Origin: Deltaproteobacteria bacterium
Lineage (GTDB): Bacteria; JAMCPX01
Reading direction: 5' to 3'
Assembly: GCA_023382265.1 (NCBI GenBank)
Contig: JAMCPX010000056.1
Location: 1-64,000, forward strand
DNA: 64,000 nt
Shown: piece by piece, positions 1 through 64,000 of the stretch
Layout: each line of letters starts with the position of its first letter
How positions within the stretch are numbered: the first letter of the stretch is position 1
Translations under genes and position numbers: made by a program
Notes under the pieces: model-generated
Told to the model about the DNA's origin: nothing
The model's database searches: none
What the model saw: only the letters and a program-made list of their open reading frames with translations

Positions 1-15
1 AAAAGGAGGATACGT

Positions 16-288
16 ATGAAAATACAACCGTTAGAGGACAGAGTGTTGATAAAACCTCTGGAAGAGAAAGAAAAGAAACTCGGGACTATTATCATCCCGG
101 ATACTGTAAAGGAAAAGCCTCAGATTGGCGTAGTAGAGGCGGTTGGTACGGATGAAGAGCTTAAAAAGATTGTAAAGGCCGGTGATAAGGTGCTATTTGG
201 AAAGTATAGTGGGACAGAATTTGAGATCGATGGCGTTAATTATCTCATTGTACAGAAGTCAGATGTACTCGGTGTTTTGAAAGATTAG
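16..288 (+). CDS. groES: GroES co-chaperonin (Cpn10)
   Basis: Ring-shaped lid of the GroEL folding chamber in the cytoplasm. The 90-residue product is near the usual 95-97 and carries the family N-terminus ([17 protein letters not shown]), the mobile loop that contacts GroEL (GTIIIPDT) and the C-terminal SDVLGVL block. A strong ribosome site (AAAAGGAGGA) lies just before the ATG. A clear terminator follows directly, so groEL is not co-transcribed downstream as in most bacteria. An upstream partner cannot be excluded because the window begins here. Confidence 0.96.
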
Positions 289-296
289 TGTTCCGG

Positions 297-326
297 CAGT
301 CCCGCGTATGCGGGACTGTTTTTCTT
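297..326 (+). terminator. Rho-independent terminator of groES
   Basis: A perfect 9-bp stem (CAGTCCCGC / GCGGGACTG) closes a GTAT loop and is followed by TTTTTCTT. It begins nine bases after the groES stop codon. Confidence 0.92.
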
Positions 327-339
327 AGAGGAGGGTTTT

Positions 340-1602
340 GTGAATTTATATAAATTCAAATCATTTGTGTTTATTATTTCTTTTTTATTATTAACAACTA
401 TAAATCTTTCTGCTGATCCGGGGAATAATGTAACTGCTACTACTGTTCAGGGAACAATCAGTAAGATTACAGTAGAAGGCACTGCAATGGTAATAAATGG
501 GGATCAAACAACAGCTCGAAATGCTGCTATTAATAATGCATTGAAGAAGGCTGTAGAACAGGAAGTTAGCGCAATCCTGACATCTAAGGCAATAATTGAT
601 AATTACAACTTATTGAGTAATAAAATATATTCTAACACCACAAGCTATATTCATAACTACAAAATAATAAGCGAGGGGCAGAGTAACAATATTTATTCAG
701 TTACTGCTCAGGTAACTGTTGGTACGGATCACCTTAAAAATGATTTAAGTGCTATTGGCCTATTGATGAAACAAAAAAGAATGCCAAAGGTTGCTGTGAT
801 CATACTTGAACAGAATATAGGTAAAAAAAGATTCGAATCCTCTTTATTCTATGCACCTTCAATGCTTTATGGAGGATATGTTGTAAGGGATGTGAGTATA
901 GTGAATGAAACGGGTGATATGTCTATTGCCGAAAATGAGATGATGCAAAAACTTCTTGATAGTGGATTTAATGTGGTTGATGAGGCAACAGTTTTAAAGG
1001 ATATAAAACTTCACAACGCCTTAAGGATTGAAAACCTCGATGATGATACGATAAAAGATATTGGTAAAATCTCAAATGCGGATGTTGTTATTTACGGAAA
1101 GGCACTTGCCATGCTTTACGGGAAAGTAGAAGGTTCTGAGATGAAGTCAGTGCAGGCAGATGTTTCTTTAAGAGCAGTAGATGCGGATGATGGACGTGTA
1201 CTTGCATCAGGTGAACAGCATGCTGCATCAGTTAATATAGATGAAATTACGGCAGGTAACGATGCTATAAAAAAGGCTACTGATGAACTTGCCGATTCAA
1301 TGATAGCCATTATTCAAAATAAATGGAAGCGAGAAATGAACAACGGCTCGATTATCCAGCTTACGGTGAATGGAATAAAAACAGCAGGTGATATTGCTGC
1401 CTTAAAAGATGCTTTAATGGCAACATCCGGTGTAAAGGATGCTTATACAAGAAGTATGGGTAATGGATCTGCAACAGTGGATGTTGATTATAAAGGGAGT
1501 GCATCATCCCTGGTTACATCATTGCTCAACAATAAAACGATTACAACTTTATACAACATTACAGGTACGACAATGAATACAATCGAGATCGGAATAAAGT
1601 GA
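340..1602 (+). CDS. Secreted FlgT/LPP20-like envelope protein
   Basis: GTG start preceded by GAGGAGG. Residues 1-26 form a signal peptide (hydrophobic run ending LSADP). Residues about 40-145 match the FlgT N-terminal/LPP20 pattern (VEGTAMVINGDQTTARNAAI, then ALKKAVEQE, a YIHNYKII strand and a YSVTAQVTV strand). Residues about 150-330 resemble the TolB/CsgG-like middle domain of FlgT (ADVVIYGKA, SLRAVDADDGRVLA). The last 85 residues form a separate alpha/beta unit, possibly ferredoxin-like. In Vibrio, FlgT builds the flagellar H-ring, but no flagellar genes are in this window, so an outer-membrane assembly or trafficking role is inferred. The next two genes are lipoproteins and one has a FlgT-C-like end, suggesting one complex. 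The domain assignment is moderately sure and the role is open. Confidence 0.7.
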   Translation: MNLYKFKSFVFIISFLLLTTINLSADPGNNVTATTVQGTISKITVEGTAMVINGDQTTARNAAINNALKKAVEQEVSAILTSKAIIDNYNLLSNKIYSNTTSYIHNYKIISEGQSNNIYSVTAQVTVGTDHLKNDLSAIGLLMKQKRMPKVAVIILEQNIGKKRFESSLFYAPSMLYGGYVVRDVSIVNETGDMSIAENEMMQKLLDSGFNVVDEATVLKDIKLHNALRIENLDDDTIKDIGKISNADVVIYGKALAMLYGKVEGSEMKSVQADVSLRAVDADDGRVLASGEQHAASVNIDEITAGNDAIKKATDELADSMIAIIQNKWKREMNNGSIIQLTVNGIKTAGDIAALKDALMATSGVKDAYTRSMGNGSATVDVDYKGSASSLVTSLLNNKTITTLYNITGTTMNTIEIGIK

Positions 1603-1607
1603 ACCCT

Positions 1608-1701
1608 GTTAGAAAGTACGTGACTTTAAACCGCACCCTTTTTATAAGGATTTTAAAATTTATAGTATTAGCCCCCGCCATAAACGGCTGGGCTTTCTAA
1701 C
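1608..1701. other. Intergenic inverted repeat / possible RNA stem-loop
   Basis: The 214-base gap before the CsgG gene contains a perfect 9-bp inverted repeat, GTTAGAAAG (1608-1616) and CTTTCTAAC (1693-1701). Nested inside is a smaller hairpin, AGCCC..GCC / GGC.GGGCT (1670-1694). It may end the upstream transcript or structure the leader of the downstream gene. No known family is recognised. Confidence 0.4.
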
Positions 1702-1816
1702 GTGGAAAATTAAACGAACAGTTTTATTAGAAGGGTCGAGTTGTATGATTTAAACGGTTGCCTTTTTAATGCTCTTCGTGTAAATATAGAAACGGTTAAT
1801 TAGACAGGGAGGATGT

Positions 1817-2752
1817 ATGAAAACAAAGATATTAACAATAATGATAATACTCATTGGTTTTATCTCTTCAAGTTGTGCAACTACTTATAAAGAAGTGGAG
1901 GTTCCAGGCCCTTCTCAACAGCCTGTAGCAGGCAGGATTCAAAACTACACAGGACCCAAAAAAAGGATATGTATAGTAGATTTTACGAATAAGACAGAAT
2001 ATGGACAGGGCAGGCTTGGAAAAGCAGCGTCTGACATACTTGCTACGGAATTATTCAAATCGGGCGGATTTATTCTTGTAGAAAGACAAAAAATGCAAGA
2101 ACTGTTGAATGAACAGTCTCTTGGACAAACAGGTGCTATAAACCCTGCAACAGCAGCAAAGGCTGGCGAGATACTTGGATGTGCAGCCATAGTAACCGGT
2201 TCTATCTCTCAATTTGGAGTAAGGGTACTTGGAGAGAACTATGGTGTATACAAGAAAAAGGTTCAGAAAGCCGATTGTACGGTTGATGTAAGAGTAGTTG
2301 ATACTACAACCGGACAGGTGCTTTTTGCAGATTCTGGCACAGGTGAGTATGAACAAAAAGCAACACAGGTATTTGGTCTTGGGCAATACGCGGGGTATGA
2401 TGAAAATCTTGGTCAAAACGCATTACGCTCTGCAATCACAAAATTTGTGAGTAATCTTATACAGCAGTTACAATCCGTTCAATGGACGGGCAGAATCGCT
2501 GTCGTCAATGGTAACAGGGTCTTTATAAATGCAGGTCAAAAAACGGGTTTACGGATTGGAGATGAATTGATTGTTACATCACTTGGTGAGGAAATAACCG
2601 ATCCACAAACAGGGCTTGTCATAGGCAGAGAACCAGGTCCTACAATAGGTAGATTGAAAATTATCGCCTTTTTTGGAAATGACGGCTCTGTAGCTTTGGT
2701 AGAATCTGGTGGTGGATTTAAAAGAGGGGATCAGGTAAAACTTGCCCAATAA
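1817..2752 (+). CDS. CsgG/HfaB-family outer-membrane lipoprotein with FlgT-C-like tail
   Basis: Lipoprotein signal peptide with lipobox ending SSSC (Cys about residue 21), then a CsgG-type domain at about 50-215 (RICIVDFTNKTEYGQGRLGK, ELFKSGGFILVERQKM, GCAAIVTGSISQFGV, VDVRVVDTTTGQVLFA). Residues about 220-311 (GRIAVVNGNRVFINAGQKTG, GRLKI, FKRGDQVKL) look like the C-terminal domain of FlgT, so the protein appears to fuse two modules. CsgG proteins form outer-membrane pores or assembly rings. This one probably sits in the outer membrane with the preceding FlgT-N-like protein and the following PEGA lipoprotein. A good ribosome site (GGGAGG) precedes the ATG. CsgG membership is secure and the cargo is unknown. 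Confidence 0.85.
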   Translation: MKTKILTIMIILIGFISSSCATTYKEVEVPGPSQQPVAGRIQNYTGPKKRICIVDFTNKTEYGQGRLGKAASDILATELFKSGGFILVERQKMQELLNEQSLGQTGAINPATAAKAGEILGCAAIVTGSISQFGVRVLGENYGVYKKKVQKADCTVDVRVVDTTTGQVLFADSGTGEYEQKATQVFGLGQYAGYDENLGQNALRSAITKFVSNLIQQLQSVQWTGRIAVVNGNRVFINAGQKTGLRIGDELIVTSLGEEITDPQTGLVIGREPGPTIGRLKIIAFFGNDGSVALVESGGGFKRGDQVKLAQ

Positions 2753-2766
2753 ACAGGAGGATTAAT

Positions 2767-3090
2767 ATGTTAAAGAAGCTATCCATAGCAGCTATTATGA
2801 TTTCTTTAATGTTGTTAGGCTGCGGCATGCCGTCAGAAACATTAAAAACAGTAGGCAGCGAAGGGATTGTAAAGATCATTGCAGACCCGGGTAGTGCTGA
2901 TGTTTATGTTGATGGTAATTATATTGGTAAGGCATATAGATTTAACGGTAATCCGGAATTGCTTAAACTTGCACACGGAACCCATACAATAGAGCTGAAA
3001 AAGGATGGCTATCAAACTTACACGACAAGAATATTTGTTGGCAATCAAGCGATTGATACCGTAAACATAATGCTCATAAAGAATCCTTAA
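2767..3090 (+). CDS. Small PEGA-domain lipoprotein
   Basis: A 107-residue lipoprotein with lipobox MLLGC (Cys 19) and one PEGA-type beta domain: IIADPGSADVYVDGNYIGKA, then LKLAHGTHTIELKKDGYQTY. PEGA domains are extracellular or periplasmic binding folds often found beside surface assemblies. The gene starts 14 bases after the CsgG gene with its own AGGAGG site, so the two are surely one transcript. The specific ligand is unknown. Confidence 0.82.
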   Translation: MLKKLSIAAIMISLMLLGCGMPSETLKTVGSEGIVKIIADPGSADVYVDGNYIGKAYRFNGNPELLKLAHGTHTIELKKDGYQTYTTRIFVGNQAIDTVNIMLIKNP

Positions 3091-3141
3091 AAATCATGTC
3101 GGCTCAAATAATGCGGTTAAAAATATGCGGAACTCTTAGCT

Positions 3142-3720
3142 GTGAATAAAAGGTCTGCTTTGATTACAATACCCAATATCCTTACCTTTATAAGGATATT
3201 TTTGATACCCGTTTTATTTTTACTTATAAAAAACAATCAGCAAGAAGCTGCGTTTTACCTTTTGATAGGCATGGGGTTTACTGATTTGCTGGATGGTTTT
3301 ATAGCAAGAACATTTAATCAAATGTCAAAACTTGGTTCATATCTTGACCCCATTGCAGATAAACTGCTTACAACTTCATTATTTATAACTCTCACGCTTT
3401 ATAACCACATTCCATTATGGCTTACTATAATAGTTATAGGAAGGGATGTTATAATAGCTGTTGGATTGTTTGTTATCTTTTTGCCTCAGAAGTTTCCTGT
3501 GGTTTCACCTTCTTATCTGGGCAAGTTTACAACTTTTGCTCAGGCAATAACATTAATTATTTCCATATCAAGCGGTATAAGATATTTTAATAGCGTACTG
3601 AGCAGTTTTTTTATGCCGTCTGTGTATATAACGGCTTTGTTTACCATTGTCTCGTTGATCCAGTATATTCATCGCGGTATCGTAATGTTAGAGGACAGAA
3701 GGATGACTGACAAAAGTTAG
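3142..3720 (+). CDS. pgsA: CDP-diacylglycerol-glycerol-3-phosphate 3-phosphatidyltransferase
   Basis: Makes phosphatidylglycerol phosphate, the committed step to phosphatidylglycerol and cardiolipin, in the inner membrane. The full CDP-alcohol phosphotransferase signature D-x2-DG-x2-AR-x8-G-x3-D-x3-D is visible (DLLDGFIARTFNQMSKLGSY followed by LDPIAD, about residues 49-74). About six membrane segments and a length of 192 residues fit the family. It starts with GTG and a poor ribosome site. The N-terminal TIPNILTFIRI is typical of PgsA rather than phosphatidylserine synthase. It is 50 bases after the PEGA gene and may be a separate unit. Confidence 0.93.
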   Translation: MNKRSALITIPNILTFIRIFLIPVLFLLIKNNQQEAAFYLLIGMGFTDLLDGFIARTFNQMSKLGSYLDPIADKLLTTSLFITLTLYNHIPLWLTIIVIGRDVIIAVGLFVIFLPQKFPVVSPSYLGKFTTFAQAITLIISISSGIRYFNSVLSSFFMPSVYITALFTIVSLIQYIHRGIVMLEDRRMTDKS

Positions 3721-3981
3721 TTGTTATTGTCCCGTTTTACCCACGCGGTTGGCACTTCCATTATTTATCTGCAACCCGAATGCGTTTTAACCGTCAATCA
3801 AGGTTCAAAAATTGGAGTTTAGTATGGATAATTTCAGTAATCTATACTATACTCGGCAAGTTATATAATGGAGGTATAAATTAGAGTATTAAGGTGTCTG
3901 CATGTTGAATTGGACAGCCTCTTCAGTGCTCTTGAAGTTTTCATAATGATCGGAATGTATTCTAATTACAAGGAGTAGAGA

Positions 3982-5406
3982 ATGAATAATGATGTAAGGG
4001 TTAGGTTTGCACCGAGTCCAACGGGTTATCTGCACATAGGCGGAGCCAGAACTGCGCTTTTTAATTATCTGTTTGCAAGGCATAACAACGGTAAATTTAT
4101 TTTAAGAATAGAAGATACCGATCAAGCCCGTTCTACAAAAGAATCTGTCGATGCCATCATAAATGGTCTTAGGTGGCTCGGGCTTGATTGGGATGAAGGC
4201 CCTTATTTCCAATCACAAAGATACGATTTGTACAGATCACATATAGAGATACTTTTGAAAGAAGAAAAAGCATACAAATGTTTTTGCACGCAAGAAGAGC
4301 TTGAAGAAAAAAGGCAAAAGGCATTAAAAGAAAAAAGAAAACCCATCTATGACAGAACGTGCAGAAGCATTAAGGATAAACCTTCGGATAAATCCTATGT
4401 TGTGAGATTTAAATCGCCCTTGTATGGAACAACGATCGTAAATGATATTGTAAAGGGCAACGTCGTTTTTAATAACGAAGAGATAGAAGACTTTGTTATT
4501 ATGCGGAGTGATGGAAGTATGACTTACAACTTCGTTGTTGTTGTCGATGATGTTGATATGCATATTACACATATTATAAGAGGTGATGATCACCTTAACA
4601 ATACTCCAAAGCAGGTTTTGCTGTATCAGGCGTTTGATTACTCTGTACCTCAATTTGCCCACATACCTCTTATACATGGTGAGGATAGAGCAAGATTATC
4701 CAAAAGGCATGGTGCATCCTCGGTAGAGGCGTATAGAGACACCGGTTATCTATCAGAGGCACTGGTCAATTATCTTGTAAGGCTTGGCTGGTCTTACGGC
4801 GATAAAGAAGTTTTTACAATGCAGGAGATGATAGAAAACTTTAGTCTTGACAGTGTATCAAAGTCTGCCGCTATCTTCAATCCCGACAAGCTCCTATGGC
4901 TCAACGCCTTATACCTTCGTGAAAAGCGTGCAGAGGATATCATAAAACTCTTAGAACCATTTTGTGAAAAGGTTGGTATCGGGTTTGACACAACGCAGGA
5001 TTTTTTAAAACTTATAGATGAAACCAAGAAGCGATCGCGGACAGTTGTCGAACTGCTTGATATGATGGACTATTACTTTAAGGAAGAATTAAACTATGAT
5101 CAAAAGATGGCGGGAAAGCTATTTACCCAAGAGAGGGTATCTTCTTTCAATGAGATTATAAAAAGGCTGACATCGATGAATGGTTTTACAAAAGACGGAA
5201 TAGAATCTGCTATAAAAGGCTATGCCTCAGAAACGGGGGTAAAACTTGGAGATATTGCCCAACCGATAAGGCTTGCAATAACGGGCAGGATTGTAAGTCC
5301 AGGGCTTTTTGATATTATGGAGATTCTCGGGAAAGGCAGAGTAATAGAAAGATTGCAAAAAGCAATTAAATATATACAATATAAGGGTAATGTTAAACAG
5401 GATTAA
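3982..5406 (+). CDS. gltX: Glutamyl-tRNA synthetase
   Basis: Class I aminoacyl-tRNA synthetase charging tRNA-Glu. The HIGH-type motif is in RFAPSPTGYLHIGGARTAL (residues 8-26), the KMSKS equivalent is RLSKRHGA (about 237-244), and a CFC...C cluster near residues 93-126 resembles the zinc-binding region. The 474-residue length is normal. AAGGAG lies upstream of the ATG. Its last 17 bases overlap the start of the next lipoprotein gene, suggesting coupled translation. Because gltQ/gatCAB are not in view, it cannot be decided whether it also charges tRNA-Gln. A tRNA-Gln gene does exist at 24984-25057. Confidence 0.96.
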   Translation: MNNDVRVRFAPSPTGYLHIGGARTALFNYLFARHNNGKFILRIEDTDQARSTKESVDAIINGLRWLGLDWDEGPYFQSQRYDLYRSHIEILLKEEKAYKCFCTQEELEEKRQKALKEKRKPIYDRTCRSIKDKPSDKSYVVRFKSPLYGTTIVNDIVKGNVVFNNEEIEDFVIMRSDGSMTYNFVVVVDDVDMHITHIIRGDDHLNNTPKQVLLYQAFDYSVPQFAHIPLIHGEDRARLSKRHGASSVEAYRDTGYLSEALVNYLVRLGWSYGDKEVFTMQEMIENFSLDSVSKSAAIFNPDKLLWLNALYLREKRAEDIIKLLEPFCEKVGIGFDTTQDFLKLIDETKKRSRTVVELLDMMDYYFKEELNYDQKMAGKLFTQERVSSFNEIIKRLTSMNGFTKDGIESAIKGYASETGVKLGDIAQPIRLAITGRIVSPGLFDIMEILGKGRVIERLQKAIKYIQYKGNVKQD

Positions 5407-6112
5407 GATTCTATCAGGTATCGTTATAGCAACTTTTATATTTGGGTGTGCCCACATCCAATCCTATACTACGCTACAAAAAGATAAGGCAGCTAACGCT
5501 TTAAAATTTGCAAAATCACAGGGTGCAACCGTGTATAATAAGGCAGAGTATGAAGAGGCTTTTAAACTTTATAAACAGGGTATAGAAAAGCAAAGAAAAT
5601 CCATGACGGGTGAAGCAAATACCCTGTTCTCTTTGAGTACCCAATTAGCAAATGAAGTGGCGGTGATTGCAAAAGAAAACAGCATCAGAGCTGAGAAGGA
5701 AAGAAAAATTATCTTATCACATGTGCAACAATTTGCTAAGAAAAAGCAAACCGTTACTCTAAAAGTTAAACTTGCTCCATTCCCAAAGCCAGTCATGATT
5801 GCAAAATATAATACACCCGCCGGTAAAATAACAAAGACGGTAAAGCAAAAAACTGTCATAAAAACTGTGGTGTTATCAAAAAATAAAATTTATACAGTGG
5901 TAAAAGGCGATTGCTTATGGGACATAGCAAAAAAAGGGTACATTTATGGCAATCCGGCACTCTGGCCATTAATATACTGGAAAAATAGAAATAGAATCAT
6001 AAATCCAAACTATATATATCCGGAACAAAAAATAATTATTCCCGAAAAATCTTACAGCAAAGAAAAGATAAGACGTATAATGGAGTATATCCGCAAAAAG
6101 CATTTTTTATAA
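5390..6112 (+). CDS. LysM-domain lipoprotein
   Basis: A 240-residue protein with a lipoprotein signal (FIFGC, Cys 20), a helical TPR/DUF4398-like segment at about 25-110 (KAEYEEAFKLYKQGIEKQ...), a basic linker, and a C-terminal LysM peptidoglycan-binding domain at about 165-222 (YTVVKGDCLWDIAKKGYIYG ... NPNYIYPEQKIIIP). Probably anchored in the outer membrane and bound to the wall, helping envelope integrity. It overlaps gltX by 17 bases and has no ribosome site of its own beyond that context. The type is common in deltaproteobacterial genomes. The LysM call is secure and the cellular role is inferred. Confidence 0.85.
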   Translation: MLNRIKILSGIVIATFIFGCAHIQSYTTLQKDKAANALKFAKSQGATVYNKAEYEEAFKLYKQGIEKQRKSMTGEANTLFSLSTQLANEVAVIAKENSIRAEKERKIILSHVQQFAKKKQTVTLKVKLAPFPKPVMIAKYNTPAGKITKTVKQKTVIKTVVLSKNKIYTVVKGDCLWDIAKKGYIYGNPALWPLIYWKNRNRIINPNYIYPEQKIIIPEKSYSKEKIRRIMEYIRKKHFL

Positions 6113-6127
6113 TAATTATACGGGAAC

Positions 6128-7075
6128 ATGAGTACACATAACCATAATGGATTAAATAAAAATAAAAAAGGGCTTGTGATAGCCCTTATCATTACGGTTA
6201 TTTTTATGTTTGTAGAACTGATAGGCGGGTTTTTAAGCGGAAGTCTCGCGCTGATTAGCGATGCGGGACACATGATAACGGATGTATTTGCAATCGGATT
6301 CAGTATATTTGCATTCAAAATGGCAGAGAGGCCTGCAACCGAAACAAAAACCTACGGATATCATCGCCTTGAGGTAATGGCTGCATTTATAAATGGTATT
6401 ATTTTAACAGCACTTTCTTTGATCATATTTTATGAAGCTTATGGCAGGATCGTATCCCCGCAAAAGATAAATGGTATACTGATGCTCTCTATAGCTTCTA
6501 TAGGATTTATTGCCAATATCATAGGAATAATTTTACTAAAGGAATCTCAGAGGGATAATATAAATACGAGAGGTGCATTTTTGCACATTGTAGGTGATGC
6601 GATTTCTTCAATAGGTGTCATAGCCGGCGGTTTGTTTATAATTTTCAGACACTGGTATTTTGTGGATCCTCTAATCAGTATACTGATAGGGGGCATTATT
6701 TTGAGAAGTGCTGTGGGACTTATAATAGAATCTGGCGGTATAATGCTTGAGTATGTCCCTCGCGGTATTAAACTTGAAGAAGTTACAAACTCAATACTCG
6801 GCGTTAGAGGTGTTTTAAATGTACATGACCTGCACGTCTGGACTATTACCTCGGGTTTTCATGCGATGAGTACACACGTGCAAATAGATGATCAAAAGAT
6901 AAGCAATGCTACAGAAATGGTACACAAGATAGAGCATATTTTAGGTGAGAGATATAACATAAATCATACAACAATACAGCTTGAGTGCGAAACTTGCAGC
7001 GGTATCGTGGTGTGTAGTGCAGCGACAAAATCCGTGAACTCAAAGGATGCGGTTAAAGAACAGGACAGGCTGTAA
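6128..7075 (+). CDS. Cation diffusion facilitator (Zn/Co efflux) transporter
   Basis: Inner-membrane proton-coupled efflux of Zn2+ or similar divalent metals. Six membrane segments are visible. The two metal-site motifs are both present: HMITD (about residues 48-52, following LISDAGH) and HIVGD (about 155-159, in FLHIVGDAISSIG). The cytoplasmic C-terminal domain (about 210-300) has the VHDLHVWTITSG strand, and a Cys pair lies near the end (CETCS). The His-rich N-terminus is short (STHNHNG). It follows the LysM gene by 15 bases. The metal cannot be fixed from sequence, though zinc is the best guess. Confidence 0.92.
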   Translation: MSTHNHNGLNKNKKGLVIALIITVIFMFVELIGGFLSGSLALISDAGHMITDVFAIGFSIFAFKMAERPATETKTYGYHRLEVMAAFINGIILTALSLIIFYEAYGRIVSPQKINGILMLSIASIGFIANIIGIILLKESQRDNINTRGAFLHIVGDAISSIGVIAGGLFIIFRHWYFVDPLISILIGGIILRSAVGLIIESGGIMLEYVPRGIKLEEVTNSILGVRGVLNVHDLHVWTITSGFHAMSTHVQIDDQKISNATEMVHKIEHILGERYNINHTTIQLECETCSGIVVCSAATKSVNSKDAVKEQDRL

Positions 7076-7105
7076 GGTGAATGCACCTATCTGTCCTGCA
7101 TTCTT
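7061..7105 (+). terminator. Terminator overlapping the end of the cation efflux gene
   Basis: Two-part hairpin: CAGGACAG (7061-7068) with CTGTCCTG (7091-7098), and inside it AGGTG/CACCT (7075-7088), followed by CATTCTTTT. The 5' arm lies within the last codons of the coding region. Confidence 0.75.
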
Positions 7106-7133
7106 TTGGATTAATATTTTATGGCCGTCTTTC

Positions 7134-7163
7134 TTGACATAAACAAAATGCTAAAATATGGTT
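7134..7163 (+). promoter_or_regulatory. Candidate sigma-70 promoter of the 7186 lipoprotein
   Basis: TTGACA (7134-7139), 18-base spacer, TATGGT (7158-7163), within 25 bases of the AAAAGGAGG ribosome site. The -35 element is perfect and the -10 element is weak. Confidence 0.5.
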
Positions 7164-7185
7164 AGAACAATAAAAGGAGGTTATT

Positions 7186-8178
7186 ATGAAATCAATACTG
7201 TCAAATAAACATGTGTGGTTTGTATCCGCAGTACTTTTGTTTTCTGCAATTGTGTTATCAAATTGCAGTGGTGGATCCGGTTATGTTCCTGGAAACAGCA
7301 ACAGCAGTGTATGTTCACAATCACTTTCGGCTGACATGAAAAAGCTTCTTAACTGTCCAACAACACCTTCCGCTCCGCCAACAGCACCTACCAACACTAA
7401 TTTGCCTCCGTCGATTGTTGTAGCCAATAGCGGCGTTTTTTCTTATAACTGTTTTGTTCCACCAACAGGTTCTACTATTGCAGTAACCGTATCTGCAACA
7501 GATTTTCAAACTAATGAATCTATTCCGGATTCTACAATTAATTTTTTCTCTACAACATCAGATACAGTTAAAAATAATCCGCCCGATAGTACCGTTAACA
7601 CGGGTTCAAACGGGTGGCTGCCGGGTTTACTTCCCACGGGCATTCCAGTTGCAGTTGAGGGGATCAATTCCGCCAGCGGGTATAAAAATACTTATCAGTT
7701 TGGTCTTACACTTTCACCTACAGATGCAAACTCTATTTTTAAGGTTTTACTGATTTCAAGTAATACGGTAAACCTCGTCACTGCATTATCGCACGTCACA
7801 CAGGATTGGACAAATGACGGTGCAATAGCAGGCACTGTATGGGATTGCTCCGGCAACCCAATTCAAAATGCAATCGTGACACTTGTCAATGCAGGCACAG
7901 ACGTTTCCGTGTCAGCGAATATAATTTATTTCAGGTATAGCTCTGGCCTCGGCGATATTCCGGACCCCACTTTAACATTGACCTCTTCTGACGGGATATT
8001 TTTAGCGTTTAATGTTCCACCAGGTGATTACGATGTTATTGCACAGGGCGTTCTGCCAAACGGAAATGCCCTTGTAGAACTCGGGAGAAGCTATGTGGAA
8101 TCATTTGCAGGTAGTGTAAGTATCTCAAACATACAGCCCGAGACATCCACAACAGTCACTACCACATCAATTCAATAG
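7186..8178 (+). CDS. Lipoprotein with carboxypeptidase-regulatory-like fold
   Basis: A 330-residue exported protein with a lipobox-like VLSNC (Cys about 27), then a low-complexity Ser/Gly/Pro/Thr stretch at about 28-75 and beta-rich sequence. Residues about 218-310 contain a carboxypeptidase-regulatory/CnaB-like repeat (GAIAGTVWDCSGNPIQNAIV ... SDGIFLAFNVPPGDYDVIAQ). It has its own promoter, ribosome site and terminator, so it is a single-gene unit. Such domains usually mediate surface adhesion or scaffold extracellular proteins. The Thr/Ser-rich tail (TSTTVTTTSIQ) is odd for a lipoprotein. The function is not known. Confidence 0.75.
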   Translation: MKSILSNKHVWFVSAVLLFSAIVLSNCSGGSGYVPGNSNSSVCSQSLSADMKKLLNCPTTPSAPPTAPTNTNLPPSIVVANSGVFSYNCFVPPTGSTIAVTVSATDFQTNESIPDSTINFFSTTSDTVKNNPPDSTVNTGSNGWLPGLLPTGIPVAVEGINSASGYKNTYQFGLTLSPTDANSIFKVLLISSNTVNLVTALSHVTQDWTNDGAIAGTVWDCSGNPIQNAIVTLVNAGTDVSVSANIIYFRYSSGLGDIPDPTLTLTSSDGIFLAFNVPPGDYDVIAQGVLPNGNALVELGRSYVESFAGSVSISNIQPETSTTVTTTSIQ

Positions 8179-8205
8179 TTTATGCATGTTGTAAAACCAG
8201 GTATT

Positions 8206-8240
8206 AGAACAAGCCCCTGTAAACAGGGGCTTGTTCTTTA
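8206..8240 (+). terminator. Strong terminator hairpin
   Basis: Perfect 14-bp stem AGAACAAGCCCCTG / CAGGGGCTTGTTCT with a TAAA loop, followed by TTA. It ends the 7186 lipoprotein transcript just ahead of the YjbQ gene. Confidence 0.85.
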
Positions 8241-8255
8241 ATTGAAAGTCTTGTT

Positions 8256-8651
8256 ATGAAGACCATTTCTGTTGTTACCAAAAAAAGGATTGAGATGATT
8301 GATGTTACTTCAGAGATAAACAACATGTTAAAAAGATTGGGGGCTGTAAGAGGCGTATGCTATCTGTTTGTCCCACATACAACCTCTGGTATTACGATAA
8401 ATGAGAATGCTGATCCTGCTGTTAAACAGGACATACTTGATACACTGGATAAGGTTGCCCCATACAATGACAACTATCATCATAAAGAAGGCAATGCAGA
8501 TGCACATATTAAATCAAGTGTTATAGGCGTCACATTGTCATTGTTTGTTGAAAACGGCAGGCTTGTTCTTGGAACATGGCAGTCTGCATTTTTCTGTGAG
8601 TTTGACGGACCAAGGACGAGAAGCCTTTTGTTAGAATTTACCCCTTTATGA
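8256..8651 (+). CDS. YjbQ / UPF0047 family protein
   Basis: A 131-residue member of the widespread YjbQ family (some members have weak thiamine-phosphate synthase activity). Visible signatures are VPHTTSGITINENADPAV (about 44-61), HHKEGNADAHIKSSVIG (about 77-93), GTWQSAFFCEFDGPRTRSL and the conserved His residues. Length matches the family (about 130-140). The stop codon overlaps the start of the PilZ gene in an ATGA, so they are translationally coupled. The physiological role is unsettled in the family. Confidence 0.9.
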   Translation: MKTISVVTKKRIEMIDVTSEINNMLKRLGAVRGVCYLFVPHTTSGITINENADPAVKQDILDTLDKVAPYNDNYHHKEGNADAHIKSSVIGVTLSLFVENGRLVLGTWQSAFFCEFDGPRTRSLLLEFTPL

Positions 8652-9049
8652 ATTTAATATATCATGCACGTACACAAAGAAAACTCATCTGTATGCCTGT
8701 CCTTCTATCTATAGAGAGTATCAATAAATTCAAGATTGATTATACAACGGATATGAGTATTGGAGGATTACTTATTCAAACAGAAGAGCCTTATGATAAA
8801 GGTACAAAACTTGATATAAGATTTAGGATACCAGGGGCAATTAAGCTTATCGAGGTAAAAGGTGAAGTTGTCTGGTCCCATAAATACATACCTGGAACAG
8901 AACCAACACAGGAATCTCTGCCTGGAATGGGTATAAGGTTTTTAGAACTCGATGAACAGAGCAGACACTATATAACGTCTTATGTAGAGAGCAAGAAAGG
9001 CATAAGTGAGGAAGACATATTTGTTGACGGGTTTGACTCCACAAATTAA
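8648..9049 (+). CDS. PilZ-domain protein (c-di-GMP binding candidate)
   Basis: A 133-residue single-domain PilZ-like protein. The N-terminal arginine patch (ARTQRK, about 7-12) and the D-x-S-x2-G motif (TDMSIGGL, about 34-41) needed for cyclic di-GMP are both recognisable. It continues with KGEVVW and GMGIRFLELD. It probably acts as a small receiver that changes envelope or motility behaviour through partner proteins. ATGA overlap with YjbQ upstream and a 44-base overlap with the DUF502 gene downstream suggest one operon. The arginine motif is slightly irregular, so ligand binding is likely but not certain. Confidence 0.82.
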   Translation: MNLIYHARTQRKLICMPVLLSIESINKFKIDYTTDMSIGGLLIQTEEPYDKGTKLDIRFRIPGAIKLIEVKGEVVWSHKYIPGTEPTQESLPGMGIRFLELDEQSRHYITSYVESKKGISEEDIFVDGFDSTN

Positions 9050-9674
9050 AAAGACATTGGGTTCAAAGATAAGGAACATCTTTATCGCCGGTATAGCTGT
9101 ATTTATACCAATTATTATTACTATCTTTATTTTGAATGTACTTGTTTCATGGTCTGATGGCTTGCTAAAGATACTCCCTGGTGTAGCAAATCCTTTAACC
9201 TATATTCATATACCGGGCATAAGCCTTGTTATTGCCCTGGTGATAATATTTATTATGGGGTTGATGACATACAATTATATCGGCCAAAAGCTGTTAATTA
9301 TAATGGAAGACATCTTTGCAAAAATTCCATTTATCAAGGGTATCTATTCAGGTGCGAAACAGATAACAGAGGCATTTACAGAAGACAAAAATAAGTTTAG
9401 CAGAGTAGTGCTTGCAGAGTTTCCTGGGGCGGGAAGTTATGCAATAGGATTTGCCATTAGTGAAGCAGTTATAAATAATCCGGAACCCGCAAGATATCTT
9501 ACCGTTTTCATACCAACTGTTCCTAATCCGACATCCGGGTTTTATTTATTTGTTAAACAATCTAATTTATATGAGATAAATATTTCTGTAGAGGAAGCTT
9601 TCAGAATCATACTTACTATGGGTGTTGGTATGAACAAACCAATCAATGCGGCACCTTTTATAAAAGGCTTGTAA
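9006..9674 (+). CDS. DUF502 inner-membrane protein
   Basis: DUF502 family protein: two N-terminal membrane segments (about residues 24-50 and 72-95), the conserved YIGQKLL and IPFIKGIYSGAKQITEAF segment, FPGAGSYAIGFAI, and VFIPTVPNPTSGFYLFV with a C-terminal LTMGVG. Function in bacteria is unknown; plant COV1 relatives affect vascular patterning. The GTG at 9006 overlaps the PilZ gene by 44 bases. TTG codons farther in (for example near 9054) would remove that overlap, and no start has a good ribosome site. The family assignment is secure and the start is not. Confidence 0.85.
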   Translation: MRKTYLLTGLTPQIKKTLGSKIRNIFIAGIAVFIPIIITIFILNVLVSWSDGLLKILPGVANPLTYIHIPGISLVIALVIIFIMGLMTYNYIGQKLLIIMEDIFAKIPFIKGIYSGAKQITEAFTEDKNKFSRVVLAEFPGAGSYAIGFAISEAVINNPEPARYLTVFIPTVPNPTSGFYLFVKQSNLYEINISVEEAFRIILTMGVGMNKPINAAPFIKGL

Positions 9675-9686
9675 AAGCTATGAACT

Positions 9687-9712
9687 TGACTCAAAAAATG
9701 AATTTGGGTTAA
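9687..9712. repeat. Dispersed GGGTTAA hairpin element, copy 1
   Basis: The sequence TGACTCAAAAAATGAATTTGGG followed by TTAA closely matches a second copy at 38613-38639 (TGACCCAAAATACATAATTT then GGGTTAA). Both lie just after a coding region and can form a weak hairpin. It looks like a small dispersed intergenic repeat or a degenerate terminator type. Confidence 0.45.
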
Positions 9713-9816
9713 GTAAGAAAGTTTGTCTTTTTCTTTTGCAAGAAAAACTTATTCTGATTGACTTGTCTGATTAAAACATTTCTGATATAAAACTAATTTT
9801 GATATGGAGGACTAAT

Positions 9817-10161
9817 ATGGAAGATTGTTTATTCTGCCAGATAGTGGAAGGTAAAATACCGTCCAAAAAGGTTTATGAAGATGAGGATGTAATTGTAATA
9901 GAAGATATAAGACCGGTTGCACCGGTGCATTTGCTTGTTATTCCAAAGAAACATATCCCTACACTTGTTGATATAAGACAGGAGGATCAGCTGCTTATTG
10001 GTAAGATGATGTTCGTAGCAAAACAAATGGCAGAAAAAACGGGTATTTCTGAAAAAGGATTTAAAGCTGTATTTAATGTTAAACAATGGGGAGGGCAGAC
10101 AATATACCACATACACCTTCATATAGTAGGCGGAGCTCCTTTAAGAATTCACGTCGCATAA
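9817..10161 (+). CDS. HIT-family nucleotide hydrolase (HINT-like)
   Basis: A 114-residue protein with the histidine triad HIHLHIVGG (about residues 98-106) that hydrolyses nucleoside phosphoramidates or dinucleotides. CLFCQIVEGKIPSKKVYED and LLVIPKKHI are family landmarks; the two N-terminal Cys of CLFC may bind zinc. ATG at 9817 is chosen over the in-frame TTG at 9799 because GGAGG (9806-9810) sits six bases before it. Monocistronic, followed by its own terminator. Confidence 0.94.
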   Translation: MEDCLFCQIVEGKIPSKKVYEDEDVIVIEDIRPVAPVHLLVIPKKHIPTLVDIRQEDQLLIGKMMFVAKQMAEKTGISEKGFKAVFNVKQWGGQTIYHIHLHIVGGAPLRIHVA

Positions 10162-10208
10162 GTGTGAAATTTTATATCCATAACGTGATTCAAGTATCAC
10201 ACTTTTTT
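10160..10208 (+). terminator. Terminator of the HIT gene
   Basis: AAGTGTGA (10160-10167) pairs with TCACACTT (10197-10204), ending in a TTTTTT run. The loop is long (29 bases), and the stop codon is inside the first arm. Confidence 0.7.
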
Positions 10209-10280
10209 CACATCAAATCTCTATTCTATTGATATGTAAGCATTTATAGTCTGGCATGATCTTTGCCTAAAGATATATTC

Positions 10281-11165
10281 ATGTTTCAAAAAACTGTAAA
10301 AGAAAAGGTAATATGTGAAGGGTATGGTTTACATACAGGAGAGTTCTCGCGCGTAACAATTCATCCTGCGGAGGCGTCGTACGGAATAGTCTTCATTAAA
10401 AAGAACGGCAGTTCAATTAGGTATATTCCTCTTAAACCTCAAAGCATTAAAAACACGTTATTTGCTACAACAATAGGAGACGAGGTAGTAACCATTTCAA
10501 CAGTAGAACATCTATTAGCAACACTAAATGGCTTTGGAATAGACAACGCTATAATCGAAGTTGAAGGGGATGAACTCCCGGGAGGGGATGGAAGCGCTAA
10601 CATATTTTCCCAGGCTATTTTTGATGCAGGCGTTATAACATTCTCGGATTTATCAAATGCAATAACTTTTGATAGAAAATTTACAGTAGAATATAATGAT
10701 GGATATATAACATATCTACCCGATGATTTGCTAACGATAAATGGAACTATAGACTTTAGTCATCCAAAGATATTAAAACAAGTATTTGTTTATAAAAATT
10801 CCATGGAACGCTTTATCTCGGATTTATCAAATGCAAGAACTTTTGGATTCTTGAAAGACTATTCCACAATGCAGGCACTCGGGCTTGCAAAAGGTTCTTC
10901 GCTTGAAAATACGATTGTACTTGATGAAACGGATGTCATGAATATAGGGGGTTTAAGATACAACGATGAGTTTATTAGACATAAGATACTTGATCTTTTG
11001 GGGGATCTTTACATCATAGGTAATACAATCAACGGACGTATAAACAGCTACAAAAGCGGTCACGCACTCAACCATCTCTTTGTACAACAAATAATTTCGA
11101 TGATGGAAAGCAATACCATAATAGAACAAGAGTTAATAAAGCCTGCCGTTGTATTTTCGTATTAA
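10281..11165 (+). CDS. lpxC: UDP-3-O-acyl-N-acetylglucosamine deacetylase
   Basis: Zinc deacetylase for the first committed step of lipid A synthesis, which shows the cell has LPS. Zinc ligands are H77 (TVEHLLATLNG), H234 and D238 (RHKILDLLGD); H261 (GHALNH) is the catalytic histidine. Also visible are YGLHTGE and DELPGGDGSA. The ATG at 10281 gives the typical MFQKTVKEKV start; a TTG at 10263 would add six residues. Oddly, a 30-base segment encoding SDLSNA-x-TF is present twice (10642-10671 and 10816-10845, one mismatch). The second copy is the family-conserved ARTFGF region, so the first looks like an internal copy. Confidence 0.95.
   Translation: MFQKTVKEKVICEGYGLHTGEFSRVTIHPAEASYGIVFIKKNGSSIRYIPLKPQSIKNTLFATTIGDEVVTISTVEHLLATLNGFGIDNAIIEVEGDELPGGDGSANIFSQAIFDAGVITFSDLSNAITFDRKFTVEYNDGYITYLPDDLLTINGTIDFSHPKILKQVFVYKNSMERFISDLSNARTFGFLKDYSTMQALGLAKGSSLENTIVLDETDVMNIGGLRYNDEFIRHKILDLLGDLYIIGNTINGRINSYKSGHALNHLFVQQIISMMESNTIIEQELIKPAVVFSY
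10642..10845 (+). repeat. Direct repeat inside lpxC
   Basis: Two 30-base copies, 10642-10671 and 10816-10845, agree at 29 positions (TCTCGGATTTATCAAATGCA then A-T/G-AACTTTTG). They start 174 bases (58 codons) apart in the same frame. The encoded peptides are SDLSNAITF and SDLSNARTF. Confidence 0.9.
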
Positions 11166-11217
11166 TAAAAAAAAACGATAAAATAATATAATCATTATAG
11201 TCAATTTATTCTATCAT

Positions 11218-11235
11218 TTGGGTTTTATAACCCAA
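11218..11235. other. Palindromic hairpin between convergent genes
   Basis: TTGGGTT (11218-11224) TTAT AACCCAA (11229-11235) lies between lpxC and the minus-strand response regulator, which converge. No T-tract follows on either strand, so a bidirectional terminator role is only possible. The rest of the gap is AT-rich with nothing else recognised. Confidence 0.4.
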
Positions 11236-11299
11236 TATGGGTAAAATGACACATATTTTGAATCGCAGCAATATGTTTATAGTTTTAATGTATTAATAA

Positions 11300-11668
11300 C
11301 TAAGTTTTTGAAATATAAGTTTTTATATACCGTTCTAATTCATTCATAATAAAGGGTTTTGTAAAAAGCCTTAGCACCTCTGGTTTTGAAGCATCCTTTG
11401 AAACATATGTTGGAGGTAATGAGGTAAGAAGTATTATTTCAGAAAAAGGTTTTGGCATTGCTCTTATAATCGCATCCATACCCTCAGAGGTGACTGTTTC
11501 AAGATCAACAAGGAATAAATATTGATCATTACCCCTAACGTGTTTTAACTTGTTTAAGGCGTCAGATACATTGGTATAAAAATAGAACTCATCCATGTAA
11601 CAAGATAACACCTTTGATAAGGAAATCTTTAATAACTCACAGTCGTCAATAACAATAGCAATATTCAT
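11300..11668 (-). CDS. Single-domain response regulator (CheY-like)
   Basis: A 122-residue receiver without an output domain. The acidic pocket DD (VIDDCE, residues 8-9), the phospho-acceptor Asp at about 55 (LVDLET), the switch Ser/Thr (ILLTSL) and the Lys (TKPF, about 104) are all in place. It is encoded alone, convergent with lpxC and divergent from the larger regulator at 11847. No cognate histidine kinase is in the window. The target is unknown. Confidence 0.85.
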   Translation of the reverse strand: MNIAIVIDDCELLKISLSKVLSCYMDEFYFYTNVSDALNKLKHVRGNDQYLFLVDLETVTSEGMDAIIRAMPKPFSEIILLTSLPPTYVSKDASKPEVLRLFTKPFIMNELERYIKTYISKT

Positions 11669-11846
11669 ACTAAGACTTTACGCAAGCACCGTGCCAGATT
11701 GCACAGTAATCAACTATTACCATTACCCTATTTTATCTTTGTAAAGCAATTAATCCCCTACAAAGGGAATTAGCAGGCAAGCAACTATCTTGACACTGTT
11801 TATTTATATATGTTACTAAAGAACATTGATTAAATAAGGAGGCTTT

Positions 11847-12896
11847 ATGGGGAAAAAGATCTTGCTCGCCGATGATTCGATAACCATTCAAAAGGTTATA
11901 TCTATAACCTTTGCTCCACCAACGTATGATATCACCATTGTTGACAATGGGAACGATGCTATAAAAAAAGTGAGCGAGATAAAACCGGATGTGGTTTTGA
12001 CAGACATTGTTATGCCTGGCAAAAACGGTTATGAAGTGTGTGAAGCTGTAAAAAGTAATACCGAATTACAGCACATACCTGTTCTTTTACTAACAGGCGC
12101 GTTTGAAGCCTTTGACGAACAAAAAGCTAAGCAAGTAGGTGCAGATGCATGGCTTTCCAAGCCTTTTGAGACGCAATCACTTATAGATAAGGTCAACATC
12201 TTGTTCTCAAAACCTGCTGTAAAAAAGCCTATCGAAGCTAAACCTGCAACAGCACCGGCACAACCATCCAAACCAGGAGTTCCTCCACCTCCACCGCCGA
12301 GGAAGCCTGCAGTTCCCCACCCAGCTCCTGCGAAAGAAGAGATTAATGAACCGGTTGAGGAAATTATGGAACCTGAAACCTTCAGCGCAAGTGAGGAGAC
12401 TATAGGAGCAGAAAGCGAATGGGAAACAATCCCTCTCAGCGAAGATAACACCGGACCAAATAAGCAAGAGATAGAAGAATTCCCTGAAGAAGAACTAAAA
12501 CCCCTTGAAGGTCCTGCTATAGGATTTGATGAGCTTGAAGAGGCAATAACCGAATCTGAAGAAAAAACAGAAATGGAAGTTTTACCTGCTGCAGAACATT
12601 ACGAAAAAACTTATGAAGACCAAGAACTGATAAATTCTGAAGAAATTACAGGGACACAAAAAACAAAGGCTATACAATTGAGTAGAGAGGATGTAACTAA
12701 AATTGCATCAGAACAAATAGAAAAACTCTTACAGGATATATTACCCGATACAGTTAAGCAAGCTGTAGGAGCAAAGGTAGAGGCTATTATTAGAGATGTT
12801 GCAGAGAAAATTATATGGGAAGTTGTTCCAACTCTCACAGAAACCATGATAAAAGAGGAAATACAGCGTCTAAAGGCCGCTAAAAAGAAAGCCTGA
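11847..12896 (+). CDS. Response regulator with Pro/Glu-rich linker and helical C-terminal domain
   Basis: Receiver domain at residues about 4-120 (ILLADDSITIQKVI, phospho-Asp in DVVLTDIVMPG about residue 52, Lys in LSKPF), then a long proline- and glutamate-rich linker (about 125-270), then a conserved C-terminal helical segment (about 275-349: SREDVTKIASEQIEKLLQDI ... IIWEVVPTLTETMIKEEIQR). This architecture, placed directly before valS, is recurrent in deltaproteobacteria. The C-terminal end recalls gliding/polarity regulators, but no DNA-binding domain is visible. AAGGAGG precedes the ATG. Partner and output are unknown. Confidence 0.85.
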   Translation: MGKKILLADDSITIQKVISITFAPPTYDITIVDNGNDAIKKVSEIKPDVVLTDIVMPGKNGYEVCEAVKSNTELQHIPVLLLTGAFEAFDEQKAKQVGADAWLSKPFETQSLIDKVNILFSKPAVKKPIEAKPATAPAQPSKPGVPPPPPPRKPAVPHPAPAKEEINEPVEEIMEPETFSASEETIGAESEWETIPLSEDNTGPNKQEIEEFPEEELKPLEGPAIGFDELEEAITESEEKTEMEVLPAAEHYEKTYEDQELINSEEITGTQKTKAIQLSREDVTKIASEQIEKLLQDILPDTVKQAVGAKVEAIIRDVAEKIIWEVVPTLTETMIKEEIQRLKAAKKKA

Positions 12897-12959
12897 TCAC
12901 CGCTTTCATCTTTGTATAAAAATATTAGCTTAGGCACATTATCCATATATAGATAATCT

Positions 12960-15593
12960 ATGAATACAGTTTATGCTCATAATGACATTGAAGAAAAATG
13001 GTATAAAAAATGGATGGAAGCTGGTGTATTTCATTCAGAACCTGATGGCAGGAAACCATATTCAATAGTTATACCGCCGCCGAATATTACAGGTTCTTTG
13101 CACATGGGGCATGCGCTTAACAATACATTGCAGGATATACTCATTCGCTACAAAAAGATGCTCGGGTTCAATACACTATGGATACCAGGAACAGATCATG
13201 CAGGCATAGCAACACAAAATGTTTTAGAGAAACAGCTTTCCTTAGAGGGGCTTGACAGATTTAAACTCGGCAGAGACAAATTTATAGAACGGATCTGGCA
13301 ATGGAAAAAACAATCAGGCGATACGATAGTAAAACAGCTTATGCGCCTTGGCGTCTCATGTGACTGGCAGAGACAAAGATTTACAATGGATGATGGACTC
13401 TCAAGGGCGGTAAAAGAGGTATTCGTTAGGCTATACACGGAAGGGTTTATATACAGGGATGAATATATTATAAACTGGTGCCCAAGATGTCTTACAGCAC
13501 TTTCCGATCTCGAGGTTGAACATAAGGAAGAGAACGGGAAATTGTATTATATTGTCTACCCTATAAAGGGAGAGGATATCGGAATAACGGTAGCAACAAC
13601 AAGGCCCGAAACAATGCTTGGGGATACTGCAATAGCGGTACACCCCGACGATCCAAGATACCAGCAGATGAGGGGAAAAGTGGTGACGATCCCTATTGCC
13701 GAAAGGGGCATACCAATTATAGAAGATAAGGCTGTTCACAGAGAATTCGGAACAGGTGCTGTAAAAATAACCCCTGCACACGACTTTGATGATTTTGAGA
13801 TGTCAAGAAGACACAAACTCACACTAATCAACGTGATAGACAAAAATGGAAGAATGACAAAGGAGACCGGTATTTATTCTGGAATGGATAGATATAAGGC
13901 AAGAGAAGCAATCATAGAGAAGCTTCAAAAGTTGGGGCTGTTATCCAAAATTGAAGATTATAAGTTGTCGGCAGGCAGATGTTACAGGTGTGGCACAATA
14001 ACCGAACCAATGGTTTCGACACAATGGTTTGTCAAAATAAAGTCGCTTGCAGAACCGGCAATCAAAGCTGTAAAAGAGCATAAAACAACGATCATACCGA
14101 AACAATGGGAAAAATCCTACTTTGAGTGGATGGAAAATATAAAGGATTGGTGCATATCAAGGCAGATATGGTGGGGGCATAGAATCCCGGCATGGTATTG
14201 TGACGACTGCAAGGGTATTACTGTTTCTGCAGAGCTGCCATCGACATGCTCAAAATGCGGAAGTAAGAATATCCATCAGGATGAAGATGTACTTGATACA
14301 TGGTTCTCTTCAGCACTATGGCCGTTTTCCACACTTGGATGGCCCGATAAAACAGCCGAATTGAATTATTATTACCCTACAAGTGTAATTGTAACGGCAT
14401 TTGATATCTTATTTTTCTGGGTTGCCCGGATGATGATGATGGGTTTAAAACTGATGAATGATGTGCCATTTGAGCATGTTTATATTCATGCGATTGTCAG
14501 GGATGAGTACGGCAAAAAAATGAGTAAAACGAAAGGTAATGTAATAGACCCCTTGATAATTATGGATAAGTATGGGACCGACGCTTTTAGGTTTACACTT
14601 GCTGCTATGGCTGCTCAGGGCAGGGATATAAAACTTTCAGAGCAAAGAATAATAGGGTACAGGAATTTTATTACAAAACTCTGGAACAGCACAAGGTTTG
14701 TAAGCATAAAAATGGTTGAAGCAGGTATTGTATCGCCGTTTAAACAAAGCAATGAACATCCTATAAATGCATGGATAAACAACAAACTGAGCAGTTTGAT
14801 AACCGATGTTAAAGATGCCCTCGAAGACTTCAGGTTTAATGATGCAGCTATTTTGATTTATCAGTTTGTTTGGCACGAATACTGTAACTGGTACATTGAA
14901 ATGGTAAAAATCCACTATAACACAACTCAGGATAAAATCACTGTTAACAACATGCTTTTTGTACATGATACTATTGTGCGATTACTCCACCCATTTATCC
15001 CGTTTGTTACAGAGGAGATCTACCATGTTCTCGGTTATGAAGATCTAATAATAAATTCAAAATATCCTGTTCCGGAAATATATTTAATGAGGGATGATAC
15101 GGTTGCAAACAAGTTGAGTGGAGTAGACGAAATGATAAATATTGTAAAGGTTATAAGGAATATAAGGGCTGAGTGTAACGTGCCTGTTGCACAGGACGTT
15201 GATATTACATTTATATCTAAGCAGGATGAACTTGAGATTATACAGCATTATGCCGGATACATAAAAAAGCTCGCACATGTAAATAATATGTATATTAAAA
15301 CAGAATCCCAGGATATAAGAGGTTCTGCGGTTGATCATCTGCCGGGTCTTGACATCCATGTACATCTTTCAGGTGTGATAGACCCAAAAATCGAGATTGT
15401 AAGACTGGACAAAGAAATAGCAAAACTAAATGAAGAATCCCAGAAATATAAGTATAAGCTATCCAATGAAGATTTCCTCAAGAAAGCGCCCGAAGATATC
15501 ATAGAGGATACAAGGCTTACAAACGACGAACTGCTGGAAAGGTATAGCAATCTTGTAAGTGCAAGAAAAAGGCTTGAAGAAATCTTAAAATGA
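12960..15593 (+). CDS. valS: Valyl-tRNA synthetase
   Basis: Class I synthetase of 877 residues with PPNITGSLHMGHAL (HIGH motif, about 41-54), an editing CP1 domain (TTRPETMLGDTAIAVHPDD), zinc-like Cys pairs (CPRC; CRYC-type CGTI; CDDC ... CSKCG), KKMSKTKGNVIDP (KMSKS, about 518-530) and the ValS-specific C-terminal coiled coil (EIVRLDKEIAKLNEES). No convincing ribosome site precedes the ATG. It overlaps nadC by four bases (ATGA), so the two are translationally coupled. Confidence 0.97.
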   Translation: MNTVYAHNDIEEKWYKKWMEAGVFHSEPDGRKPYSIVIPPPNITGSLHMGHALNNTLQDILIRYKKMLGFNTLWIPGTDHAGIATQNVLEKQLSLEGLDRFKLGRDKFIERIWQWKKQSGDTIVKQLMRLGVSCDWQRQRFTMDDGLSRAVKEVFVRLYTEGFIYRDEYIINWCPRCLTALSDLEVEHKEENGKLYYIVYPIKGEDIGITVATTRPETMLGDTAIAVHPDDPRYQQMRGKVVTIPIAERGIPIIEDKAVHREFGTGAVKITPAHDFDDFEMSRRHKLTLINVIDKNGRMTKETGIYSGMDRYKAREAIIEKLQKLGLLSKIEDYKLSAGRCYRCGTITEPMVSTQWFVKIKSLAEPAIKAVKEHKTTIIPKQWEKSYFEWMENIKDWCISRQIWWGHRIPAWYCDDCKGITVSAELPSTCSKCGSKNIHQDEDVLDTWFSSALWPFSTLGWPDKTAELNYYYPTSVIVTAFDILFFWVARMMMMGLKLMNDVPFEHVYIHAIVRDEYGKKMSKTKGNVIDPLIIMDKYGTDAFRFTLAAMAAQGRDIKLSEQRIIGYRNFITKLWNSTRFVSIKMVEAGIVSPFKQSNEHPINAWINNKLSSLITDVKDALEDFRFNDAAILIYQFVWHEYCNWYIEMVKIHYNTTQDKITVNNMLFVHDTIVRLLHPFIPFVTEEIYHVLGYEDLIINSKYPVPEIYLMRDDTVANKLSGVDEMINIVKVIRNIRAECNVPVAQDVDITFISKQDELEIIQHYAGYIKKLAHVNNMYIKTESQDIRGSAVDHLPGLDIHVHLSGVIDPKIEIVRLDKEIAKLNEESQKYKYKLSNEDFLKKAPEDIIEDTRLTNDELLERYSNLVSARKRLEEILK

Positions 15594-16429
15594 ATGCATT
15601 TAAAAAGCTTGTAAAATCCGCCCTTGAAGAAGACATTGGACACGGGGATATAACAACAGATAGCCTCATTAAAGATGATGTTTACGCCGATGCCGTCGTC
15701 AGTGCAAAAGAGAATATGATTGTTGCTGGTGTTGATATAGTAGATATTGTACTTCATACAGTTGACCATGAGATTCAATTTCATAGTATAGTAAAAAATG
15801 GAGATACTGTAAAAGCGGGTGATACTATTGCAAATATAAAAGGAAAGGCATGCTCAATCTTAAAAGCAGAACGTACTGCTTTAAACTTCCTCATGCATCT
15901 TTCAGGCATAGCTACTCTTACAAGGACATATGTAAATGCAATTCACGGGTCCGGAGTTATACTGCTTGATACAAGAAAAACTACCCCTGGAATTAGAATA
16001 TTTGAAAAATATGCAGTAAGAATAGGCGGCGGCACCAATCATAGGTTTGGATTATTTGATGGTATCCTTATAAAGGACAATCATCTTTTTGTCTCAGAGA
16101 ATATATCCTTTGCCGTAAATAAAGCAAAAAAATCGCAGCCATTAAAAAGAGTAGAAGTTGAAGTAAAATCTATAAAGGAACTAAAAAAGGCAATTGATGC
16201 AAAAGCGGATATTGTTCTGCTTGACAACATGGATTTAAAACAATTGAAAGAGGCAATCAAACTTGCGAAAGGTAAGGTATTAATAGAGGTTTCAGGAAAT
16301 GTCACACTTGATAATATAAAAGGTATAGCGGCTCTTAAACCGGATTTCATATCCTGCGGTGCCCTTACACACTCTGCACGGGCTATTGATATTTCTATGA
16401 AGATTACTAATTTTTACACAAAGGAGTAA
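15590..16429 (+). CDS. nadC: Quinolinate phosphoribosyltransferase (nicotinate-nucleotide pyrophosphorylase)
   Basis: Converts quinolinate and PRPP to nicotinate mononucleotide in NAD synthesis. Landmarks: LEEDIGHGDITTDSL (about 9-23), AERTALNFLMHLSGIAT, the PRPP/quinolinate-binding RKTTPGIR and EKYAVRIGGGTNHRFGL, then ILIKDNH and the C-terminal EVSGNVTLDNI. The length of 279 is typical. It starts inside the valS stop codon and ends two bases before the following secreted protein gene, so valS-nadC-16432 is one unit. Confidence 0.96.
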   Translation: MNAFKKLVKSALEEDIGHGDITTDSLIKDDVYADAVVSAKENMIVAGVDIVDIVLHTVDHEIQFHSIVKNGDTVKAGDTIANIKGKACSILKAERTALNFLMHLSGIATLTRTYVNAIHGSGVILLDTRKTTPGIRIFEKYAVRIGGGTNHRFGLFDGILIKDNHLFVSENISFAVNKAKKSQPLKRVEVEVKSIKELKKAIDAKADIVLLDNMDLKQLKEAIKLAKGKVLIEVSGNVTLDNIKGIAALKPDFISCGALTHSARAIDISMKITNFYTKE

Positions 16430-16431
16430 AC

Positions 16432-18342
16432 ATGAAAAGGATACTTTTAACTTTAATATCTCTCACGCTGCTGCCAGCTATGGCTTTTGCGAAAAATGAA
16501 CACCATGAGGCGGGTGCTATTATTTTAAAGGATATAGAAAATACCAAACTCTACAGTAACTTCACATATACCACATTATCAACTACTCAGATTAAGATAT
16601 TGAACAAAAGAGGTGTTACCGATTATTGCGAGGTTGTGATACCCTATTCAACAATGTATCAAAAAATAGATATAGTTAACGCACAAACATTAACAGCGGA
16701 CGGAAATGTTCTTATGCCGGGTAAAAAGGCTATTAACAATGTTACACCTCCATTCATATTTAGCGCCCCGATATACTCTGATGTAAAGTATAGGACGATC
16801 ACCATGCCAGGATGCACAGCCGGTGCTACAATCAGCTATACCGTATTAATAACGACCATAAAACCTTACATGAAAAATAATTTCTTTGACAGGAACTCAT
16901 TTCAAACGAGTGATCCCATAGAACTATCCGAATATGAAATAAGCATGCCCAAGGACATGAAATTCTATTTTAAACAATACAGGTTTGATACAACACCAAT
17001 GATTTTAGAAAAGGGGAATAGAATTATTTATAAATGGGAGTTAAAGGATGTTCCGCAGATCATAACCGAGGCTAACATGCCGCCCATGTCGGATTTTTCA
17101 AAAAGAATTGCAATAAGCACCGTAGGTTCATGGGATGAACTTGCAAAATGGTACTGGGGGCTTGCAGGCACACAGTATGTTTCTGATAAGTCACTGGAAA
17201 ATAAAGTTAAAGAACTTACAAAGGGATTAAACTCAAGGGATGAAAAAATAAAAGCTATCTATGATTATGTAGCACTTAATATTCGTTATGTTGGAATAGA
17301 GTTTGGGATAGAAGGCTATAAGCCGCATAAGGCTACAGAGGTGTTTAAAAATAAGTACGGTGATTGCAAAGACCATGCGACACTTCTTTTAACAATGCTC
17401 AAACTCGCAGGGATCACAGCGTATCCTGTACTTGTTGATACAACAGGTATTGCAAAAATGGATCCCTCATTACCGTCGCCGGGGCAGTTTGATCACGAGA
17501 TTGTAGTAATTCCAGAAGGTAATAAATACTGGTTTTTAGATTCTACATCCGATGTTACTTCATATAAAGATCTGCCTCCGATGGATCAGAGAAGAGAGGT
17601 AGTCATAATTTATCCTGATAAAGCACAACTTGTAACCATCCCTATATTTCCGCCAGGAACGAATAATATAATTAACCGTAAGATTGTTAAAATAAACAAT
17701 GATGGTTCTATAAATATAGATATGAAGCTTATTGCAAAAGGCGTGTACTCTATGGAGTATAAATATATCCTGAGGGGTATGAAACCGGAACAGAGGAGGA
17801 CATTTGTCGAGTCCCTCGCAACAGGTGTGTGCCCCGCTGCAAATGTGACAGATTATAGTATATCCGACCTGTACAATCTTAATATCCCGGTTACAATAGG
17901 AGTAAATTTTGCATGCCGTGATTTTGTTATAAAGGCCGGTGATCTGTTGATTGTTAAGGTTCCTACCCCATCAATGCAGAATCTGTCTGATATAACCGCT
18001 AAAAATAAAAGGACATACCCACTTTTTATCGGATACAATCTCGAGAAAAACAGTACTGTCAGCTTAAACATCCCATCGGGTTATAGGATCAGGTATATGC
18101 CTGAAAATATGTATTATAAAGATAAATTCGGAGATTACAAAATCAGATATAAAAGACTTGAGAAGCACCTAAGCTATAGTGAAAATCTTATATCAACAGC
18201 ATATTCTGTGGATCCACAAGATTATAAAGAGTTAAAACAATTGTTTGATAAGATTGTTATTAGCAATAAGAATCAGGTTATTGTGTTTGAGAAGCTGAAT
18301 TTTAAGAGGCATGTCGTGAAAAGACACAAAGCAACCCATTGA
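16432..18342 (+). CDS. Secreted DUF3857 / transglutaminase-like protein
   Basis: A 636-residue protein with a Sec signal peptide (ends AMAFA-KN, about residue 21). An N-terminal DUF3857 beta domain (about 30-230) is followed by a transglutaminase-core at about 260-380: catalytic Cys in YGDCKDHATLL, His in FDHEIVVI and Asp in WFLDSTSD. A C-terminal DUF2569/beta-type domain fills the rest. Probably periplasmic; such proteins may be cysteine proteases or amide-modifying enzymes. AAAGGAG precedes the ATG and it follows nadC by two bases. The triad is complete, so activity is plausible. The substrate is unknown. Confidence 0.82.
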   Translation: MKRILLTLISLTLLPAMAFAKNEHHEAGAIILKDIENTKLYSNFTYTTLSTTQIKILNKRGVTDYCEVVIPYSTMYQKIDIVNAQTLTADGNVLMPGKKAINNVTPPFIFSAPIYSDVKYRTITMPGCTAGATISYTVLITTIKPYMKNNFFDRNSFQTSDPIELSEYEISMPKDMKFYFKQYRFDTTPMILEKGNRIIYKWELKDVPQIITEANMPPMSDFSKRIAISTVGSWDELAKWYWGLAGTQYVSDKSLENKVKELTKGLNSRDEKIKAIYDYVALNIRYVGIEFGIEGYKPHKATEVFKNKYGDCKDHATLLLTMLKLAGITAYPVLVDTTGIAKMDPSLPSPGQFDHEIVVIPEGNKYWFLDSTSDVTSYKDLPPMDQRREVVIIYPDKAQLVTIPIFPPGTNNIINRKIVKINNDGSINIDMKLIAKGVYSMEYKYILRGMKPEQRRTFVESLATGVCPAANVTDYSISDLYNLNIPVTIGVNFACRDFVIKAGDLLIVKVPTPSMQNLSDITAKNKRTYPLFIGYNLEKNSTVSLNIPSGYRIRYMPENMYYKDKFGDYKIRYKRLEKHLSYSENLISTAYSVDPQDYKELKQLFDKIVISNKNQVIVFEKLNFKRHVVKRHKATH

Positions 18343-18382
18343 GCTTAATAACGCATTTAAAAATTCAGGGGGGGCCTTATCT

Positions 18383-18970
18383 TTGTTTCATGGGCGTAAA
18401 AAGAAAACTATTCTCCCAATAGAGGGATATACAGATCTCACCGCTGTATTTTGGCGGTTAAAAATTGCATCCGTATTTTTATCATGCCTTGTAATGAGTA
18501 GTACTGCTATGTCGGAATCGCTCAATTTAAAAATATCAAGCCCGGCATTTATGGATAATGGTTATATACCTGTAAAATATACATGTCAGGGAAGCGACAT
18601 AAATCCTCCGCTCATGTTTAAAAATGTTCCTAATAATACGGAATCGCTTGTATTGATAGTAGAGGACCCCGATGCTGCAGGAGGTACTTTTACACACTGG
18701 ATTATGTGGGGTATCAACCCAAGAATAGAAGAGATAAAAGAGCATGATGTCCCTCAAGGTGCAAAGCAGGGTATGAATGATTTCGGCACAAATGGATACG
18801 GCGGACCCTGTCCTCCGTACGGGAAGGCTCATAGATATTTATTCAAATTGTTTGCCATTAACACTGTACTTCATATAAACGGACACATCACAAGACGAGA
18901 GATAGAAGAAACAATACACAGCCATGTTATTGCCCGTGCCATGTTTACAGGTTTATATAAAAGGCAATAA
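18383..18970 (+). CDS. Exported PEBP-family protein (YbhB/YbcL type)
   Basis: Phosphatidylethanolamine-binding-protein fold, bacterial branch: CQGSDINPPLMF, SLVLIVEDPDAAGGTFTHWI, FGTNGYGGPCPPYGKAHRY and FKLFAIN are all present in the mature part. The N-terminus has a long basic region and a hydrophobic stretch (IASVFLSCLVMSS) ending TAMSES, so it is probably exported. The TTG at 18383 is chosen because AGGGGGGG lies just upstream; ATG at 18494 would remove the signal peptide. The ligand is unknown, and the family is implicated in small-molecule binding or kinase modulation. Confidence 0.85.
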   Translation: MFHGRKKKTILPIEGYTDLTAVFWRLKIASVFLSCLVMSSTAMSESLNLKISSPAFMDNGYIPVKYTCQGSDINPPLMFKNVPNNTESLVLIVEDPDAAGGTFTHWIMWGINPRIEEIKEHDVPQGAKQGMNDFGTNGYGGPCPPYGKAHRYLFKLFAINTVLHINGHITRREIEETIHSHVIARAMFTGLYKRQ

Positions 18971-18983
18971 AGCATACTTTAAA

Positions 18984-19021
18984 AAACTCATTCTCTGTGG
19001 GTTAACGCATATCTTGAGTTT
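18984..19021. terminator. Shared hairpin between convergent PEBP and FeoA genes
   Basis: AAACTCA (18984-18990) pairs with TGAGTTT (19015-19021), followed on the plus strand by ATTTATT. It lies in the 56-base gap between two converging genes, so it could end both transcripts. The stem is short and the loop is long. Confidence 0.4.
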
Positions 19022-19026
19022 ATTTA

Positions 19027-19287
19027 TTACTTTACAATCTCTACGATAATTTTTGATGCCGCACCTTTCCCGATCGCAGCTTTTGTAGAACCAAAAGAAA
19101 TTATAATAGGTCCACCCGCAGCATTTACAACTTTTACCCTGCTGCCATAATGAATCCCTATATTTATGAATTTTTTTATCAATCCGATACCGCCATTAAA
19201 ACTTTTAACAATACCCTCGTCGCCCGATTTTAAATGGCTTAATGGCTTTAGGTTTTGCGTTTTAGGTTCTTTTTCAATTGTTTCCAT
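19027..19287 (-). CDS. feoA: Lone FeoA-domain protein
   Basis: An 86-residue protein with an SH3-like FeoA domain (PLSHLKSGDEGIVKSFNGGI, then IGIHYGSRVKVV and SKIIVEI). FeoA assists the FeoB ferrous-iron permease at the inner membrane or acts as a small regulator. No feoB is within the window. An upstream TTG at 19323 would lengthen it by 12 residues, but a Fur-box-like sequence lies between that TTG and the ATG at 19287. The ATG is therefore preferred, although neither start has a strong ribosome site. Confidence 0.75.
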   Translation of the reverse strand: METIEKEPKTQNLKPLSHLKSGDEGIVKSFNGGIGLIKKFINIGIHYGSRVKVVNAAGGPIIISFGSTKAAIGKGAASKIIVEIVK

Positions 19288-19296
19288 AAGACTTGT

Positions 19297-19315
19297 GATA
19301 ATGATTTTCACTAAC
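19297..19315 (-). promoter_or_regulatory. Fur-box-like operator upstream of feoA
   Basis: The 19-base sequence GATAATGATTTTCACTAAC agrees at 15 of 19 positions with the classical Fur consensus GATAATGATAATCATTATC. It lies ten bases ahead of the chosen feoA start, the right place for iron-dependent repression. Confidence 0.6.
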
Positions 19316-19390
19316 AATGTCAATAGACTTTGGATATTGTCCGCAAAAACCGGGTGTAATCATGATGACTTATTGCATTATTCCGGGTTA

Positions 19391-20365
19391 ATGAGTATAC
19401 ATAAAAACAGGGTGGTAGCATTGGAACCAAAAAGTAGAGTAGCGATTACAGGTATATCAGGTTATCTCGGAACACTTCTGTCAAGACTTCTTGTAGAGAA
19501 TAAGGAGGTTGAGTCTATAACAGGCATTGATCTGAAGGAGCCCTCGTTCAAACATGACAAGATCCGATTCGTTAAGTGCGATATAAGAGACAGGCTGCTA
19601 TTAAAGGCGATCAAAGGTTGCGGCACGGTTGTACATCTCACATTTGTAGTCCAGGAGCTCAGGGATAAAAAACTGATATACGACATTAATTTAAACGGCA
19701 CGAAAAATCTCCTTGATGCATGCATGATAAACGAGCCGGGGAAGCTTGTTATCGCAAGCAGTGTTGCTGCCTATGGCTCGGTAAAACGGAACAGTATTAT
19801 TACAGAGGATTCAGAGCTCCAGGGCAATAGAAGCTCATACTATTCGGATACAAAGAGAATCGTGGAAGGCATGCTTGATGGATTCGAAAAGAAAAACCCG
19901 GAAATGATCATTACAAGGATGCGTCCCTCAATATTTTGCGGTAAAAATGTGAACAATTTTCTTAGAGATGTTGTTAAGTCCCCGATTATCACTTATATTA
20001 GAGGCAACCCGTACGGCATGCCGCTGGTATATGAGGGGGATGTTGCAGAGGCTTTTTACACTGCAGTGATCGAGGATCACCACGGTGCGTTCAATATACA
20101 TGCCGGTTTTTTGTCTGTACACAGGCTGTCTGAGATACTCGGGAAAAGGGCTGTAGGAATACCGTACAGGCTTGCAAAGATCCTTGCTGATCTGAATTTC
20201 AGGCTCGGGATTTCAAAGTTTTCCAGCCACTGGGTTGAACTTGCAAGGTATCCGATGAACATAAGTATTGCAAAAGCAGAAAAAGTTCTGCACTGGAAAC
20301 CTGCAAAAACGCCTGAGCAGGCGTTTGTTGAGATGATGGACAGCGTAAAAAATAAAAGGAGGTAA
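19391..20365 (+). CDS. NAD-dependent epimerase/dehydratase family protein
   Basis: Short-chain (extended) dehydrogenase: the dinucleotide-binding ITGISGYLGTLLSRLL is at about residues 18-33, an acidic turn follows at GIDLKEP, then KCDIRD, a catalytic-site Ser region (VIASSVAAYGS) and YYSDTKR giving the Tyr-x3-Lys pair. The open frame extends back to 19166, but that part overlaps feoA and looks unnatural; ATG 19391 or TTG 19421 are better starts. First gene of a four-gene cluster with decarboxylase-like and acyl-CoA dehydrogenase genes; it may act on a hydroxy/keto-acyl or sterol-like substrate. The substrate is unknown. Confidence 0.8.
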   Translation: MSIHKNRVVALEPKSRVAITGISGYLGTLLSRLLVENKEVESITGIDLKEPSFKHDKIRFVKCDIRDRLLLKAIKGCGTVVHLTFVVQELRDKKLIYDINLNGTKNLLDACMINEPGKLVIASSVAAYGSVKRNSIITEDSELQGNRSSYYSDTKRIVEGMLDGFEKKNPEMIITRMRPSIFCGKNVNNFLRDVVKSPIITYIRGNPYGMPLVYEGDVAEAFYTAVIEDHHGAFNIHAGFLSVHRLSEILGKRAVGIPYRLAKILADLNFRLGISKFSSHWVELARYPMNISIAKAEKVLHWKPAKTPEQAFVEMMDSVKNKRR

Positions 20366-20367
20366 CA

Positions 20368-21138
20368 ATGAAGGGTGATCTATTCAAAGGTATTGTTCAA
20401 TGGGATATGCAGGATGCAAAAGGGTATAAAGGCAAACTCCCGGTATTCTATTATGAGAACACATCCATGACAGCCATATTAACGGCATCTACAGAAAAGG
20501 TCATGAAATACATTCCCCATCCGTACATGCATCCTGTTGAGGTATTCCCAGGCAGGTGTCTTGTCGGATTTTCTATGTTTGAGTACCGTAAAACGGATAT
20601 TGAGCCTTATAACGAATTCAGTATTTCTATAATAATCAGCTTTGGCAAAAAACCAGTACCCGGTATTACAATTCTGTCAAACATGATTAATCGCTGCTTC
20701 CATGCCTATGTCTGGCACCTGCCTGTCACAACAGAGAGGGCGCGTTATGGAGGCGTTGAACTTTACGGGTATCCGAAATTCATAGCAGATATAGCTTTCA
20801 AGAGAGAGAAAGATCATCTCGAATGCACCCTTTCCGAGAAGGGAAGCAAGATTCTTACTATCAGGGGAAAAAAACAGAGTACCTCGCAGGGTAAGATACT
20901 CAGGTTCAAAACGTACTCCATCAAAGACGGCGTTCCCCTGTGTGCGAATATATATACTAATCCGATCGAGTTCAGACAGACCATGAACAGGAATGCAGCA
21001 GAACTTGAGATTGGGCCGGATCACACAATATGTGGTGAATTGAACGGTATAGGGCTGAGCAAAAAACCGCTCGTGTTCCAGTATATACCTCTTAATGAGA
21101 TGATTCTGTTCGGCCCGAGAAACCTTATAGACGATTGA
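20368..21138 (+). CDS. Acetoacetate decarboxylase-like protein
   Basis: A 256-residue member of the acetoacetate decarboxylase superfamily. The key lysine, used for Schiff-base formation in decarboxylases, is K137 in LYGYPKFIAD. The HLPVTTERARYGGVELYG approach and the beta-cone pattern fit. Relatives are also aldolases or dehydratases, so decarboxylation is not guaranteed. It starts two bases after the epimerase stop with AGGAGG inside the previous gene, and its stop overlaps the acyl-CoA dehydrogenase leader. Together with its neighbours it suggests processing of a beta-keto or cyclic acid. Confidence 0.75.
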   Translation: MKGDLFKGIVQWDMQDAKGYKGKLPVFYYENTSMTAILTASTEKVMKYIPHPYMHPVEVFPGRCLVGFSMFEYRKTDIEPYNEFSISIIISFGKKPVPGITILSNMINRCFHAYVWHLPVTTERARYGGVELYGYPKFIADIAFKREKDHLECTLSEKGSKILTIRGKKQSTSQGKILRFKTYSIKDGVPLCANIYTNPIEFRQTMNRNAAELEIGPDHTICGELNGIGLSKKPLVFQYIPLNEMILFGPRNLIDD

Positions 21139-21152
21139 GTAAGGTTATAAAT

Positions 21153-22535
21153 ATGGATTTTGAAGCGGAGTACGGAAGTATTGTAGCGAACGACAAAAAC
21201 GCTCAGGAGGTTCTTGTTAAGGGACGGGAATTCAGGGAAAGATATATAAACCCTGTGGCAGATGAGATTGATAAGAAAATGCTTTTGGACCCTCATTATT
21301 CCCCTGATGATATAATAAAGAACGGGTGCGATTACGGGTTCCTCAGCCTACCGATTCCCGAATTTATTGGCGGGGGCGGCAAGACAATTCTTCACAGTGC
21401 AATATTGCTTGAGGAGTTGTGTGCTGGATGTTCAGGTATAGGCAATATCTTTGGAGCACATTATCTCGGGCTGTCAGGCTTGATACTTGGTATGGATATA
21501 AATCAATATGACAGGTTTCTTTACGAGGTCGTGCAAAAAGAAAAGCAGGGTAAACCTGTTATCTTTTCAGCAGCAGTAACAGAGCCTATGGCAGGAACAG
21601 ATGTTGAGGATGCTGAATTTCTTCCAAAGGCAAAACTTGTGACATTTGCAAAAAGGGTAAAGGGAGGCTATGTCCTCAACGGTAGGAAGGTATTTATAAG
21701 CAACGGGAGCATAGCAAAATATAACGTTGTAATATGCGCGCTTGAGAAAGACAGACCGTTAGAAACCTGGACCGGGTTTACAATCCCGGCAGATGCCAAA
21801 GGCTTTTCAGCAAGCAGGGTTGAATTGAAGATGGGACAAAGGGCTGCTCATGCTGCTGAGCTGGTGTTTGATGATTGCTTTGTACCGCGGGAAAACAGAA
21901 TAGGACTTGAAGGTAAGGGCATGAAGATGACGGAGGTGATCCTCGGTGCATCCAGAGCACCCGTCGCTGCTATTGCAACAGGCATTGCAAGGGGTGCGTA
22001 CGAAAGGACCCTGGAATTTGCGAAAAACAAGAAAAGCGGGGATGGAAGATTGATTGACAAACAATGGGTGCAGATGGCACTTGCCGATATGTACGCCAAG
22101 ATACGGATCGCAAGGTACTCATATCTTGAGGCGGGCAAATTTTTCGATGACAATATAACCTCTTCGCTCATGGGTCATAAGATGATTATAAATCCGGTAA
22201 TGAGGTCGTTGGGTATTATAAGCAGGACAGGCATTGGCATGAAGATCACATCATCGGATGCATTTAAAAAAATCACGACCTGGTATGTGGAGAAAAAAAT
22301 AAAAAGTGTTTTGGCATATACATCACTTGGTCTGTCCTCACTTTCCAAATTTTCATGTGCAGATACTGCGATCAATGTCTGTCTTAACGCTCTTGAGATC
22401 ATCGGCAATGAAGGTGCAGAGGAAAGAAATATTGTGGAAAAATACCTCAGGGATGCGAAATTAACGCAGATATATGAAGGTACAAACCAGCTTAACAGGT
22501 ACACCGTGTATAAAAAACTTATCAAGGGTGACTAA
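21153..22535 (+). CDS. Acyl-CoA dehydrogenase family protein (long form)
   Basis: FAD-dependent acyl-CoA dehydrogenase of 460 residues, longer than the usual 380-390 because of an inserted segment at about 330-400. Landmarks: SAAVTEPMAGTDVEDAE (flavin-site signature 1, altered), FDDCFVPRENRIG, and IYEGTNQLNR with the catalytic Glu at about 442 in the usual IYEGT context. ATG 21153 has AAGG upstream; TTG 21135 would overlap the decarboxylase stop. It is followed 12 bases later by a shorter, degenerate homologue, hinting at a heteromeric enzyme. The substrate is unknown. Confidence 0.85.
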   Translation: MDFEAEYGSIVANDKNAQEVLVKGREFRERYINPVADEIDKKMLLDPHYSPDDIIKNGCDYGFLSLPIPEFIGGGGKTILHSAILLEELCAGCSGIGNIFGAHYLGLSGLILGMDINQYDRFLYEVVQKEKQGKPVIFSAAVTEPMAGTDVEDAEFLPKAKLVTFAKRVKGGYVLNGRKVFISNGSIAKYNVVICALEKDRPLETWTGFTIPADAKGFSASRVELKMGQRAAHAAELVFDDCFVPRENRIGLEGKGMKMTEVILGASRAPVAAIATGIARGAYERTLEFAKNKKSGDGRLIDKQWVQMALADMYAKIRIARYSYLEAGKFFDDNITSSLMGHKMIINPVMRSLGIISRTGIGMKITSSDAFKKITTWYVEKKIKSVLAYTSLGLSSLSKFSCADTAINVCLNALEIIGNEGAEERNIVEKYLRDAKLTQIYEGTNQLNRYTVYKKLIKGD

Positions 22536-22547
22536 TGAGGGAGAAAT

Positions 22548-23612
22548 ATGAATATTGATGAGATGGACATTTTTCTAAGCTCAGTGGACAGGTTTATGAA
22601 GGCGGGAATAGCTCCGTATATAGATGCCATGGATCTTTATCCTCAGAAGGATCGACCCTTTGATGTTTATGATAAGCTGATAAAATCCGGTGTCATGAAT
22701 ATAGAAGAAATGGGTGAAGAGCTCCACAATCCAGGCAATATAGTAAGGCTACTGTTTACCATATCGGGATACTGTGCCGGAATTGGGGCATTTGTAGGCT
22801 ACACACTGGCAGGCGAGATGTTAAAAAAAAGGTACGCACCGGAGCTTGTTAACAAAGGCACTGTAGGCATATGCATGTTTGAAGAGCGGGACATTAATAT
22901 TGAATATGGTAAACCGGATTTCCATGCGGTGTTTAGCAATGGAGTTGTTAATGGGACAAAAAAATCCATTATCATGGGTGGTGATGCAAGTTTTTATGCG
23001 GTATTTACAAAAGGCGAAGACGGCTACTATCTTGCATGGATAGACAGACATGCAAAAAATATGAAGTTATCACAGCCTGCCGGATTGCTCGGTATAAGAA
23101 CGGTTTCATGTATTGATGCGGCATTTGAAGCAACTCCTGTGATATCAGGAACAAAAGACGGACTTGATGCTTTATTATACGCCATTGCCATACTCAGCCT
23201 TTTTAATTCGGCCTGTGCATATGCAACAGCGGGTGCAGGGCTTAAAAAGGCATGGGAGTATACGGAACAGAGATACCAGGGCGGCTGGATGATAGAGAAT
23301 TACGATGCAATAAAGCTTATGTACTCAAAGAATAAAGCCTTAATAGAATCTTCAAAAACGGCAATACTGTCTGTGGCAGACAATTTTGAAACCAGCCCTT
23401 CGAAATCCATGCAGGAATTCATCCGGGTAAAGATCAGTGCTACAGAGAATGCCGTGAAAGCCCTGCTTGATGCAATACAGATGCACGGCGGTTATGGTTA
23501 TATGAGGGATTACGGCATCGAGAAAAGGTTCCGTGATGCTGTTACGCTTTCGCTCTTGCCGGTTGATAACACAAGGCTTTCGCTCATGCTTACAAATTCA
23601 GTAAGGAAGTAA
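22548..23612 (+). CDS. Degenerate acyl-CoA dehydrogenase-like protein, probable non-catalytic partner
   Basis: A 354-residue protein with the acyl-CoA dehydrogenase fold: helical N-terminus, beta core at about 105-200, C-terminal helices with ALLDAIQMHGGYGYMRDYGI and KRFRDAV. The flavin signature TEPxAGSD is replaced by FEERDINIEYG, and the catalytic EGT motif by LLPVDNTRLS, with no glutamate there. It directly follows an intact homologue (GGGAGA ribosome site). Paired active/inactive subunits are known for the heterotetrameric acyl-CoA dehydrogenases of steroid catabolism, so an alpha2beta2 complex is a reasonable inference. Confidence 0.75.
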   Translation: MNIDEMDIFLSSVDRFMKAGIAPYIDAMDLYPQKDRPFDVYDKLIKSGVMNIEEMGEELHNPGNIVRLLFTISGYCAGIGAFVGYTLAGEMLKKRYAPELVNKGTVGICMFEERDINIEYGKPDFHAVFSNGVVNGTKKSIIMGGDASFYAVFTKGEDGYYLAWIDRHAKNMKLSQPAGLLGIRTVSCIDAAFEATPVISGTKDGLDALLYAIAILSLFNSACAYATAGAGLKKAWEYTEQRYQGGWMIENYDAIKLMYSKNKALIESSKTAILSVADNFETSPSKSMQEFIRVKISATENAVKALLDAIQMHGGYGYMRDYGIEKRFRDAVTLSLLPVDNTRLSLMLTNSVRK

Positions 23613-23681
23613 AAGCATATTTTTACCACCAGAACGGAATTTTTGGAATTATTCCCCTTTGGGGGAGGCTATGTCACAATG

Positions 23682-23725
23682 GTCATTGCGAGGAATTGAA
23701 ACGGCCGAAGCCTGACCGGGGTGGC
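23682..23725 (+). repeat. Degenerate GTCATTGCGAGG-type repeat
   Basis: GTCATTGCGAGGAATTGAAA followed by CGGCCGAAGCCTGACCGGGG resembles the GTCATTGCGAGGAGCGAAGC-type dispersed intergenic repeats seen in many deltaproteobacterial and other genomes. A small hairpin, TCCCC..GGGGA (23653-23666), precedes it. Only one copy was found in this window. Confidence 0.4.
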
Positions 23726-23804
23726 ATATTTACTTCTCTGCCAAGGGTGGCTGGCACCCATCCATGGAATGTACCGGGTATTTGAAAACGTCTGCATTTG
23801 TGGT

Positions 23805-24950
23805 TTAATCCTTTAGCAGTTTTCTTGCTATCATGAGCCTCTGAATTTCCGATGTACCCTCGAATATTCTGTATGCCCTTATATCTCTGAACATACGCTC
23901 TACTTTTGTCTCTTTCATAAAGCCCATACCACCAAAAACTTGCATAATCCTATCCGCAACCTTAAATGCAGATTCCGTTGCAAACAACTTTGTCATACTT
24001 GATTGCATCCGTATATCTTCACCTTTATCAAAACTGTATGCAGTATCGGCAAGCATTCTGTCTGCTGCATAAAGTTCTGTTGCACTATCGGCAAGCATCC
24101 ACTGAACGGCTTCAAATTCTGCAATAGGTTTGCCAAATTGTTTTCTCAGTTTTGAATACTCAACACCCATAGATAAAAGCCTTTCACCTATTCCAATTGC
24201 AGAGGCTGCTGCAGATAGCCTGCCCTCATTTAATGTTTTCATAGCAATCTTAAATCCTTCGCCGATATTACCAACCACATTCTTATCGGGAACAAAACAA
24301 TCATCAAATATTACCTCTGCCTGCAGCCACCCTTTACCGCCCATTGTATTATGAATATTCCCTATGCTGTGTCCCTTTGTCCCTTTTTCCACAATGAATG
24401 CCGTTATACCGCCTTTTGCCCTTTTTTCTTTATCGGTAACCGCTATAACAGTGAATATGTCAGCAATAGGTGCGTTTGTTATAAAGTGTTTCATGCCGTT
24501 TAATATCCATCCGCCATCCGTTTTCCATGCCGTTGTAGCAATTGAAGACGCATCAGAACCTGCACCAGGTTCTGTTAGAGCAAATGCGGCTATAGCTTCA
24601 CCCGATGCAAGTTTTGGGAGATATGTTTCTTTTTGCTTAACCGTTCCATTATTTATGATTGCCATTGAGCCTATTCCATTGTTTACGCTCATAATCGCCC
24701 TTATGGCATCATGCGATTTGGATAGCTCTTTTAATACATAACAATAATCCAGGAGATTCATGCCCGACCCGTTGTATTGTTCAGGGATTCTTAAACCGAA
24801 CAATCCAAGGGATTTCATTTTATTCAGGAGCGATTCCGGGAGTTTACCCGACTCTTCTATGGCATCTTCAACAGGCAGGCATTCGTCTCTTACAAATTTT
24901 TTTGTAACCTCTAAAAAATGCATTGCTTCTTGTGTTATTCTTTCATCCAT
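23805..24950 (-). CDS. Acyl-CoA dehydrogenase
   Basis: Standard 381-residue FAD enzyme of beta-oxidation-type pathways. Signature 1 ALTEPGAGSDASS (about 123-135), FDDCFVPDKNVVG, QFGKPIAEFEAVQ, signature 2 QVFGGMGFMKETKVERMFRD, and catalytic Glu 364 in IFEGTSEIQR are all intact. It transfers electrons to ETF. It is convergent with the acyl-CoA dehydrogenase pair at 21153-23612 and downstream of tRNA-Gln on the same strand. Short-chain or branched acyl specificity is likely but not provable. Confidence 0.94.
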   Translation of the reverse strand: MDERITQEAMHFLEVTKKFVRDECLPVEDAIEESGKLPESLLNKMKSLGLFGLRIPEQYNGSGMNLLDYCYVLKELSKSHDAIRAIMSVNNGIGSMAIINNGTVKQKETYLPKLASGEAIAAFALTEPGAGSDASSIATTAWKTDGGWILNGMKHFITNAPIADIFTVIAVTDKEKRAKGGITAFIVEKGTKGHSIGNIHNTMGGKGWLQAEVIFDDCFVPDKNVVGNIGEGFKIAMKTLNEGRLSAAASAIGIGERLLSMGVEYSKLRKQFGKPIAEFEAVQWMLADSATELYAADRMLADTAYSFDKGEDIRMQSSMTKLFATESAFKVADRIMQVFGGMGFMKETKVERMFRDIRAYRIFEGTSEIQRLMIARKLLKD

Positions 24951-24983
24951 ACGAAAGTTTTATTGTTTCTCCGGTCATTTTAT

Positions 24984-25057
<74 letters not shown>

Positions 25058-25070
25058 AGGAATAAGGTTT

Positions 25071-25099
25071 TATATAGTGATTGCAGTATTTATTGTCAA
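25071..25099 (-). promoter_or_regulatory. Sigma-70 promoter of tRNA-Gln
   Basis: On the minus strand, TTGACA (25099-25094), 17-base spacer, TATATA (25076-25071). The expected start lies a few bases before the tRNA 5' end at 25057. Confidence 0.8.
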
Positions 25100-25193
25100 T
25101 AATAATCCCAATGGCTGCAGTTATAACTTTATATGCAGTATGATAAATTCTATGATAAGATTGAAATGATAAAATACCTTAAAGGAGGTTTTT

Positions 25194-26201
25194 ATGAAAA
25201 AGGTACTTATAACAGGGGCAACGGGATTTATCGGCAGTAATCTCCTAACGGCAAACATCTCAAAAGGCAATCATGTCCGCGCATTCGTTCTGCCCGATGA
25301 TCCTGATGAACAGAAACTCAGGGACCGCGGCGTTGAAATCTTTCATGGGGACATAAGGGAATACGATGCTGTAAGAAAAGCTGCTTCAGGTATGGACATT
25401 ATTTTTCATTGCGCTGCTGTTGTAACCGACTGGGCGCCATGGAAACTCTTTCGTGAAATTACAATCGGAGGTGCAGAGAATGTATGTAAAGCTGCTGTGG
25501 ACGCAGGCGTATCAAGGCTTGTGGATATAAGTACAAACGATGTTTTTGGCACCGATGAATCCATAATAATGGATGAAACCTGTCCACTTGAACCATGGGG
25601 TGAACCTTATCCGGATTCAAAGATTGAAGCAGAAAAGATTACATGGAAATACTACAATGAAAAAAGGCTTCCTGTAACAATGGTTTATCCGTGCTGGGCA
25701 TTTGGACCTGGTGATAAAACATTCGTTCCGCTTCTTGCCGATTCAATCATCAGGCATGAACTGATATTCTGGCGAAAAGATGTTATCGTCTGGCCTACAT
25801 ACATAGAAAATCTCGTTGATCTTTTATTGCTGATTTCAGAGGATGACCGCGCAGTCGGCAATGGCTATCTTGTGCATGACGGAGAGTCTGTAACACTGCA
25901 GGATTTCTGCAAAGGCATAGCCGATACGCTCGGTGTTAAACCTATTAACACGCATATACCATACTTTACCGCCTATGCAGCTGCTGTTATAATGGAAGCA
26001 CTCTGGAAGATATTTAATATAAAGAAGAGACCATTGCTCACTACGTACACGGTAAAAAACCTTGGTTCACGATTGAAGTTCTCGATAGCAAAAACAGAGC
26101 GTGAACTCGGATGGAAGCCGAAGGTTCCATTTAAACAGGGGTTTGCAAGAACAATGGAATGGCTGAAAACACTTGATCAAAAGACCCTAAAACAAAAATA
26201 G
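25194..26201 (+). CDS. NAD(P)-dependent epimerase / 3-beta-HSD-like dehydrogenase
   Basis: Extended short-chain dehydrogenase of 335 residues: LITGATGFIGSNLL (residues 5-18), HGDIREYDAV, FHCAAVVTDWAPW, then DISTNDVFG and PYPDSKIEAEK supplying Tyr-x3-Lys. The C-terminal GWKPKVPFKQGFARTMEWL is typical of NAD-dependent epimerases acting on nucleotide sugars or of 3-beta-hydroxysteroid dehydrogenase-like enzymes. AAAGGAGG precedes the ATG. It is isolated between tRNA-Gln and convergent minus-strand genes. The substrate is unknown. Confidence 0.85.
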   Translation: MKKVLITGATGFIGSNLLTANISKGNHVRAFVLPDDPDEQKLRDRGVEIFHGDIREYDAVRKAASGMDIIFHCAAVVTDWAPWKLFREITIGGAENVCKAAVDAGVSRLVDISTNDVFGTDESIIMDETCPLEPWGEPYPDSKIEAEKITWKYYNEKRLPVTMVYPCWAFGPGDKTFVPLLADSIIRHELIFWRKDVIVWPTYIENLVDLLLLISEDDRAVGNGYLVHDGESVTLQDFCKGIADTLGVKPINTHIPYFTAYAAAVIMEALWKIFNIKKRPLLTTYTVKNLGSRLKFSIAKTERELGWKPKVPFKQGFARTMEWLKTLDQKTLKQK

Positions 26202-26287
26202 AACAGTTTGAAGCCTGCCTGTTGATTATTGACAATACTATGGGCGCAGAAATTGATTATACTTTCCGCAGTAATATGTTTCCTCGT

Positions 26288-27436
26288 TCAAGCCTTTGAA
26301 TCAATTGCCATTATCAACGCTGATACAAATCTGTACGCGAGATCAACAGCCGCAGGTTGGACGTTTTCGAAAACATCCGTTTTCCAGTGCCAGTTGGGCA
26401 ATATCCCTTCATCGTCAAATGCCATGATGCTCATTGCCTTATACCCCCTGGACAGCGGCACAAGCGCATCCGTGGACATAGTTGTAAATACCTCCGGTTT
26501 GACATTATCAAACCCATTATTCCTGAGCTGATCTGCAATTGCAACCATACCATGATCAGCCGCATACTTTTTCATCATGCCCTCTTCAACGATGTATGAG
26601 ACGTGCCCTGCACCGCAGTTATCTATGTTTATTATGAGTGAGTCGTTTAATAGTTTCTGGTGATGTTTCACAAAAGATATCATACCCACCATGCCTACCT
26701 CCTCTGCCCCTGTTGCGACAAGGTAAAGCTCTGTATCATCAAGTGGTTCTTTTTTGAATTTTTCCGCTATACCTAAAAGTACACCAACACCCGATGCATT
26801 ATCATTTGCGCCGTGCGTGTAATCACCTGTTATCTCTCTATGAATCAACATAGCAACCGTTACAATCGGATCGATCGCTAAAATTGCGACAAGGAACTTA
26901 AGCCATACTACGTGTGTTATCCAGTACATGGCTGTAAGAATGAACATTAAAAAAAGAGATATCACGAGACCTATAAATGTATTTCTGAATCCCCTTACGA
27001 ACCTTGGTGAGAACATAATGCCTGAACGGGAGGAATCATAATGTGCGGTTACTATTAATCTGTTTTTAATCTCTTTTGCAGCATGTATATAGCCTATTAC
27101 ATTGCTTGATGTCTTTTTGGGTAACAAAAATGCAACAAGCTCAAAAGATGTGTTCTCCAAAAAGAATGTTACAGCTCCTAAGCCTGTAAGCACAATCGCA
27201 ATAACCGGATGATGCAACAATAAAAAGATCGCTCCGGCCACACTCATAAGATAGATCAATATATAAGGGTAAGAAAAAGATGTTATTGTTTTGAACGGCT
27301 CTAATGAATTCTTAATCCCGATGTTATTAAATGTATTTTTTATATAATCTCTTGCCCCGTATTCTCCCTCTGTAGCAGTTCCTCTTTTTCCTATTTTTAC
27401 GGAGAGATTATAAATGTGATCTATCACCGGCATCAT
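26288..27436 (-). CDS. M28-family zinc metallopeptidase with membrane segments
   Basis: Aminopeptidase-type M28 core: H132 in TAHYDS, D212 in GANDNASGVGV, E245/E246 in ATGAEEVG, D272 in NIDNCGAG, and a late His in NWHWKTD give the two-zinc site. Two hydrophobic pairs interrupt it, at about 54-92 and 150-200. The second lies between the first and second zinc ligands, so the domain is threaded through the membrane or has a membrane-docked insertion. Most M28 enzymes lack this. No good ribosome site is seen. It is probably co-transcribed with the upstream gene at 27522. Confidence 0.82.
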   Translation of the reverse strand: MMPVIDHIYNLSVKIGKRGTATEGEYGARDYIKNTFNNIGIKNSLEPFKTITSFSYPYILIYLMSVAGAIFLLLHHPVIAIVLTGLGAVTFFLENTSFELVAFLLPKKTSSNVIGYIHAAKEIKNRLIVTAHYDSSRSGIMFSPRFVRGFRNTFIGLVISLFLMFILTAMYWITHVVWLKFLVAILAIDPIVTVAMLIHREITGDYTHGANDNASGVGVLLGIAEKFKKEPLDDTELYLVATGAEEVGMVGMISFVKHHQKLLNDSLIINIDNCGAGHVSYIVEEGMMKKYAADHGMVAIADQLRNNGFDNVKPEVFTTMSTDALVPLSRGYKAMSIMAFDDEGILPNWHWKTDVFENVQPAAVDLAYRFVSALIMAIDSKA

Positions 27437-27521
27437 CCCATAACGTGTATCACAACCTTTGCAGCTTGTCTATGCCTTAATAAAGCTTAAGTTCCTCCGT
27501 TTTATCTTTGCCTCTTTTGAC

Positions 27522-28517
27522 TTATAGAGCAACGGGAATACGATGATCATTTACCCTGCTTACAAACTCTAATGCGCAAAATCCGTATGATGTCAGTGTT
27601 ATAAGTTTTTTATCGTCTTCAAACATATCGATCTTGAGGTCTGCAACCTCTGTATTGCAGCACCATAGCTTTTCTCCATCCGGGTCTGTATACTCAGCAC
27701 CTACAAATGATTCAATCCCGGCACTGATCTCACCTCTAAACCGTATTCTCCCTATCTTAGAGAAAAATCTCCATACAGGGAATGTGCTGCTGCTTTTGTT
27801 CTTGAAAAGCTGGATAATGCCGTTAAGGTAATAGTCCCTGTTAAGGCATCTTATAAAAAATAACGTTAACTCCGGACTAAGTTTATTTCGTATCCTTATC
27901 CGTGCTGATATGCCTTCAAAGATTGCATCTTTATCCTCAATGAACATGTTTGAGTTTGCCCATGTCCATTCATCTGCATGCTTTGTACCCCATAGATGGG
28001 TCTGCTGACCTGGCTCACCGTTGCAGTAATAGGATTTACCGTTAACCTCAACCATACCATGGACCTTTATACTGAAGTTTGGTGATAACACCTTTGTTTT
28101 AGCAATCCCTGTTCTATACATAAGCTTATGTGGAAAATGATGGAAAATCTGAAATAACGGCTCAAATCTTATATCCCATTTTATCGTACCTTTTGCACCC
28201 TTAATCTCACCCTCTGCTCCTGTCTGAAAAATTAAAGCATCTTTAATCCTTAATGAAAAGCTATCCTTTTTGATCACTGCATCAGAGATTGAGAATGTGT
28301 TTTTGATAGCGATGTTGTTTAATGGATTTCGGGAATCAAAGAAGGTGCCCCATAGCTCTGCAACTGTATTACCTTTTAAAGATGCGAGCAGAGTATACCT
28401 TAACCAGTAAGCTGTAGAGCTTTCAGTGTGGTTAAATTTTATGTAGTATACTTCGTAGTAGCCTGGTTTACCATTCCACCTTGTTATATTTGCTGCCTCA
28501 GCCTCTGAGATCATCAT
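27522..28517 (-). CDS. Lipocalin-like protein (tocopherol-cyclase/CrtC-like candidate)
   Basis: A 331-residue beta-rich cytoplasmic or peripheral protein without signal peptide. Motifs such as WNGKPGYYEVYYIKFNH, AYWLRYTLLASLKG, AELWGTFFD and GQQTHLWGTKHADEWTWANS recall the tandem lipocalin-like family that includes tocopherol cyclase and carotenoid 1,2-hydratase-like (CrtC/AttH) proteins. This match is from pattern memory and needs a profile search. It lies 85 bases upstream of the membrane M28 gene on the same strand, suggesting an operon. A role with a hydrophobic (isoprenoid or lipid) substrate is inference. Confidence 0.5.
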   Translation of the reverse strand: MMISEAEAANITRWNGKPGYYEVYYIKFNHTESSTAYWLRYTLLASLKGNTVAELWGTFFDSRNPLNNIAIKNTFSISDAVIKKDSFSLRIKDALIFQTGAEGEIKGAKGTIKWDIRFEPLFQIFHHFPHKLMYRTGIAKTKVLSPNFSIKVHGMVEVNGKSYYCNGEPGQQTHLWGTKHADEWTWANSNMFIEDKDAIFEGISARIRIRNKLSPELTLFFIRCLNRDYYLNGIIQLFKNKSSSTFPVWRFFSKIGRIRFRGEISAGIESFVGAEYTDPDGEKLWCCNTEVADLKIDMFEDDKKLITLTSYGFCALEFVSRVNDHRIPVAL

Positions 28518-28990
28518 GCTTTACAGTACCTATTTTTAACCTGTAATACAAGTACGACAGCCTGTAAGATTATATTAACTGCATTTTTCCCTATCCACAC
28601 CTTTACGCCGAGACACGGCTCTCCCTTTTATGCGGATGCCGGCAATAGGCTGAATCAGTCCTATGTCTGAGAAGGGAGGAGGCGGCAGGCGGGGTTATGA
28701 AAGTTTTGACTCCCCACTTATCAGCATAGGAATAAAACCCATTGACCCATGCTTTGTCTTGGAAAACGGGGGTGCCAGCCTATTATGTAAGATCGATGCC
28801 TCAAAAATCCGACTCAAGCCATGCCGCTGCTTCTCCCGTTATCGGTTTGATTTTTTGTATTTGTGTTAGATCTATACAATATTAATTGTCTTACAAAGAT
28901 TAAATCTGGGGGTGGACAAGTCAGTTTGTCATCTTGACATGATATACCAAATAAGCGATATATTCTGCAGTGCTGGACTGGAGGGTCAAG
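28518..28990. other. Long intergenic region with nested inverted repeats
   Basis: This 473-base gap between the minus-strand 27522 gene and cstA holds a nested structure. AATAGGCTG (28644-28652) pairs with CAGCCTATT (28776-28784). Inside it TCCTATG-T-CTGA (28659-28670) pairs with TCAGCATAGGA (28721-28731). It could be a structured RNA or the leader of the minus-strand gene. No known riboswitch was recognised. A 68-codon frame at 28663-28869 lacks a ribosome site and is not called. Confidence 0.4.
28934..28964 (+). promoter_or_regulatory. Candidate promoter of cstA
   Basis: CATCTTGACA with TTGACA at 28934-28939 and TATATT at 28959-28964. The spacer of 19 is on the long side. The start codon follows 27 bases later. 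Confidence 0.5.
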
Positions 28991-30835
28991 ATGAATGCTG
29001 TTTACCTATTACTCATTGGTCTTGCAATATTTGCCCTTGGTTATAGATACTATTCCGTATTTATAACAGCAAAGGTGCTTGTATCCAATGAGAAAAGAAA
29101 AACGCCTGCTTATACAAAAACCGACGGCAAGGATTTTGTACCAACGAACAGGTTTGTACTGTTCGGACATCATTTCGCTGCAATAGCAGGGGCAGGACCT
29201 CTAATCGGCCCGGTGCTTGCCGCACAGTTTGGCTTTTTACCGGGTGCTGTATGGATAATCTTTGGTTCTGTGATAGCTGGCGCAGTTCATGATACCGTCA
29301 TACTGTTTGCCTCTGTAAGGCATGGTGGGGAAGGTTTACATAACATCGCAAGAAGATACATGGGTAAATTAAGCGGCATAACAACTGCTGTAGCAACATT
29401 GTTTATCATAATAACCGCACTAGCGGGACTTGCAATAGCGGTTGTTAATTCAATGAATGAAAGCTCGTGGGCAACATTTACAATTGGTTTTACTATCCCT
29501 GTAGCATTGATCGTAGGGTGGTACATGAAAAGCTTTAGGCCCAATAAGATTGCAGAAGCGAGTTTTATAGGTGTAGTACTTGTGTTTGCCGGTGTAATAT
29601 TGGGCAGAGTTTTTCAAGAATCCGGTTCATCTCAGACGCTTATGTTCTCAAGACATCAGCTTGCCATTATCCTTGCCGTTTATGGATTTAGTGCATCGGT
29701 TCTTCCTGTATGGCTGTTACTTGCACCAAGGGATTACCTCAGCACATATATGAAGCTTGGAACAATCCTCTTACTTACAATAGGTATTTTTATCGCGCAT
29801 CCTTATCTTAAAATGCCTGCTTTAACGCAATTTGTACATGGAAACGGGCCCGTTATTCCGGGTAAGGTATGGCCTTACGTATTCATAACCATTGCGTGCG
29901 GAGCAATTTCAGGCTTCCATTCACTTATCAGCTCCGGCACAACACCGAAGATGCTGTCCAATGAAAAGGATATAAGGTTTATCGGCTATGGTGCTATGAT
30001 CACAGAAGGCTTTGTTGCGTTGATGGCACTAATCGCAGCAAGTGTGCTTCCGCCTGGTGATTATTTTGCAATAAACACGCTGCCCCATGTGTTCGCAAAA
30101 CTCGGTATGCATGATGTTGAGCTCGCTTCACTCTCAAAGATGGTCGGCGAGCATTTAGCGGGCAGGCCCGGAGGTGCTGTTTCACTTGCGGTTGGTATGG
30201 CTTATATCTTTGGGAAGATACCGGGGCTAAAAAGCCTCATGTCTTACTGGTATCATTTTGCGATCATGTTTGAAGCACTGTTTATACTTACAACTATTGA
30301 TGCAGGAACAAGGGTCGGGAGATACATACTTCAGGAATTTAGCGGGAGTCTCATACCAAAATTAAAAGAGATTTCGTGGCTGCCAGGTGTGATAATAACA
30401 AGTGCTGTTATATCGCTTTCATGGGGCTATCTTTTATACTTTGGGAGTATAGGTACTATTTGGCCCATGTTTGGTGTTGCCAACCAGTTACTCGCGGTAA
30501 TAGCTTTAACTATCGGGACAACTTACATCCTAAATCATGCTGCAAAAAAGGTTTATGCTTTAACCACTTTTATACCATTTCTATTCATGTTCGTAGTAAC
30601 GTTCACGGCAGGGATAGAGAACATCTTCAATATCTATATGCCCCAATCGACCACTCCTGCAAAGATAAATATTATTCTTACCGTATCAATGCTTTTGCTT
30701 GTTCTGATTATCGCGCTTGACGGTATAAGAAACTGGATAAAGCTCCTAAACGGCACTGCCATACCAATAAAGGATGACATAGCAGAGGAACCATTACCCG
30801 AGGATATAAAAACCTCTCTAAAAAACCTTGATTAA
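28991..30835 (+). CDS. cstA: CstA-family transporter (pyruvate/peptide uptake)
   Basis: Carbon-starvation protein A family: 614 residues with about 15-16 membrane segments. Family landmarks are GKDFVPTNRFVLFGHHFAAI, AGAGPLIGPVLAAQFGFLPG, RDYLSTYMKLGT, GAISGFHSLISSGTTPK and TTIDAGTRVGRY. Characterised members (E. coli CstA, BtsT) import pyruvate or peptides. The length is like the shorter subfamily rather than the 700-residue E. coli form. ATG 28991 is chosen over GTG 28970 because GGAGGG (28980-28985) sits directly before it. No two-component pyruvate sensor is adjacent. The substrate is not determined. Confidence 0.92.
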   Translation: MNAVYLLLIGLAIFALGYRYYSVFITAKVLVSNEKRKTPAYTKTDGKDFVPTNRFVLFGHHFAAIAGAGPLIGPVLAAQFGFLPGAVWIIFGSVIAGAVHDTVILFASVRHGGEGLHNIARRYMGKLSGITTAVATLFIIITALAGLAIAVVNSMNESSWATFTIGFTIPVALIVGWYMKSFRPNKIAEASFIGVVLVFAGVILGRVFQESGSSQTLMFSRHQLAIILAVYGFSASVLPVWLLLAPRDYLSTYMKLGTILLLTIGIFIAHPYLKMPALTQFVHGNGPVIPGKVWPYVFITIACGAISGFHSLISSGTTPKMLSNEKDIRFIGYGAMITEGFVALMALIAASVLPPGDYFAINTLPHVFAKLGMHDVELASLSKMVGEHLAGRPGGAVSLAVGMAYIFGKIPGLKSLMSYWYHFAIMFEALFILTTIDAGTRVGRYILQEFSGSLIPKLKEISWLPGVIITSAVISLSWGYLLYFGSIGTIWPMFGVANQLLAVIALTIGTTYILNHAAKKVYALTTFIPFLFMFVVTFTAGIENIFNIYMPQSTTPAKINIILTVSMLLLVLIIALDGIRNWIKLLNGTAIPIKDDIAEEPLPEDIKTSLKNLD

Positions 30836-30846
30836 AATTTTTCATC

Positions 30847-30875
30847 TTGACATTCTATTAAATATTTTATATAAA
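30847..30875 (+). promoter_or_regulatory. Strong sigma-70-like promoter facing a micro-ORF
   Basis: TTGACA (30847-30852), 17-base spacer, TATAAA (30870-30875). No annotated plus-strand gene follows; the transcript would run into the 3' end of the minus-strand radical SAM gene. Confidence 0.6.
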
Positions 30876-30897
30876 ATGCTGCAGGAGGTATTAAATA

Positions 30898-30921
30898 TGT
30901 GGCGTCCTGCACCAAGATAAA
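30898..30921 (+). CDS. Possible 7-residue peptide ORF
   Basis: ATG TGG CGT CCT GCA CCA AGA TAA encodes MWRPAPR. It is preceded by an excellent ribosome site (CAGGAGGTATTAAAT) and the promoter at 30847-30875. It could be a leader peptide, a decoy or the start of a decayed gene. No conservation evidence is available. It is listed because the expression signals are unusually complete for so short a frame. Confidence 0.3.
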
Positions 30922-31031
30922 AATTGTTTATCAATTAAATGCATGGTTTTAGTTCATGATCTCTTCACCGTTGGATTTCTGTAGCATATTCGGCGGTTAA
31001 AGGAATCGTGGAGGGAGGAAAGGGTAGACGT

Positions 31032-32438
31032 TTAGGTGAACAGGTTATAGACACCTTTGATAATATTAAGGGGTTTGATTGTTCTAATCTTAAAGAGGTG
31101 ATTGTAGATCATACTGGGTCTCATATAGAATTCTTTATTTGCAAGCTTTTGTACTGTAAGCAGTTCTACGGGTGTCATCTTATCAGGATAGTATACGAGT
31201 GAATCTGGTTCGGGATTGAATGTTGAGAAATTTTCCCAATCTTTTCTATTCCATTTGCCCGTTTTTACAAGACCATCGTATATCTCTGTTCCCGGATAAG
31301 GTATAAGAATGGCAAACTTCGCAAAATCCAGAGGCAGGCTTTTCGCAAACTCTATAGTTTGTCTGCTCATCTCGGTTGTTTCCCCTGGTAAGCCGAGCAT
31401 GAATAAGCCTATGGTCTCAAGCCCTGCCCTATGCGCATTTTCAACGCCTGTTCTTACCTCATCGAGCGTATAATTCTTGTTTACGTTTCTTAATAACTGC
31501 TCAACCCCTGATTCTATTCCAAAAATAAGTCTCCTGCAGCCTGCTTGTTTTAACATGCTTGCAGTATTATAATCGATGATATCAACCCTTGTCTCTGTAG
31601 TCCAGATCACTTTTTGGTTGATGCCGCTGTTTATCATAGCATTGCAAAAATCATTACTATGCTGTTTACTTAATGGAAAGATAGCATCAACAAAGCCTAT
31701 CTGCTTTACCTTAAACCTATCTATAAGATATTCAAACTCGTCTACCACCTTTGCTACAGCCCTTTTCCTATAAGCTTCTTTTTTGTATGTAATACCGCAG
31801 AAGCTGCAATCAAAAGGACAGCCCCTTGATGAAAGCAGTGTAAGAATTGGTTTATCAATGTCAGCAAATGGGAGTAAACCGTATTTATCTACAGGGAAAA
31901 GATGCCACGCCGGATAAGGGAGTACGTCAAGATCCATAAGTAATTCTCTGTCCGCATTTCTTATAACATCCTTACCATTCCTGAATGAAATACCTTTTAC
32001 GTGTTCGGGTACTGTATTGTTTTGATAGGCAGCAACGAGTTCAGACATAGTATACTCGCCCTCTCCATGTACAATTGCATCTGCATACCCGTTGTTAAGA
32101 ATCTCGTTTGCAAAATAGCTTGCATGTATATTACCCCATACTACTTTTATTGAAGGATCAAAGCCCTTAATCGCCAATGAGATATCTTCGCACTGTTTTT
32201 CTGACGGAGTAAGACATGATAGCCCAACAACATCTGGATGCCAGTCTCTCACAGTATTCATAATACCGTTAGCTCCGAATCTATATGCAAAATCATCTAT
32301 AACCCTGACATCATGCCCCTGCTTCTCAAGCATAGACGCGATATATGCTATACCTATGCACGGCATAGGCTCCAGCAAATTTTTAAATTTACCAAACTTT
32401 GAAAAATTTATGGAAGGATTTATGAGTAGAACCTTCAT
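31032..32438 (-). CDS. B12-binding-domain radical SAM protein
   Basis: A 468-residue cobalamin-type radical SAM enzyme: N-terminal Rossmann-like domain (MKVLLINPSINFS ... MPCIGIAYIASMLEKQGHDV), then the [4Fe-4S] motif C207-x3-C211-x2-C214 in SSRGCPFDCSFC, a TIM-barrel with FGIESGVEQLLRNVNKNYT and GLFMLGLPGET, and PYPGTEIY. Class B enzymes methylate or rearrange unactivated carbons (as HpnP, BchE). The DxHxxG cobalamin ligand motif is not visible. The gene lacks a ribosome site and its promoter ends at the start codon, so the mRNA may be leaderless. The substrate is unknown. Confidence 0.88.
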   Translation of the reverse strand: MKVLLINPSINFSKFGKFKNLLEPMPCIGIAYIASMLEKQGHDVRVIDDFAYRFGANGIMNTVRDWHPDVVGLSCLTPSEKQCEDISLAIKGFDPSIKVVWGNIHASYFANEILNNGYADAIVHGEGEYTMSELVAAYQNNTVPEHVKGISFRNGKDVIRNADRELLMDLDVLPYPAWHLFPVDKYGLLPFADIDKPILTLLSSRGCPFDCSFCGITYKKEAYRKRAVAKVVDEFEYLIDRFKVKQIGFVDAIFPLSKQHSNDFCNAMINSGINQKVIWTTETRVDIIDYNTASMLKQAGCRRLIFGIESGVEQLLRNVNKNYTLDEVRTGVENAHRAGLETIGLFMLGLPGETTEMSRQTIEFAKSLPLDFAKFAILIPYPGTEIYDGLVKTGKWNRKDWENFSTFNPEPDSLVYYPDKMTPVELLTVQKLANKEFYMRPSMIYNHLFKIRTIKPLNIIKGVYNLFT

Positions 32439-32446
32439 ATTGGTTT

Positions 32447-32474
32447 AATATACGGTTTTTAAAATAATTGTCAA
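32447..32474 (-). promoter_or_regulatory. Promoter of the radical SAM gene, leaderless-type
   Basis: Minus strand: TTGACA (32474-32469), 16-base spacer, TATATT (32452-32447), then eight bases to the ATG (32438). Transcription would start within 0-2 bases of the start codon. Confidence 0.7.
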
Positions 32475-32489
32475 GATGGGTGTAATAGT

Positions 32490-33848
32490 CTAAGCCTCTG
32501 TAACAGCTTTTATAGATCTCTCGATAGAGCTTAAAAGGTGCGAGATCTCTTTTTTTGTTATAGATAGAGGCGGCATTAACACTATAACATCACCGAGTGG
32601 CCTTAAAAAAATACCATATTTTCTTGTTTCATAGCATACCCTTGCACCTATCTTTTCCTCATATAAGTATGGCTGCTTTCCGGGTTTATCCCGGACAAGT
32701 TCTATTCCGACCATCAAGCCAAGCTGTCTTATTTCACCAACATGCTTTAATATCGCGATCCTCCTCAAACCCTGCTTGAGTTGTTTTATTTTTGGTTTGA
32801 TTCTCTTTAGGATCTGCTCCCTTTTAAAGAGCTTAAGGTTTGCTATTGCTGCTGAAACCCCGAGTGGATTTGCTGTATATGTGTGACCATGGTAAAAGGT
32901 CTTTTTTTCTTTATACTTGCCAATAAAGGCATTATAAATCTCTTCCTTTGTACATGTTGCGGCAACAGGAAGGTATCCTCCTGTTAGACCTTTTGCAATT
33001 GCCATTATATCAGGTTTTATCCCTTCGTGCTCGCATGCGAACATCTTGCCTGTTCTTCCAAACCCGGTTGCGACCTCGTCTGCTATAAGCAATATGCCAT
33101 TCTTTTTTGTAATTGTTCTAACCTTATTCAGATAACCCGCCGGAGACATTATAAAACCTCCAGCAGCCTGCACCATTGGTTCAACTACAAGTCCGGCAAT
33201 CCTGCCGCGATATTTTGTTATCAATTCTTCAATCTTGTCTGCACATGCAAGTCTACACGAAGGATACTCGAGCCCAAGCTCGCACCTATAACAGTATGGG
33301 GATGGGGCTTTTAGGGTTTTAAATAAGAGCGGCTTATACGTTGCGTGAAACAAATCTATACCTCCTACACTTACAGAACCGATTGTATCCCCGTGATATG
33401 CATTATTAAATGAAATGAATATATTTCTTTTTGACGTACCTTTATTAAACCAGTACTGCAGGGCAATCTTTATTCCAATTTCAACCGCGGTAGCCCCGCT
33501 ATCGGAGTAAAATACCCTTGTGAGGCCATCGGGCACAATATCGAGAAGCATCTTTGCAAGAATTATTGCACCTGAATGGCTTAACCCAAGAAATGTGGAA
33601 TGAGAGATTTTTTTAAGCTGAGATATGATTGCCCGATCTATTTCTTTTTTTCTATGACCGTGAACATTAGCCCATAAGGAGGATACACCGTCAAGATACC
33701 TTTTACCATTTACATCGATGATGTAATTCCCCGTGCCCTTTTCTATGATTATTATCTCCTCTTTCTCCCAGTCCTTCATCTGTGTAAAAGGATGCCAGAT
33801 GAGAGTCTTATCCATTTTAGAAAGTTGTTTATAGGTATAGCCTTTCAT
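32490..33848 (-). CDS. bioA: Adenosylmethionine-8-amino-7-oxononanoate aminotransferase
   Basis: PLP aminotransferase class III converting KAPA to DAPA in biotin synthesis. WHPFTQMKDW (about 18-27), DGVSSLWANVHGH, YSDSGATAVEIGIKIALQYW, the Asp of LLIADEVATGFGRTG and the PLP Lys in AIAKGLTGGYLP are present. The HPFTQM N-terminus separates it from ornithine/GABA aminotransferases. A GGGG site precedes the ATG. It lies 14 bases downstream of nth on the same strand. Other bio genes are not in the window. Confidence 0.94.
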   Translation of the reverse strand: MKGYTYKQLSKMDKTLIWHPFTQMKDWEKEEIIIIEKGTGNYIIDVNGKRYLDGVSSLWANVHGHRKKEIDRAIISQLKKISHSTFLGLSHSGAIILAKMLLDIVPDGLTRVFYSDSGATAVEIGIKIALQYWFNKGTSKRNIFISFNNAYHGDTIGSVSVGGIDLFHATYKPLLFKTLKAPSPYCYRCELGLEYPSCRLACADKIEELITKYRGRIAGLVVEPMVQAAGGFIMSPAGYLNKVRTITKKNGILLIADEVATGFGRTGKMFACEHEGIKPDIMAIAKGLTGGYLPVAATCTKEEIYNAFIGKYKEKKTFYHGHTYTANPLGVSAAIANLKLFKREQILKRIKPKIKQLKQGLRRIAILKHVGEIRQLGLMVGIELVRDKPGKQPYLYEEKIGARVCYETRKYGIFLRPLGDVIVLMPPLSITKKEISHLLSSIERSIKAVTEA

Positions 33849-33862
33849 ATTTATTCCCCGTT

Positions 33863-34525
33863 TTATCTGCTCTTTATTACACCAATCTTAAAACAATATC
33901 CACTTACCGGGCACACAGAGCATCGTGGAGATACAGGATTGCAGATTGCCTGCCCAAGCGACACGAGCAGATCATTATAAATGATCCAGTATCTCTCCGG
34001 GAGTGTCCTTCTCAAAGCCATTTCTGTATCATAAGGCGTTTTTGTTCTTACATATCCAAACCTGTTTGAGATCCTGTGAACATGCGTATCAACACATATA
34101 CCGGGTTTGTTGTATCCGAGCGATATTACGAGATTTGCTGTTTTTCTTCCCACGCCTTTAAGCTTGATCAGGTCGTCAATTGTATCGGGAACCGTGCCGT
34201 TGAATTCGTTAATCAACACATGCGACAATAGTTTAATTCTCTTTGCCTTTGTTCTATAAAAGCCAACAGGATAGATCGCATTTCGAATCTGTTTTTCTTT
34301 TAGCAGTGCTATTGATTTCACATCCTTAGCCAGGTTAAAAAGTCTTTCAGAAGCACCCAGTGTAACAGCATCTTTTGTTCTCTGACTGAGGATGGTAGAT
34401 ATAAGTATTTTGAATGGATCATGGCATCTACGGCTTATAACCGTAACAACAGGGGCATTCCATGCCTTGTAAGATTTTTTTAGAATATTTATGATCTTGA
34501 CTATGTCCGGTTTTACCTCTGCCAT
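33863..34525 (-). CDS. nth: Endonuclease III
   Basis: DNA glycosylase/AP lyase for oxidised pyrimidines. Helix-hairpin-helix with catalytic Lys (LIKLKGVGRKTANLV), catalytic Asp in CVDTHVHRISNR, and the C-terminal [4Fe-4S] loop C-x6-C-x2-C-x5-C (CNPVSPRCSVCPVSGYC). The 220-residue length is normal. It heads the nth-bioA unit and follows cca by about 50 bases. Confidence 0.96.
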   Translation of the reverse strand: MAEVKPDIVKIINILKKSYKAWNAPVVTVISRRCHDPFKILISTILSQRTKDAVTLGASERLFNLAKDVKSIALLKEKQIRNAIYPVGFYRTKAKRIKLLSHVLINEFNGTVPDTIDDLIKLKGVGRKTANLVISLGYNKPGICVDTHVHRISNRFGYVRTKTPYDTEMALRRTLPERYWIIYNDLLVSLGQAICNPVSPRCSVCPVSGYCFKIGVIKSR

Positions 34526-34577
34526 ATAAGATGTCGTCCTTTAAGCATCATCCGCACAACCCTTTTAGTGTTTTCTT

Positions 34578-35939
34578 TCATTTTGATGCTGCATATACCT
34601 TTTTTATGAATGCCTCTGCGGATTGTTTTGTAGGCTCTATTGTACCTTCTAGTATCGCATCAACGACGGCCTTTTTTATCTCGCCTATCTTGGGGCCTGG
34701 CGGGATATTGAGCAGATTTTGTATCTCGCTGCCATCCAAGGGTGATTCAAGCCTGCCCACCTCATCAAGCTTTTGTTCGTGTATCCTTGATTCAAATTCA
34801 TTAACGCCATTTAACATGTAATCTTGATCTGCGAGTGATGATGCGTCGGCCCTGTGGAGATCAAGTAGTTTATCGAGTATATCATAATTTGTTCTTATAA
34901 ACTTCTTTATAGTTGAATCCTTCCAATCAGAAGTGTAATTGATCATGTGCCTTTTTATAAGAAGTCCTGCAGTAGCAGCAATTGAATATGGAATCTTCAA
35001 CCTGCGTGCAAATGCCTCGAACAGCTCTGAACTTTTGTCCTGATGCCCGTAGTATGTTACCTTCTTTCCCTGCTCATGTTTTGATAGCGGTTTACCGACA
35101 TCATGGAAGAGCGCAGCAAGTCTTGTTGAGATATTTGGTTTGGTTTTATCCATTACCTCAAGGCTATGGATGAATAGTTCGTCCTTATGGTAGTGGGATC
35201 TCTGATCAAAACCTACTGTAATTTTAATCTCAGGCATAAGTACATCAAGTATTCCAAGCTCATTCATAAGCTGTATACCTTTAGAAGGCTTTTGAGAATT
35301 CATGATCATAAAAAGCTCTTCCCTTATTCTTTCTGCAGCAACTCCATTGATGAGGCTAACATTTGATCTTATAGTATCCTGCAAGCTTTGTTCCATATTA
35401 AATTCGAGAATGCACGAGAATCTTATTGCTCTGAGGATTCTCAGTGGATCATCTTTTATCGTCTGTACCGCGTCTACGGGTGTTTGTAAAATTTTATTTT
35501 CGAGTGCCAAGAACGCTCTGCCAAGTAAATCTGAAATCTCGTATGAAAATCTGTTTATCCTTTTCATTATAAGCGTGTTTATTGTAAAGTCCCTGAGCAA
35601 AAGATCGTCAATGATATTTTTTGCCCTGATTGGAACAAACTCCATCTGAATGTTATAATCGTTATGTATGCCTGTTCTAAAATTACCGAACTTTTCAAAA
35701 GAAACCGGATAAAAAAATCCTGCCGATCTATGAAGCTCCATCGGCACTTCTATTGCATCGCCTTTTACAACTATAAAATCGATGTCTTTCGGAGACTTAT
35801 TTAATAGCAGTTCTCTTGGTGCACCGCCGACTATCAACAGCTCCACATTATGCTTTTTTGCTATCTCATCGGCAAATTCAATGTACCTGTCAATGTAAGC
35901 GTTTTCGAATCGCACTATTTTTTTTAACACGGTATCCAT
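34578..35939 (-). CDS. cca: CCA tRNA nucleotidyltransferase / poly(A) polymerase family, with HD domain
   Basis: Class II nucleotidyltransferase of 453 residues. Head domain with LLIVGGAPRELLLN and catalytic Asp pair KDIDFIV (about 53-57), LRDFTINTL motif, GRAFLALENK, RILRAIRFSC, then a C-terminal HD phosphohydrolase (AALFHDVGKP, HQDKSS). Two motif changes stand out: GGxVRD reads GGAPRE and RRDFTIN reads LRDFTIN, so the nucleotide preference may differ (A-adding, CC-adding or poly(A)). Both tRNAs in the window encode CCA, so the role may be repair. Confidence 0.88.
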   Translation of the reverse strand: MDTVLKKIVRFENAYIDRYIEFADEIAKKHNVELLIVGGAPRELLLNKSPKDIDFIVVKGDAIEVPMELHRSAGFFYPVSFEKFGNFRTGIHNDYNIQMEFVPIRAKNIIDDLLLRDFTINTLIMKRINRFSYEISDLLGRAFLALENKILQTPVDAVQTIKDDPLRILRAIRFSCILEFNMEQSLQDTIRSNVSLINGVAAERIREELFMIMNSQKPSKGIQLMNELGILDVLMPEIKITVGFDQRSHYHKDELFIHSLEVMDKTKPNISTRLAALFHDVGKPLSKHEQGKKVTYYGHQDKSSELFEAFARRLKIPYSIAATAGLLIKRHMINYTSDWKDSTIKKFIRTNYDILDKLLDLHRADASSLADQDYMLNGVNEFESRIHEQKLDEVGRLESPLDGSEIQNLLNIPPGPKIGEIKKAVVDAILEGTIEPTKQSAEAFIKKVYAASK

Positions 35940-36037
35940 ATTATGATCTCGAACAATTATAAATATCAGAATTAAAACTGTTTACAAGCAATAGAGTTGA
36001 TCTGCTAAAATAAGTAGGCTATGAAATATCAATAAAA

Positions 36038-36115
36038 CGGGGCATAGCTCAGTCTGGTTAGAGCGCTTGGTTCGGGACCAAGAGGCCGACGGTTCGAATC
36101 CGCCTGCCCCGACCA
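36038..36115 (+). tRNA. tRNA-Pro (anticodon CGG)
   Basis: 78 bases including CCA. Acceptor CGGGGCA / TGCCCCG pairs fully with discriminator A. Anticodon stem CTTGG / CCAAG closes the loop TTCGGGA, giving anticodon CGG (codon CCG). The T-arm GGTTCGAATCC is canonical. A weak TTGATC-N17-TATGAA promoter is possible directly upstream. Confidence 0.95.
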
Positions 36116-36218
36116 TTTAGGACTAAGCCACTGAAACTTACAGTGTTAAAAAACAGACTTTACTGTTGTATTCCCTTGGTTAAATCGGATTCAAAGCCAT
36201 CTTTTGTTGTTAACTTAT

Positions 36219-36247
36219 TTGATATATAATCAAAATAGTTCTATAAT
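36219..36247 (+). promoter_or_regulatory. Promoter of the slp-amidase unit
   Basis: TTGATA (36219-36224), 17-base spacer, perfect TATAAT (36242-36247). It lies 23 bases before the lipoprotein start codon, with AAAAGGAG between. Confidence 0.78.
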
Positions 36248-36270
36248 GTGAAATATTAAAAGGAGTAAGT

Positions 36271-36822
36271 ATGAATAAAAAATTTGTGTATATAGTTGTT
36301 CTCTTGGTAACTTTTGATATTATCGCATGCGCACCCTCAATTCCGAAAACAGTTTTATCTAATGTAGATAAGGTAATTACATTTAAAATGCTTATAACAG
36401 ATCCCGCATTGTACAAGAATAAAATAGTTATACTCGGAGGTGAGATTGTCAGCTCCAAAAATGAGACTAACAATACCACTTCATTGGAGGTTATAGATTT
36501 TCCTTTGAAAAGTGATTATAAGCCTCAAATAGGAGATCATAGTGATGGAAGATTTATAGCAGTTAACAATGGTTATCTTGAAACAGAGATATATAAACCT
36601 GGCAGGCTTGTTACAATCGTAGGCTCCGTAACCGGTGCAAAGGAAGGTAAGATTGGTGATATGAAGTACAATTTCCCTGTTATAAATATAACATATGTAA
36701 AGCTATGGCACATACATCATAAAGAATATTTATATCAATATCCTTATCCAATGTTTTATAACGGCCCTAATTTTTATCCACCATGGTGGTATTATCCTTA
36801 TGGAATAACATTCCCGTATTAA
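36271..36822 (+). CDS. slp: Slp-family outer-membrane lipoprotein
   Basis: A 183-residue lipoprotein (lipobox DIIAC, Cys about 20) matching the Slp/YeaY family: ITDPALYKNKIVILGGEIVS, SLEVIDFPL, DGRFIAVNNGYLETEIYKPG and VTIVGSVTGAKEGKIG. The C-terminal end is Tyr/Pro/Trp-rich (YPPWWYYPYG), as in relatives. In E. coli, Slp is a stationary-phase and acid-stress lipoprotein; the biochemical role is unknown. It is followed 11 bases later by the amidase gene, so probably the same transcript. Confidence 0.9.
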   Translation: MNKKFVYIVVLLVTFDIIACAPSIPKTVLSNVDKVITFKMLITDPALYKNKIVILGGEIVSSKNETNNTTSLEVIDFPLKSDYKPQIGDHSDGRFIAVNNGYLETEIYKPGRLVTIVGSVTGAKEGKIGDMKYNFPVINITYVKLWHIHHKEYLYQYPYPMFYNGPNFYPPWWYYPYGITFPY

Positions 36823-36833
36823 GGTTTACATAA

Positions 36834-38585
36834 ATGGTGAGTGCATTATTCTTTGCTGTTGTGGTTATTTCATCTAATGGTCATAAATATATCCAGCCAA
36901 AAACTTTATACGGAGAGGCAGTCCAGAATTATTATATCCTGCATTCAAACCCTCAGAAGCAACAATACAGGGACAATTGGTTAAATGTAATAAGTGCCTT
37001 TAAACATTTATATAAACGGTATCCAAAAAGTAGCTACGCACCTAAGGCGCTTTTTAACATAGGAAATCTTTATAATAATCTTTATAACCGTTCATTTCTT
37101 GAAGAAGACCTTGATAAATCCATATCTGCTTTTAAAGAATTGATAAAAAACTACAAAAAAAGCCCTCTTGCCGATGATGCGTTATTAAAGATTGCAGAAA
37201 TCTACAGGACAAAGAAGGGTAATCAGAGGATCGCATTAACATTTTATAAATCGATTCTAAAAAAATATCCCAGAAGTGATTCAGCCCCGATAGCAAAGTT
37301 GTGGATAGTAAAACTTGGAGGGAATATCCCTGAGCAAAAAACCCCTGCAAAATTGTTACCCGCTATAATCACAGGTATAAAGTTCTGGTCAACAAATGAT
37401 TATACAAGGGTTGTGATAGATTTAAGTAAGGATGTTGCTTATACAGGGCATTTGCTTGAACAAACAGAGAATGGAAAGATAGGTAAAAGAGTATATGTAG
37501 ATCTAAGCGGTGCCAGTATAACCGGGGACACAGCACCAATTATAGTAAAAGACGGGCTTGTAGAAAGGATAAGGGAGGGACAATTTAAGCCTTCTACTGC
37601 AAGAGTGGTTCTGGATCTCGGGAATATAACCGATTATTCTATTTTTAATCTTGAGGACCCTTTCAGAATTATCATAGATGTAAAAGGGAGAAGAAATGAT
37701 AAAGCAATGACTTTAAAGACTTCTAATCCAACGGTTACAAGTATACTTACACAAAGTTCAACTGTTTCCACAGAAAAGCGGCAAACCGGTACTACATTGA
37801 CAATTGGAAATATCATAAAAAAATATGAGGACTTGCGGGACGAAAACAACGTAGGGCATGTGGCTATACATCATGAACAACAGGTAAAGTCTGTGGCATA
37901 TTCGTCGATAAAGACAATCGTAATAGATCCGGGACATGGCGGGAAGGATCCCGGTGCTATCGGGCCAGACGGCGTAGAGGAAAAAAACATCACCCTCGCT
38001 ATCGGGAGAATCCTTGCCGATAGACTAAGAAAAATCGGTTTTCATGTAATAATGACACGGGACACGAATGTATTTATTCCACTCGAGGAGAGGACCGCAA
38101 TTGCGGATATGCGTAACGCAGATCTTTTCATATCAATCCATGCAAATGCAAGTATAGATAGACGGACAAAAGGTATAACAACATACTACCTGAGTCCTGC
38201 CAGTGATAGAAATTCTTTGATCGTTGCAGCAAGAGAAAATGCAACATCAGCAAAAAAGTTGAGTGATCTGCAGTTAATCCTTGAGGATCTTATGAAGACC
38301 GCAAAGATAAACGATTCAAATATGTTCGCACAGGACGTACAAAAGAGTATGGTATCTGAACTCAGGCTGAATAAATATAAGACACCCAATCTTGGCGTGC
38401 GTGGCGCTCCATTCTATGTTTTAATGCATACAAGTATGCCAAGCATACTTATAGAAACCTCATTCGTTACAAACCCTGCGGAAGAAAGATTACTTACAGA
38501 AAAACGGTATCAGGATACAATTGTTGACGGCGTTGTAAAAGGCATTCTTAAGTATGGATCAAAAATCAAAATGGCGTATCAGTAA
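36834..38585 (+). CDS. N-acetylmuramoyl-L-alanine amidase with TPR and AMIN domains
   Basis: Periplasmic zinc amidase that splits septal peptidoglycan. Order: short hydrophobic N-terminus (possible signal, residues 1-16), TPR-like repeats (about 45-170), AMIN domain (about 180-275, ITGIKFWSTNDYTRVVIDLS), linker, Amidase_3 domain (about 360-580). Zinc ligands lie in IDPGHGGKDPGA, GVEEKNITL and SIHANAS; the catalytic Glu is in ILIETSFVTNPAEE. It resembles AmiC. The unusual TPR block ahead of AMIN recalls Desulfobacterota homologues. The start codon has only AAGG upstream. Confidence 0.92.
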   Translation: MVSALFFAVVVISSNGHKYIQPKTLYGEAVQNYYILHSNPQKQQYRDNWLNVISAFKHLYKRYPKSSYAPKALFNIGNLYNNLYNRSFLEEDLDKSISAFKELIKNYKKSPLADDALLKIAEIYRTKKGNQRIALTFYKSILKKYPRSDSAPIAKLWIVKLGGNIPEQKTPAKLLPAIITGIKFWSTNDYTRVVIDLSKDVAYTGHLLEQTENGKIGKRVYVDLSGASITGDTAPIIVKDGLVERIREGQFKPSTARVVLDLGNITDYSIFNLEDPFRIIIDVKGRRNDKAMTLKTSNPTVTSILTQSSTVSTEKRQTGTTLTIGNIIKKYEDLRDENNVGHVAIHHEQQVKSVAYSSIKTIVIDPGHGGKDPGAIGPDGVEEKNITLAIGRILADRLRKIGFHVIMTRDTNVFIPLEERTAIADMRNADLFISIHANASIDRRTKGITTYYLSPASDRNSLIVAARENATSAKKLSDLQLILEDLMKTAKINDSNMFAQDVQKSMVSELRLNKYKTPNLGVRGAPFYVLMHTSMPSILIETSFVTNPAEERLLTEKRYQDTIVDGVVKGILKYGSKIKMAYQ

Positions 38586-38612
38586 TACGATCCTCGATCG
38601 GACAGGTATGCC

Positions 38613-38639
38613 TGACCCAAAATACATAATTTGGGTTAA
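38613..38639. repeat. Dispersed GGGTTAA hairpin element, copy 2
   Basis: TGACCCAAAATACATAATTT plus GGGTTAA lies 28 bases after the amidase gene. ACCCAAA (38615-38621) pairs with TTTGGGT (38630-38636). It is nearly the same as the element at 9687-9712. Confidence 0.5.
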
Positions 38640-38815
38640 TAATTAAATAAGTTTAGAACAGACCCTCCGTATAGTTTACAATATTGTTATAATATTACAT
38701 TTTTGCAATATTATTTGACACCATCCAAATAGAAAATTGCACACTAAACCTCTCCAATAGCCTATTTGAGGATACTGGCATACGTTGTGCTTTTACCTCT
38801 TGCAGGAGAAAAAAT

Positions 38816-39565
38816 ATGAAACCAATTAAGTTTGTAAATTTTATTGTGTTCGTTGCAATGCTGGGAACAGCGACAAGCAGTTTTGCCTGGGAAACTACGG
38901 AATACTGGACCCCGTGTATTATCGATGTTCACACGTATGCGGTCCCTGAAGTGATGATAGGGAATTTTTTCACTATTAATAAAAAGATAGCAAATGGCGG
39001 GGGCGCTTTTCCTACGGATATAGGTCTTGAGATCGGCGTCCTTCCGTTTAACAAGGTGCAGATGGAGGTGGGTATAGACGCTATGGAGCCATCCGATGCT
39101 CCCTACATGTTCAATACAAAGATAGGAACACCGGAAGACGCCATGTTCAAGGGGGCCCCAGGACTGGCTGTGGGAATATTCGATATGGGTACTAACCCGT
39201 TTACGACAGCATACGACATTGTAGACGCGATCATAGGTAAAACCATTCCTTACATAGGCAGGCTGCATGCCGGTTATTATTACGGCAATCATGCGGTGCT
39301 TGTGAACGGTAAAGGTCAGCCGGAAAACCAGGGATGGATGGTCGCTTATGACAGGACCATTCTGACCTTAAACAAGGACTGGCTGAGTTCGATCGTCCTG
39401 GCTGCGGATTACGCTTCGGGTAAAAACTATGTAGGTGGAGGAGGCTTCGGGCTTTATTTTAACTGGACTCAAAATATAAGTTTGCTCACAGGTCCTGTAT
39501 GGTTCAACGATTCCGTCATCAACGGGGCGTGGAAATGGACCACGCAGGTCTATATAAACTTTTAA
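38816..39565 (+). CDS. Predicted outer-membrane beta-barrel protein
   Basis: A 249-residue exported protein: signal peptide ending SSFA-WE (about residue 23), alternating beta strands with many Gly/aromatic residues (GRLHAGYYYGNHAVL, VVLAADYASGKNY-like strand, GFGLYFNWTQ) and a C-terminal phenylalanine (TTQVYINF), as outer-membrane barrels have. It does not match a family I recognise. A ribosome site (GCAGGAG) precedes the ATG. Its G+C and codon use are higher than upstream genes and match the permease-phosphatase-kinase genes that follow (12-base gap), so it belongs to that cassette. It may be the outer-membrane entry for the same substrate. Confidence 0.7.
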   Translation: MKPIKFVNFIVFVAMLGTATSSFAWETTEYWTPCIIDVHTYAVPEVMIGNFFTINKKIANGGGAFPTDIGLEIGVLPFNKVQMEVGIDAMEPSDAPYMFNTKIGTPEDAMFKGAPGLAVGIFDMGTNPFTTAYDIVDAIIGKTIPYIGRLHAGYYYGNHAVLVNGKGQPENQGWMVAYDRTILTLNKDWLSSIVLAADYASGKNYVGGGGFGLYFNWTQNISLLTGPVWFNDSVINGAWKWTTQVYINF

Positions 39566-39576
39566 AGGAGGTAGTT

Positions 39577-41172
39577 ATGAGTGAACAAAAAACAAACACA
39601 GCAACGGAAAAGCCAGTTAGGAAGGATGTTTCTAATGGGGTAAAATCGACGCTTGGTCTGACAGGCGTAACGGTAAATGCAATGGCACTGATAGCACCTG
39701 GCGCGTTCCTATGGATAACCTATCAAATGCAGGCCGCCGCAACATCGCCCAGCGGAGCTTCGGTAGCTTCCGATATATGGCCGGGTATCATTTTTGCATT
39801 GATCCTTGCATTCCTCACAGCACTGTCGTATGCAGAGCTTGCTAAGATTTATCCGGAGTCTGGGTTTGGCAGCTCCTATTACTTTGCTGAAAAGGCCTTT
39901 CTGGACCAGGAAAACGAGGCCCATCATAAATGGGCGCGTATTGCCAAACTGCTGACAGGATGGGCTGCGCACCTGTTCTACTGGGTGTACCCGGGTGTCA
40001 TGGTTGCAATGATGGCCATCCTGATCGGCTACATATACACACAGTTTACCGGGCATACGCTGAACAACACGAAGCTTACGGTCATAGCTGTAGCTTTTGC
40101 CGCAGCGACCGGATATATAGCATACCGGGGTGTTACAGGGTCGACCCTGACAGCACTTGTCATCAACATCATCCAGTTGATCTCGTTGATCGGCTTCAGC
40201 GTTGCGGCTATTATTTACAGGCTGCACAACCCACAGCATGCAACAATATGGGCATTCACCAGTGCATGGGACGTGGTGAAGATACACTCTTTGCAGGGCG
40301 TGCTGATACAGTCCACACTGGCAATACTCATACTGGTTGGGTTTGAAAGCTCCACTGCATTTGCAGCAGAGGCAAAGAATCCAAAACGCGACATTCCAAA
40401 GGCCGTCATAATATCTCTCGTGATCCAGGGATTGTTTGCCTATCTCTTCGAATACTTCTCGGCAAACTATATGGTCAGTGAGAAGCTGGTCAATACAGCT
40501 GTCAACGGGGCTGTTGCCACCACGGTGACTGGGCTTGCCGCTGCAGGTGCATCCAGTGCACCGATGGGTGACATGGCGATACTCATAGGCAACAGCCTGC
40601 TCGGCGGTATAGGGTTCGGATTGATGATCTCTATAGCTGTTACCGTAGCTATTGCGATACTCGGAACAACCCTGAGTGCGATGAACACCGCTGTACGGGT
40701 CAGTTATGCAATGGCACAGGACAAGGAGATGCCGGCACTGCTGAATTCCCTGCATGGCCGTTTTGCAACACCGCACCGGGCGATATGGGTGCTTGTAGTC
40801 GTGTCCTCGCTCATAGCTGCCGTTGGTGTACGTTCTGTCGTCGGTTTAACCGGGATCACCCTTGCTTCTAACTTAGGGACCTTTGTTCTATACGGTTTGA
40901 CATGCGTATGGACGATCGTGGCCTTTTCGCAGCGCAAAGGACACAGTGTTATAAAACACATGATCATTCCCGCACTCGGTCTTATGGCTAATTTGGCCAT
41001 GTTAGGGGCAATTCTTTATCTATACATCATAGGCAGCAGCGATGCCAAAAGTGAGGCGTATATCTGTTTCGGGATAGCCGGTATGTGGGCAGCCGGGAGT
41101 GCACTGTACGTAGCAGTAAACAGTAAATGTGAGGGGCGTCCAATTATAGGAATTCAGTATAAGCAGTTATGA
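39577..41172 (+). CDS. APC-superfamily amino acid permease
   Basis: Inner-membrane transporter of 531 residues with about 12 hydrophobic segments. Landmarks: VKSTLGLTGVTVNAMALIAP (segment 1), SYAELAKIYPESGFGSSYYF, FESSTAFAAEAKNPKRDIPK (segment 6 region and loop), and RVSYAMAQDKEMPALLNSLH. These fit amino acid or polyamine/H+ symporters or exchangers. ATG 39577 has AAAGGAGG before it; the longer frame to 39499 overlaps the barrel gene and is rejected. Its stop overlaps the phosphatase start (ATGA). The substrate cannot be predicted. Confidence 0.9.
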   Translation: MSEQKTNTATEKPVRKDVSNGVKSTLGLTGVTVNAMALIAPGAFLWITYQMQAAATSPSGASVASDIWPGIIFALILAFLTALSYAELAKIYPESGFGSSYYFAEKAFLDQENEAHHKWARIAKLLTGWAAHLFYWVYPGVMVAMMAILIGYIYTQFTGHTLNNTKLTVIAVAFAAATGYIAYRGVTGSTLTALVINIIQLISLIGFSVAAIIYRLHNPQHATIWAFTSAWDVVKIHSLQGVLIQSTLAILILVGFESSTAFAAEAKNPKRDIPKAVIISLVIQGLFAYLFEYFSANYMVSEKLVNTAVNGAVATTVTGLAAAGASSAPMGDMAILIGNSLLGGIGFGLMISIAVTVAIAILGTTLSAMNTAVRVSYAMAQDKEMPALLNSLHGRFATPHRAIWVLVVVSSLIAAVGVRSVVGLTGITLASNLGTFVLYGLTCVWTIVAFSQRKGHSVIKHMIIPALGLMANLAMLGAILYLYIIGSSDAKSEAYICFGIAGMWAAGSALYVAVNSKCEGRPIIGIQYKQL

Positions 41173-41957
41173 ATTCTATCAAACCGCAAATAAACTTTTT
41201 TCAACTGACGGATAAAGGTCCGGTGCGTGAAAACAACGAGGACGCAGTAGCCTCCTATCAGTACGAAGACGGCGTTTTGATGATTGTGGCAGACGGGCTG
41301 GGTGCTCACAACGCAGGTGAGGTTGCTAGCACCATTGCCATAGAAGTAATGGAAAGGGAGATGTCCCTTGCGGCCGGCCCGGTGTTATCAATGAAAAATC
41401 TCAGGCATGCCATCCAGCAGGCAAACCTTGATGTCTATCAGAAGGCAATAACAGTCCCTGAATTATACCACATGGGGACAGCGGTGATAGCGAGTGCGAT
41501 AACTGGCAGCACGCTATTCACCGCTCATATCGGCGATTGCAGGCTCTACATGCTGCGCAACGGCGTATTTACTCAGCTTACCAAGGATCACACGTGGGTC
41601 GGGGAAAGGGTACAGTACGGTATCCTCACACCCGAAGAAGCCCGGACACACCCTAACCGACACATGCTCACACGCTATCTTGGTTATGAGCTGCTTGCAT
41701 CAATAGATTTCTTAAAGATAGATGTCCGGGCCGGGGATATACTTTTGCAGTGCAGCGACGGCGCGTATGAGGCGCTGCTTGATCCGGAGCTGGCTGAAAT
41801 TGTACGATCAAATAAACCTGAACAATCCTGCACGTCCATAGTCCGTAGATCCCGTGATGCCGGGGCAGAGGACAATATCAGCGTACAAGTAGTATCGGTT
41901 GTCACGCCGGGAACCGCTATAGAGCAGCCGTCATGGTGGAGATTCTGGTGGCGGTGA
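41169..41957 (+). CDS. PP2C-type Ser/Thr protein phosphatase with Trp-rich tail
   Basis: A 262-residue metal-dependent phosphatase: DKGPVRENNEDAV (15-27), VADGLGAHNAGEVAS (40-54), GTAVIASAI, AHIGDCRLYMLRNG, LTKDHTWV, CSDGAYEAL and EDNISV supply the metal-binding Asp residues. The last nine residues, PSWWRFWWR, are an aromatic/basic tail likely to bind the membrane. ATGA overlap with the permease gene shows translational coupling. With the next kinase gene it forms a reversible phosphorylation pair that may control the permease. Confidence 0.92.
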   Translation: MNSIKPQINFFQLTDKGPVRENNEDAVASYQYEDGVLMIVADGLGAHNAGEVASTIAIEVMEREMSLAAGPVLSMKNLRHAIQQANLDVYQKAITVPELYHMGTAVIASAITGSTLFTAHIGDCRLYMLRNGVFTQLTKDHTWVGERVQYGILTPEEARTHPNRHMLTRYLGYELLASIDFLKIDVRAGDILLQCSDGAYEALLDPELAEIVRSNKPEQSCTSIVRRSRDAGAEDNISVQVVSVVTPGTAIEQPSWWRFWWR

Positions 41958-42022
41958 ACCTGCTCTCACGGTGTCATACGTTTGACAAGCGGTGTACTTT
42001 CAGTTAGTTAAAAGCCTCACAT

Positions 42023-42955
42023 ATGAGTGAACTTACCCCCGGACAAATGCTTGATCAATACGAGCTGCTTGACAGTATTGCCAATAGCGGGATGGCGGCA
42101 ATATTCCGTGCACGCGATACAGAAGACGGTAAAATAGTCGCGGTGAAGGTGCCGCACCTCCAGTATGCAAGCGATATTGTATTCCATCAGAGGTTTCTGA
42201 GAGAGGAGCATATAGGCTTAAGTCTTGACCATCCTGGCATTATAAAGGTTTTTCGCACAAAAGAAAAAAGCAGGCTTTACCTTGTCATGGAATATTCAGA
42301 GGGTGAACTTCTGAGCAAGCTGATCCAGATGGAACACCGCCTGCCGGTCCCAACTGCTGTTGATTTTGCGGTTCAGCTTTCCGATATACTCATCTATCTC
42401 CACGACCGCAATGTGGTACACAGGGACCTGAAACCCGACAATATCATGATCATGCCGGGCGGAAGATTAAAATTGATAGACTTCGGAATTGCACTCGATA
42501 CGGCCCTGCGCAAGATCACATGGACAGGACTGTCCCAGCCTGTAGGTACCCCCGATTATATGGCACCGGAGCAAATAAAAGGACAGCGCGGAAGTGCACG
42601 TACAGATATTTACAGCCTTGGCATCATTCTGTACGAAATGCTTACAGGCAAAACACCATTTCACGGCCAGAATATCTATACGGCGATGCAGGCAAAGATG
42701 ATTGAAAATCCCATTCCACCGGGTAAACTCCGCGATAGCATATCTCCTCAACTCGAAGAGATCGTGCTGCACGCAATTGAGCGGGACCCCCGTGAACGGT
42801 TTAATAGTGCACAGGAATTCCGTGATTCACTCATTCATCAGGATAGAGTGATAGTAACGGATCGTGCCATAAATCAGCATCCAAAATCAAGGATAGCCTT
42901 CTGGCTGTGGAAACTGCGGGCTCTTACTCTAGGCATATTATCTTCCGAAAAATAA
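42023..42955 (+). CDS. Ser/Thr protein kinase (Hanks type)
   Basis: A 310-residue kinase: ATP Lys 42 (IVAVKV), HRDLKPDN (133-140), DFG (153-155), GTPDYMAPEQ (175-184), TDIYSLGIILYEMLTGKTPF. The glycine loop is degenerate (SIANSGMAAIF instead of GxGGMGxV-type), losing two glycines. After the kinase domain a Trp-rich amphipathic tail (FWLWKLRALTLGIL) could anchor it to the inner membrane, like the tail of the neighbouring phosphatase. No ribosome site is evident. It is 65 bases downstream of the phosphatase gene and probably in its transcript. Substrates are unknown. Confidence 0.9.
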   Translation: MSELTPGQMLDQYELLDSIANSGMAAIFRARDTEDGKIVAVKVPHLQYASDIVFHQRFLREEHIGLSLDHPGIIKVFRTKEKSRLYLVMEYSEGELLSKLIQMEHRLPVPTAVDFAVQLSDILIYLHDRNVVHRDLKPDNIMIMPGGRLKLIDFGIALDTALRKITWTGLSQPVGTPDYMAPEQIKGQRGSARTDIYSLGIILYEMLTGKTPFHGQNIYTAMQAKMIENPIPPGKLRDSISPQLEEIVLHAIERDPRERFNSAQEFRDSLIHQDRVIVTDRAINQHPKSRIAFWLWKLRALTLGILSSEK

Positions 42956-43020
42956 ATAAACTCAAAAGATTAAAAAAATAAAGGTGCGGCAAAATCAAAC
43001 AATTAAAAATCATGCCTCTA

Positions 43021-44181
43021 TTATATCAGTTCTTTAAGGTTTTCCTGTATTTTGTTTATGTTTTTAGAGATGCCGAAGTTTTTCATTGCTTTTTCTCTTG
43101 CTTCTTTACCTATGACTTCCCTTGAAAGAGGATCATTAATAAGTCTGATTATCGTATTTGCCAATGCATCTCTATCTCCTGATCTGTAAAGTATGCCATC
43201 AACATCATTCTCTATCAACTCAGTGGGACCCCCTTTATCTGGAGCAACAACAACTTTTCCTGCTGCCATACCTTCCATTACGACCTGACCCAGTGCTTCC
43301 GATATAAGCGTTGTAAGAACAACAATATCACTATTCATGATAAAAGCATCAACATCATTTCGGAATCCGGTAAAAAGTATATGATCCGTTATTCCGTATT
43401 GGTTTGCAAGCTCGTCCAGATGTTTTTTGAATGGCACATTACCGGGGAAGATATCTCCGATAATCAGGAACATGCTATTTTTGTATTTATCCAATATGAG
43501 TTTTGCAGCTTCTATGAATAATTCCTGTCCCTTAATGCGACTTATTCTTCCGATATCGGATACAATAAGGTATCCTGCCTTCCTCAATTCAATTAGCTCT
43601 TCCGGGACAGCTACATTTGATGATCGAAATCTGTTAAGATCAATGCCATCATATATGACATCCAATTTCTTTATACATTTCTTACTAACTTGTTCGCCAA
43701 CGGTATTGCCTATAGCTATTATTTTTTTTGATACGAAACACATAAACGATCTATGAAAAGAAACGAGAGTCGGATAATCGTCGTAAAACTCTCTCAGATG
43801 GTAAACATGAGGGACACCGCATAATAATGAGGCAAGCGGAGCACCAATTATCACACTTGTATTTGAGTATACAAGATTTATATGTTCATTTTTAACGATC
43901 CGTATAATTTTAATTATAGAAGCAGGTAAGCTGAAAATGTATTTTATAAATTTTATGCCATGAAATATGCCCTTTCTCATAACCCATGGATCAATGAAAT
44001 AAGTTTTAATGCCGAGCTCTTTCAACTTGTCCGATAGAATACCCTCGTAGGGTAGAATTACTACAGGAGAAAACTGCTTTTTATCAATTCCTTTTATCAG
44101 TTCATAAAGGCATCTGTCAGATCCATACATTTCTGAAGAAGAGTGCACAAAAAGAATTTTAATGCGATTGAACTGCTGCAT
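43021..44181 (-). CDS. Glycosyltransferase family 4
   Basis: GT-B-fold retaining glycosyltransferase of 386 residues: N-terminal KILFVHSSSEMYGSDRCLYE, interdomain VYSNTSVIIGAPLASLLCGV, VIYDGIDLNRF, DIGRISRIKGQELFIEAA, and the E-x7-E-like SEALGQVVMEGMAAGKVVVA with GGPTELIENDVDGILY. It probably adds a sugar to a surface polysaccharide or lipid. It is the last gene of a minus-strand group after DciA, but unrelated in function. Donor and acceptor are unknown. Confidence 0.9.
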   Translation of the reverse strand: MQQFNRIKILFVHSSSEMYGSDRCLYELIKGIDKKQFSPVVILPYEGILSDKLKELGIKTYFIDPWVMRKGIFHGIKFIKYIFSLPASIIKIIRIVKNEHINLVYSNTSVIIGAPLASLLCGVPHVYHLREFYDDYPTLVSFHRSFMCFVSKKIIAIGNTVGEQVSKKCIKKLDVIYDGIDLNRFRSSNVAVPEELIELRKAGYLIVSDIGRISRIKGQELFIEAAKLILDKYKNSMFLIIGDIFPGNVPFKKHLDELANQYGITDHILFTGFRNDVDAFIMNSDIVVLTTLISEALGQVVMEGMAAGKVVVAPDKGGPTELIENDVDGILYRSGDRDALANTIIRLINDPLSREVIGKEAREKAMKNFGISKNINKIQENLKELI

Positions 44182-44187
44182 CTTTTA

Positions 44188-44499
44188 TTAATACTGCAAT
44201 TCCACTGCCCTGATTTTAAACTTTATATCTTTAATGTGAGGTGTCCCTTTTATTGAATTTATTTTTTTTATCATTTCAACTTTTTTAAATGTAAGTTCTT
44301 GAAAAATAACGTTGTTATTCACGGCAACAATCAGAATATCATCACTGTTTATTAGAATTGGAGTCGCGACATTTGAGTTGTCCTTATCTACAATATCGGC
44401 CCAGTGTTCATAGATCTTCATGCCCTGTCTCTGCTTGTCAAATTTGGTATTGTCCAACTCAATTATAATATCTTTCAGATCTTCCATGTCTCTATGCAA
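44188..44499 (-). CDS. dciA: DciA/DUF721 family protein
   Basis: A 103-residue DUF721 protein. The pattern YEHWADIVDKDNSNVATPIL, DILIVAVNNNVIFQELTF and HIKDIKFKI matches the DUF721 fold, whose characterised members (DciA) load the replicative helicase DnaB. The start could be ATG 44499 (overlapping the upstream gene by eight bases) or ATG 44487. A short form compared with proteobacterial DciA, but acceptable for the lineage. Confidence 0.75.
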   Translation of the reverse strand: MHRDMEDLKDIIIELDNTKFDKQRQGMKIYEHWADIVDKDNSNVATPILINSDDILIVAVNNNVIFQELTFKKVEMIKKINSIKGTPHIKDIKFKIRAVELQY

Positions 44500-45253
44500 G
44501 TTCCTTCTTAAGCGATTTTATCATATTCCCTGCCTTTTCTCTTATTATCTCAGGTAGCTTTGAGTCGTTTGCTATGAGCATTAAATCAGGCATGAGTATG
44601 TGAGGTAAAATAGCAATCGTAAGCTCAATAGGCGTATATGGATTCATTGCGATAGAACACTCGATTCTGTACCTGCTTATCCATTTGGAACTATTGTATA
44701 CCGTTTTTAATATATTTGCTGAGTTGGGTTTTTTTGATACAATTTTGAGTACATCACTTTCCAGTATTTTTGGGTTAGAAAGTAAGCCGCGAATAACCAG
44801 CGGATTAGAATCATACAATAGCCTTTCAATAATATCGTGGTTAAGTGATTTTGATAACGATTTTCTCTCACCCAGTGTAAGACCTTCGGTGCGGTAATCC
44901 TGAAGCGGCTCATCAATCTCCCGGTTTTTTATGTCTGTTATATTCTCAAGTAATGTCAGTATAACCTCTCTATATCCCTTTTCTCTGGCAATTGTTAACA
45001 TCCGGTAAAAACCTTTTTCTCCTACCGCATTTTTAATTAAAGATTTATTGGTAAAGATGTTAACGACACGTAGAAACCTCTCCTCTTTCCTATCTGCCAT
45101 TGTAATAACATACATAATGAGTCCTGCTAATTTATCAACCGGTATCTCTTTTATAAGATCAGCAAAAGCTCCCTCCCTTATTTCCATATCTTTATAAACG
45201 AGCAACCTGTTAATCATATTTATCGCCTTTTTTTGGTTGTCCTCGTCCTTCAT
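44492..45253 (-). CDS. HEAT-like conserved hypothetical protein
   Basis: A 253-residue all-helical cytoplasmic protein. The second half, with SLNHDIIERLLYDSNPLVIR, LLSNPKILESDVLKIVSKKP, and RYRIECSIAMNPYTPIELTI, is a repeated helical pattern (HEAT-like). A similar protein with conserved NPRxTExDVLxI-type blocks recurs in deltaproteobacterial genomes, so it is probably ancestral. Its stop overlaps the dciA start and it follows the MJ0042 gene by nine bases, so these form one operon. A role in cell-cycle or replication is only suggested by the DciA neighbour. Confidence 0.65.
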   Translation of the reverse strand: MKDEDNQKKAINMINRLLVYKDMEIREGAFADLIKEIPVDKLAGLIMYVITMADRKEERFLRVVNIFTNKSLIKNAVGEKGFYRMLTIAREKGYREVILTLLENITDIKNREIDEPLQDYRTEGLTLGERKSLSKSLNHDIIERLLYDSNPLVIRGLLSNPKILESDVLKIVSKKPNSANILKTVYNSSKWISRYRIECSIAMNPYTPIELTIAILPHILMPDLMLIANDSKLPEIIREKAGNMIKSLKKELA

Positions 45254-45262
45254 ATACCACTA

Positions 45263-46324
45263 CTACTGTGTTCCCGGATGTGCGCTCTCAGGAATAATTG
45301 TATAGGAACTCAAGTTGTTCGGGACATCAAAGAAAACCACTGCAAAAGGAATAGAAGTTTCGGGAGGAACATTAAAATTCTTCAAAGATTGTCCCATTTC
45401 ATTGTTAAGTTTTTTATTTATCTGATCGCTCGTTAATGTTCTCAGTTCTTCATCCGTAAATACATTTGCTGCATAAAAGGATTTAGAAGAAACAAGGTTG
45501 TTATTGTTATCGAGAATACTTGCCTTCAGCTTAATAAAACTCAATGACTTATTTTTTGTATTAGTGACATCACCCTCTATCACAAATAATTGCTGCCCTC
45601 TTACGTTTTTCATGAAGTATCCTTTCGAACTCGCAACACTAACGCCAACATTTATCGGTTTTTTGTTAGCAATTTGTTCTGATAGCAGGAGATATACTTT
45701 ATTAGCTTCCTCCGTAATTTCATGTTTGTACATATACCCGGAATAACCTATGACCGACATTAATATCAGTACTGAAAATATGAGTATAATTTTTTTGAGC
45801 ACCAATGCCGTATTTTTTGCCGCATCTTCTTCTCTCCCGTGTTTAATGGTTTCTCGTATCATATGTTCCACTATAGGAGTTGGAAGATCCGAAACTTCTG
45901 GCGCAGATACGGGCTGATCCTGTGCATGATCTATAATCGGTTCTTCTTTTTTAATAGCATCATTAAAGTCTGATAGCTCGTCTTCCGGTTTAGGCTCAGA
46001 GTATTCATGTTCCGGTGATGCCTCTTTGTTTTCTATTAACGCTGACCAATCAAACTCTGTACCGGGATTCTGTACGGCGGATTTTTCCCCAGCAATATCG
46101 CCTATTGTCTCTTTTATGGCTTTATCAAGTTCATCATGGATATCGGATTGCAAATAACCTGCGTCTTGTTTAGACTGGGCAAGATTTTCCACATCTTCCT
46201 TCTTTGGCTTTTTTACTATAAAGGTATTCCCGCATTTAGTGCATCTTACCTTTACGCCATCTTCTGTAATAGCAGTATCATCGAGCTTGTACTTTGTATT
46301 ACATTTATCACATATAACGATCAT
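45263..46324 (-). CDS. MJ0042 zinc-ribbon membrane protein with DUF3426
   Basis: A 353-residue single-pass protein. N-terminal zinc ribbon with C5-x2-C8 and C28-x2-C31 (CDKCNTKYK, RCTKCGNTF), an acidic cytoplasmic linker (about 40-165), one membrane helix at about 180-202 (IILIFSVLILMSVIGYSGYM), then an extracytoplasmic beta domain (about 235-350, LFVIEGDVTNTKNKSLSFIK) of DUF3426 type. Such proteins are common in proteobacteria and have no firm function. First gene of the minus-strand run 43021-46324. Confidence 0.85.
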   Translation of the reverse strand: MIVICDKCNTKYKLDDTAITEDGVKVRCTKCGNTFIVKKPKKEDVENLAQSKQDAGYLQSDIHDELDKAIKETIGDIAGEKSAVQNPGTEFDWSALIENKEASPEHEYSEPKPEDELSDFNDAIKKEEPIIDHAQDQPVSAPEVSDLPTPIVEHMIRETIKHGREEDAAKNTALVLKKIILIFSVLILMSVIGYSGYMYKHEITEEANKVYLLLSEQIANKKPINVGVSVASSKGYFMKNVRGQQLFVIEGDVTNTKNKSLSFIKLKASILDNNNNLVSSKSFYAANVFTDEELRTLTSDQINKKLNNEMGQSLKNFNVPPETSIPFAVVFFDVPNNLSSYTIIPESAHPGTQ

Positions 46325-46774
46325 ATATACTCTTCTCTTTTCCGCAGAATATTAACAATTAATTTTAAAAGTGGCAAGTAGTAAATAAAATCCGCGCGCC
46401 TCCGGTTTTTAATAAATAAAGGCTGATTCATTTAACCTGAAGATTATAAGGTGAGCAAGACTAAAAAAGCCCTGCCTCCGGCCGGGTTTTGATATATTAT
46501 TCTATGTGGATATATGCCTGCCACAGTAGTAGCAAATCGGAAAGCGCGTTCGCTCAAGCCACAGTGCTCCATTTTATTCCACGGGCTTGTCGAATCAAGC
46601 ACCATCATCCGCATAGGCAATGGCAAAAACACGGTGTACAAATTGGCAAATGTGCGAATGCGAATGGGGCGTCCTGACATCATATTGAGATATGTGGAGA
46701 ACTGAGGAGCGCTGAATCGCATCAGACTATAAGCAGCGTAGGTATCCCAGTTGAAAGAAATAATGTTGTCTTGA
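46325..46774. other. Decayed intergenic DNA, unidentified
   Basis: No convincing gene. A terminator-like hairpin CCCTGCC..GGCCGGG with TTTT is at about 46470-46489. Short frames on both strands (for example minus 46444-46722, plus 46514-46705) overlap each other, lack ribosome sites and match nothing recognised. It directly precedes the DUF4276-type remnant, so the region looks like an eroded insertion or defence locus. Confidence 0.4.
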
Positions 46775-47247
46775 GGCTGGAGACAACTGAATAGCTGGTT
46801 AAGATATTCACATGATGTCCTGCTCGACCATCCGGATGCCGAGAAGGTTATTATTTGTATAGATGCGGAATGTGAAAAAGAAATTAATGAAAAAGTGAAG
46901 AAGGTAGAGCAAAGTCTCTCTAATAAAATCGATAAACCTATATTCTATGTAATTGTTGTAAACGCTGTAGAGGGGTGGTTACTTGCAGATACAGAGACTA
47001 TAAAAAATAGCTTGGAACATAATGCCAATGTCAATATTTCGCCTTCTGCTACCCTCGATTGTAAACCGAAAGAACTCTTAAAAAAATTTTTCACAAAACT
47101 AACAAAGATTTTATTCATATGCGTGATAATCCAAAGATTGCAGAAAGACTGGACATTGATGAAGCAGCAAGAAACAACCCAAGCTTGGCTTACTTTGTGG
47201 AAAAACTTATGATCCTTAAGATTTCAATCTATATTAGAGATGGGTAG
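46775..47247 (+). pseudogene. Frameshifted, 5'-truncated DUF4276-type gene
   Basis: One frame (46775 to about 47098) encodes SHDVLLDHPDAEKVIICIDA, VIVVNAVEGWLLADTETI and DCKPKELLKKFF. A second frame (from about 47095, stop 47245-47247) continues with HMRDNPKIAERLDIDEAARN and NPSLAYFVEKL. The order fits DUF4276 (a TOPRIM-like family often encoded beside AAA ATPases in defence loci): acidic strand, exWxLA segment, then a conserved tail. A one-base deletion (or two-base insertion) near 47095 breaks the gene, and an in-frame TGA at 46772 plus loss of the usual N-terminus show truncation. It is almost certainly non-functional. Confidence 0.6.
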
Positions 47248-47453
47248 ACCTATAGAGGGAAAACTAAAATGTCATCTTCTCAATAAAATGGCATAAAACA
47301 GCATTTTCTGTACGTAAAGTTCTCGCTCATTGCACAAACTTCCTTGTTTTTTAAACGCATTTCCTGGGTTCATCATTAGAATTGTCAAATAGAAGAGTTT
47401 TTGTGTTGTTATTTTAAAATTCAGTGTTTTAAAGATATTTTTGTGAATCAAAG

Positions 47454-47481
47454 AATGGGACATGTGATCACATGCCCCATT
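47454..47481 (-). terminator. Palindromic terminator after the octahaem cytochrome gene
   Basis: AATGGGA-CATGTGATCACATG-CCCCATT is a near-perfect 14-bp-arm palindrome (one A:C mismatch) 38 bases beyond the cytochrome stop codon. It has only a weak T-tract (CTTTG) on the minus strand. Confidence 0.55.
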
Positions 47482-47518
47482 TGATTCTCATTCACTCCAG
47501 TATTGATATTATGCGAAC

Positions 47519-49054
47519 TTACTGAGGTTTTTCAAGCCGTTCCAATTCTTTATTGGTGATGTGTTCTAATGTTTTAATCTGTTCGGGTGTGTAACCGAGT
47601 GATTTAAAGTCCATTTCCCCATGTGTAGAATGACATTTATCACACGATAGCCCGATCTTCTTTACTGCGTGATTTACCGATATGTAGGATGTGCCCGGGA
47701 CCTGCATCGCCATCCATTCCCCGCTCCAGGTGAAGCCCATTGCTTCGAACGGTTTCATACCTGCATCCAATGCCGCTTTTACATTACCCGTCTTGTTATA
47801 AACCTCTCTGTTCGGAGCAAGCAGTGCCGGGAAGTTTGCCATCTGGGGGTTATCTTTCAGGAAGCCCATGCCGGGCTCCTGCCACATCTTGAGTTTTTTG
47901 TCGAACAGCAGCACCTGTGTCAATCCACGCACAGGATATATCTTTGCACCGGGTGATTTTATACTCGATATCTCAAATGCCATCCAGCTCTGTACATCCT
48001 GATGATACTTGGTATTGGGGACCCTCCAGATGTAAACAGGATGGCCCATTGTTATCTTTACCGTGGGAACATAGATGCCCGGTATTGAAGGGATTTTATC
48101 GTATTTTGAAAGTTCGCTGTATTTCCCGTTTATGGTATCCTTTACAGGTTTGCCCCAGTTTTCATAGGATATGCCGGATACAACGGGTATATGGCATGTC
48201 TGACACGCAATCTTTTCTATATGTGCGTTAAGAATTTTTCCTATCTTACCTTGATGCGGCATATATCCGTGACAGTTTGAGCATGTAACTTTTACGTCTG
48301 GCAGATCATTAGCAGCCATGTCGGACTCAAATTGGCCCTTTGGAATTTTATGATGTTCTGTAACATGGCATGTTATGCATTTAAGCCCTGCCTTTGCGTG
48401 AACATCAGTCTTAGGTGTATATGGAGTACCTCTTTTATAATCATAAGAAAATGCATGCTCATGACATCTTAAACATGCTTCGTTTGTTGGAACCTTTGTT
48501 ATACTTAGAGCTGCTTTAAGCGATTTATCTTCTCCCCAGTGAGTACCTGTTGAATCTGTAACAAGCGTCATTCTATCCTTCATATTATAATCCCGGGCAT
48601 GACAAACCAGACAATCCACCGTGTTTGCCTGATCCTGTGTTGGGGGTTGACCGGGCGGGAGTGGAGGCATTGGCAATGCCCCTATATGGCATACGCCGCA
48701 TCCTGCAGCCTGAACAGTAAAATGCCCGTTTGTAGAAGCAGTCCAGTTGGAAATGGTAAGAGAACCTGCGAGTGCGCATTCTCTGTTTAACATGCCCCAC
48801 CACGAGCCGTCGGGTAATCCCTGGACATTCCTGATGGGTGTAGCCATATGCCAGTGCACTGTCTGTGTAATCTCATTTAATGCCTCAGGATGACACATAG
48901 CACACGTCTGTGCACCCTGATAACCGTTCTCTTTTATCATCTCGGCTCCGGGATGGACCCATGGTTTCAGTAAACCGTTTTGCTTTGCTAATGCAGTTCC
49001 ACTAAGCCACAGCAGAGCAAAAGCCGCTAAATAAAACTTAAAATTTGATTTCAT
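47519..49054 (-). CDS. Periplasmic octahaem c-type cytochrome
   Basis: A 511-residue exported protein (signal peptide cleaved at ALA-KQ, about residue 23). Eight CxxCH haem sites are at residues 51-55, 119-123, 148-152, 194-198, 226-230, 258-262, 284-288 and 471-475. A haem-free stretch of about 180 residues separates haems 7 and 8. The first site (CAMCHPEALNEITQTVHWHM) recalls octahaem tetrathionate-reductase-type cytochromes, but enzyme identity is not certain. AGGAGG precedes the ATG. It is divergent from a porin and a 13-haem lipoprotein, so it is probably the periplasmic partner of an outer-membrane electron conduit. Confidence 0.88.
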   Translation of the reverse strand: MKSNFKFYLAAFALLWLSGTALAKQNGLLKPWVHPGAEMIKENGYQGAQTCAMCHPEALNEITQTVHWHMATPIRNVQGLPDGSWWGMLNRECALAGSLTISNWTASTNGHFTVQAAGCGVCHIGALPMPPLPPGQPPTQDQANTVDCLVCHARDYNMKDRMTLVTDSTGTHWGEDKSLKAALSITKVPTNEACLRCHEHAFSYDYKRGTPYTPKTDVHAKAGLKCITCHVTEHHKIPKGQFESDMAANDLPDVKVTCSNCHGYMPHQGKIGKILNAHIEKIACQTCHIPVVSGISYENWGKPVKDTINGKYSELSKYDKIPSIPGIYVPTVKITMGHPVYIWRVPNTKYHQDVQSWMAFEISSIKSPGAKIYPVRGLTQVLLFDKKLKMWQEPGMGFLKDNPQMANFPALLAPNREVYNKTGNVKAALDAGMKPFEAMGFTWSGEWMAMQVPGTSYISVNHAVKKIGLSCDKCHSTHGEMDFKSLGYTPEQIKTLEHITNKELERLEKPQ

Positions 49055-49080
49055 GCACTTATCCTCCTATATTATTTTAT

Positions 49081-49095
49081 ATAGATTCAATCTAT
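49081..49095. promoter_or_regulatory. Operator-like palindrome in the divergent cytochrome promoter region
   Basis: ATAGATT-C-AATCTAT is a perfect 7-bp inverted repeat around one base. It covers the -10 hexamer of the cytochrome promoter (49089-49094), the classical position for a repressor. Confidence 0.55.
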
Positions 49096-49116
49096 CCTTT
49101 TTATAAAGCGTGTCAA
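49089..49116 (-). promoter_or_regulatory. Promoter of the octahaem cytochrome gene
   Basis: Minus strand: TTGACA (49116-49111), 16-base spacer, TAGATT (49094-49089), 35 bases before the start codon. Confidence 0.65.
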
Positions 49117-49230
49117 TTGTTCAGCGTAGAATTGTTTTTTTAATTTTATTTCTGTAACAACTTTTATTCTCATTTTTATTGCTACTTAAAATTGAGTGTG
49201 TTTGTATACATAATATGTTAAGGAGGTAAT

Positions 49231-50451
49231 ATGGAGAAGATATTTTATAACATAAACATATTTATAATATTGTTTGTTTTGTTTATCCCTGTAACTGCAA
49301 TAGCTTCATCAAACAATATAGGGCTTTCTTCGGATACTTATGTTGGAGGATATAACCTTGACGTGAATAGCACAACGCAACATTATATGCCTTTTTATGA
49401 ATCCCTTGATCTTAATTATCCTCTGAATAATTCAGAAATATCTTTCCATGCATCTGGCTGGCTCAGGTATGACGCAATTGATCAGCTTTATTCGGATAGA
49501 ACTTATTCAGATCTCAGTTATGGGTATTTGAATTATCAGCCCAGGACAGTACCTATTAGATTCAGGCTCGGCAGATTGAACAGCTGGTTTGGAGCTGCGG
49601 ATGATCATTATGACGGGTTTGAAATGCTTTTGCATACAAAACAGGGTATAGGATTTGGAGCTTTTATAGGGAATGAAATTAATGAGTTATCCGAGTATGA
49701 GACAGGAAATATTACAACAGGAGGGAGGGTATCGATAGATAGATATATATTTGGATTAGGTGCATCGGCTTTTTATACAAAACAAGGTATGGAGATAAGA
49801 CAGGCAAGGTGGGGCCTGGATGGATGGCTAAGGCCTACAAGCATGTTGTATTTATTTGGACGGTATTATTATGATATAGTGGACAAAGAATTATACGATG
49901 GTTTAATAAAGGCATCTTTGACTCCAACAAGCAGGTTATTCTTAAATGCACAGTATGCGTATTTTAACCCCGTATCTTTAATAGATAAAACAAGCATCTT
50001 CTGGGTATTTTCCACAGAGTTTTACAGAACGATAGAGGGGGACATCGGGTATAGATTGATGGATAACCTTTCAATTGATATTGATGCAACAAAATATATG
50101 TACAGTTCGTACGGCAACTCATACAGCTATGGAGGAAAGTTGACATACGATCGATCCCCGTATGCTGCAGGTATTGAATTGCACAAGGCGGATGCAAACC
50201 CAACAGATTATTTAACAACAAGGCTTTATGTATTAAGGAACTTCATGATGGGATTTTATGCAAACATAGACATGATTTATGCATCTTATCTTGGAGAACT
50301 CAACGGTTATAATCATAGTATTACAGGACAGGTTGCTGTCGGGAAAAATATTCTCGATGATTTAAAAGTTACGATATCAGCCGATTACTTGGACGGACCT
50401 TATGTAAGACATGGCGGGTTTGGTATGTTAAGTATTAAATACGATCTATAG
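49231..50451 (+). CDS. Outer-membrane beta-barrel porin of a putative electron conduit
   Basis: A 406-residue exported protein with signal peptide ending AIA-SS (about residue 26). The mature part is built of amphipathic strands ending in Tyr/Phe/Leu (PFYESLDLNYPL, EISFHASGWLRYDAI, RFRLGRLNSWFGAADDHYDG, YLFGRYYYDIVD) without other domains, as for a 20-plus-strand barrel such as OmbB/MtrB/DmsF-type porins. A strong AAGGAGG ribosome site is present. It lies between two multihaem cytochrome genes. Family membership is inferred from composition, since no sequence motif defines these porins. Confidence 0.72.
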   Translation: MEKIFYNINIFIILFVLFIPVTAIASSNNIGLSSDTYVGGYNLDVNSTTQHYMPFYESLDLNYPLNNSEISFHASGWLRYDAIDQLYSDRTYSDLSYGYLNYQPRTVPIRFRLGRLNSWFGAADDHYDGFEMLLHTKQGIGFGAFIGNEINELSEYETGNITTGGRVSIDRYIFGLGASAFYTKQGMEIRQARWGLDGWLRPTSMLYLFGRYYYDIVDKELYDGLIKASLTPTSRLFLNAQYAYFNPVSLIDKTSIFWVFSTEFYRTIEGDIGYRLMDNLSIDIDATKYMYSSYGNSYSYGGKLTYDRSPYAAGIELHKADANPTDYLTTRLYVLRNFMMGFYANIDMIYASYLGELNGYNHSITGQVAVGKNILDDLKVTISADYLDGPYVRHGGFGMLSIKYDL

Positions 50452-50460
50452 GGGGGCATA

Positions 50461-51513
50461 ATGAAAAAATTATTATTTATGACATCTGCTTTGATTTTAA
50501 TTTTAGCCATTACTTCTTGTAATAAAGTCTTATCCTCTAATAAGGATAGACTTAAATTCTCTCACAAACTTCACATATCAAATGGTATAGATTGCCTTAC
50601 CTGTCATTCTGGTATTGAAAAAGCAAAGAATGTATCAACAAGTTTTATCCCTGAGATGAGTGTATGCTTTCAGTGTCATAGTGATGCACAAAATAAATGC
50701 TCTATGTGTCATACAAATCCCGATAAAGCTCAACCTTTTAAAGTAGAAAAAAAGGATATTGTTTTTGCACATGATGAACACATACCAAGGGTAAAAAATG
50801 ATTGCACTTATTGTCATACACGTATACCGTTTGAAACAGAGCCGACACCCGGAAATCTTCCAACAATGCAGGTATGCATGACATGTCATCAAAAGGACTA
50901 TGATTCTCTTAAATGCTCTATGTGTCATACCGAGTTAAGTTCAATATCTATTAAGAGATTAGCAAAATTTTCGCATAATGCCGGCTTCAAGTACAATCAC
51001 GGGGCTCTTGCAAGAACAGATATACAGAGTTGTGAGCAATGCCATCAACTGTCTTTCTGTGATACCTGTCATAACACACAGGACAAGATACTCCCGGCTA
51101 TAAGATACCCTGAGGCACCACAGAAGGCACTCATTCACAGAGGGGATTGGCTTGCGGTACATTCCATTGAGGCACAGCAGGATCCCGCATCATGTTATAG
51201 ATGTCATACTGCTGATAGTTGCAGGGCGTGTCATATAAGAAACGGGGTAGGTGCAGATACATCTTCTCCTGTAGCAGCACCACATCCTACGGGAACAGAC
51301 TTTTTATTTAATACTGCCTCAAGCCAATTTCATGGAAGGCTTGCAAGACAAAATATAAATACATGCGCATCATGCCATAGCGGTGGGACTGATTCTATAT
51401 GTGTACAGTGTCATAAAGTTGGTGGTGTAGGCGGGAATCCACATCCGGCTAATTTTAAATCATCTTTAAATCAAAACAAGGACGCTGTTTGTGTAATATG
51501 TCATGGACAATAA
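50461..51513 (+). CDS. 13-haem c-type cytochrome lipoprotein
   Basis: A 350-residue lipoprotein (lipobox LAITSC, Cys 20) with thirteen CxxCH sites, about one haem per 27 residues. This is the density of extended wire-like cytochromes such as MtrA. Sites include CLTCHS, CFQCHS, CSMCHT, CTYCHT, CMTCHQ, CSMCHT, CEQCHQ, CDTCHN, CYRCHT, CRACHI, CASCHS, CVQCHK and CVICHG, and free histidines (FSHKLH, FAHDEH) supply distal ligands. A trihaem unit is duplicated near the N-terminus. It starts ten bases after the porin gene with GGGGGG upstream. Likely location: outer membrane, plugged into the porin. Confidence 0.9.
   Translation: MKKLLFMTSALILILAITSCNKVLSSNKDRLKFSHKLHISNGIDCLTCHSGIEKAKNVSTSFIPEMSVCFQCHSDAQNKCSMCHTNPDKAQPFKVEKKDIVFAHDEHIPRVKNDCTYCHTRIPFETEPTPGNLPTMQVCMTCHQKDYDSLKCSMCHTELSSISIKRLAKFSHNAGFKYNHGALARTDIQSCEQCHQLSFCDTCHNTQDKILPAIRYPEAPQKALIHRGDWLAVHSIEAQQDPASCYRCHTADSCRACHIRNGVGADTSSPVAAPHPTGTDFLFNTASSQFHGRLARQNINTCASCHSGGTDSICVQCHKVGGVGGNPHPANFKSSLNQNKDAVCVICHGQ
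50695..50930 (+). repeat. Tandem trihaem-module duplication (20-base identical cores)
   Basis: AAATGCTCTATGTGTCATAC occurs identically at 50695-50714 and 50911-50930, exactly 216 bases (72 codons) apart. Both encode KCSMCHT, the third haem site of each module. Confidence 0.9.
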
Positions 51514-51555
51514 TATTTTTGTTCAATAGCTGAAGTATATAATTTACTTGTTTTT

Positions 51556-51584
51556 TTGAATAAAAGGATTATTATTTACATAAT
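51556..51584 (+). promoter_or_regulatory. Candidate promoter of the DksA-like gene
   Basis: TTGAAT (51556-51561), 17-base spacer, CATAAT (51579-51584); start codon 52 bases later. The same hexamers appear before mqnE. Confidence 0.5.
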
Positions 51585-51635
51585 TCATATATGCTGAATT
51601 TTGTCAAAACGTTAATTAAACATAAAGGAGAGCGT

Positions 51636-52268
51636 ATGACGGCCGCTCCTAAAAAAGTTCAAAAGAAAAAGCTAGTAAAAAAGAAGATTTCTATTAAAAA
51701 AACTGCTCTATCAAAAAAACCTAAAAAGAGTGACAAATTGGTTTCAAAAGTTGCAAAAAGTAGTATCAGAAAAAAAATATTAAGTAGAAAAAAGAAAGAA
51801 AATATGAAGAAAACACATTTGAAAACGCATATTGAAGTAGTAAAAAAAGAATCGATTTATTATAATGAAATAAAGCAAATGCTCTTAAAGATGAAGGCTT
51901 CTATTATGGAAGCTCTTGAAAAGAAAAAGCTTTCTCCCGATGAAGAAAAGAATATGGAGATTGAGGAGCTTGATGCGATGGCGGAAGAAAGAAATAGGGA
52001 ATACGAATATCTTCTCACAAGCATGGATATCAAGAAACTTCGCGAGATTGATGAAGCCTTAACAAAGATTGATAACGGTACTTATGGTTTTTGCGAGGAT
52101 TGCGGGGAGCCGATTCCAATTGCAAGATTAAAGGCATTACCTTTTGCTAAATTGTGTATTGATTGCGCCTCAAATCTTGAACAGGAAGAGGCTATAAGAC
52201 AATCATTGCAAAGCGAGAAAGATATATTCTCAAATACAAGCAATGAAGAAGAAGGGGAAGCAGAGTAA
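51636..52268 (+). CDS. DksA/TraR-family zinc-finger regulator with basic N-terminus
   Basis: A 210-residue protein. The first 70 residues are Lys-rich (MTAAPKKVQKKKLVKKK...), followed by a coiled coil (about 85-155, with DEEKNMEIEELDAMAEERNR) and the DksA/TraR zinc finger C-x2-C-x17-C-x2-C (CEDCGEPIPIARL ... AKLCIDC). DksA-type proteins bind the RNA polymerase secondary channel and, with ppGpp, adjust rRNA and amino-acid promoters. The basic extension is unusual and may bind nucleic acid. ATG 51636 is chosen (AAAGGAGAG upstream) over an earlier in-frame start at 51591. It ends two bases from the convergent argC. Confidence 0.88.
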   Translation: MTAAPKKVQKKKLVKKKISIKKTALSKKPKKSDKLVSKVAKSSIRKKILSRKKKENMKKTHLKTHIEVVKKESIYYNEIKQMLLKMKASIMEALEKKKLSPDEEKNMEIEELDAMAEERNREYEYLLTSMDIKKLREIDEALTKIDNGTYGFCEDCGEPIPIARLKALPFAKLCIDCASNLEQEEAIRQSLQSEKDIFSNTSNEEEGEAE

Positions 52269-52270
52269 TC

Positions 52271-53278
52271 TTAAGGGAATAGGGGTGGTGTAAAAAGTCC
52301 CTCTTTTTCATCAAGTCCGAGTGCAAGATTCATATTTTGAATAGCCTGTCCTGAAGCACCTTTGACTAAATTGTCTATTGCAGAAAATAAAATGACGATC
52401 GAATCCTGCTCATCAAAGCGCACTGCTATGTCTATAAAATTAGAACCTTTAATCGCATTTGTGTCTGGAAGTTCTGGCGATTTTAAGATCCTCACGAAAG
52501 GTTCATCCTTAAAGGCACTTATGAGCAAATCTTCAAGCATCGCTTGCGTTATTTTTTTGTTGCTTTCTGCTGAAGCATAAATTGTTGTAAAAATGCCTCT
52601 ATTTGAGGGTACAAGATGTGGGACAAAAGTTACATTAACTCCACCACCTGTAATTACATTCAATGCCTGCAATATCTCCGGAACATGCCTATGGAATATG
52701 GGTTTGTAAGCCTTAAATCCTTCATGTACCTCTGAGAAATGCAATTCCTGGGATGGATTTCTTCCTGCTCCAGTTACACCAGATTTTGAGTCAATGATAA
52801 TACGTTCTTTTTTTATAATGTTTGCTTTTAGGAAAGGTGCTAATGGTATAATCGCCCCTGTGGGATAACAGCCCGGATTGGCAATTAACTTTGCAGATTT
52901 TATTTGAGCACGATTTAATTCCGGTAGACCATAAATTGCATCTAACAATGAATCATGTTGTTTGGTTTTAAGCCTGAAAGCATCGCTGAGATCTATTATA
53001 ATTGAGCCGGGATTTAAAAATTCTTTTAAGACAGATTTTGATTGCTCTGAAGGTAATGCGAGAAAAACAACATCAAATTTTTCTGTAATTATATCTTCTA
53101 TCTTTTTACAGGTTAATCTATAGTAACCTTTTAGAGGCGGAACAACCTTATCGAGCGTGTATCCTGAATTCTTATCTGCTGTAACCGCCTTAACGTCAAC
53201 CTTAGAATGAAAAGTCAACAGTCTTAATAGCTCTATACCGGAATAACCTGTAGCACCTAATACTGCTACACTATACAT
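52271..53278 (-). CDS. argC: N-acetyl-gamma-glutamyl-phosphate reductase
   Basis: NADPH-dependent reductase of arginine synthesis. NAD-binding VLGATGYSGIELLRLL (5-20), catalytic Cys in IANPGCYPTGAI, then KSGVTGAGR and the active-site His region FHRHVPEI. The length of 335 is normal. It starts three bases after the rpsI stop, so rplM-rpsI-argC is one operon. This arrangement is also found in deltaproteobacteria. Confidence 0.96.
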   Translation of the reverse strand: MYSVAVLGATGYSGIELLRLLTFHSKVDVKAVTADKNSGYTLDKVVPPLKGYYRLTCKKIEDIITEKFDVVFLALPSEQSKSVLKEFLNPGSIIIDLSDAFRLKTKQHDSLLDAIYGLPELNRAQIKSAKLIANPGCYPTGAIIPLAPFLKANIIKKERIIIDSKSGVTGAGRNPSQELHFSEVHEGFKAYKPIFHRHVPEILQALNVITGGGVNVTFVPHLVPSNRGIFTTIYASAESNKKITQAMLEDLLISAFKDEPFVRILKSPELPDTNAIKGSNFIDIAVRFDEQDSIVILFSAIDNLVKGASGQAIQNMNLALGLDEKEGLFTPPLFP

Positions 53279-53281
53279 GCA

Positions 53282-53674
53282 TTATCTCTTGGTAAACTGG
53301 AATCGCTTTCTTGCTGCCTTTCTGCCGTATTTTTTCCTTTCCTTCATTCTTGGATCCCTTGTTGTTAGTCCTTCTTTTTTAAGCCCTACACGTAGATCGC
53401 CATTAAAAGCTACAAGCGCCTTTGTAATGCCATGCGCCATTGCCTGAGCCTGTGCTGAAAAACCCCCGCCGTATATGTTTGCGACAACATCAAACTTTGC
53501 CTTAGTATCGGTTATATTTAAAGGCCTTAATATATCTTCTCTTACTGTTACTGCAGGGAAATAAGTTTCAAATGGTTTTTTGTTTACAATGATATCTCCC
53601 GAACCCGGCTTAAGCCATACCCTCGCAACTGCTGTTTTTCTTTTTCCTACACCGTGAAAAATAAGTTCACTCAT
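53282..53674 (-). CDS. rpsI: 30S ribosomal protein S9
   Basis: 130 residues with GVGKRKTAVARVWLKPGSGD, AQAMAHGITKALVAF and the conserved basic tail (TRDPRMKERKKYGRKAARKR). Its start overlaps the rplM stop (ATGA). Confidence 0.98.
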   Translation of the reverse strand: MSELIFHGVGKRKTAVARVWLKPGSGDIIVNKKPFETYFPAVTVREDILRPLNITDTKAKFDVVANIYGGGFSAQAQAMAHGITKALVAFNGDLRVGLKKEGLTTRDPRMKERKKYGRKAARKRFQFTKR

Positions 53675-54108
53675 TGTTTACCTCCATCGTCCTTTTTAAA
53701 TATCTGTGCACTATGAGGATGTTCAGGACCAGCGTAAACCTTTAACTTGGTTAATAACTTATTCGATAGTTTATTCTTTGGAAGCATGCCTTTTACTGCA
53801 TGTGTGATAACCTTTCCTGGATCCTTTTTCAGCACTTCCATAATGCTCATTGTTTTTAAACCACCGGGGTAATGTGTATGATGATGGTATTCCTTTTGTG
53901 TTAATTTGTCTCCTGTTAGTTTTATTTTTTCAGCATTTATTACAACTACAAAATCCCCCGTATCTTCATAAGGCGTATATACAGCCTTATCTTTTCCTCT
54001 AAGCATAAAAGCTATTTTTGTAGCTAACCTGCCGAGTACTGCCTCATTTGCATCTATTAGATGCCAATTCTTTTTTATGTCTGCCTTTTTTGCAATATAA
54101 GTTTTCAT
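53671..54108 (-). CDS. rplM: 50S ribosomal protein L13
   Basis: 145 residues from ATG 54108: MKTYIAKKADIKKNWHLIDA, LGRLATKIAFMLRGKDK, PGGLKTMSIMEVLKKDP and GMLPKNKLSN are L13 hallmarks. ATG 54108 is preferred to ATG 54120 because GGAGAAAGG lies directly before it. Overlaps rpsI by four bases. Confidence 0.97.
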   Translation of the reverse strand: MKTYIAKKADIKKNWHLIDANEAVLGRLATKIAFMLRGKDKAVYTPYEDTGDFVVVINAEKIKLTGDKLTQKEYHHHTHYPGGLKTMSIMEVLKKDPGKVITHAVKGMLPKNKLSNKLLTKLKVYAGPEHPHSAQIFKKDDGGKQ

Positions 54109-54154
54109 GCCTTTCTCCATTCTTCGTTAACCATATAATTATGATAAGCTTTCT

Positions 54155-54182
54155 TATATACAGTGTAAAAAATAAAAGTCAA
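54155..54182 (-). promoter_or_regulatory. Promoter of the rplM-rpsI-argC operon
   Basis: Minus strand: TTGACT (54182-54177), 16-base spacer, TATATA (54160-54155), about 47 bases before the L13 start. Confidence 0.7.
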
Positions 54183-54331
54183 GGAAGTGTACAGCCAAAT
54201 ATAATTACGTTATCTTATAGCTTAACCTTAGCAAAATATTATACTATCCTTGCAAATTATTTAAAAGGTGTATAGAACATACATTAATTGAGCTTACCTT
54301 GATGAAAAAAAGAAAACTCATAAATATCTGG

Positions 54332-54359
54332 TTGAATACTATCAAATATAACGCATAAT
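54332..54359 (+). promoter_or_regulatory. Candidate promoter of mqnE, near-leaderless
   Basis: TTGAAT (54332-54337), 16-base spacer, CATAAT (54354-54359), then only five bases to ATG 54365. No ribosome site precedes the start codon, so the mRNA may begin at the ATG. Confidence 0.45.
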
Positions 54360-54364
54360 AGACT

Positions 54365-55489
54365 ATGCTAATACAGAAAAAATTATTTTTAAATACGCCG
54401 GTATCGGATTCATCACTAACTGGTGTGGCTGAGAAGATAACTAACCATACAAGGCTTGATTCTTTTGATGCAAAGTTAATCTTAAATTCATCAGATATAC
54501 ATCTGATTGGTGCAATGGCTGAGTATAAAAAAAAGGTGAAAAGCGGTAACCTTATCTATTTTACAGTAAACAAACACATAAACTACACAAACGTCTGCAG
54601 GGTTCATTGTCAGGTATGTGCATTTAAAAGAGGAAAACATGCATCAGATGCATACGTTTTAGACATAGATCACATTATTAACAGCCTGAAACTGTATGGC
54701 GATAATCTTGATGAGGTCCATATTGTTGGCGGTCTTAATCCCGATTTGCCTTTTGATTATTACATATCAATGATAAAAATAATAAAAACAAATTTCCCCG
54801 GAATAACTGTTAAAGCATTTACTGCGACCGAGATTAACTTTTTTGCAAGTCTTTATAAAACAACAATCCATGATGTGTTATCCAAATTACTTGATGCAGG
54901 CCTGGATACAATGCCTGGCGGAGGAGCGGAGATGTTATCCGATCATATCAGAGCCATGTTATTTAAAGGGAAAGAACAAAAAGATGTATGGCTTGAAACC
55001 CATAGAACGGCACACTCACTCGGCATAAAAACTAACGCCACAATGCTTTACGGTCATATCGAAACGGATGACGATATTATCAATCACCTTGAAGAACTGA
55101 GAAAACTTCAGGATCAGACATACGGGTTTCTTACATTCGTTCCTTTAGTTTTTCATCCGGACAATACGCCTATGTACAGAAAGGTCCGGACTCCTTCTGC
55201 TATACGCAAACTTAAGATTATAGCATTGTCACGGCTTTATCTTGACAATTTTCCACACATAAAAGCTTACTGGGTTATGCTGTCGGAAGGTATTACACAA
55301 ATAGCGCTCCATTTTGGAGCCGATGATATAGATGGCACGATAGGTGAAGAAAAGGTAACACACGCAGCAGGTGCAAAAACACCTTACGGTCTTGCAAAAG
55401 ATAAAATGGTCAATATAATCAAGGATGCCGGTTACGTACCTGCTCAGAGAGACGGAATATATAAAATAATAAAATTGTACGATAAATAG
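54365..55489 (+). CDS. mqnE: Aminofutalosine synthase (radical SAM)
   Basis: Radical SAM enzyme of the futalosine route to menaquinone; joins enolpyruvyl-benzoate to SAM-derived adenosine. Iron-sulfur motif C78-x3-C82-x2-C85 (NVCRVHCQVCAF), HIVGGLNPDLPFDYYISMIK, FPGITVKAFTATEINFFA, DTMPGGGAEML and KAYWVMLSEGITQIALHFGA fit MqnE rather than MqnC. The length of 374 is typical. It precedes mqnA by seven bases. MqnB, C, D are not in the window. Confidence 0.94.
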   Translation: MLIQKKLFLNTPVSDSSLTGVAEKITNHTRLDSFDAKLILNSSDIHLIGAMAEYKKKVKSGNLIYFTVNKHINYTNVCRVHCQVCAFKRGKHASDAYVLDIDHIINSLKLYGDNLDEVHIVGGLNPDLPFDYYISMIKIIKTNFPGITVKAFTATEINFFASLYKTTIHDVLSKLLDAGLDTMPGGGAEMLSDHIRAMLFKGKEQKDVWLETHRTAHSLGIKTNATMLYGHIETDDDIINHLEELRKLQDQTYGFLTFVPLVFHPDNTPMYRKVRTPSAIRKLKIIALSRLYLDNFPHIKAYWVMLSEGITQIALHFGADDIDGTIGEEKVTHAAGAKTPYGLAKDKMVNIIKDAGYVPAQRDGIYKIIKLYDK

Positions 55490-55496
55490 TGAAGCT

Positions 55497-56279
55497 ATGA
55501 AAATCGCGCGTATGCCATATATTAATGTAGATCCTTTTTTTTATACGCTTGAATATGAAAAGGAAGAACCTCTGATAAACCTTGTTTCTGTATATCCAAG
55601 AAGGATGGGAGAACTTGCCCATAGGAAAGATGCACTTGATGCAGGGACTATCTCTGTCATGGATTTCTTAAAGCTTCAAGATACTTATGAACCTCTTGAT
55701 AAGTTATGCGTTGCAGTAAAATCAAAAGCAGGCAGTGTTACCCTGTTTTCAAAAGCACCTCTGGAAAAATTGAAATTGCGTAAGATCGGCATAACAAATC
55801 AAACATCGACATCTAAGGTATTGCTCAGGATTATACTGGAAAACAGGTACGGCATATCATCCATTGAATATATTGATAATCCCGAGCCCGACAATGTCGA
55901 TGCTTATCTTTTTATAGGAAATGCTGCGCTCACTTATACACATATCGGGTTAAAAGGGTTTAAATATATATATGACATTGGTGAGGAGTGGTATAAATGG
56001 ACAGGCTTACCTTTTGTTTTTGCTATATGGGCAGTAAATAAAAATATGAAAAAGCCGGATAGACAGCGTCTGATTGGCATATTGAGCGCGTCTCTTGACG
56101 TTTTCGGCAAGTATGAAAAATCAATGGCAAAGAAACGTGCAGCAGAATTATCCCTCAGTCCTTCTATTATAGAAGATTACTGGCATTTGTTTATTTACAG
56201 GCAAACAGAAACTGTAGATAAAAGTCTTGAGTTGTTTATATCTTATGTAAAACGAATAAAGGAGGTATGGCATGGATAA
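55497..56279 (+). CDS. mqnA: Chorismate dehydratase
   Basis: Converts chorismate to 3-enolpyruvyl-benzoate, entry to futalosine menaquinone synthesis. RMPYINVDPFFYTLE, DAGTISVMDFLKLQD, ITNQTSTSKVLLRIIL and IGEEWYKWTGLPFVFAIWAV match MqnA (periplasmic-binding-protein-like fold, cytoplasmic). 260 residues. Its final bases overlap the small acidic gene that follows. With mqnE this shows the organism makes menaquinone by the futalosine route. Confidence 0.93.
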   Translation: MKIARMPYINVDPFFYTLEYEKEEPLINLVSVYPRRMGELAHRKDALDAGTISVMDFLKLQDTYEPLDKLCVAVKSKAGSVTLFSKAPLEKLKLRKIGITNQTSTSKVLLRIILENRYGISSIEYIDNPEPDNVDAYLFIGNAALTYTHIGLKGFKYIYDIGEEWYKWTGLPFVFAIWAVNKNMKKPDRQRLIGILSASLDVFGKYEKSMAKKRAAELSLSPSIIEDYWHLFIYRQTETVDKSLELFISYVKRIKEVWHG

Positions 56280-56619
56280 TAAAAAAACCGAGGAGGATTT
56301 TAATAAGCCGGACTCTGATCTGTACGATGAAGAAAATGGAACCGATTTTGATCAGTACGAAGACAGTTTTGGGCTTAATGAAGATGAGATATCAAGGATA
56401 AGGTTTACCGTTCAGTGTATAAAAAATCCTTTTCCAGAAGATAGTGATGATTGGCTTATTGTACAGGCTTTACAAAAGGAAAAACCGGAGGGATATGAAG
56501 AGTTAAAATATGTCCTGATGTCTTTGTTTGATTTTGATAATTTTGATATGACGCCGGATGAGTATACAAAAGAGATATTATACTTTATGATAGAAAACCG
56601 GGTCATAAAGTTAGATTAA
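56272..56619 (+). CDS. Small acidic protein of unknown function
   Basis: A 115-residue protein, overlapping mqnA by eight bases and with GGAGG upstream inside it, so translation is likely. The first 40 residues are highly acidic and probably disordered (DLYDEENGTDFDQYEDSFGL); the rest (FTVQCIKNPFPEDSDDWLIV, YVLMSLFDFDNFDMTPDEYT) is predicted helical. I do not recognise a family. Possible roles are accessory to the menaquinone genes or regulatory, both guesses. Confidence 0.6.
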   Translation: MDNKKTEEDFNKPDSDLYDEENGTDFDQYEDSFGLNEDEISRIRFTVQCIKNPFPEDSDDWLIVQALQKEKPEGYEELKYVLMSLFDFDNFDMTPDEYTKEILYFMIENRVIKLD

Positions 56620-56673
56620 TTAAAAGCATAACACTATGCTGATAACTTTAAATCTTAATTGTGGAGGTAGATT

Positions 56674-57948
56674 ATGAAAAGGTATTCAATAAGAATATCT
56701 ATAGCTTTACTTACTATATTACTGATACCCGTGTCTGCGTTTTCCAATGGATACACTTCTCCATGGCTTGGCGGCGAGCTTTCAGGTCCCGGTGTGGCTA
56801 ATGGTGCAGGTGTATACTGGAATCCGGCAGCAATCGGTGCAATAAAGGGGAACAGCATATTTTTTACTTTAGAGCCTACCTATGAATATGTTAGCTATCA
56901 AAGATATGGTGTTAATCAAAACGGGTCTCCTTATAACAGGGTTAGTTTTAATGACTGGGCACCCTTACCAACATTCGCTGCAACATTTGAGTTACCGAAA
57001 AACTTTGGATTTGGTTTGGGCATTTATGCACCGTTCGCAAGAATCGCAAACTATCCTTCAAATGGTCCTGAACGTTTTAATGGTATTTCTGAAACACTCG
57101 CTATAGTGAATATTACACCGGCCTTGACGTACAAGATAACACCCGCATTAATAATCGGTGCCGGGATTAGTTACGTATATGGTTCGCTTGATGTGCATGA
57201 AAGTACAACCCTTGATACCGTAAATCCTTCCGATGAAAATCCTTTGTACGAAGCAAAGGTTCATTTAAAAAACAATACGGGTTCTACCTACGGTTGGAAT
57301 GCGGGGATATACTACCATCCAACGCATAATTTTACCGCGGGCTTATCGTATATGGCAAGAACATATTATACCTTAGAAGGTAATGCCGATATTACAATTT
57401 CACCTCAGATGGCAAGCCTAATCGGTTCTTCCCAATTTACGGCAAAATCACAATTGTCTTTCTCAATGCCTCAAATGGTAGCTCTTGGTATACATTTTGA
57501 GCCGACGCCTTCATGGATTGTTGATATAACAGAACAATGGATCAATTGGTCAATATATAAAACCATTCATATAAAACTTTATGATGCATCAAACGTTCTT
57601 GCAAACAGAGAAGAAAATATGCTGACGGGTTTTGAAGATACTCTAAGTTCAAAGATCTGGACGGGCTACAAAGGATTCAAAAAGTGGCTAATAGCAGCAG
57701 GTGCAACTTATGATCCCTCTGGTATCCCGCTTAATCACATATACGCCCTTAATCTTGAATTTAATAAAATCGAGTTATTTGCTGAGGCTAATTATGATAT
57801 AACAAAATCTTCAACTATCGGAATTGGCTTTGACCATAACATTACACAGGATGCGAATGTTACCGAAAGTGTTATTCAACCGTCATCAAATGGTTTGTAT
57901 AAGGCTGATATCGAGAAGATTACCTTGCTCTATAATTATAAGTTTTAA
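56674..57948 (+). CDS. FadL/OmpP1/TodX outer-membrane channel
   Basis: A 424-residue outer-membrane protein with signal peptide ending VSAFS-NG (about residue 24). N-terminal hatch pattern (GGELSGPGVANGAGVYWNPA with a conserved NPA), many amphipathic strands and a C-terminal Phe (YNYKF) are typical of FadL family channels, which import long-chain fatty acids or aromatic hydrocarbons. GGAGG precedes the ATG. The acyl-CoA dehydrogenases of the window could use its substrates. Selectivity is not determinable. Confidence 0.88.
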   Translation: MKRYSIRISIALLTILLIPVSAFSNGYTSPWLGGELSGPGVANGAGVYWNPAAIGAIKGNSIFFTLEPTYEYVSYQRYGVNQNGSPYNRVSFNDWAPLPTFAATFELPKNFGFGLGIYAPFARIANYPSNGPERFNGISETLAIVNITPALTYKITPALIIGAGISYVYGSLDVHESTTLDTVNPSDENPLYEAKVHLKNNTGSTYGWNAGIYYHPTHNFTAGLSYMARTYYTLEGNADITISPQMASLIGSSQFTAKSQLSFSMPQMVALGIHFEPTPSWIVDITEQWINWSIYKTIHIKLYDASNVLANREENMLTGFEDTLSSKIWTGYKGFKKWLIAAGATYDPSGIPLNHIYALNLEFNKIELFAEANYDITKSSTIGIGFDHNITQDANVTESVIQPSSNGLYKADIEKITLLYNYKF

Positions 57949-58018
57949 TAAAAAAGCTTATATATTAAATAGTTAAAATGTATTCTAATCTTGGATAACA
58001 ATTTATTTTAAAAAGTAC

Positions 58019-58050
58019 TTGAAATTATCAATAACAGTGTATAATATAAT
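58019..58050 (+). promoter_or_regulatory. Candidate promoter of rpoH
   Basis: TTGAAA (58019-58024), 15-base spacer, overlapping TATAAT boxes (58040-58045 and 58045-58050), just before AGGAGGG and the ATG. The short spacer makes this tentative. Confidence 0.5.
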
Positions 58051-58073
58051 ACGTTAAAAGAAAAGGAGGGAAT

Positions 58074-58892
58074 ATGCAGATAAAAGTTGTAAATGATAAC
58101 ATCTCAAAATATCTTGCGCAGATAGAGAAATACCCTCTTCTTACACCAGAGGAAGAGGAAAAGTTAGCTATAAAATACTATGAACATAAGGACATAGATG
58201 CGGCACATAAGCTTGTAACTGCAAATCTTAGGTTTGTTGTTAAAATAGCACTTGAATATAGGCACTATCACACAAAGCTCATGGATTTGATACAAGAGGG
58301 TAATCTTGGCATGATGATGGCAGTTAAGAAGTTCAACCCTTATAAAGGTTTCAGACTCATTTCATATGCGGTTTGGTGGATAAGGGCTTATATACAGAAT
58401 TTCATAATGAAAACATGGAGCCTTGTTAAGATCGGGACTACACAGCTTCAAAGAAAGCTTTTTTATTCTTTGAATAAGAAATCTGCTAATCAAAACAACG
58501 TTGAATTATCAATTGACGAGCTTGAGATTGAGAAAAAAGCAAAAGATTTTGAGAACAGGCTTAGGTTAAGCGATGTTTCTCTTGATACGACACTTGATGA
58601 AGAAAGCAGAGAGACACATCTTGATCAGCTAACAGACGAAACAGAAGACATAGAAGGAAATATAAGTAAGATAGAAGAAAGAAAAGTGCTGAAAAAGACG
58701 GTTAACCATGCACTTGAACTTTTACCAGACAGAGAGAAGTATATTATTAAGTACAGGGTTATGTCGGAAAATCCACTGTCACTTCAAGAAATAGGCGATA
58801 GATACAACATATCTAAGGAAAGGGTAAGACAGCTCGAACAAAAAGCGCTTACAAAGTTAAAACATTCTATAGTTCCGGCTATTGTAAATTAA
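58074..58892 (+). CDS. rpoH: RNA polymerase sigma-32 factor
   Basis: A 272-residue heat-shock sigma factor. Region 2 (AANLRFVVKIALEYRHY, LIQEGNLGMMMAVKKFNPYKGFRLISYAVWWIRAYIQ), the RpoH-specific QRKLFYSLNK box (about 126-135) and region 4.2 (LQEIGDRYNISKERVRQLEQ) are present. It would direct transcription of chaperone genes, perhaps including groES at the window start. It has its own ribosome site (AAGGAGGG) and terminator. No anti-sigma gene is adjacent. Confidence 0.95.
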   Translation: MQIKVVNDNISKYLAQIEKYPLLTPEEEEKLAIKYYEHKDIDAAHKLVTANLRFVVKIALEYRHYHTKLMDLIQEGNLGMMMAVKKFNPYKGFRLISYAVWWIRAYIQNFIMKTWSLVKIGTTQLQRKLFYSLNKKSANQNNVELSIDELEIEKKAKDFENRLRLSDVSLDTTLDEESRETHLDQLTDETEDIEGNISKIEERKVLKKTVNHALELLPDREKYIIKYRVMSENPLSLQEIGDRYNISKERVRQLEQKALTKLKHSIVPAIVN

Positions 58893-58900
58893 AAAAATTT

Positions 58901-58928
58901 AAAGGCAGGGATGTCTATTCCTGCCTTT
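58901..58928 (+). terminator. Terminator of rpoH
   Basis: AAAGGCAGG (58901-58909) pairs with CCTGCCTTT (58920-58928), followed by ATTATCGTTTT. Confidence 0.8.
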
Positions 58929-59081
58929 ATTATCGTTTTGTTTATAAAACATATTTGCCGGCATAACGCGGTTTGTTCAGTAAGTAATGACCCTGCAATT
59001 AACTCCAAAGATGTAATAGGGATGTTTGTTCCTTTAACGCCGCCGTCCGCCTCCTGTAGAAAACCGTTCGCACTATTTGCA

Positions 59082-59124
59082 AAAGGGCCATATACCCTTT
59101 ATTGCTTGCAATAAATATTTTTTT
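59082..59124 (+). terminator. Attenuator-like pair of hairpins ahead of the dehydratase operon
   Basis: AAAGGG (59082-59087) can pair with CCCTTT (59095-59100). The TTT of that arm also begins TTTATTG-CTTG-CAATAAA (59098-59115), which is followed by TATTTTTTTG. The two stems are mutually exclusive, which is the arrangement of a transcription attenuator. Confidence 0.55.
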
Positions 59125-59160
59125 GTTATTATTTTAAATAATATATGAAATGGTGGAAGT

Positions 59161-60270
59161 ATGTTTGAAAAATTTAAAGGGATAAATTCGGATAGCATTG
59201 GAACGGTAAAATACTGGAAGCAAAAAACTGGGAGAAAGGTCATAGGTGTTATGCCTGCATATTTCCCTAAGGTTGTTATCACGGCACTTGATGCTTATCC
59301 TGTTGCTTATATTGGAGAGAATATCCCTATTGTCCAGGCAGATACATATCTTCAGTCATTCTCCTGTACAACTACAAGAACGATACTTGAGCAGGCTTTA
59401 AAAGGGGATATGGACTATGTGGATGGATTTATATTCACAACCATGTGTGATAACCAGCAAAACCTTTCCGAGATTTTTAAAAAATTATTCAAGAATAAAA
59501 GGACAATAAACTTTATGATACCTTTTGCATCTTCAATCCCAGCGAGAAGCTCATTTACAAAAGCACAAATGGAAAAAACAATATCAGCTCTTGAGCAGAT
59601 CACCGGCAATATTTTTTCTTTAGAGAACTTTAATAAGGCAAAGGCCATTTATGAAAGGCTGGGTGTACTGATAAACGAGTTGTATGATCTGCGGCGCAGA
59701 AGTCCTGCGATTATATCCGCGTATGATTTTTATTCTATTATAAATGCGGGTTTATTCCTGCCGGTAGATGAATACATAAAGTTGTTGGAACCTGTTATCC
59801 ACGAGTTAAAGAATAAACCAGTTAACAGTGAAGACAATTATAGAGTTATCATATCTGGAATTACCGCGGAGCCGTTATCCCTTACGAAGATATTTGATGA
59901 AGTAGGGCTGGCTGTTGCCGATGATGATCTGACCAATGGATCAAGACTATATTCAAAGGGCGTACTTCAGGGAATAGATCAAGAAAGTCTTGATAGATAC
60001 TTGTTCGGCGGAGAGCCTTGCTCTACATTGTATGACCCTTCAAGGGATAGAAAGGAACACCTTCTTAAAAAAGCAAAAGCACACAAAGCAACCGTTGTTT
60101 TCTGGCAAATAAAGTTCTGCGAGCCGGAGGCATTTGATAGACCGGATATAATAGATCATTTGAAGCAGCATAATGTTAAAACCCATGTCTTCGAAGTCGA
60201 ATTACAGATGAACAGCTTTGAAAGTATAAAAACAAGACTTCAGGCATTTAAAGAGCTTATGGAGGTGTAG
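59161..60270 (+). CDS. 2-hydroxyacyl-CoA dehydratase / benzoyl-CoA reductase-type subunit (HgdB/BcrC-like)
   Basis: A 369-residue subunit of the HgdAB/BcrBC family carrying an iron-sulfur cluster. Family landmarks: Cys in SCTTTRTILEQALKGDMDYV, DGFIFTTMCDNQQNLSEIF, SGITAEPLSLTKIFDEVG, GGEPCSTLYDPSR and QIKFCEPEAFDRPDI followed by HVFEVELQ. Electrons arrive one at a time from the ATP-driven activator encoded downstream. It precedes the next subunit gene by one base. Substrate could be a 2-hydroxyacyl-CoA or an aromatic acyl-CoA; with only one activator, dehydratase is the likelier class. Confidence 0.85.
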   Translation: MFEKFKGINSDSIGTVKYWKQKTGRKVIGVMPAYFPKVVITALDAYPVAYIGENIPIVQADTYLQSFSCTTTRTILEQALKGDMDYVDGFIFTTMCDNQQNLSEIFKKLFKNKRTINFMIPFASSIPARSSFTKAQMEKTISALEQITGNIFSLENFNKAKAIYERLGVLINELYDLRRRSPAIISAYDFYSIINAGLFLPVDEYIKLLEPVIHELKNKPVNSEDNYRVIISGITAEPLSLTKIFDEVGLAVADDDLTNGSRLYSKGVLQGIDQESLDRYLFGGEPCSTLYDPSRDRKEHLLKKAKAHKATVVFWQIKFCEPEAFDRPDIIDHLKQHNVKTHVFEVELQMNSFESIKTRLQAFKELMEV

Positions 60271-60271
60271 A

Positions 60272-61483
60272 ATGACACAATTTAATGTGTCATCCACAAT
60301 GAAAGAAATAATGGCGGCGTATTATCTTGAAGCAAAGAACGCTTCGTACAACAATACCCCTGTGGCATGGATTACATCGGGCGCACCTGTAGAGTTTCTT
60401 TATTCAATGGGCGTAATACCTGTATATCCTGAGAATTACGCACCAATGTGTGCAATAACAAGGGTCAGTAAAGATCTTATAGAGGTAAGTGAAGCAGCAG
60501 GATATTCAATGGATGTTTGCTCTTATGCAAGAACAAACATAGGCGTAGATATGACTCAGGGTGGACCTATCATGGGTTTACCAAAACCGGATATGCTTAT
60601 TGTGGGAACGAATATATGCCATACGGTTGTAAACTGGTTTGCAATACATGCAAGAAAATATAATGTCCCGATGTATATGATTGATATGCCGTTTTTACAT
60701 GACGGTATGACTCAGGATGCTAAGGATTATGTTGTAAAACAATTTTACGGGTTACAGGATTTTTTATCCAGAACATTAAAAAAGCCTTTTGATAAGGATA
60801 AGTTCAGAGAAACGCTCATTTTGGCAGGAGAAACATCCGCGTTATGGAAGAAGATCCTGGAGATCGGGAAGAAAAAGCCATCGCCCATAAACTCTTTTGA
60901 CACATTTATTCATCTCGCACCTATTGTAACACTCAGGGGTACACAAAGGGCGGTTGATTATTACCGGCAGTTTTATGATGAGCTTGTTGATCGCAGCAAC
61001 AAAGGCATTGGCTCAATACAGCATGAGAGGATCAGGCTGTTATGGGATAATCTACCCATATGGTATAAGATGAAATACCTTTCTGAAATGCTCGGCAATC
61101 GCGGTGCTGCACTTGTTGTATCCACATACACAAACTCATGGGCAGCCATAGAGGGCGATATAGACATAAATCTTGATGAGGCAAAGGCTTATGATGAGCT
61201 TGCAAGAGCTTATCTCTCACCTTACATAAACAGGGATTTTAACTATAGGATTGAGTACCTTGTTAACCTGATAAATGAATTTTCACTTGACGGTATTGTA
61301 TTTCATTCCGACAGAAGCTGTAAACCTTATTCGATAGGACAGTACCTTATAAAAGAAGAAATTACAAAAAGAACCGGTAAGCCATGCCTTATCATTGAAG
61401 CAGATATGAATGACCCCAGAATGTTTTCCGATGCACAGGTAGAAACAAGGGTGGAGGCATTCTTGGAAGGTTTTGAAAAATGA
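60272..61483 (+). CDS. 2-hydroxyacyl-CoA dehydratase / benzoyl-CoA reductase-type subunit (HgdA/BcrB-like)
   Basis: A 403-residue second subunit: APMCAITRVSKDLIEVSEAA, SMDVCSYARTNIGVDMTQGG, LPKPDMLIVGTNICHTVVNW and a C-terminal FHSDRSCKPYSIGQYLIKEE, then GKPCLIIEADMNDPRMFSDA. These include the cluster-ligating cysteines seen in BcrB and HgdA. The start lies one base after the preceding stop codon and the end overlaps the activator gene (ATGA), so the three are a tight operon. Confidence 0.87.
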   Translation: MTQFNVSSTMKEIMAAYYLEAKNASYNNTPVAWITSGAPVEFLYSMGVIPVYPENYAPMCAITRVSKDLIEVSEAAGYSMDVCSYARTNIGVDMTQGGPIMGLPKPDMLIVGTNICHTVVNWFAIHARKYNVPMYMIDMPFLHDGMTQDAKDYVVKQFYGLQDFLSRTLKKPFDKDKFRETLILAGETSALWKKILEIGKKKPSPINSFDTFIHLAPIVTLRGTQRAVDYYRQFYDELVDRSNKGIGSIQHERIRLLWDNLPIWYKMKYLSEMLGNRGAALVVSTYTNSWAAIEGDIDINLDEAKAYDELARAYLSPYINRDFNYRIEYLVNLINEFSLDGIVFHSDRSCKPYSIGQYLIKEEITKRTGKPCLIIEADMNDPRMFSDAQVETRVEAFLEGFEK

Positions 61484-62253
61484 AATATTTTGCAGGTATT
61501 GATGTAGGTTCCTTAACGGCAAAGGCCGTTTTGATTGATGAGAATAAAAGTATTCTCGGTTACTATGTTCAGCCAATAGGCTATGACAGCCTGGCTTCAG
61601 GGACTCACGTGCTTGAGCAGGTACTTAAAAAGGCAGGTCTCAAGCAGGAGAATATTACAGGTACTGTTACAACAGGCTACAGCAGAAAAAGATTCTCCGA
61701 ATCGGCTATACAGAAAACGGAGATAAGCTGTCATGCAAAGGGCATATCGATTGTGTTTCCTCAAGCGAGAACGCTCATTGATGTAGGGGGACAGGACAGT
61801 AAGGTTATGAAGATTGGTAATAACGGCAAGGTCCTTGATTTTGCAATGAACGATAAATGTGCAGCAGGCACTGGCAGGTTTGTAGAGGTTATGGCCCATG
61901 CACTCGGGCTCTCACTTAATGGGATATCCGACTCAGCCCTTAATCATAGTAACGAACTTCTGCTCAGCAGTACCTGTACGGTCTTTGCAGAATCAGAGAT
62001 TGTTTCCCTTTTATCACAGGGTAATATCGTACCCGATATATCATGGGCTATTATGAAGTCTATTGCAGACAGGGTTGCTGCACTTGTTGGCAGGGTCGGT
62101 ACAGAAAAAGAGGTAGCAATGAGCGGAGGAATGGCTAAAAATCAGGCACTTGTTCAAAGACTTGCGGATAAGCTTGCAACAAGTATACTTGTACCAGAAG
62201 AACCCCAGATAATTGGTGCTCTTGGTGCTGCCGTCATAGCCATGGGGCAGTAA
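61480..62253 (+). CDS. Activator ATPase of 2-hydroxyacyl-CoA dehydratase (HgdC/BadF-type)
   Basis: A 257-residue ASKHA-fold ATPase that fires single electrons into the dehydratase. Phosphate-1 loop FAGIDVGSLTAKAVLID, phosphate-2 loop TLIDVGGQDSKV, the adenosine motif MSGGMAKNQALV, and the bridging [4Fe-4S] cysteines C127 (NDKCAAGTGRF) and C166 (SSTCTVFAESE), spaced as in HgdC. Only one activator gene is present, unlike the paired BcrA/BcrD of benzoyl-CoA reductase. Confidence 0.93.
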   Translation: MKYFAGIDVGSLTAKAVLIDENKSILGYYVQPIGYDSLASGTHVLEQVLKKAGLKQENITGTVTTGYSRKRFSESAIQKTEISCHAKGISIVFPQARTLIDVGGQDSKVMKIGNNGKVLDFAMNDKCAAGTGRFVEVMAHALGLSLNGISDSALNHSNELLLSSTCTVFAESEIVSLLSQGNIVPDISWAIMKSIADRVAALVGRVGTEKEVAMSGGMAKNQALVQRLADKLATSILVPEEPQIIGALGAAVIAMGQ

Positions 62254-62439
62254 AATATTTATACATGCCTGCCACCGGTAAAATTAAGGGACTCTATCAG
62301 TATAGGGTTAGAGGGATTAACGGGTAATATTTTCAAAGACCTGTAGCCGCAAAATCGTTTCTTTACAGATGATCACATTTTAATTTGTAAACCGGTAATC
62401 GGTATGATATTTAAGTGGTTAAAATGACCAACAAACCTA

Positions 62440-62524
62440 TTAACCCAGTTACACCTGTAGCAAAAAGTGCAGCTTTACTTATTATTAATGCCTGCTATAA
62501 AAAAAGCAGGTGTAAATGGGTTAA
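62440..62524 (+). other. Long imperfect stem-loop upstream of a radical SAM gene
   Basis: TTAACCCA (62440-62447) pairs with TGGGTTAA (62517-62524), and TACACCTG (62450-62457) with CAGGTGTA (62507-62514), leaving one 2x2 internal loop. Inside, CCTGC (62491-62495) can alternatively pair with GCAGG (62506-62510). Either a regulatory RNA switch or a palindromic mobile (MITE-like) remnant. It ends 17 bases before the ribosome site of the gene at 62557. The rest of the 303-base gap before that gene holds nothing else recognised. Confidence 0.6.
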
Positions 62525-62556
62525 TTTACAAAACATGCGATGGAGTAAATGAAAAA

Positions 62557-63951
62557 ATGAAAGTATTGCTTCTGGCAACGAACAGACTCACGACCCCATA
62601 CCCTGTATATCCTATAGGCTTGGATTATGTTGCAGGGGCCATAACTCCTCCGCATAAAACGCATATTATCGATCTTTGCTTTGAGGGGGATGAGCCTGAT
62701 AAAATTGAAACTAGGATAAGGGAATTTGCGCCCGATATTGTAGGATTGTCCCTGAGGAACGTGGATACGTCGGATTCAATTAATACACAGCAATTCATCG
62801 ATCAGTATAAGGATGTAATATCGATGGTCAGGCGGGCGACACGTGCACAGGTTGTTCTTGGGGGAAGTGCTTTCAGCATATTCCCGGAACAGTTCATGCA
62901 GACTTTGGATGCGGAATACGGGATCGTCGGGGATGGTGAACGGCTTGCACAGCTCGTCGATGCCATAGAAAAAGGAGACGACGTTTCTGCTCTGCCCGGG
63001 GTGATCGTGAACCCCGGATTTAAATCAACTGCTTTCTCAAACGGGGTAAACGGTGGGAAGATGACAGAGAATTCCTCTTTATGGGAAGGTACTGTTACAA
63101 GGGCATTTGATAAAAACCGCCCCTATCTGAATTTTTACCTGAAAAACGGAGGTATACTCAATCTCCAGACCAAGCGAGGGTGTCCATTCAGGTGCATCTA
63201 CTGCACCTACCCGCTCATCGACGGCAGCTATATGCGGTGCTTTGAACCCGAATCGGTCGGCCGGACGGCGCGGGAGCTTCAGGATGCCGGGGCAAAATTT
63301 ATCTATATAACAGATTCTTCATTCAATGCGGATGTTGCTCACAGCATTGCCGTGGCTGAAGCATTCGTACGCAATCGCATCAGTATTCCATGGGGAGGTT
63401 TTTTCACGCCGAGACACCTGCCTGCGGACTATTTCCGTAAGATGGCGGACTGCGGCCTGACCCATGTGGAGTTTGGTACGGATGCACTTTGCGATGCGAC
63501 CCTGTCTTCTTATCATAAACCGTTCAAGCTTGAACAGGTGTTTGAGAGCCACCGTATGGCACGCGATGCAGGCCTGTTTGTTGCACACTACCTTATCGTA
63601 GGCGGTCCGGGTGAGAACGAACAGACACTTAAGGAGACGCTGGATAATGCTGAAAAACTCGAGCAAACGGTGCTGTTCTTTTTTTTCAGAATGCGGATCT
63701 ACCCCGGGACTTTCCTGCACACCATTGCCTTGAACGAGGGCAACCCTGAATACAACGATGTCTTCACCCGCCAGGTATTTTATCAGACCGATCCCATGTG
63801 GAATAACATGATTGTACGCACAGTACGGGAGCGGTCACACGGGCGGCCTAACTGGATTACCGGATCCGGCGGGGAAAATATGGAGAAGGTCATCTCCCGT
63901 ATGTACAGCCGCGGCCGTACAGGACCATTATGGGAAAAACTGATCCAGTAG
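62557..63951 (+). CDS. B12-binding radical SAM protein
   Basis: A 464-residue class B-like radical SAM enzyme. N-terminal cobalamin-type Rossmann fold (MKVLLLATNRLTTPYPVYPI, SLRNVDTSDS, VVLGGSAFSIFP, YGIVGDGE), then [4Fe-4S] cysteines C209-x3-C213-x2-C216 in TKRGCPFRCIYCTYPLIDGS, FIYITDSSFNAD, HVEFGTDALCDATL, YLIVGGPGENEQTL and MRIYPGT. It resembles the branch found in lipid or polyketide clusters. G+C is much higher than in the preceding operon, suggesting transfer. ATG 62557 (GGAG at 62542) is chosen over an upstream in-frame ATG at 62467, which lies inside the stem-loop. Confidence 0.88.
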   Translation: MKVLLLATNRLTTPYPVYPIGLDYVAGAITPPHKTHIIDLCFEGDEPDKIETRIREFAPDIVGLSLRNVDTSDSINTQQFIDQYKDVISMVRRATRAQVVLGGSAFSIFPEQFMQTLDAEYGIVGDGERLAQLVDAIEKGDDVSALPGVIVNPGFKSTAFSNGVNGGKMTENSSLWEGTVTRAFDKNRPYLNFYLKNGGILNLQTKRGCPFRCIYCTYPLIDGSYMRCFEPESVGRTARELQDAGAKFIYITDSSFNADVAHSIAVAEAFVRNRISIPWGGFFTPRHLPADYFRKMADCGLTHVEFGTDALCDATLSSYHKPFKLEQVFESHRMARDAGLFVAHYLIVGGPGENEQTLKETLDNAEKLEQTVLFFFFRMRIYPGTFLHTIALNEGNPEYNDVFTRQVFYQTDPMWNNMIVRTVRERSHGRPNWITGSGGENMEKVISRMYSRGRTGPLWEKLIQ

Positions 63952-64000
63952 CACCTGTGCAGGTAACAGTGTTTCCGCTTTCCATCGCAGTACTTGCAGG
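63930..64000 (+). CDS. Partial gene running off the window end
   Basis: An open frame starts at ATG 63930 (MGKTDPVAPVQVTVFPLSIA), overlaps the radical SAM gene by 22 bases, and stays open to the edge with AGGACC upstream. Only about 23 residues are visible, so no family can be named. A GTG at 63957 is an alternative start. Its overlap implies the same operon as the radical SAM gene. Confidence 0.35.
   Translation, partial: MGKTDPVAPVQVTVFPLSIAVLA

What the first reader, a model, noticed from the sequence alone, without database searches (positions are those of the whole stretch)
47519..51513. Putative outer-membrane porin-cytochrome electron conduit with 8-haem and 13-haem cytochromes
Seen directly: eight CxxCH motifs in an exported protein (47519-49054), a barrel-like exported protein (49231-50451), and thirteen CxxCH motifs in a 350-residue lipoprotein (50461-51513), in a divergent three-gene locus. 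Known: porin plus multihaem cytochrome complexes (Mtr of Shewanella, OmbB-OmaB-OmcB of Geobacter) carry electrons across the outer membrane. Inference: this is such a conduit. The 13-haem density (one per about 27 residues) suits a wire inside the porin, and the combination of an octahaem protein with a 13-haem lipoprotein does not match any conduit I can name.
Basis: partly seen in the sequence, partly recalled or inferred. Interest (0 to 1): 0.82.

Follow-up and report, generated by a model that had tools for sequence, protein, structure and literature searches.

The report
Two-gene outer-membrane electron conduit
This bacterium, from a little-known group sampled in mine-drainage-type sediments, carries a gene pair that probably forms a haem-lined wire through its outer membrane for moving electrons out of (or into) the cell; the pair resembles conduits already described, and the eight-haem protein beside it looks like a separate enzyme that sits there by rearrangement.

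Summary
In detail: 8, 0 and 13 CxxCH motifs in three intact exported ORFs (47519-49054 -, 49231-50451 +, 50461-51513 +). The barrel plus 13-haem lipoprotein is well supported as an outer-membrane porin-cytochrome (Pcc-type) conduit. The two genes are adjacent in all 8 of the 9 genomes of this phylum that have them. A similar no-haem OMP-like ORF next to an 8-14-haem relative recurs in many unrelated families. The own genome also holds quinol-side (NrfH/NapC-like, cytochrome b561 fusion) and large MtrC-like lipoprotein cytochromes. A two-gene conduit of a porin and a 12- or 14-haem cytochrome of 338-344 aa is already published for Anaeromyxobacter and Kuenenia, so this is a new member of a known kind. 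The octahaem protein is not a conduit subunit by the evidence. It is a divergent octaheme tetrathionate reductase (OTR)-superfamily enzyme that keeps the catalytic lysine. It is present in 9 of 9 phylum genomes, but elsewhere in the genome in every one except the window's; its position here looks like a genus-specific rearrangement. The "triplet" is therefore not a new conduit type. Function, electron direction and substrate remain untested; AlphaFold models were too poor to use.

The parts
49231..50451 (+). Outer-membrane beta-barrel (porin-like) component, 406 aa, no cysteine, signal peptide, no Pfam/NCBIfam/PDB match
   Evidence: no family match; amphipathic strands z 3.5; orthologues in 8 of 9 phylum genomes counting fragments, distant homologues in G022, G042, G055; alignment
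50461..51513 (+). 13-haem c-type cytochrome lipoprotein: two c7-like triheme domains (6 haems) plus a 7-haem C-terminal half
   Evidence: lipobox Cys20 invariant; 11 non-motif His and Met66/Met136 invariant in the family
50518..50520 (+). Codon of lipobox Cys20: predicted lipidation site of the 13-haem protein
   Evidence: sequence MKKLLFMTSALILILAITSC; Cys invariant in the family alignment
47519..49054 (-). Octahaem c-type cytochrome of the OTR superfamily; judged a separate periplasmic enzyme, not a conduit subunit
   Evidence: Lys207 corresponds to OTR chain residue Lys153, Cys93 conserved
47454..47481 (-). Terminator-like hairpin (12 pairs) just downstream of the octahaem gene, consistent with a single-gene transcript
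   Evidence: pattern match only
49055..49230 (.). Divergent 176-bp intergenic region with weak promoter-like sites on both strands and an AAGGAGG ribosome-binding site before the porin gene
   Evidence: consensus matches only, not convincing evidence
51591..52268 (+). DksA/TraR zinc-finger protein; downstream neighbour kept in relatives, marks the ancestral position of the conduit (not part of the conduit)

Best explanation
The porin gene (49231-50451) and the 13-haem lipoprotein gene (50461-51513) encode a two-component porin-cytochrome conduit. The beta-barrel forms an insulated hole in the outer membrane, and the compact cytochrome (one haem per 27 residues) is threaded through or docked in it as a haem wire. 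It exchanges electrons between periplasmic cytochromes fed from the quinol pool and surface cytochromes or external minerals, most likely Fe(III) oxides or other extracellular acceptors. The N-terminal half is two c7-like triheme units, each probably with two bis-His haems and one His/Met haem. The C-terminal half has seven haems, each with a conserved His available. The octahaem gene is a separate OTR-superfamily periplasmic oxidoreductase that lies next to the conduit only in this genome. Shown: gene anatomy, haem counts, conserved gene pair, conserved axial-ligand candidates, octahaem family and its different location in relatives. Inferred: barrel fold, insertion of the cytochrome in the barrel, electron direction, substrates.
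For: Motifs and signals. Barrel-like strand pattern. Pair adjacent in 8 of 8 phylum genomes that have it. A similar OMP-like ORF next to 7-14-haem relatives in unrelated families (G042, G022, G055, G017, G049, G047, G041, G044, G062, G060, G081, G222, G205, G194, G242). Cytochrome profile matches c7-type wires (3ov0, PpcA) and the MtrC/MtrF II-IV domain. Rest of the chain in the same genome: NrfH/NapC-like 11-haem protein, 11-haem cytochrome fused to cytochrome b561, 12- and 17-haem cytochromes, several ~800-950-aa 9-haem proteins, most with lipoprotein-type signal sequences. Literature precedent: two-gene Pcc clusters with a 12- or 14-haem cytochrome of 338-344 aa (PMC4245776); conduit definition (PMC6148476).
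Against: No direct evidence for the barrel: AlphaFold models failed (pLDDT 29.5 and 35.9), and no Pfam, NCBIfam or PDB match to any known porin. Sequence homology to OmbB/OmaB or to the Anaeromyxobacter/Kuenenia proteins could not be tested. The lipid anchor is not universal among the distant relatives: G042 and G022 look like ordinary signal peptides.
Confidence: 0.78

Rival explanations
1. One reading: a tripartite conduit in which the octahaem protein is the periplasmic electron-delivering subunit (an OmaB analogue), the porin the sheath and the 13-haem lipoprotein the surface cytochrome.
For: The three genes are adjacent and divergently arranged here. The octahaem gene is present in all 9 phylum genomes and the conduit in 8 of 9. 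Outside the phylum the two co-occur slightly more than expected (4 genomes, 1.5 expected, Fisher p 0.05).
Against: In all 8 relatives the octahaem gene is on another contig beside other genes. Outside the phylum the two are never neighbours in the five genomes where both occur (closest about 19 kb apart in G151). OmaB is a small c-type wire (own knowledge), whereas this is a 511-aa OTR-type protein with a conserved catalytic Lys and an extra Cys. A shared liking for cytochrome-rich genomes explains the weak co-occurrence.
Confidence: 0.06
2. Same conduit, but electrons run inward (oxidation of Fe(II) or another outside donor), as proposed for MtoAB/PioAB two-component conduits.
For: Two-component conduits without a separate surface cytochrome are typical of Fe(II)-oxidation mtr clusters (discussed in PMC4245776). 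Relatives are MAGs from what look like mine-drainage sediments (inferred from isolate names), where Fe(II) is abundant.
Against: The genome has many candidate surface lipoprotein cytochromes and NrfH/NapC- and b561-type quinol-side cytochromes typical of reduction chains. No MtrB/PioB family protein in any phylum genome. Direction cannot be read from sequence.
Confidence: 0.2
3. The barrel is an ordinary channel for soluble substrate and the 13-haem lipoprotein is an outer-membrane-tethered periplasmic electron buffer; they do not form a wire.
For: No structural proof of a complex; failed models; no family match for the barrel.
Against: Immediate pairing of an OMP-like ORF with a many-haem cytochrome across many unrelated families is hard to explain unless the two proteins work together.
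Confidence: 0.1

Closest known systems
Two-gene pcc clusters of Anaeromyxobacter spp. and Candidatus Kuenenia stuttgartiensis (PMC4245776)
   Same: [quoted passage not shown] 12 or 14 haem motifs; 338-344 aa (here 13 motifs, 350 aa)
   Different: Here the cytochrome is a predicted lipoprotein, there described as periplasmic; sequence homology to the named proteins not tested
OmbB-OmaB-OmcB and ExtABCD/ExtEFG conduits of Geobacter (PMC6148476)
   Same: Integral outer-membrane protein plus multihaem c-cytochrome(s); some lipoprotein cytochromes and 12-haem periplasmic cytochromes
   Different: Geobacter clusters have three or four genes with separate periplasmic and surface cytochromes; here one cytochrome only, candidate surface cytochromes encoded elsewhere
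MtrCAB / MtoAB / PioAB
   Same: Works alike: barrel sheath with an inserted haem wire
   Different: No MtrB/PioB (PF11854) hit in any of the 9 phylum genomes; a 406-aa barrel (MtrB is much larger, own knowledge); 13 instead of 10 haems
Octaheme tetrathionate reductase OTR of Shewanella oneidensis (1SP3), for the neighbouring octahaem gene
   Same: Eight CxxCH, catalytic Lys (Lys153 = Lys207 here) and the overall C-terminal pattern; only PDB match
   Different: Scores 114 bits against the TIGR04315 cut-off of 375; separate deep clade in the tree; longer (511 aa against 443)
3OV0 (GSU1996, identity from own knowledge) and PpcA c7-type cytochromes
   Same: c7-like triheme units in the N-terminal half, with conserved His and Met that could give two bis-His and one His/Met haem per unit
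   Different: Those are soluble periplasmic proteins with no porin partner (own knowledge); the C-terminal 7-haem half has no solved relative

Membership tests
Porin-cytochrome (Pcc-type) outer-membrane conduit, functional class | Gene for an outer-membrane beta-barrel adjacent to gene(s) for multihaem c-cytochrome | tested here: met
   Adjacent in the window and in all 8 phylum genomes with the pair, plus many other families; barrel nature itself see next row
Porin-cytochrome (Pcc-type) outer-membrane conduit, functional class | The adjacent protein is a transmembrane beta-barrel | tested here: inconclusive
   Signal peptide, no Cys, amphipathic strands z 3.5, but AlphaFold model pLDDT 29.5 and no family match
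Porin-cytochrome (Pcc-type) outer-membrane conduit, functional class | Sequence homology to OmbB/OmaB/OmcB or to the Anaeromyxobacter/Kuenenia pair (BLAST E < 0.01 as used in PMC4245776) | not tested
[quoted passage not shown]
   Needs biochemistry
MtrAB/PioAB (MtrB_PioB family) | Barrel of PF11854 | tested here: not met
   No hit in the window protein or in 9 phylum genomes
   Elsewhere in the genome in 8 of 8 relatives
TIGR04315 octaheme tetrathionate reductase family (for the octahaem gene) | Score over the curated cut-off of 375 bits | tested here: not met
   113.9 bits; 0 of 9 phylum genomes over cut-off
OTR superfamily (for the octahaem gene) | Eight CxxCH, alignable over the C-terminal 350 residues to 1SP3, catalytic-haem Lys conserved | tested here: met
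   E 4e-17 to 1SP3; Lys153 of OTR corresponds to Lys207, found in 12 of 13 aligned octahaem-type proteins (window included), absent in L174; Cys93 likewise

The most novel reading that the evidence does not exclude
In this genus the OTR-type octahaem enzyme and the conduit have come under one divergent control region and work together: the periplasmic enzyme transforms a soluble compound abundant in mine drainage (for example tetrathionate) and exchanges its electrons with the outside through the 13-haem conduit, a coupling I know of no description of.
Probability: 0.06. Interest if true: 0.6.

Novelty: new member of a known kind. Interest (0 to 1): 0.36.

Why it matters
It adds a candidate phylum (9 genomes, one family), seemingly from mine-drainage-type sediments, to the bacteria likely to do extracellular electron transfer, with the conduit in 8 of 9 genomes. 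It also shows that the minimal two-gene conduit with one 12-14-haem cytochrome is widespread across families, so it is a good minimal model for structural work. It corrects a tempting but wrong triplet reading. The OTR-like octahaem enzyme, found in all nine genomes as a distinct clade, is an uncharacterised enzyme worth assaying in a sulfur-rich acidic setting.

Tried and rejected
AlphaFold2 of the barrel and of the 13-haem protein with 6- and 8-sequence alignments: mean pLDDT 29.5 and 35.9, so no fold search was run. A 13-row alignment (A1) had no stretch conserved enough for the contig scan; a narrower one (A3) found only the phylum members and distant Acidobacteria/Planctomycetota cytochromes. 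Plasmid collection: no match for either protein. MtrB/PioB family: absent. Sigma-70 promoter scan: sites little above the chance number. The triplet hypothesis was tested by synteny and rejected. A link to type IV pilus genes was considered: in relatives the conduit lies directly after a pilus-type operon ending in a PilR-like regulator (read by eye), but in this genome that operon is on another contig without the conduit, so no regulatory link is claimed.
Full report
OBSERVATION. They contain 8, 0 and 13 CxxCH motifs; shuffled sequences give at most 1 and 2. There are no CxxxCH or CxxxxCH motifs. The octahaem protein and the barrel start with secretion signals. The 13-haem protein has a lipobox ending at Cys20, and Cys20 is invariant in the eight-sequence family alignment. 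The porin ORF has no cysteine. The octahaem gene is on the minus strand, followed by a terminator-like hairpin; the porin and 13-haem genes are co-directional with a 9-bp gap.

BARREL. No Pfam, NCBIfam or PDB family matches the 406-aa protein. A home-made amphipathic-strand count gives 18 strands against 10.1 +/- 2.3 in shuffles of the same composition (z 3.5). Orthologues and several distant partner proteins also score high, while six cytosolic or inner-membrane controls do not. A FadL-type barrel from the same genome was missed by the same test, so a negative would have meant little, but the positive is informative. AlphaFold failed (pLDDT 29.5). The barrel is therefore probable, not shown.

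13-HAEM PROTEIN. It matches cytochrome c7, paired-CxxCH and the MtrC/MtrF II-IV domain. With a 13-row family profile, the best solved relatives are 3ov0 and other c7-type proteins, matching the N-terminal half. In the phylum alignment, 11 histidines outside the CxxCH motifs (35, 38, 104, 107, 172, 180, 226, 234, 275, 291, 328) and Met66 and Met136 are invariant. The protein has 24 His in all, so 11 are free for 13 haems. The simplest reading (inference) is that each c7-like unit has two bis-His haems and one His/Met haem, and that the seven C-terminal haems are bis-His. The C-terminal half has no solved relative among the good matches.

THE PAIR IS CONSERVED, THE TRIPLET IS NOT. The window's phylum holds just nine genomes in the searched set, all one family. 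Porin and 13-haem genes occur, always adjacent, in eight of them; in two the porin is cut by a contig end, and the ninth genome (G007) is only 80% complete. The octahaem gene is in nine of nine. In seven relatives it is on a contig other than the conduit's, and in G007 no conduit was found at all. Where both sides could be read it has recurrent neighbours: a 189-199-aa and a 520-541-aa ORF, read by eye as 5-formyltetrahydrofolate cyclo-ligase and RNase Y. In the relatives the conduit follows a pilus-type operon ending in a PilR-like regulator and, where the contig extends, is followed by the DksA/TraR-like gene. In the window's genome that operon is intact on another contig without the conduit, while the DksA/TraR gene still follows the conduit. 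The octahaem-conduit neighbourhood is therefore best explained as a rearrangement in this genus.

OUTSIDE THE PHYLUM. Among 281 further genomes, 30 have a strong 13-haem-profile match (E below about 1e-40) and 14 have an octahaem-profile match; 4 have both against 1.5 expected (Fisher p 0.05). In none of these, nor in G151 whose cytochrome match is just weaker, are the two genes adjacent. By contrast, an OMP-like ORF of about 390-480 aa without haem motifs lies immediately beside the 11-14-haem gene in G042, G055, G017, G049, G047, G041, G062, G060, G081, G222, G205, G194, G242 and others, and beside shorter 7- or 8-haem versions in G044 and G022. The minimal porin plus one-cytochrome module is thus widespread.

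SETTING. The own genome holds the other parts of an electron-transfer chain: an 11-haem NrfH/NapC-like protein, an 11-haem cytochrome fused to cytochrome b561, a 17-haem NrfH-like protein, 12-haem and 11-haem periplasmic-type cytochromes, and at least four 804-945-aa 9-haem proteins, most with lipoprotein-type signal sequences; the three of these that were scanned match the MtrC/MtrF domain. Menaquinone-biosynthesis genes of the MqnC/CofH and MqnA families lie in the window at 54365-56279. The MtrB/PioB family is absent from all nine genomes. Named relatives are MAGs whose isolate codes (DBS2, DX4, WY2, FK_Sedi) suggest mine-drainage sediments; that habitat is inferred from the names only. Seven of nine genomes have dsrA over cut-off; the window's genome and G003 do not.

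OCTAHAEM PROTEIN. It hits TIGR04315 at 114 bits against a cut-off of 375, and its only PDB match is Shewanella OTR, 1SP3. The literature says OTR's second haem is catalytic and ligated by a highly conserved lysine (PMC11024163). Counting along the printed 1SP3 alignment puts a lysine at chain position 153 in 'DAVKHG', which corresponds to Lys207 in 'YDYKRG' here. It is conserved in every aligned octahaem-type protein except the very divergent L174, as is the single non-motif cysteine, Cys93. In the tree the phylum's protein forms its own deep clade inside the superfamily, away from OTR itself. It is most likely a periplasmic oxidoreductase; its substrate is unknown (sulfur or nitrogen oxyanions are the obvious candidates).

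COMPARISON. Shi et al. (PMC4245776) describe two-gene pcc clusters in Anaeromyxobacter and Kuenenia: a porin-like protein and one cytochrome of 338-344 aa with 12 or 14 haem motifs, argued to span the membrane without a surface cytochrome. That is the anatomy found here. Otero et al. (PMC6148476) define conduits by barrel, periplasmic cytochrome and surface redox lipoprotein; this locus lacks a separate one, unless the single 13-haem lipoprotein does both jobs or the unlinked surface cytochromes complete the path. Membership by descent in Pcc could not be tested because the named sequences were out of reach.

VERDICT. A sound observation, half-right interpretation. The pair is a probable two-gene porin-cytochrome conduit, a new member of a known kind; the octahaem gene is a separate OTR-superfamily enzyme.

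Noticed in passing
own genome contig C18 (L119) and C40: A cluster of multihaem cytochromes (12-, 4-, 4-, 7- and 14-haem ORFs), with identically scoring matches on C40 suggesting a duplicated or doubly assembled cluster.
   Followed up: partly
L122:6075-8627, L123:5210-7624, L124:6068-8683, L125:4522-7359: Family of 804-945-aa 9-haem proteins, most with lipoprotein-type signals, with CarboxypepD_reg domains and an MtrC/MtrF-like match; candidate cell-surface terminal cytochromes. L123's gene follows two outer-membrane-type ORFs, one of the FadL/TodX family.
   Followed up: partly
L121:7679-9760: 693-aa protein with 11 haem motifs fused to a cytochrome b561 domain, resembling a CbcL-type quinol oxidoreductase of Geobacter (resemblance recalled, not tested).
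   Followed up: partly
phylum genomes: Seven of nine genomes carry dsrA (with a second dsr-like gene beside it), but the window's genome and G003 do not: possible loss of dissimilatory sulfite reductase.
   Followed up: no
relatives G002-G006, upstream of the conduit (L058-L062): Conduit genes directly downstream of a pilus-type operon ending in PilS/PilR-like genes in the relatives, a position not kept in the window's genome.
   Followed up: partly
window 46895-47212: 105-aa ORF with a weak DUF4276 match, possibly a gene remnant near the rearrangement point beside the octahaem gene.
   Followed up: no
L073 (G049), 1004-12077: In an unrelated genome the same porin + 12-haem pair sits in a larger cluster with 9-, 11- and 11-haem cytochromes and a sensor-kinase/regulator pair.
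   Followed up: no
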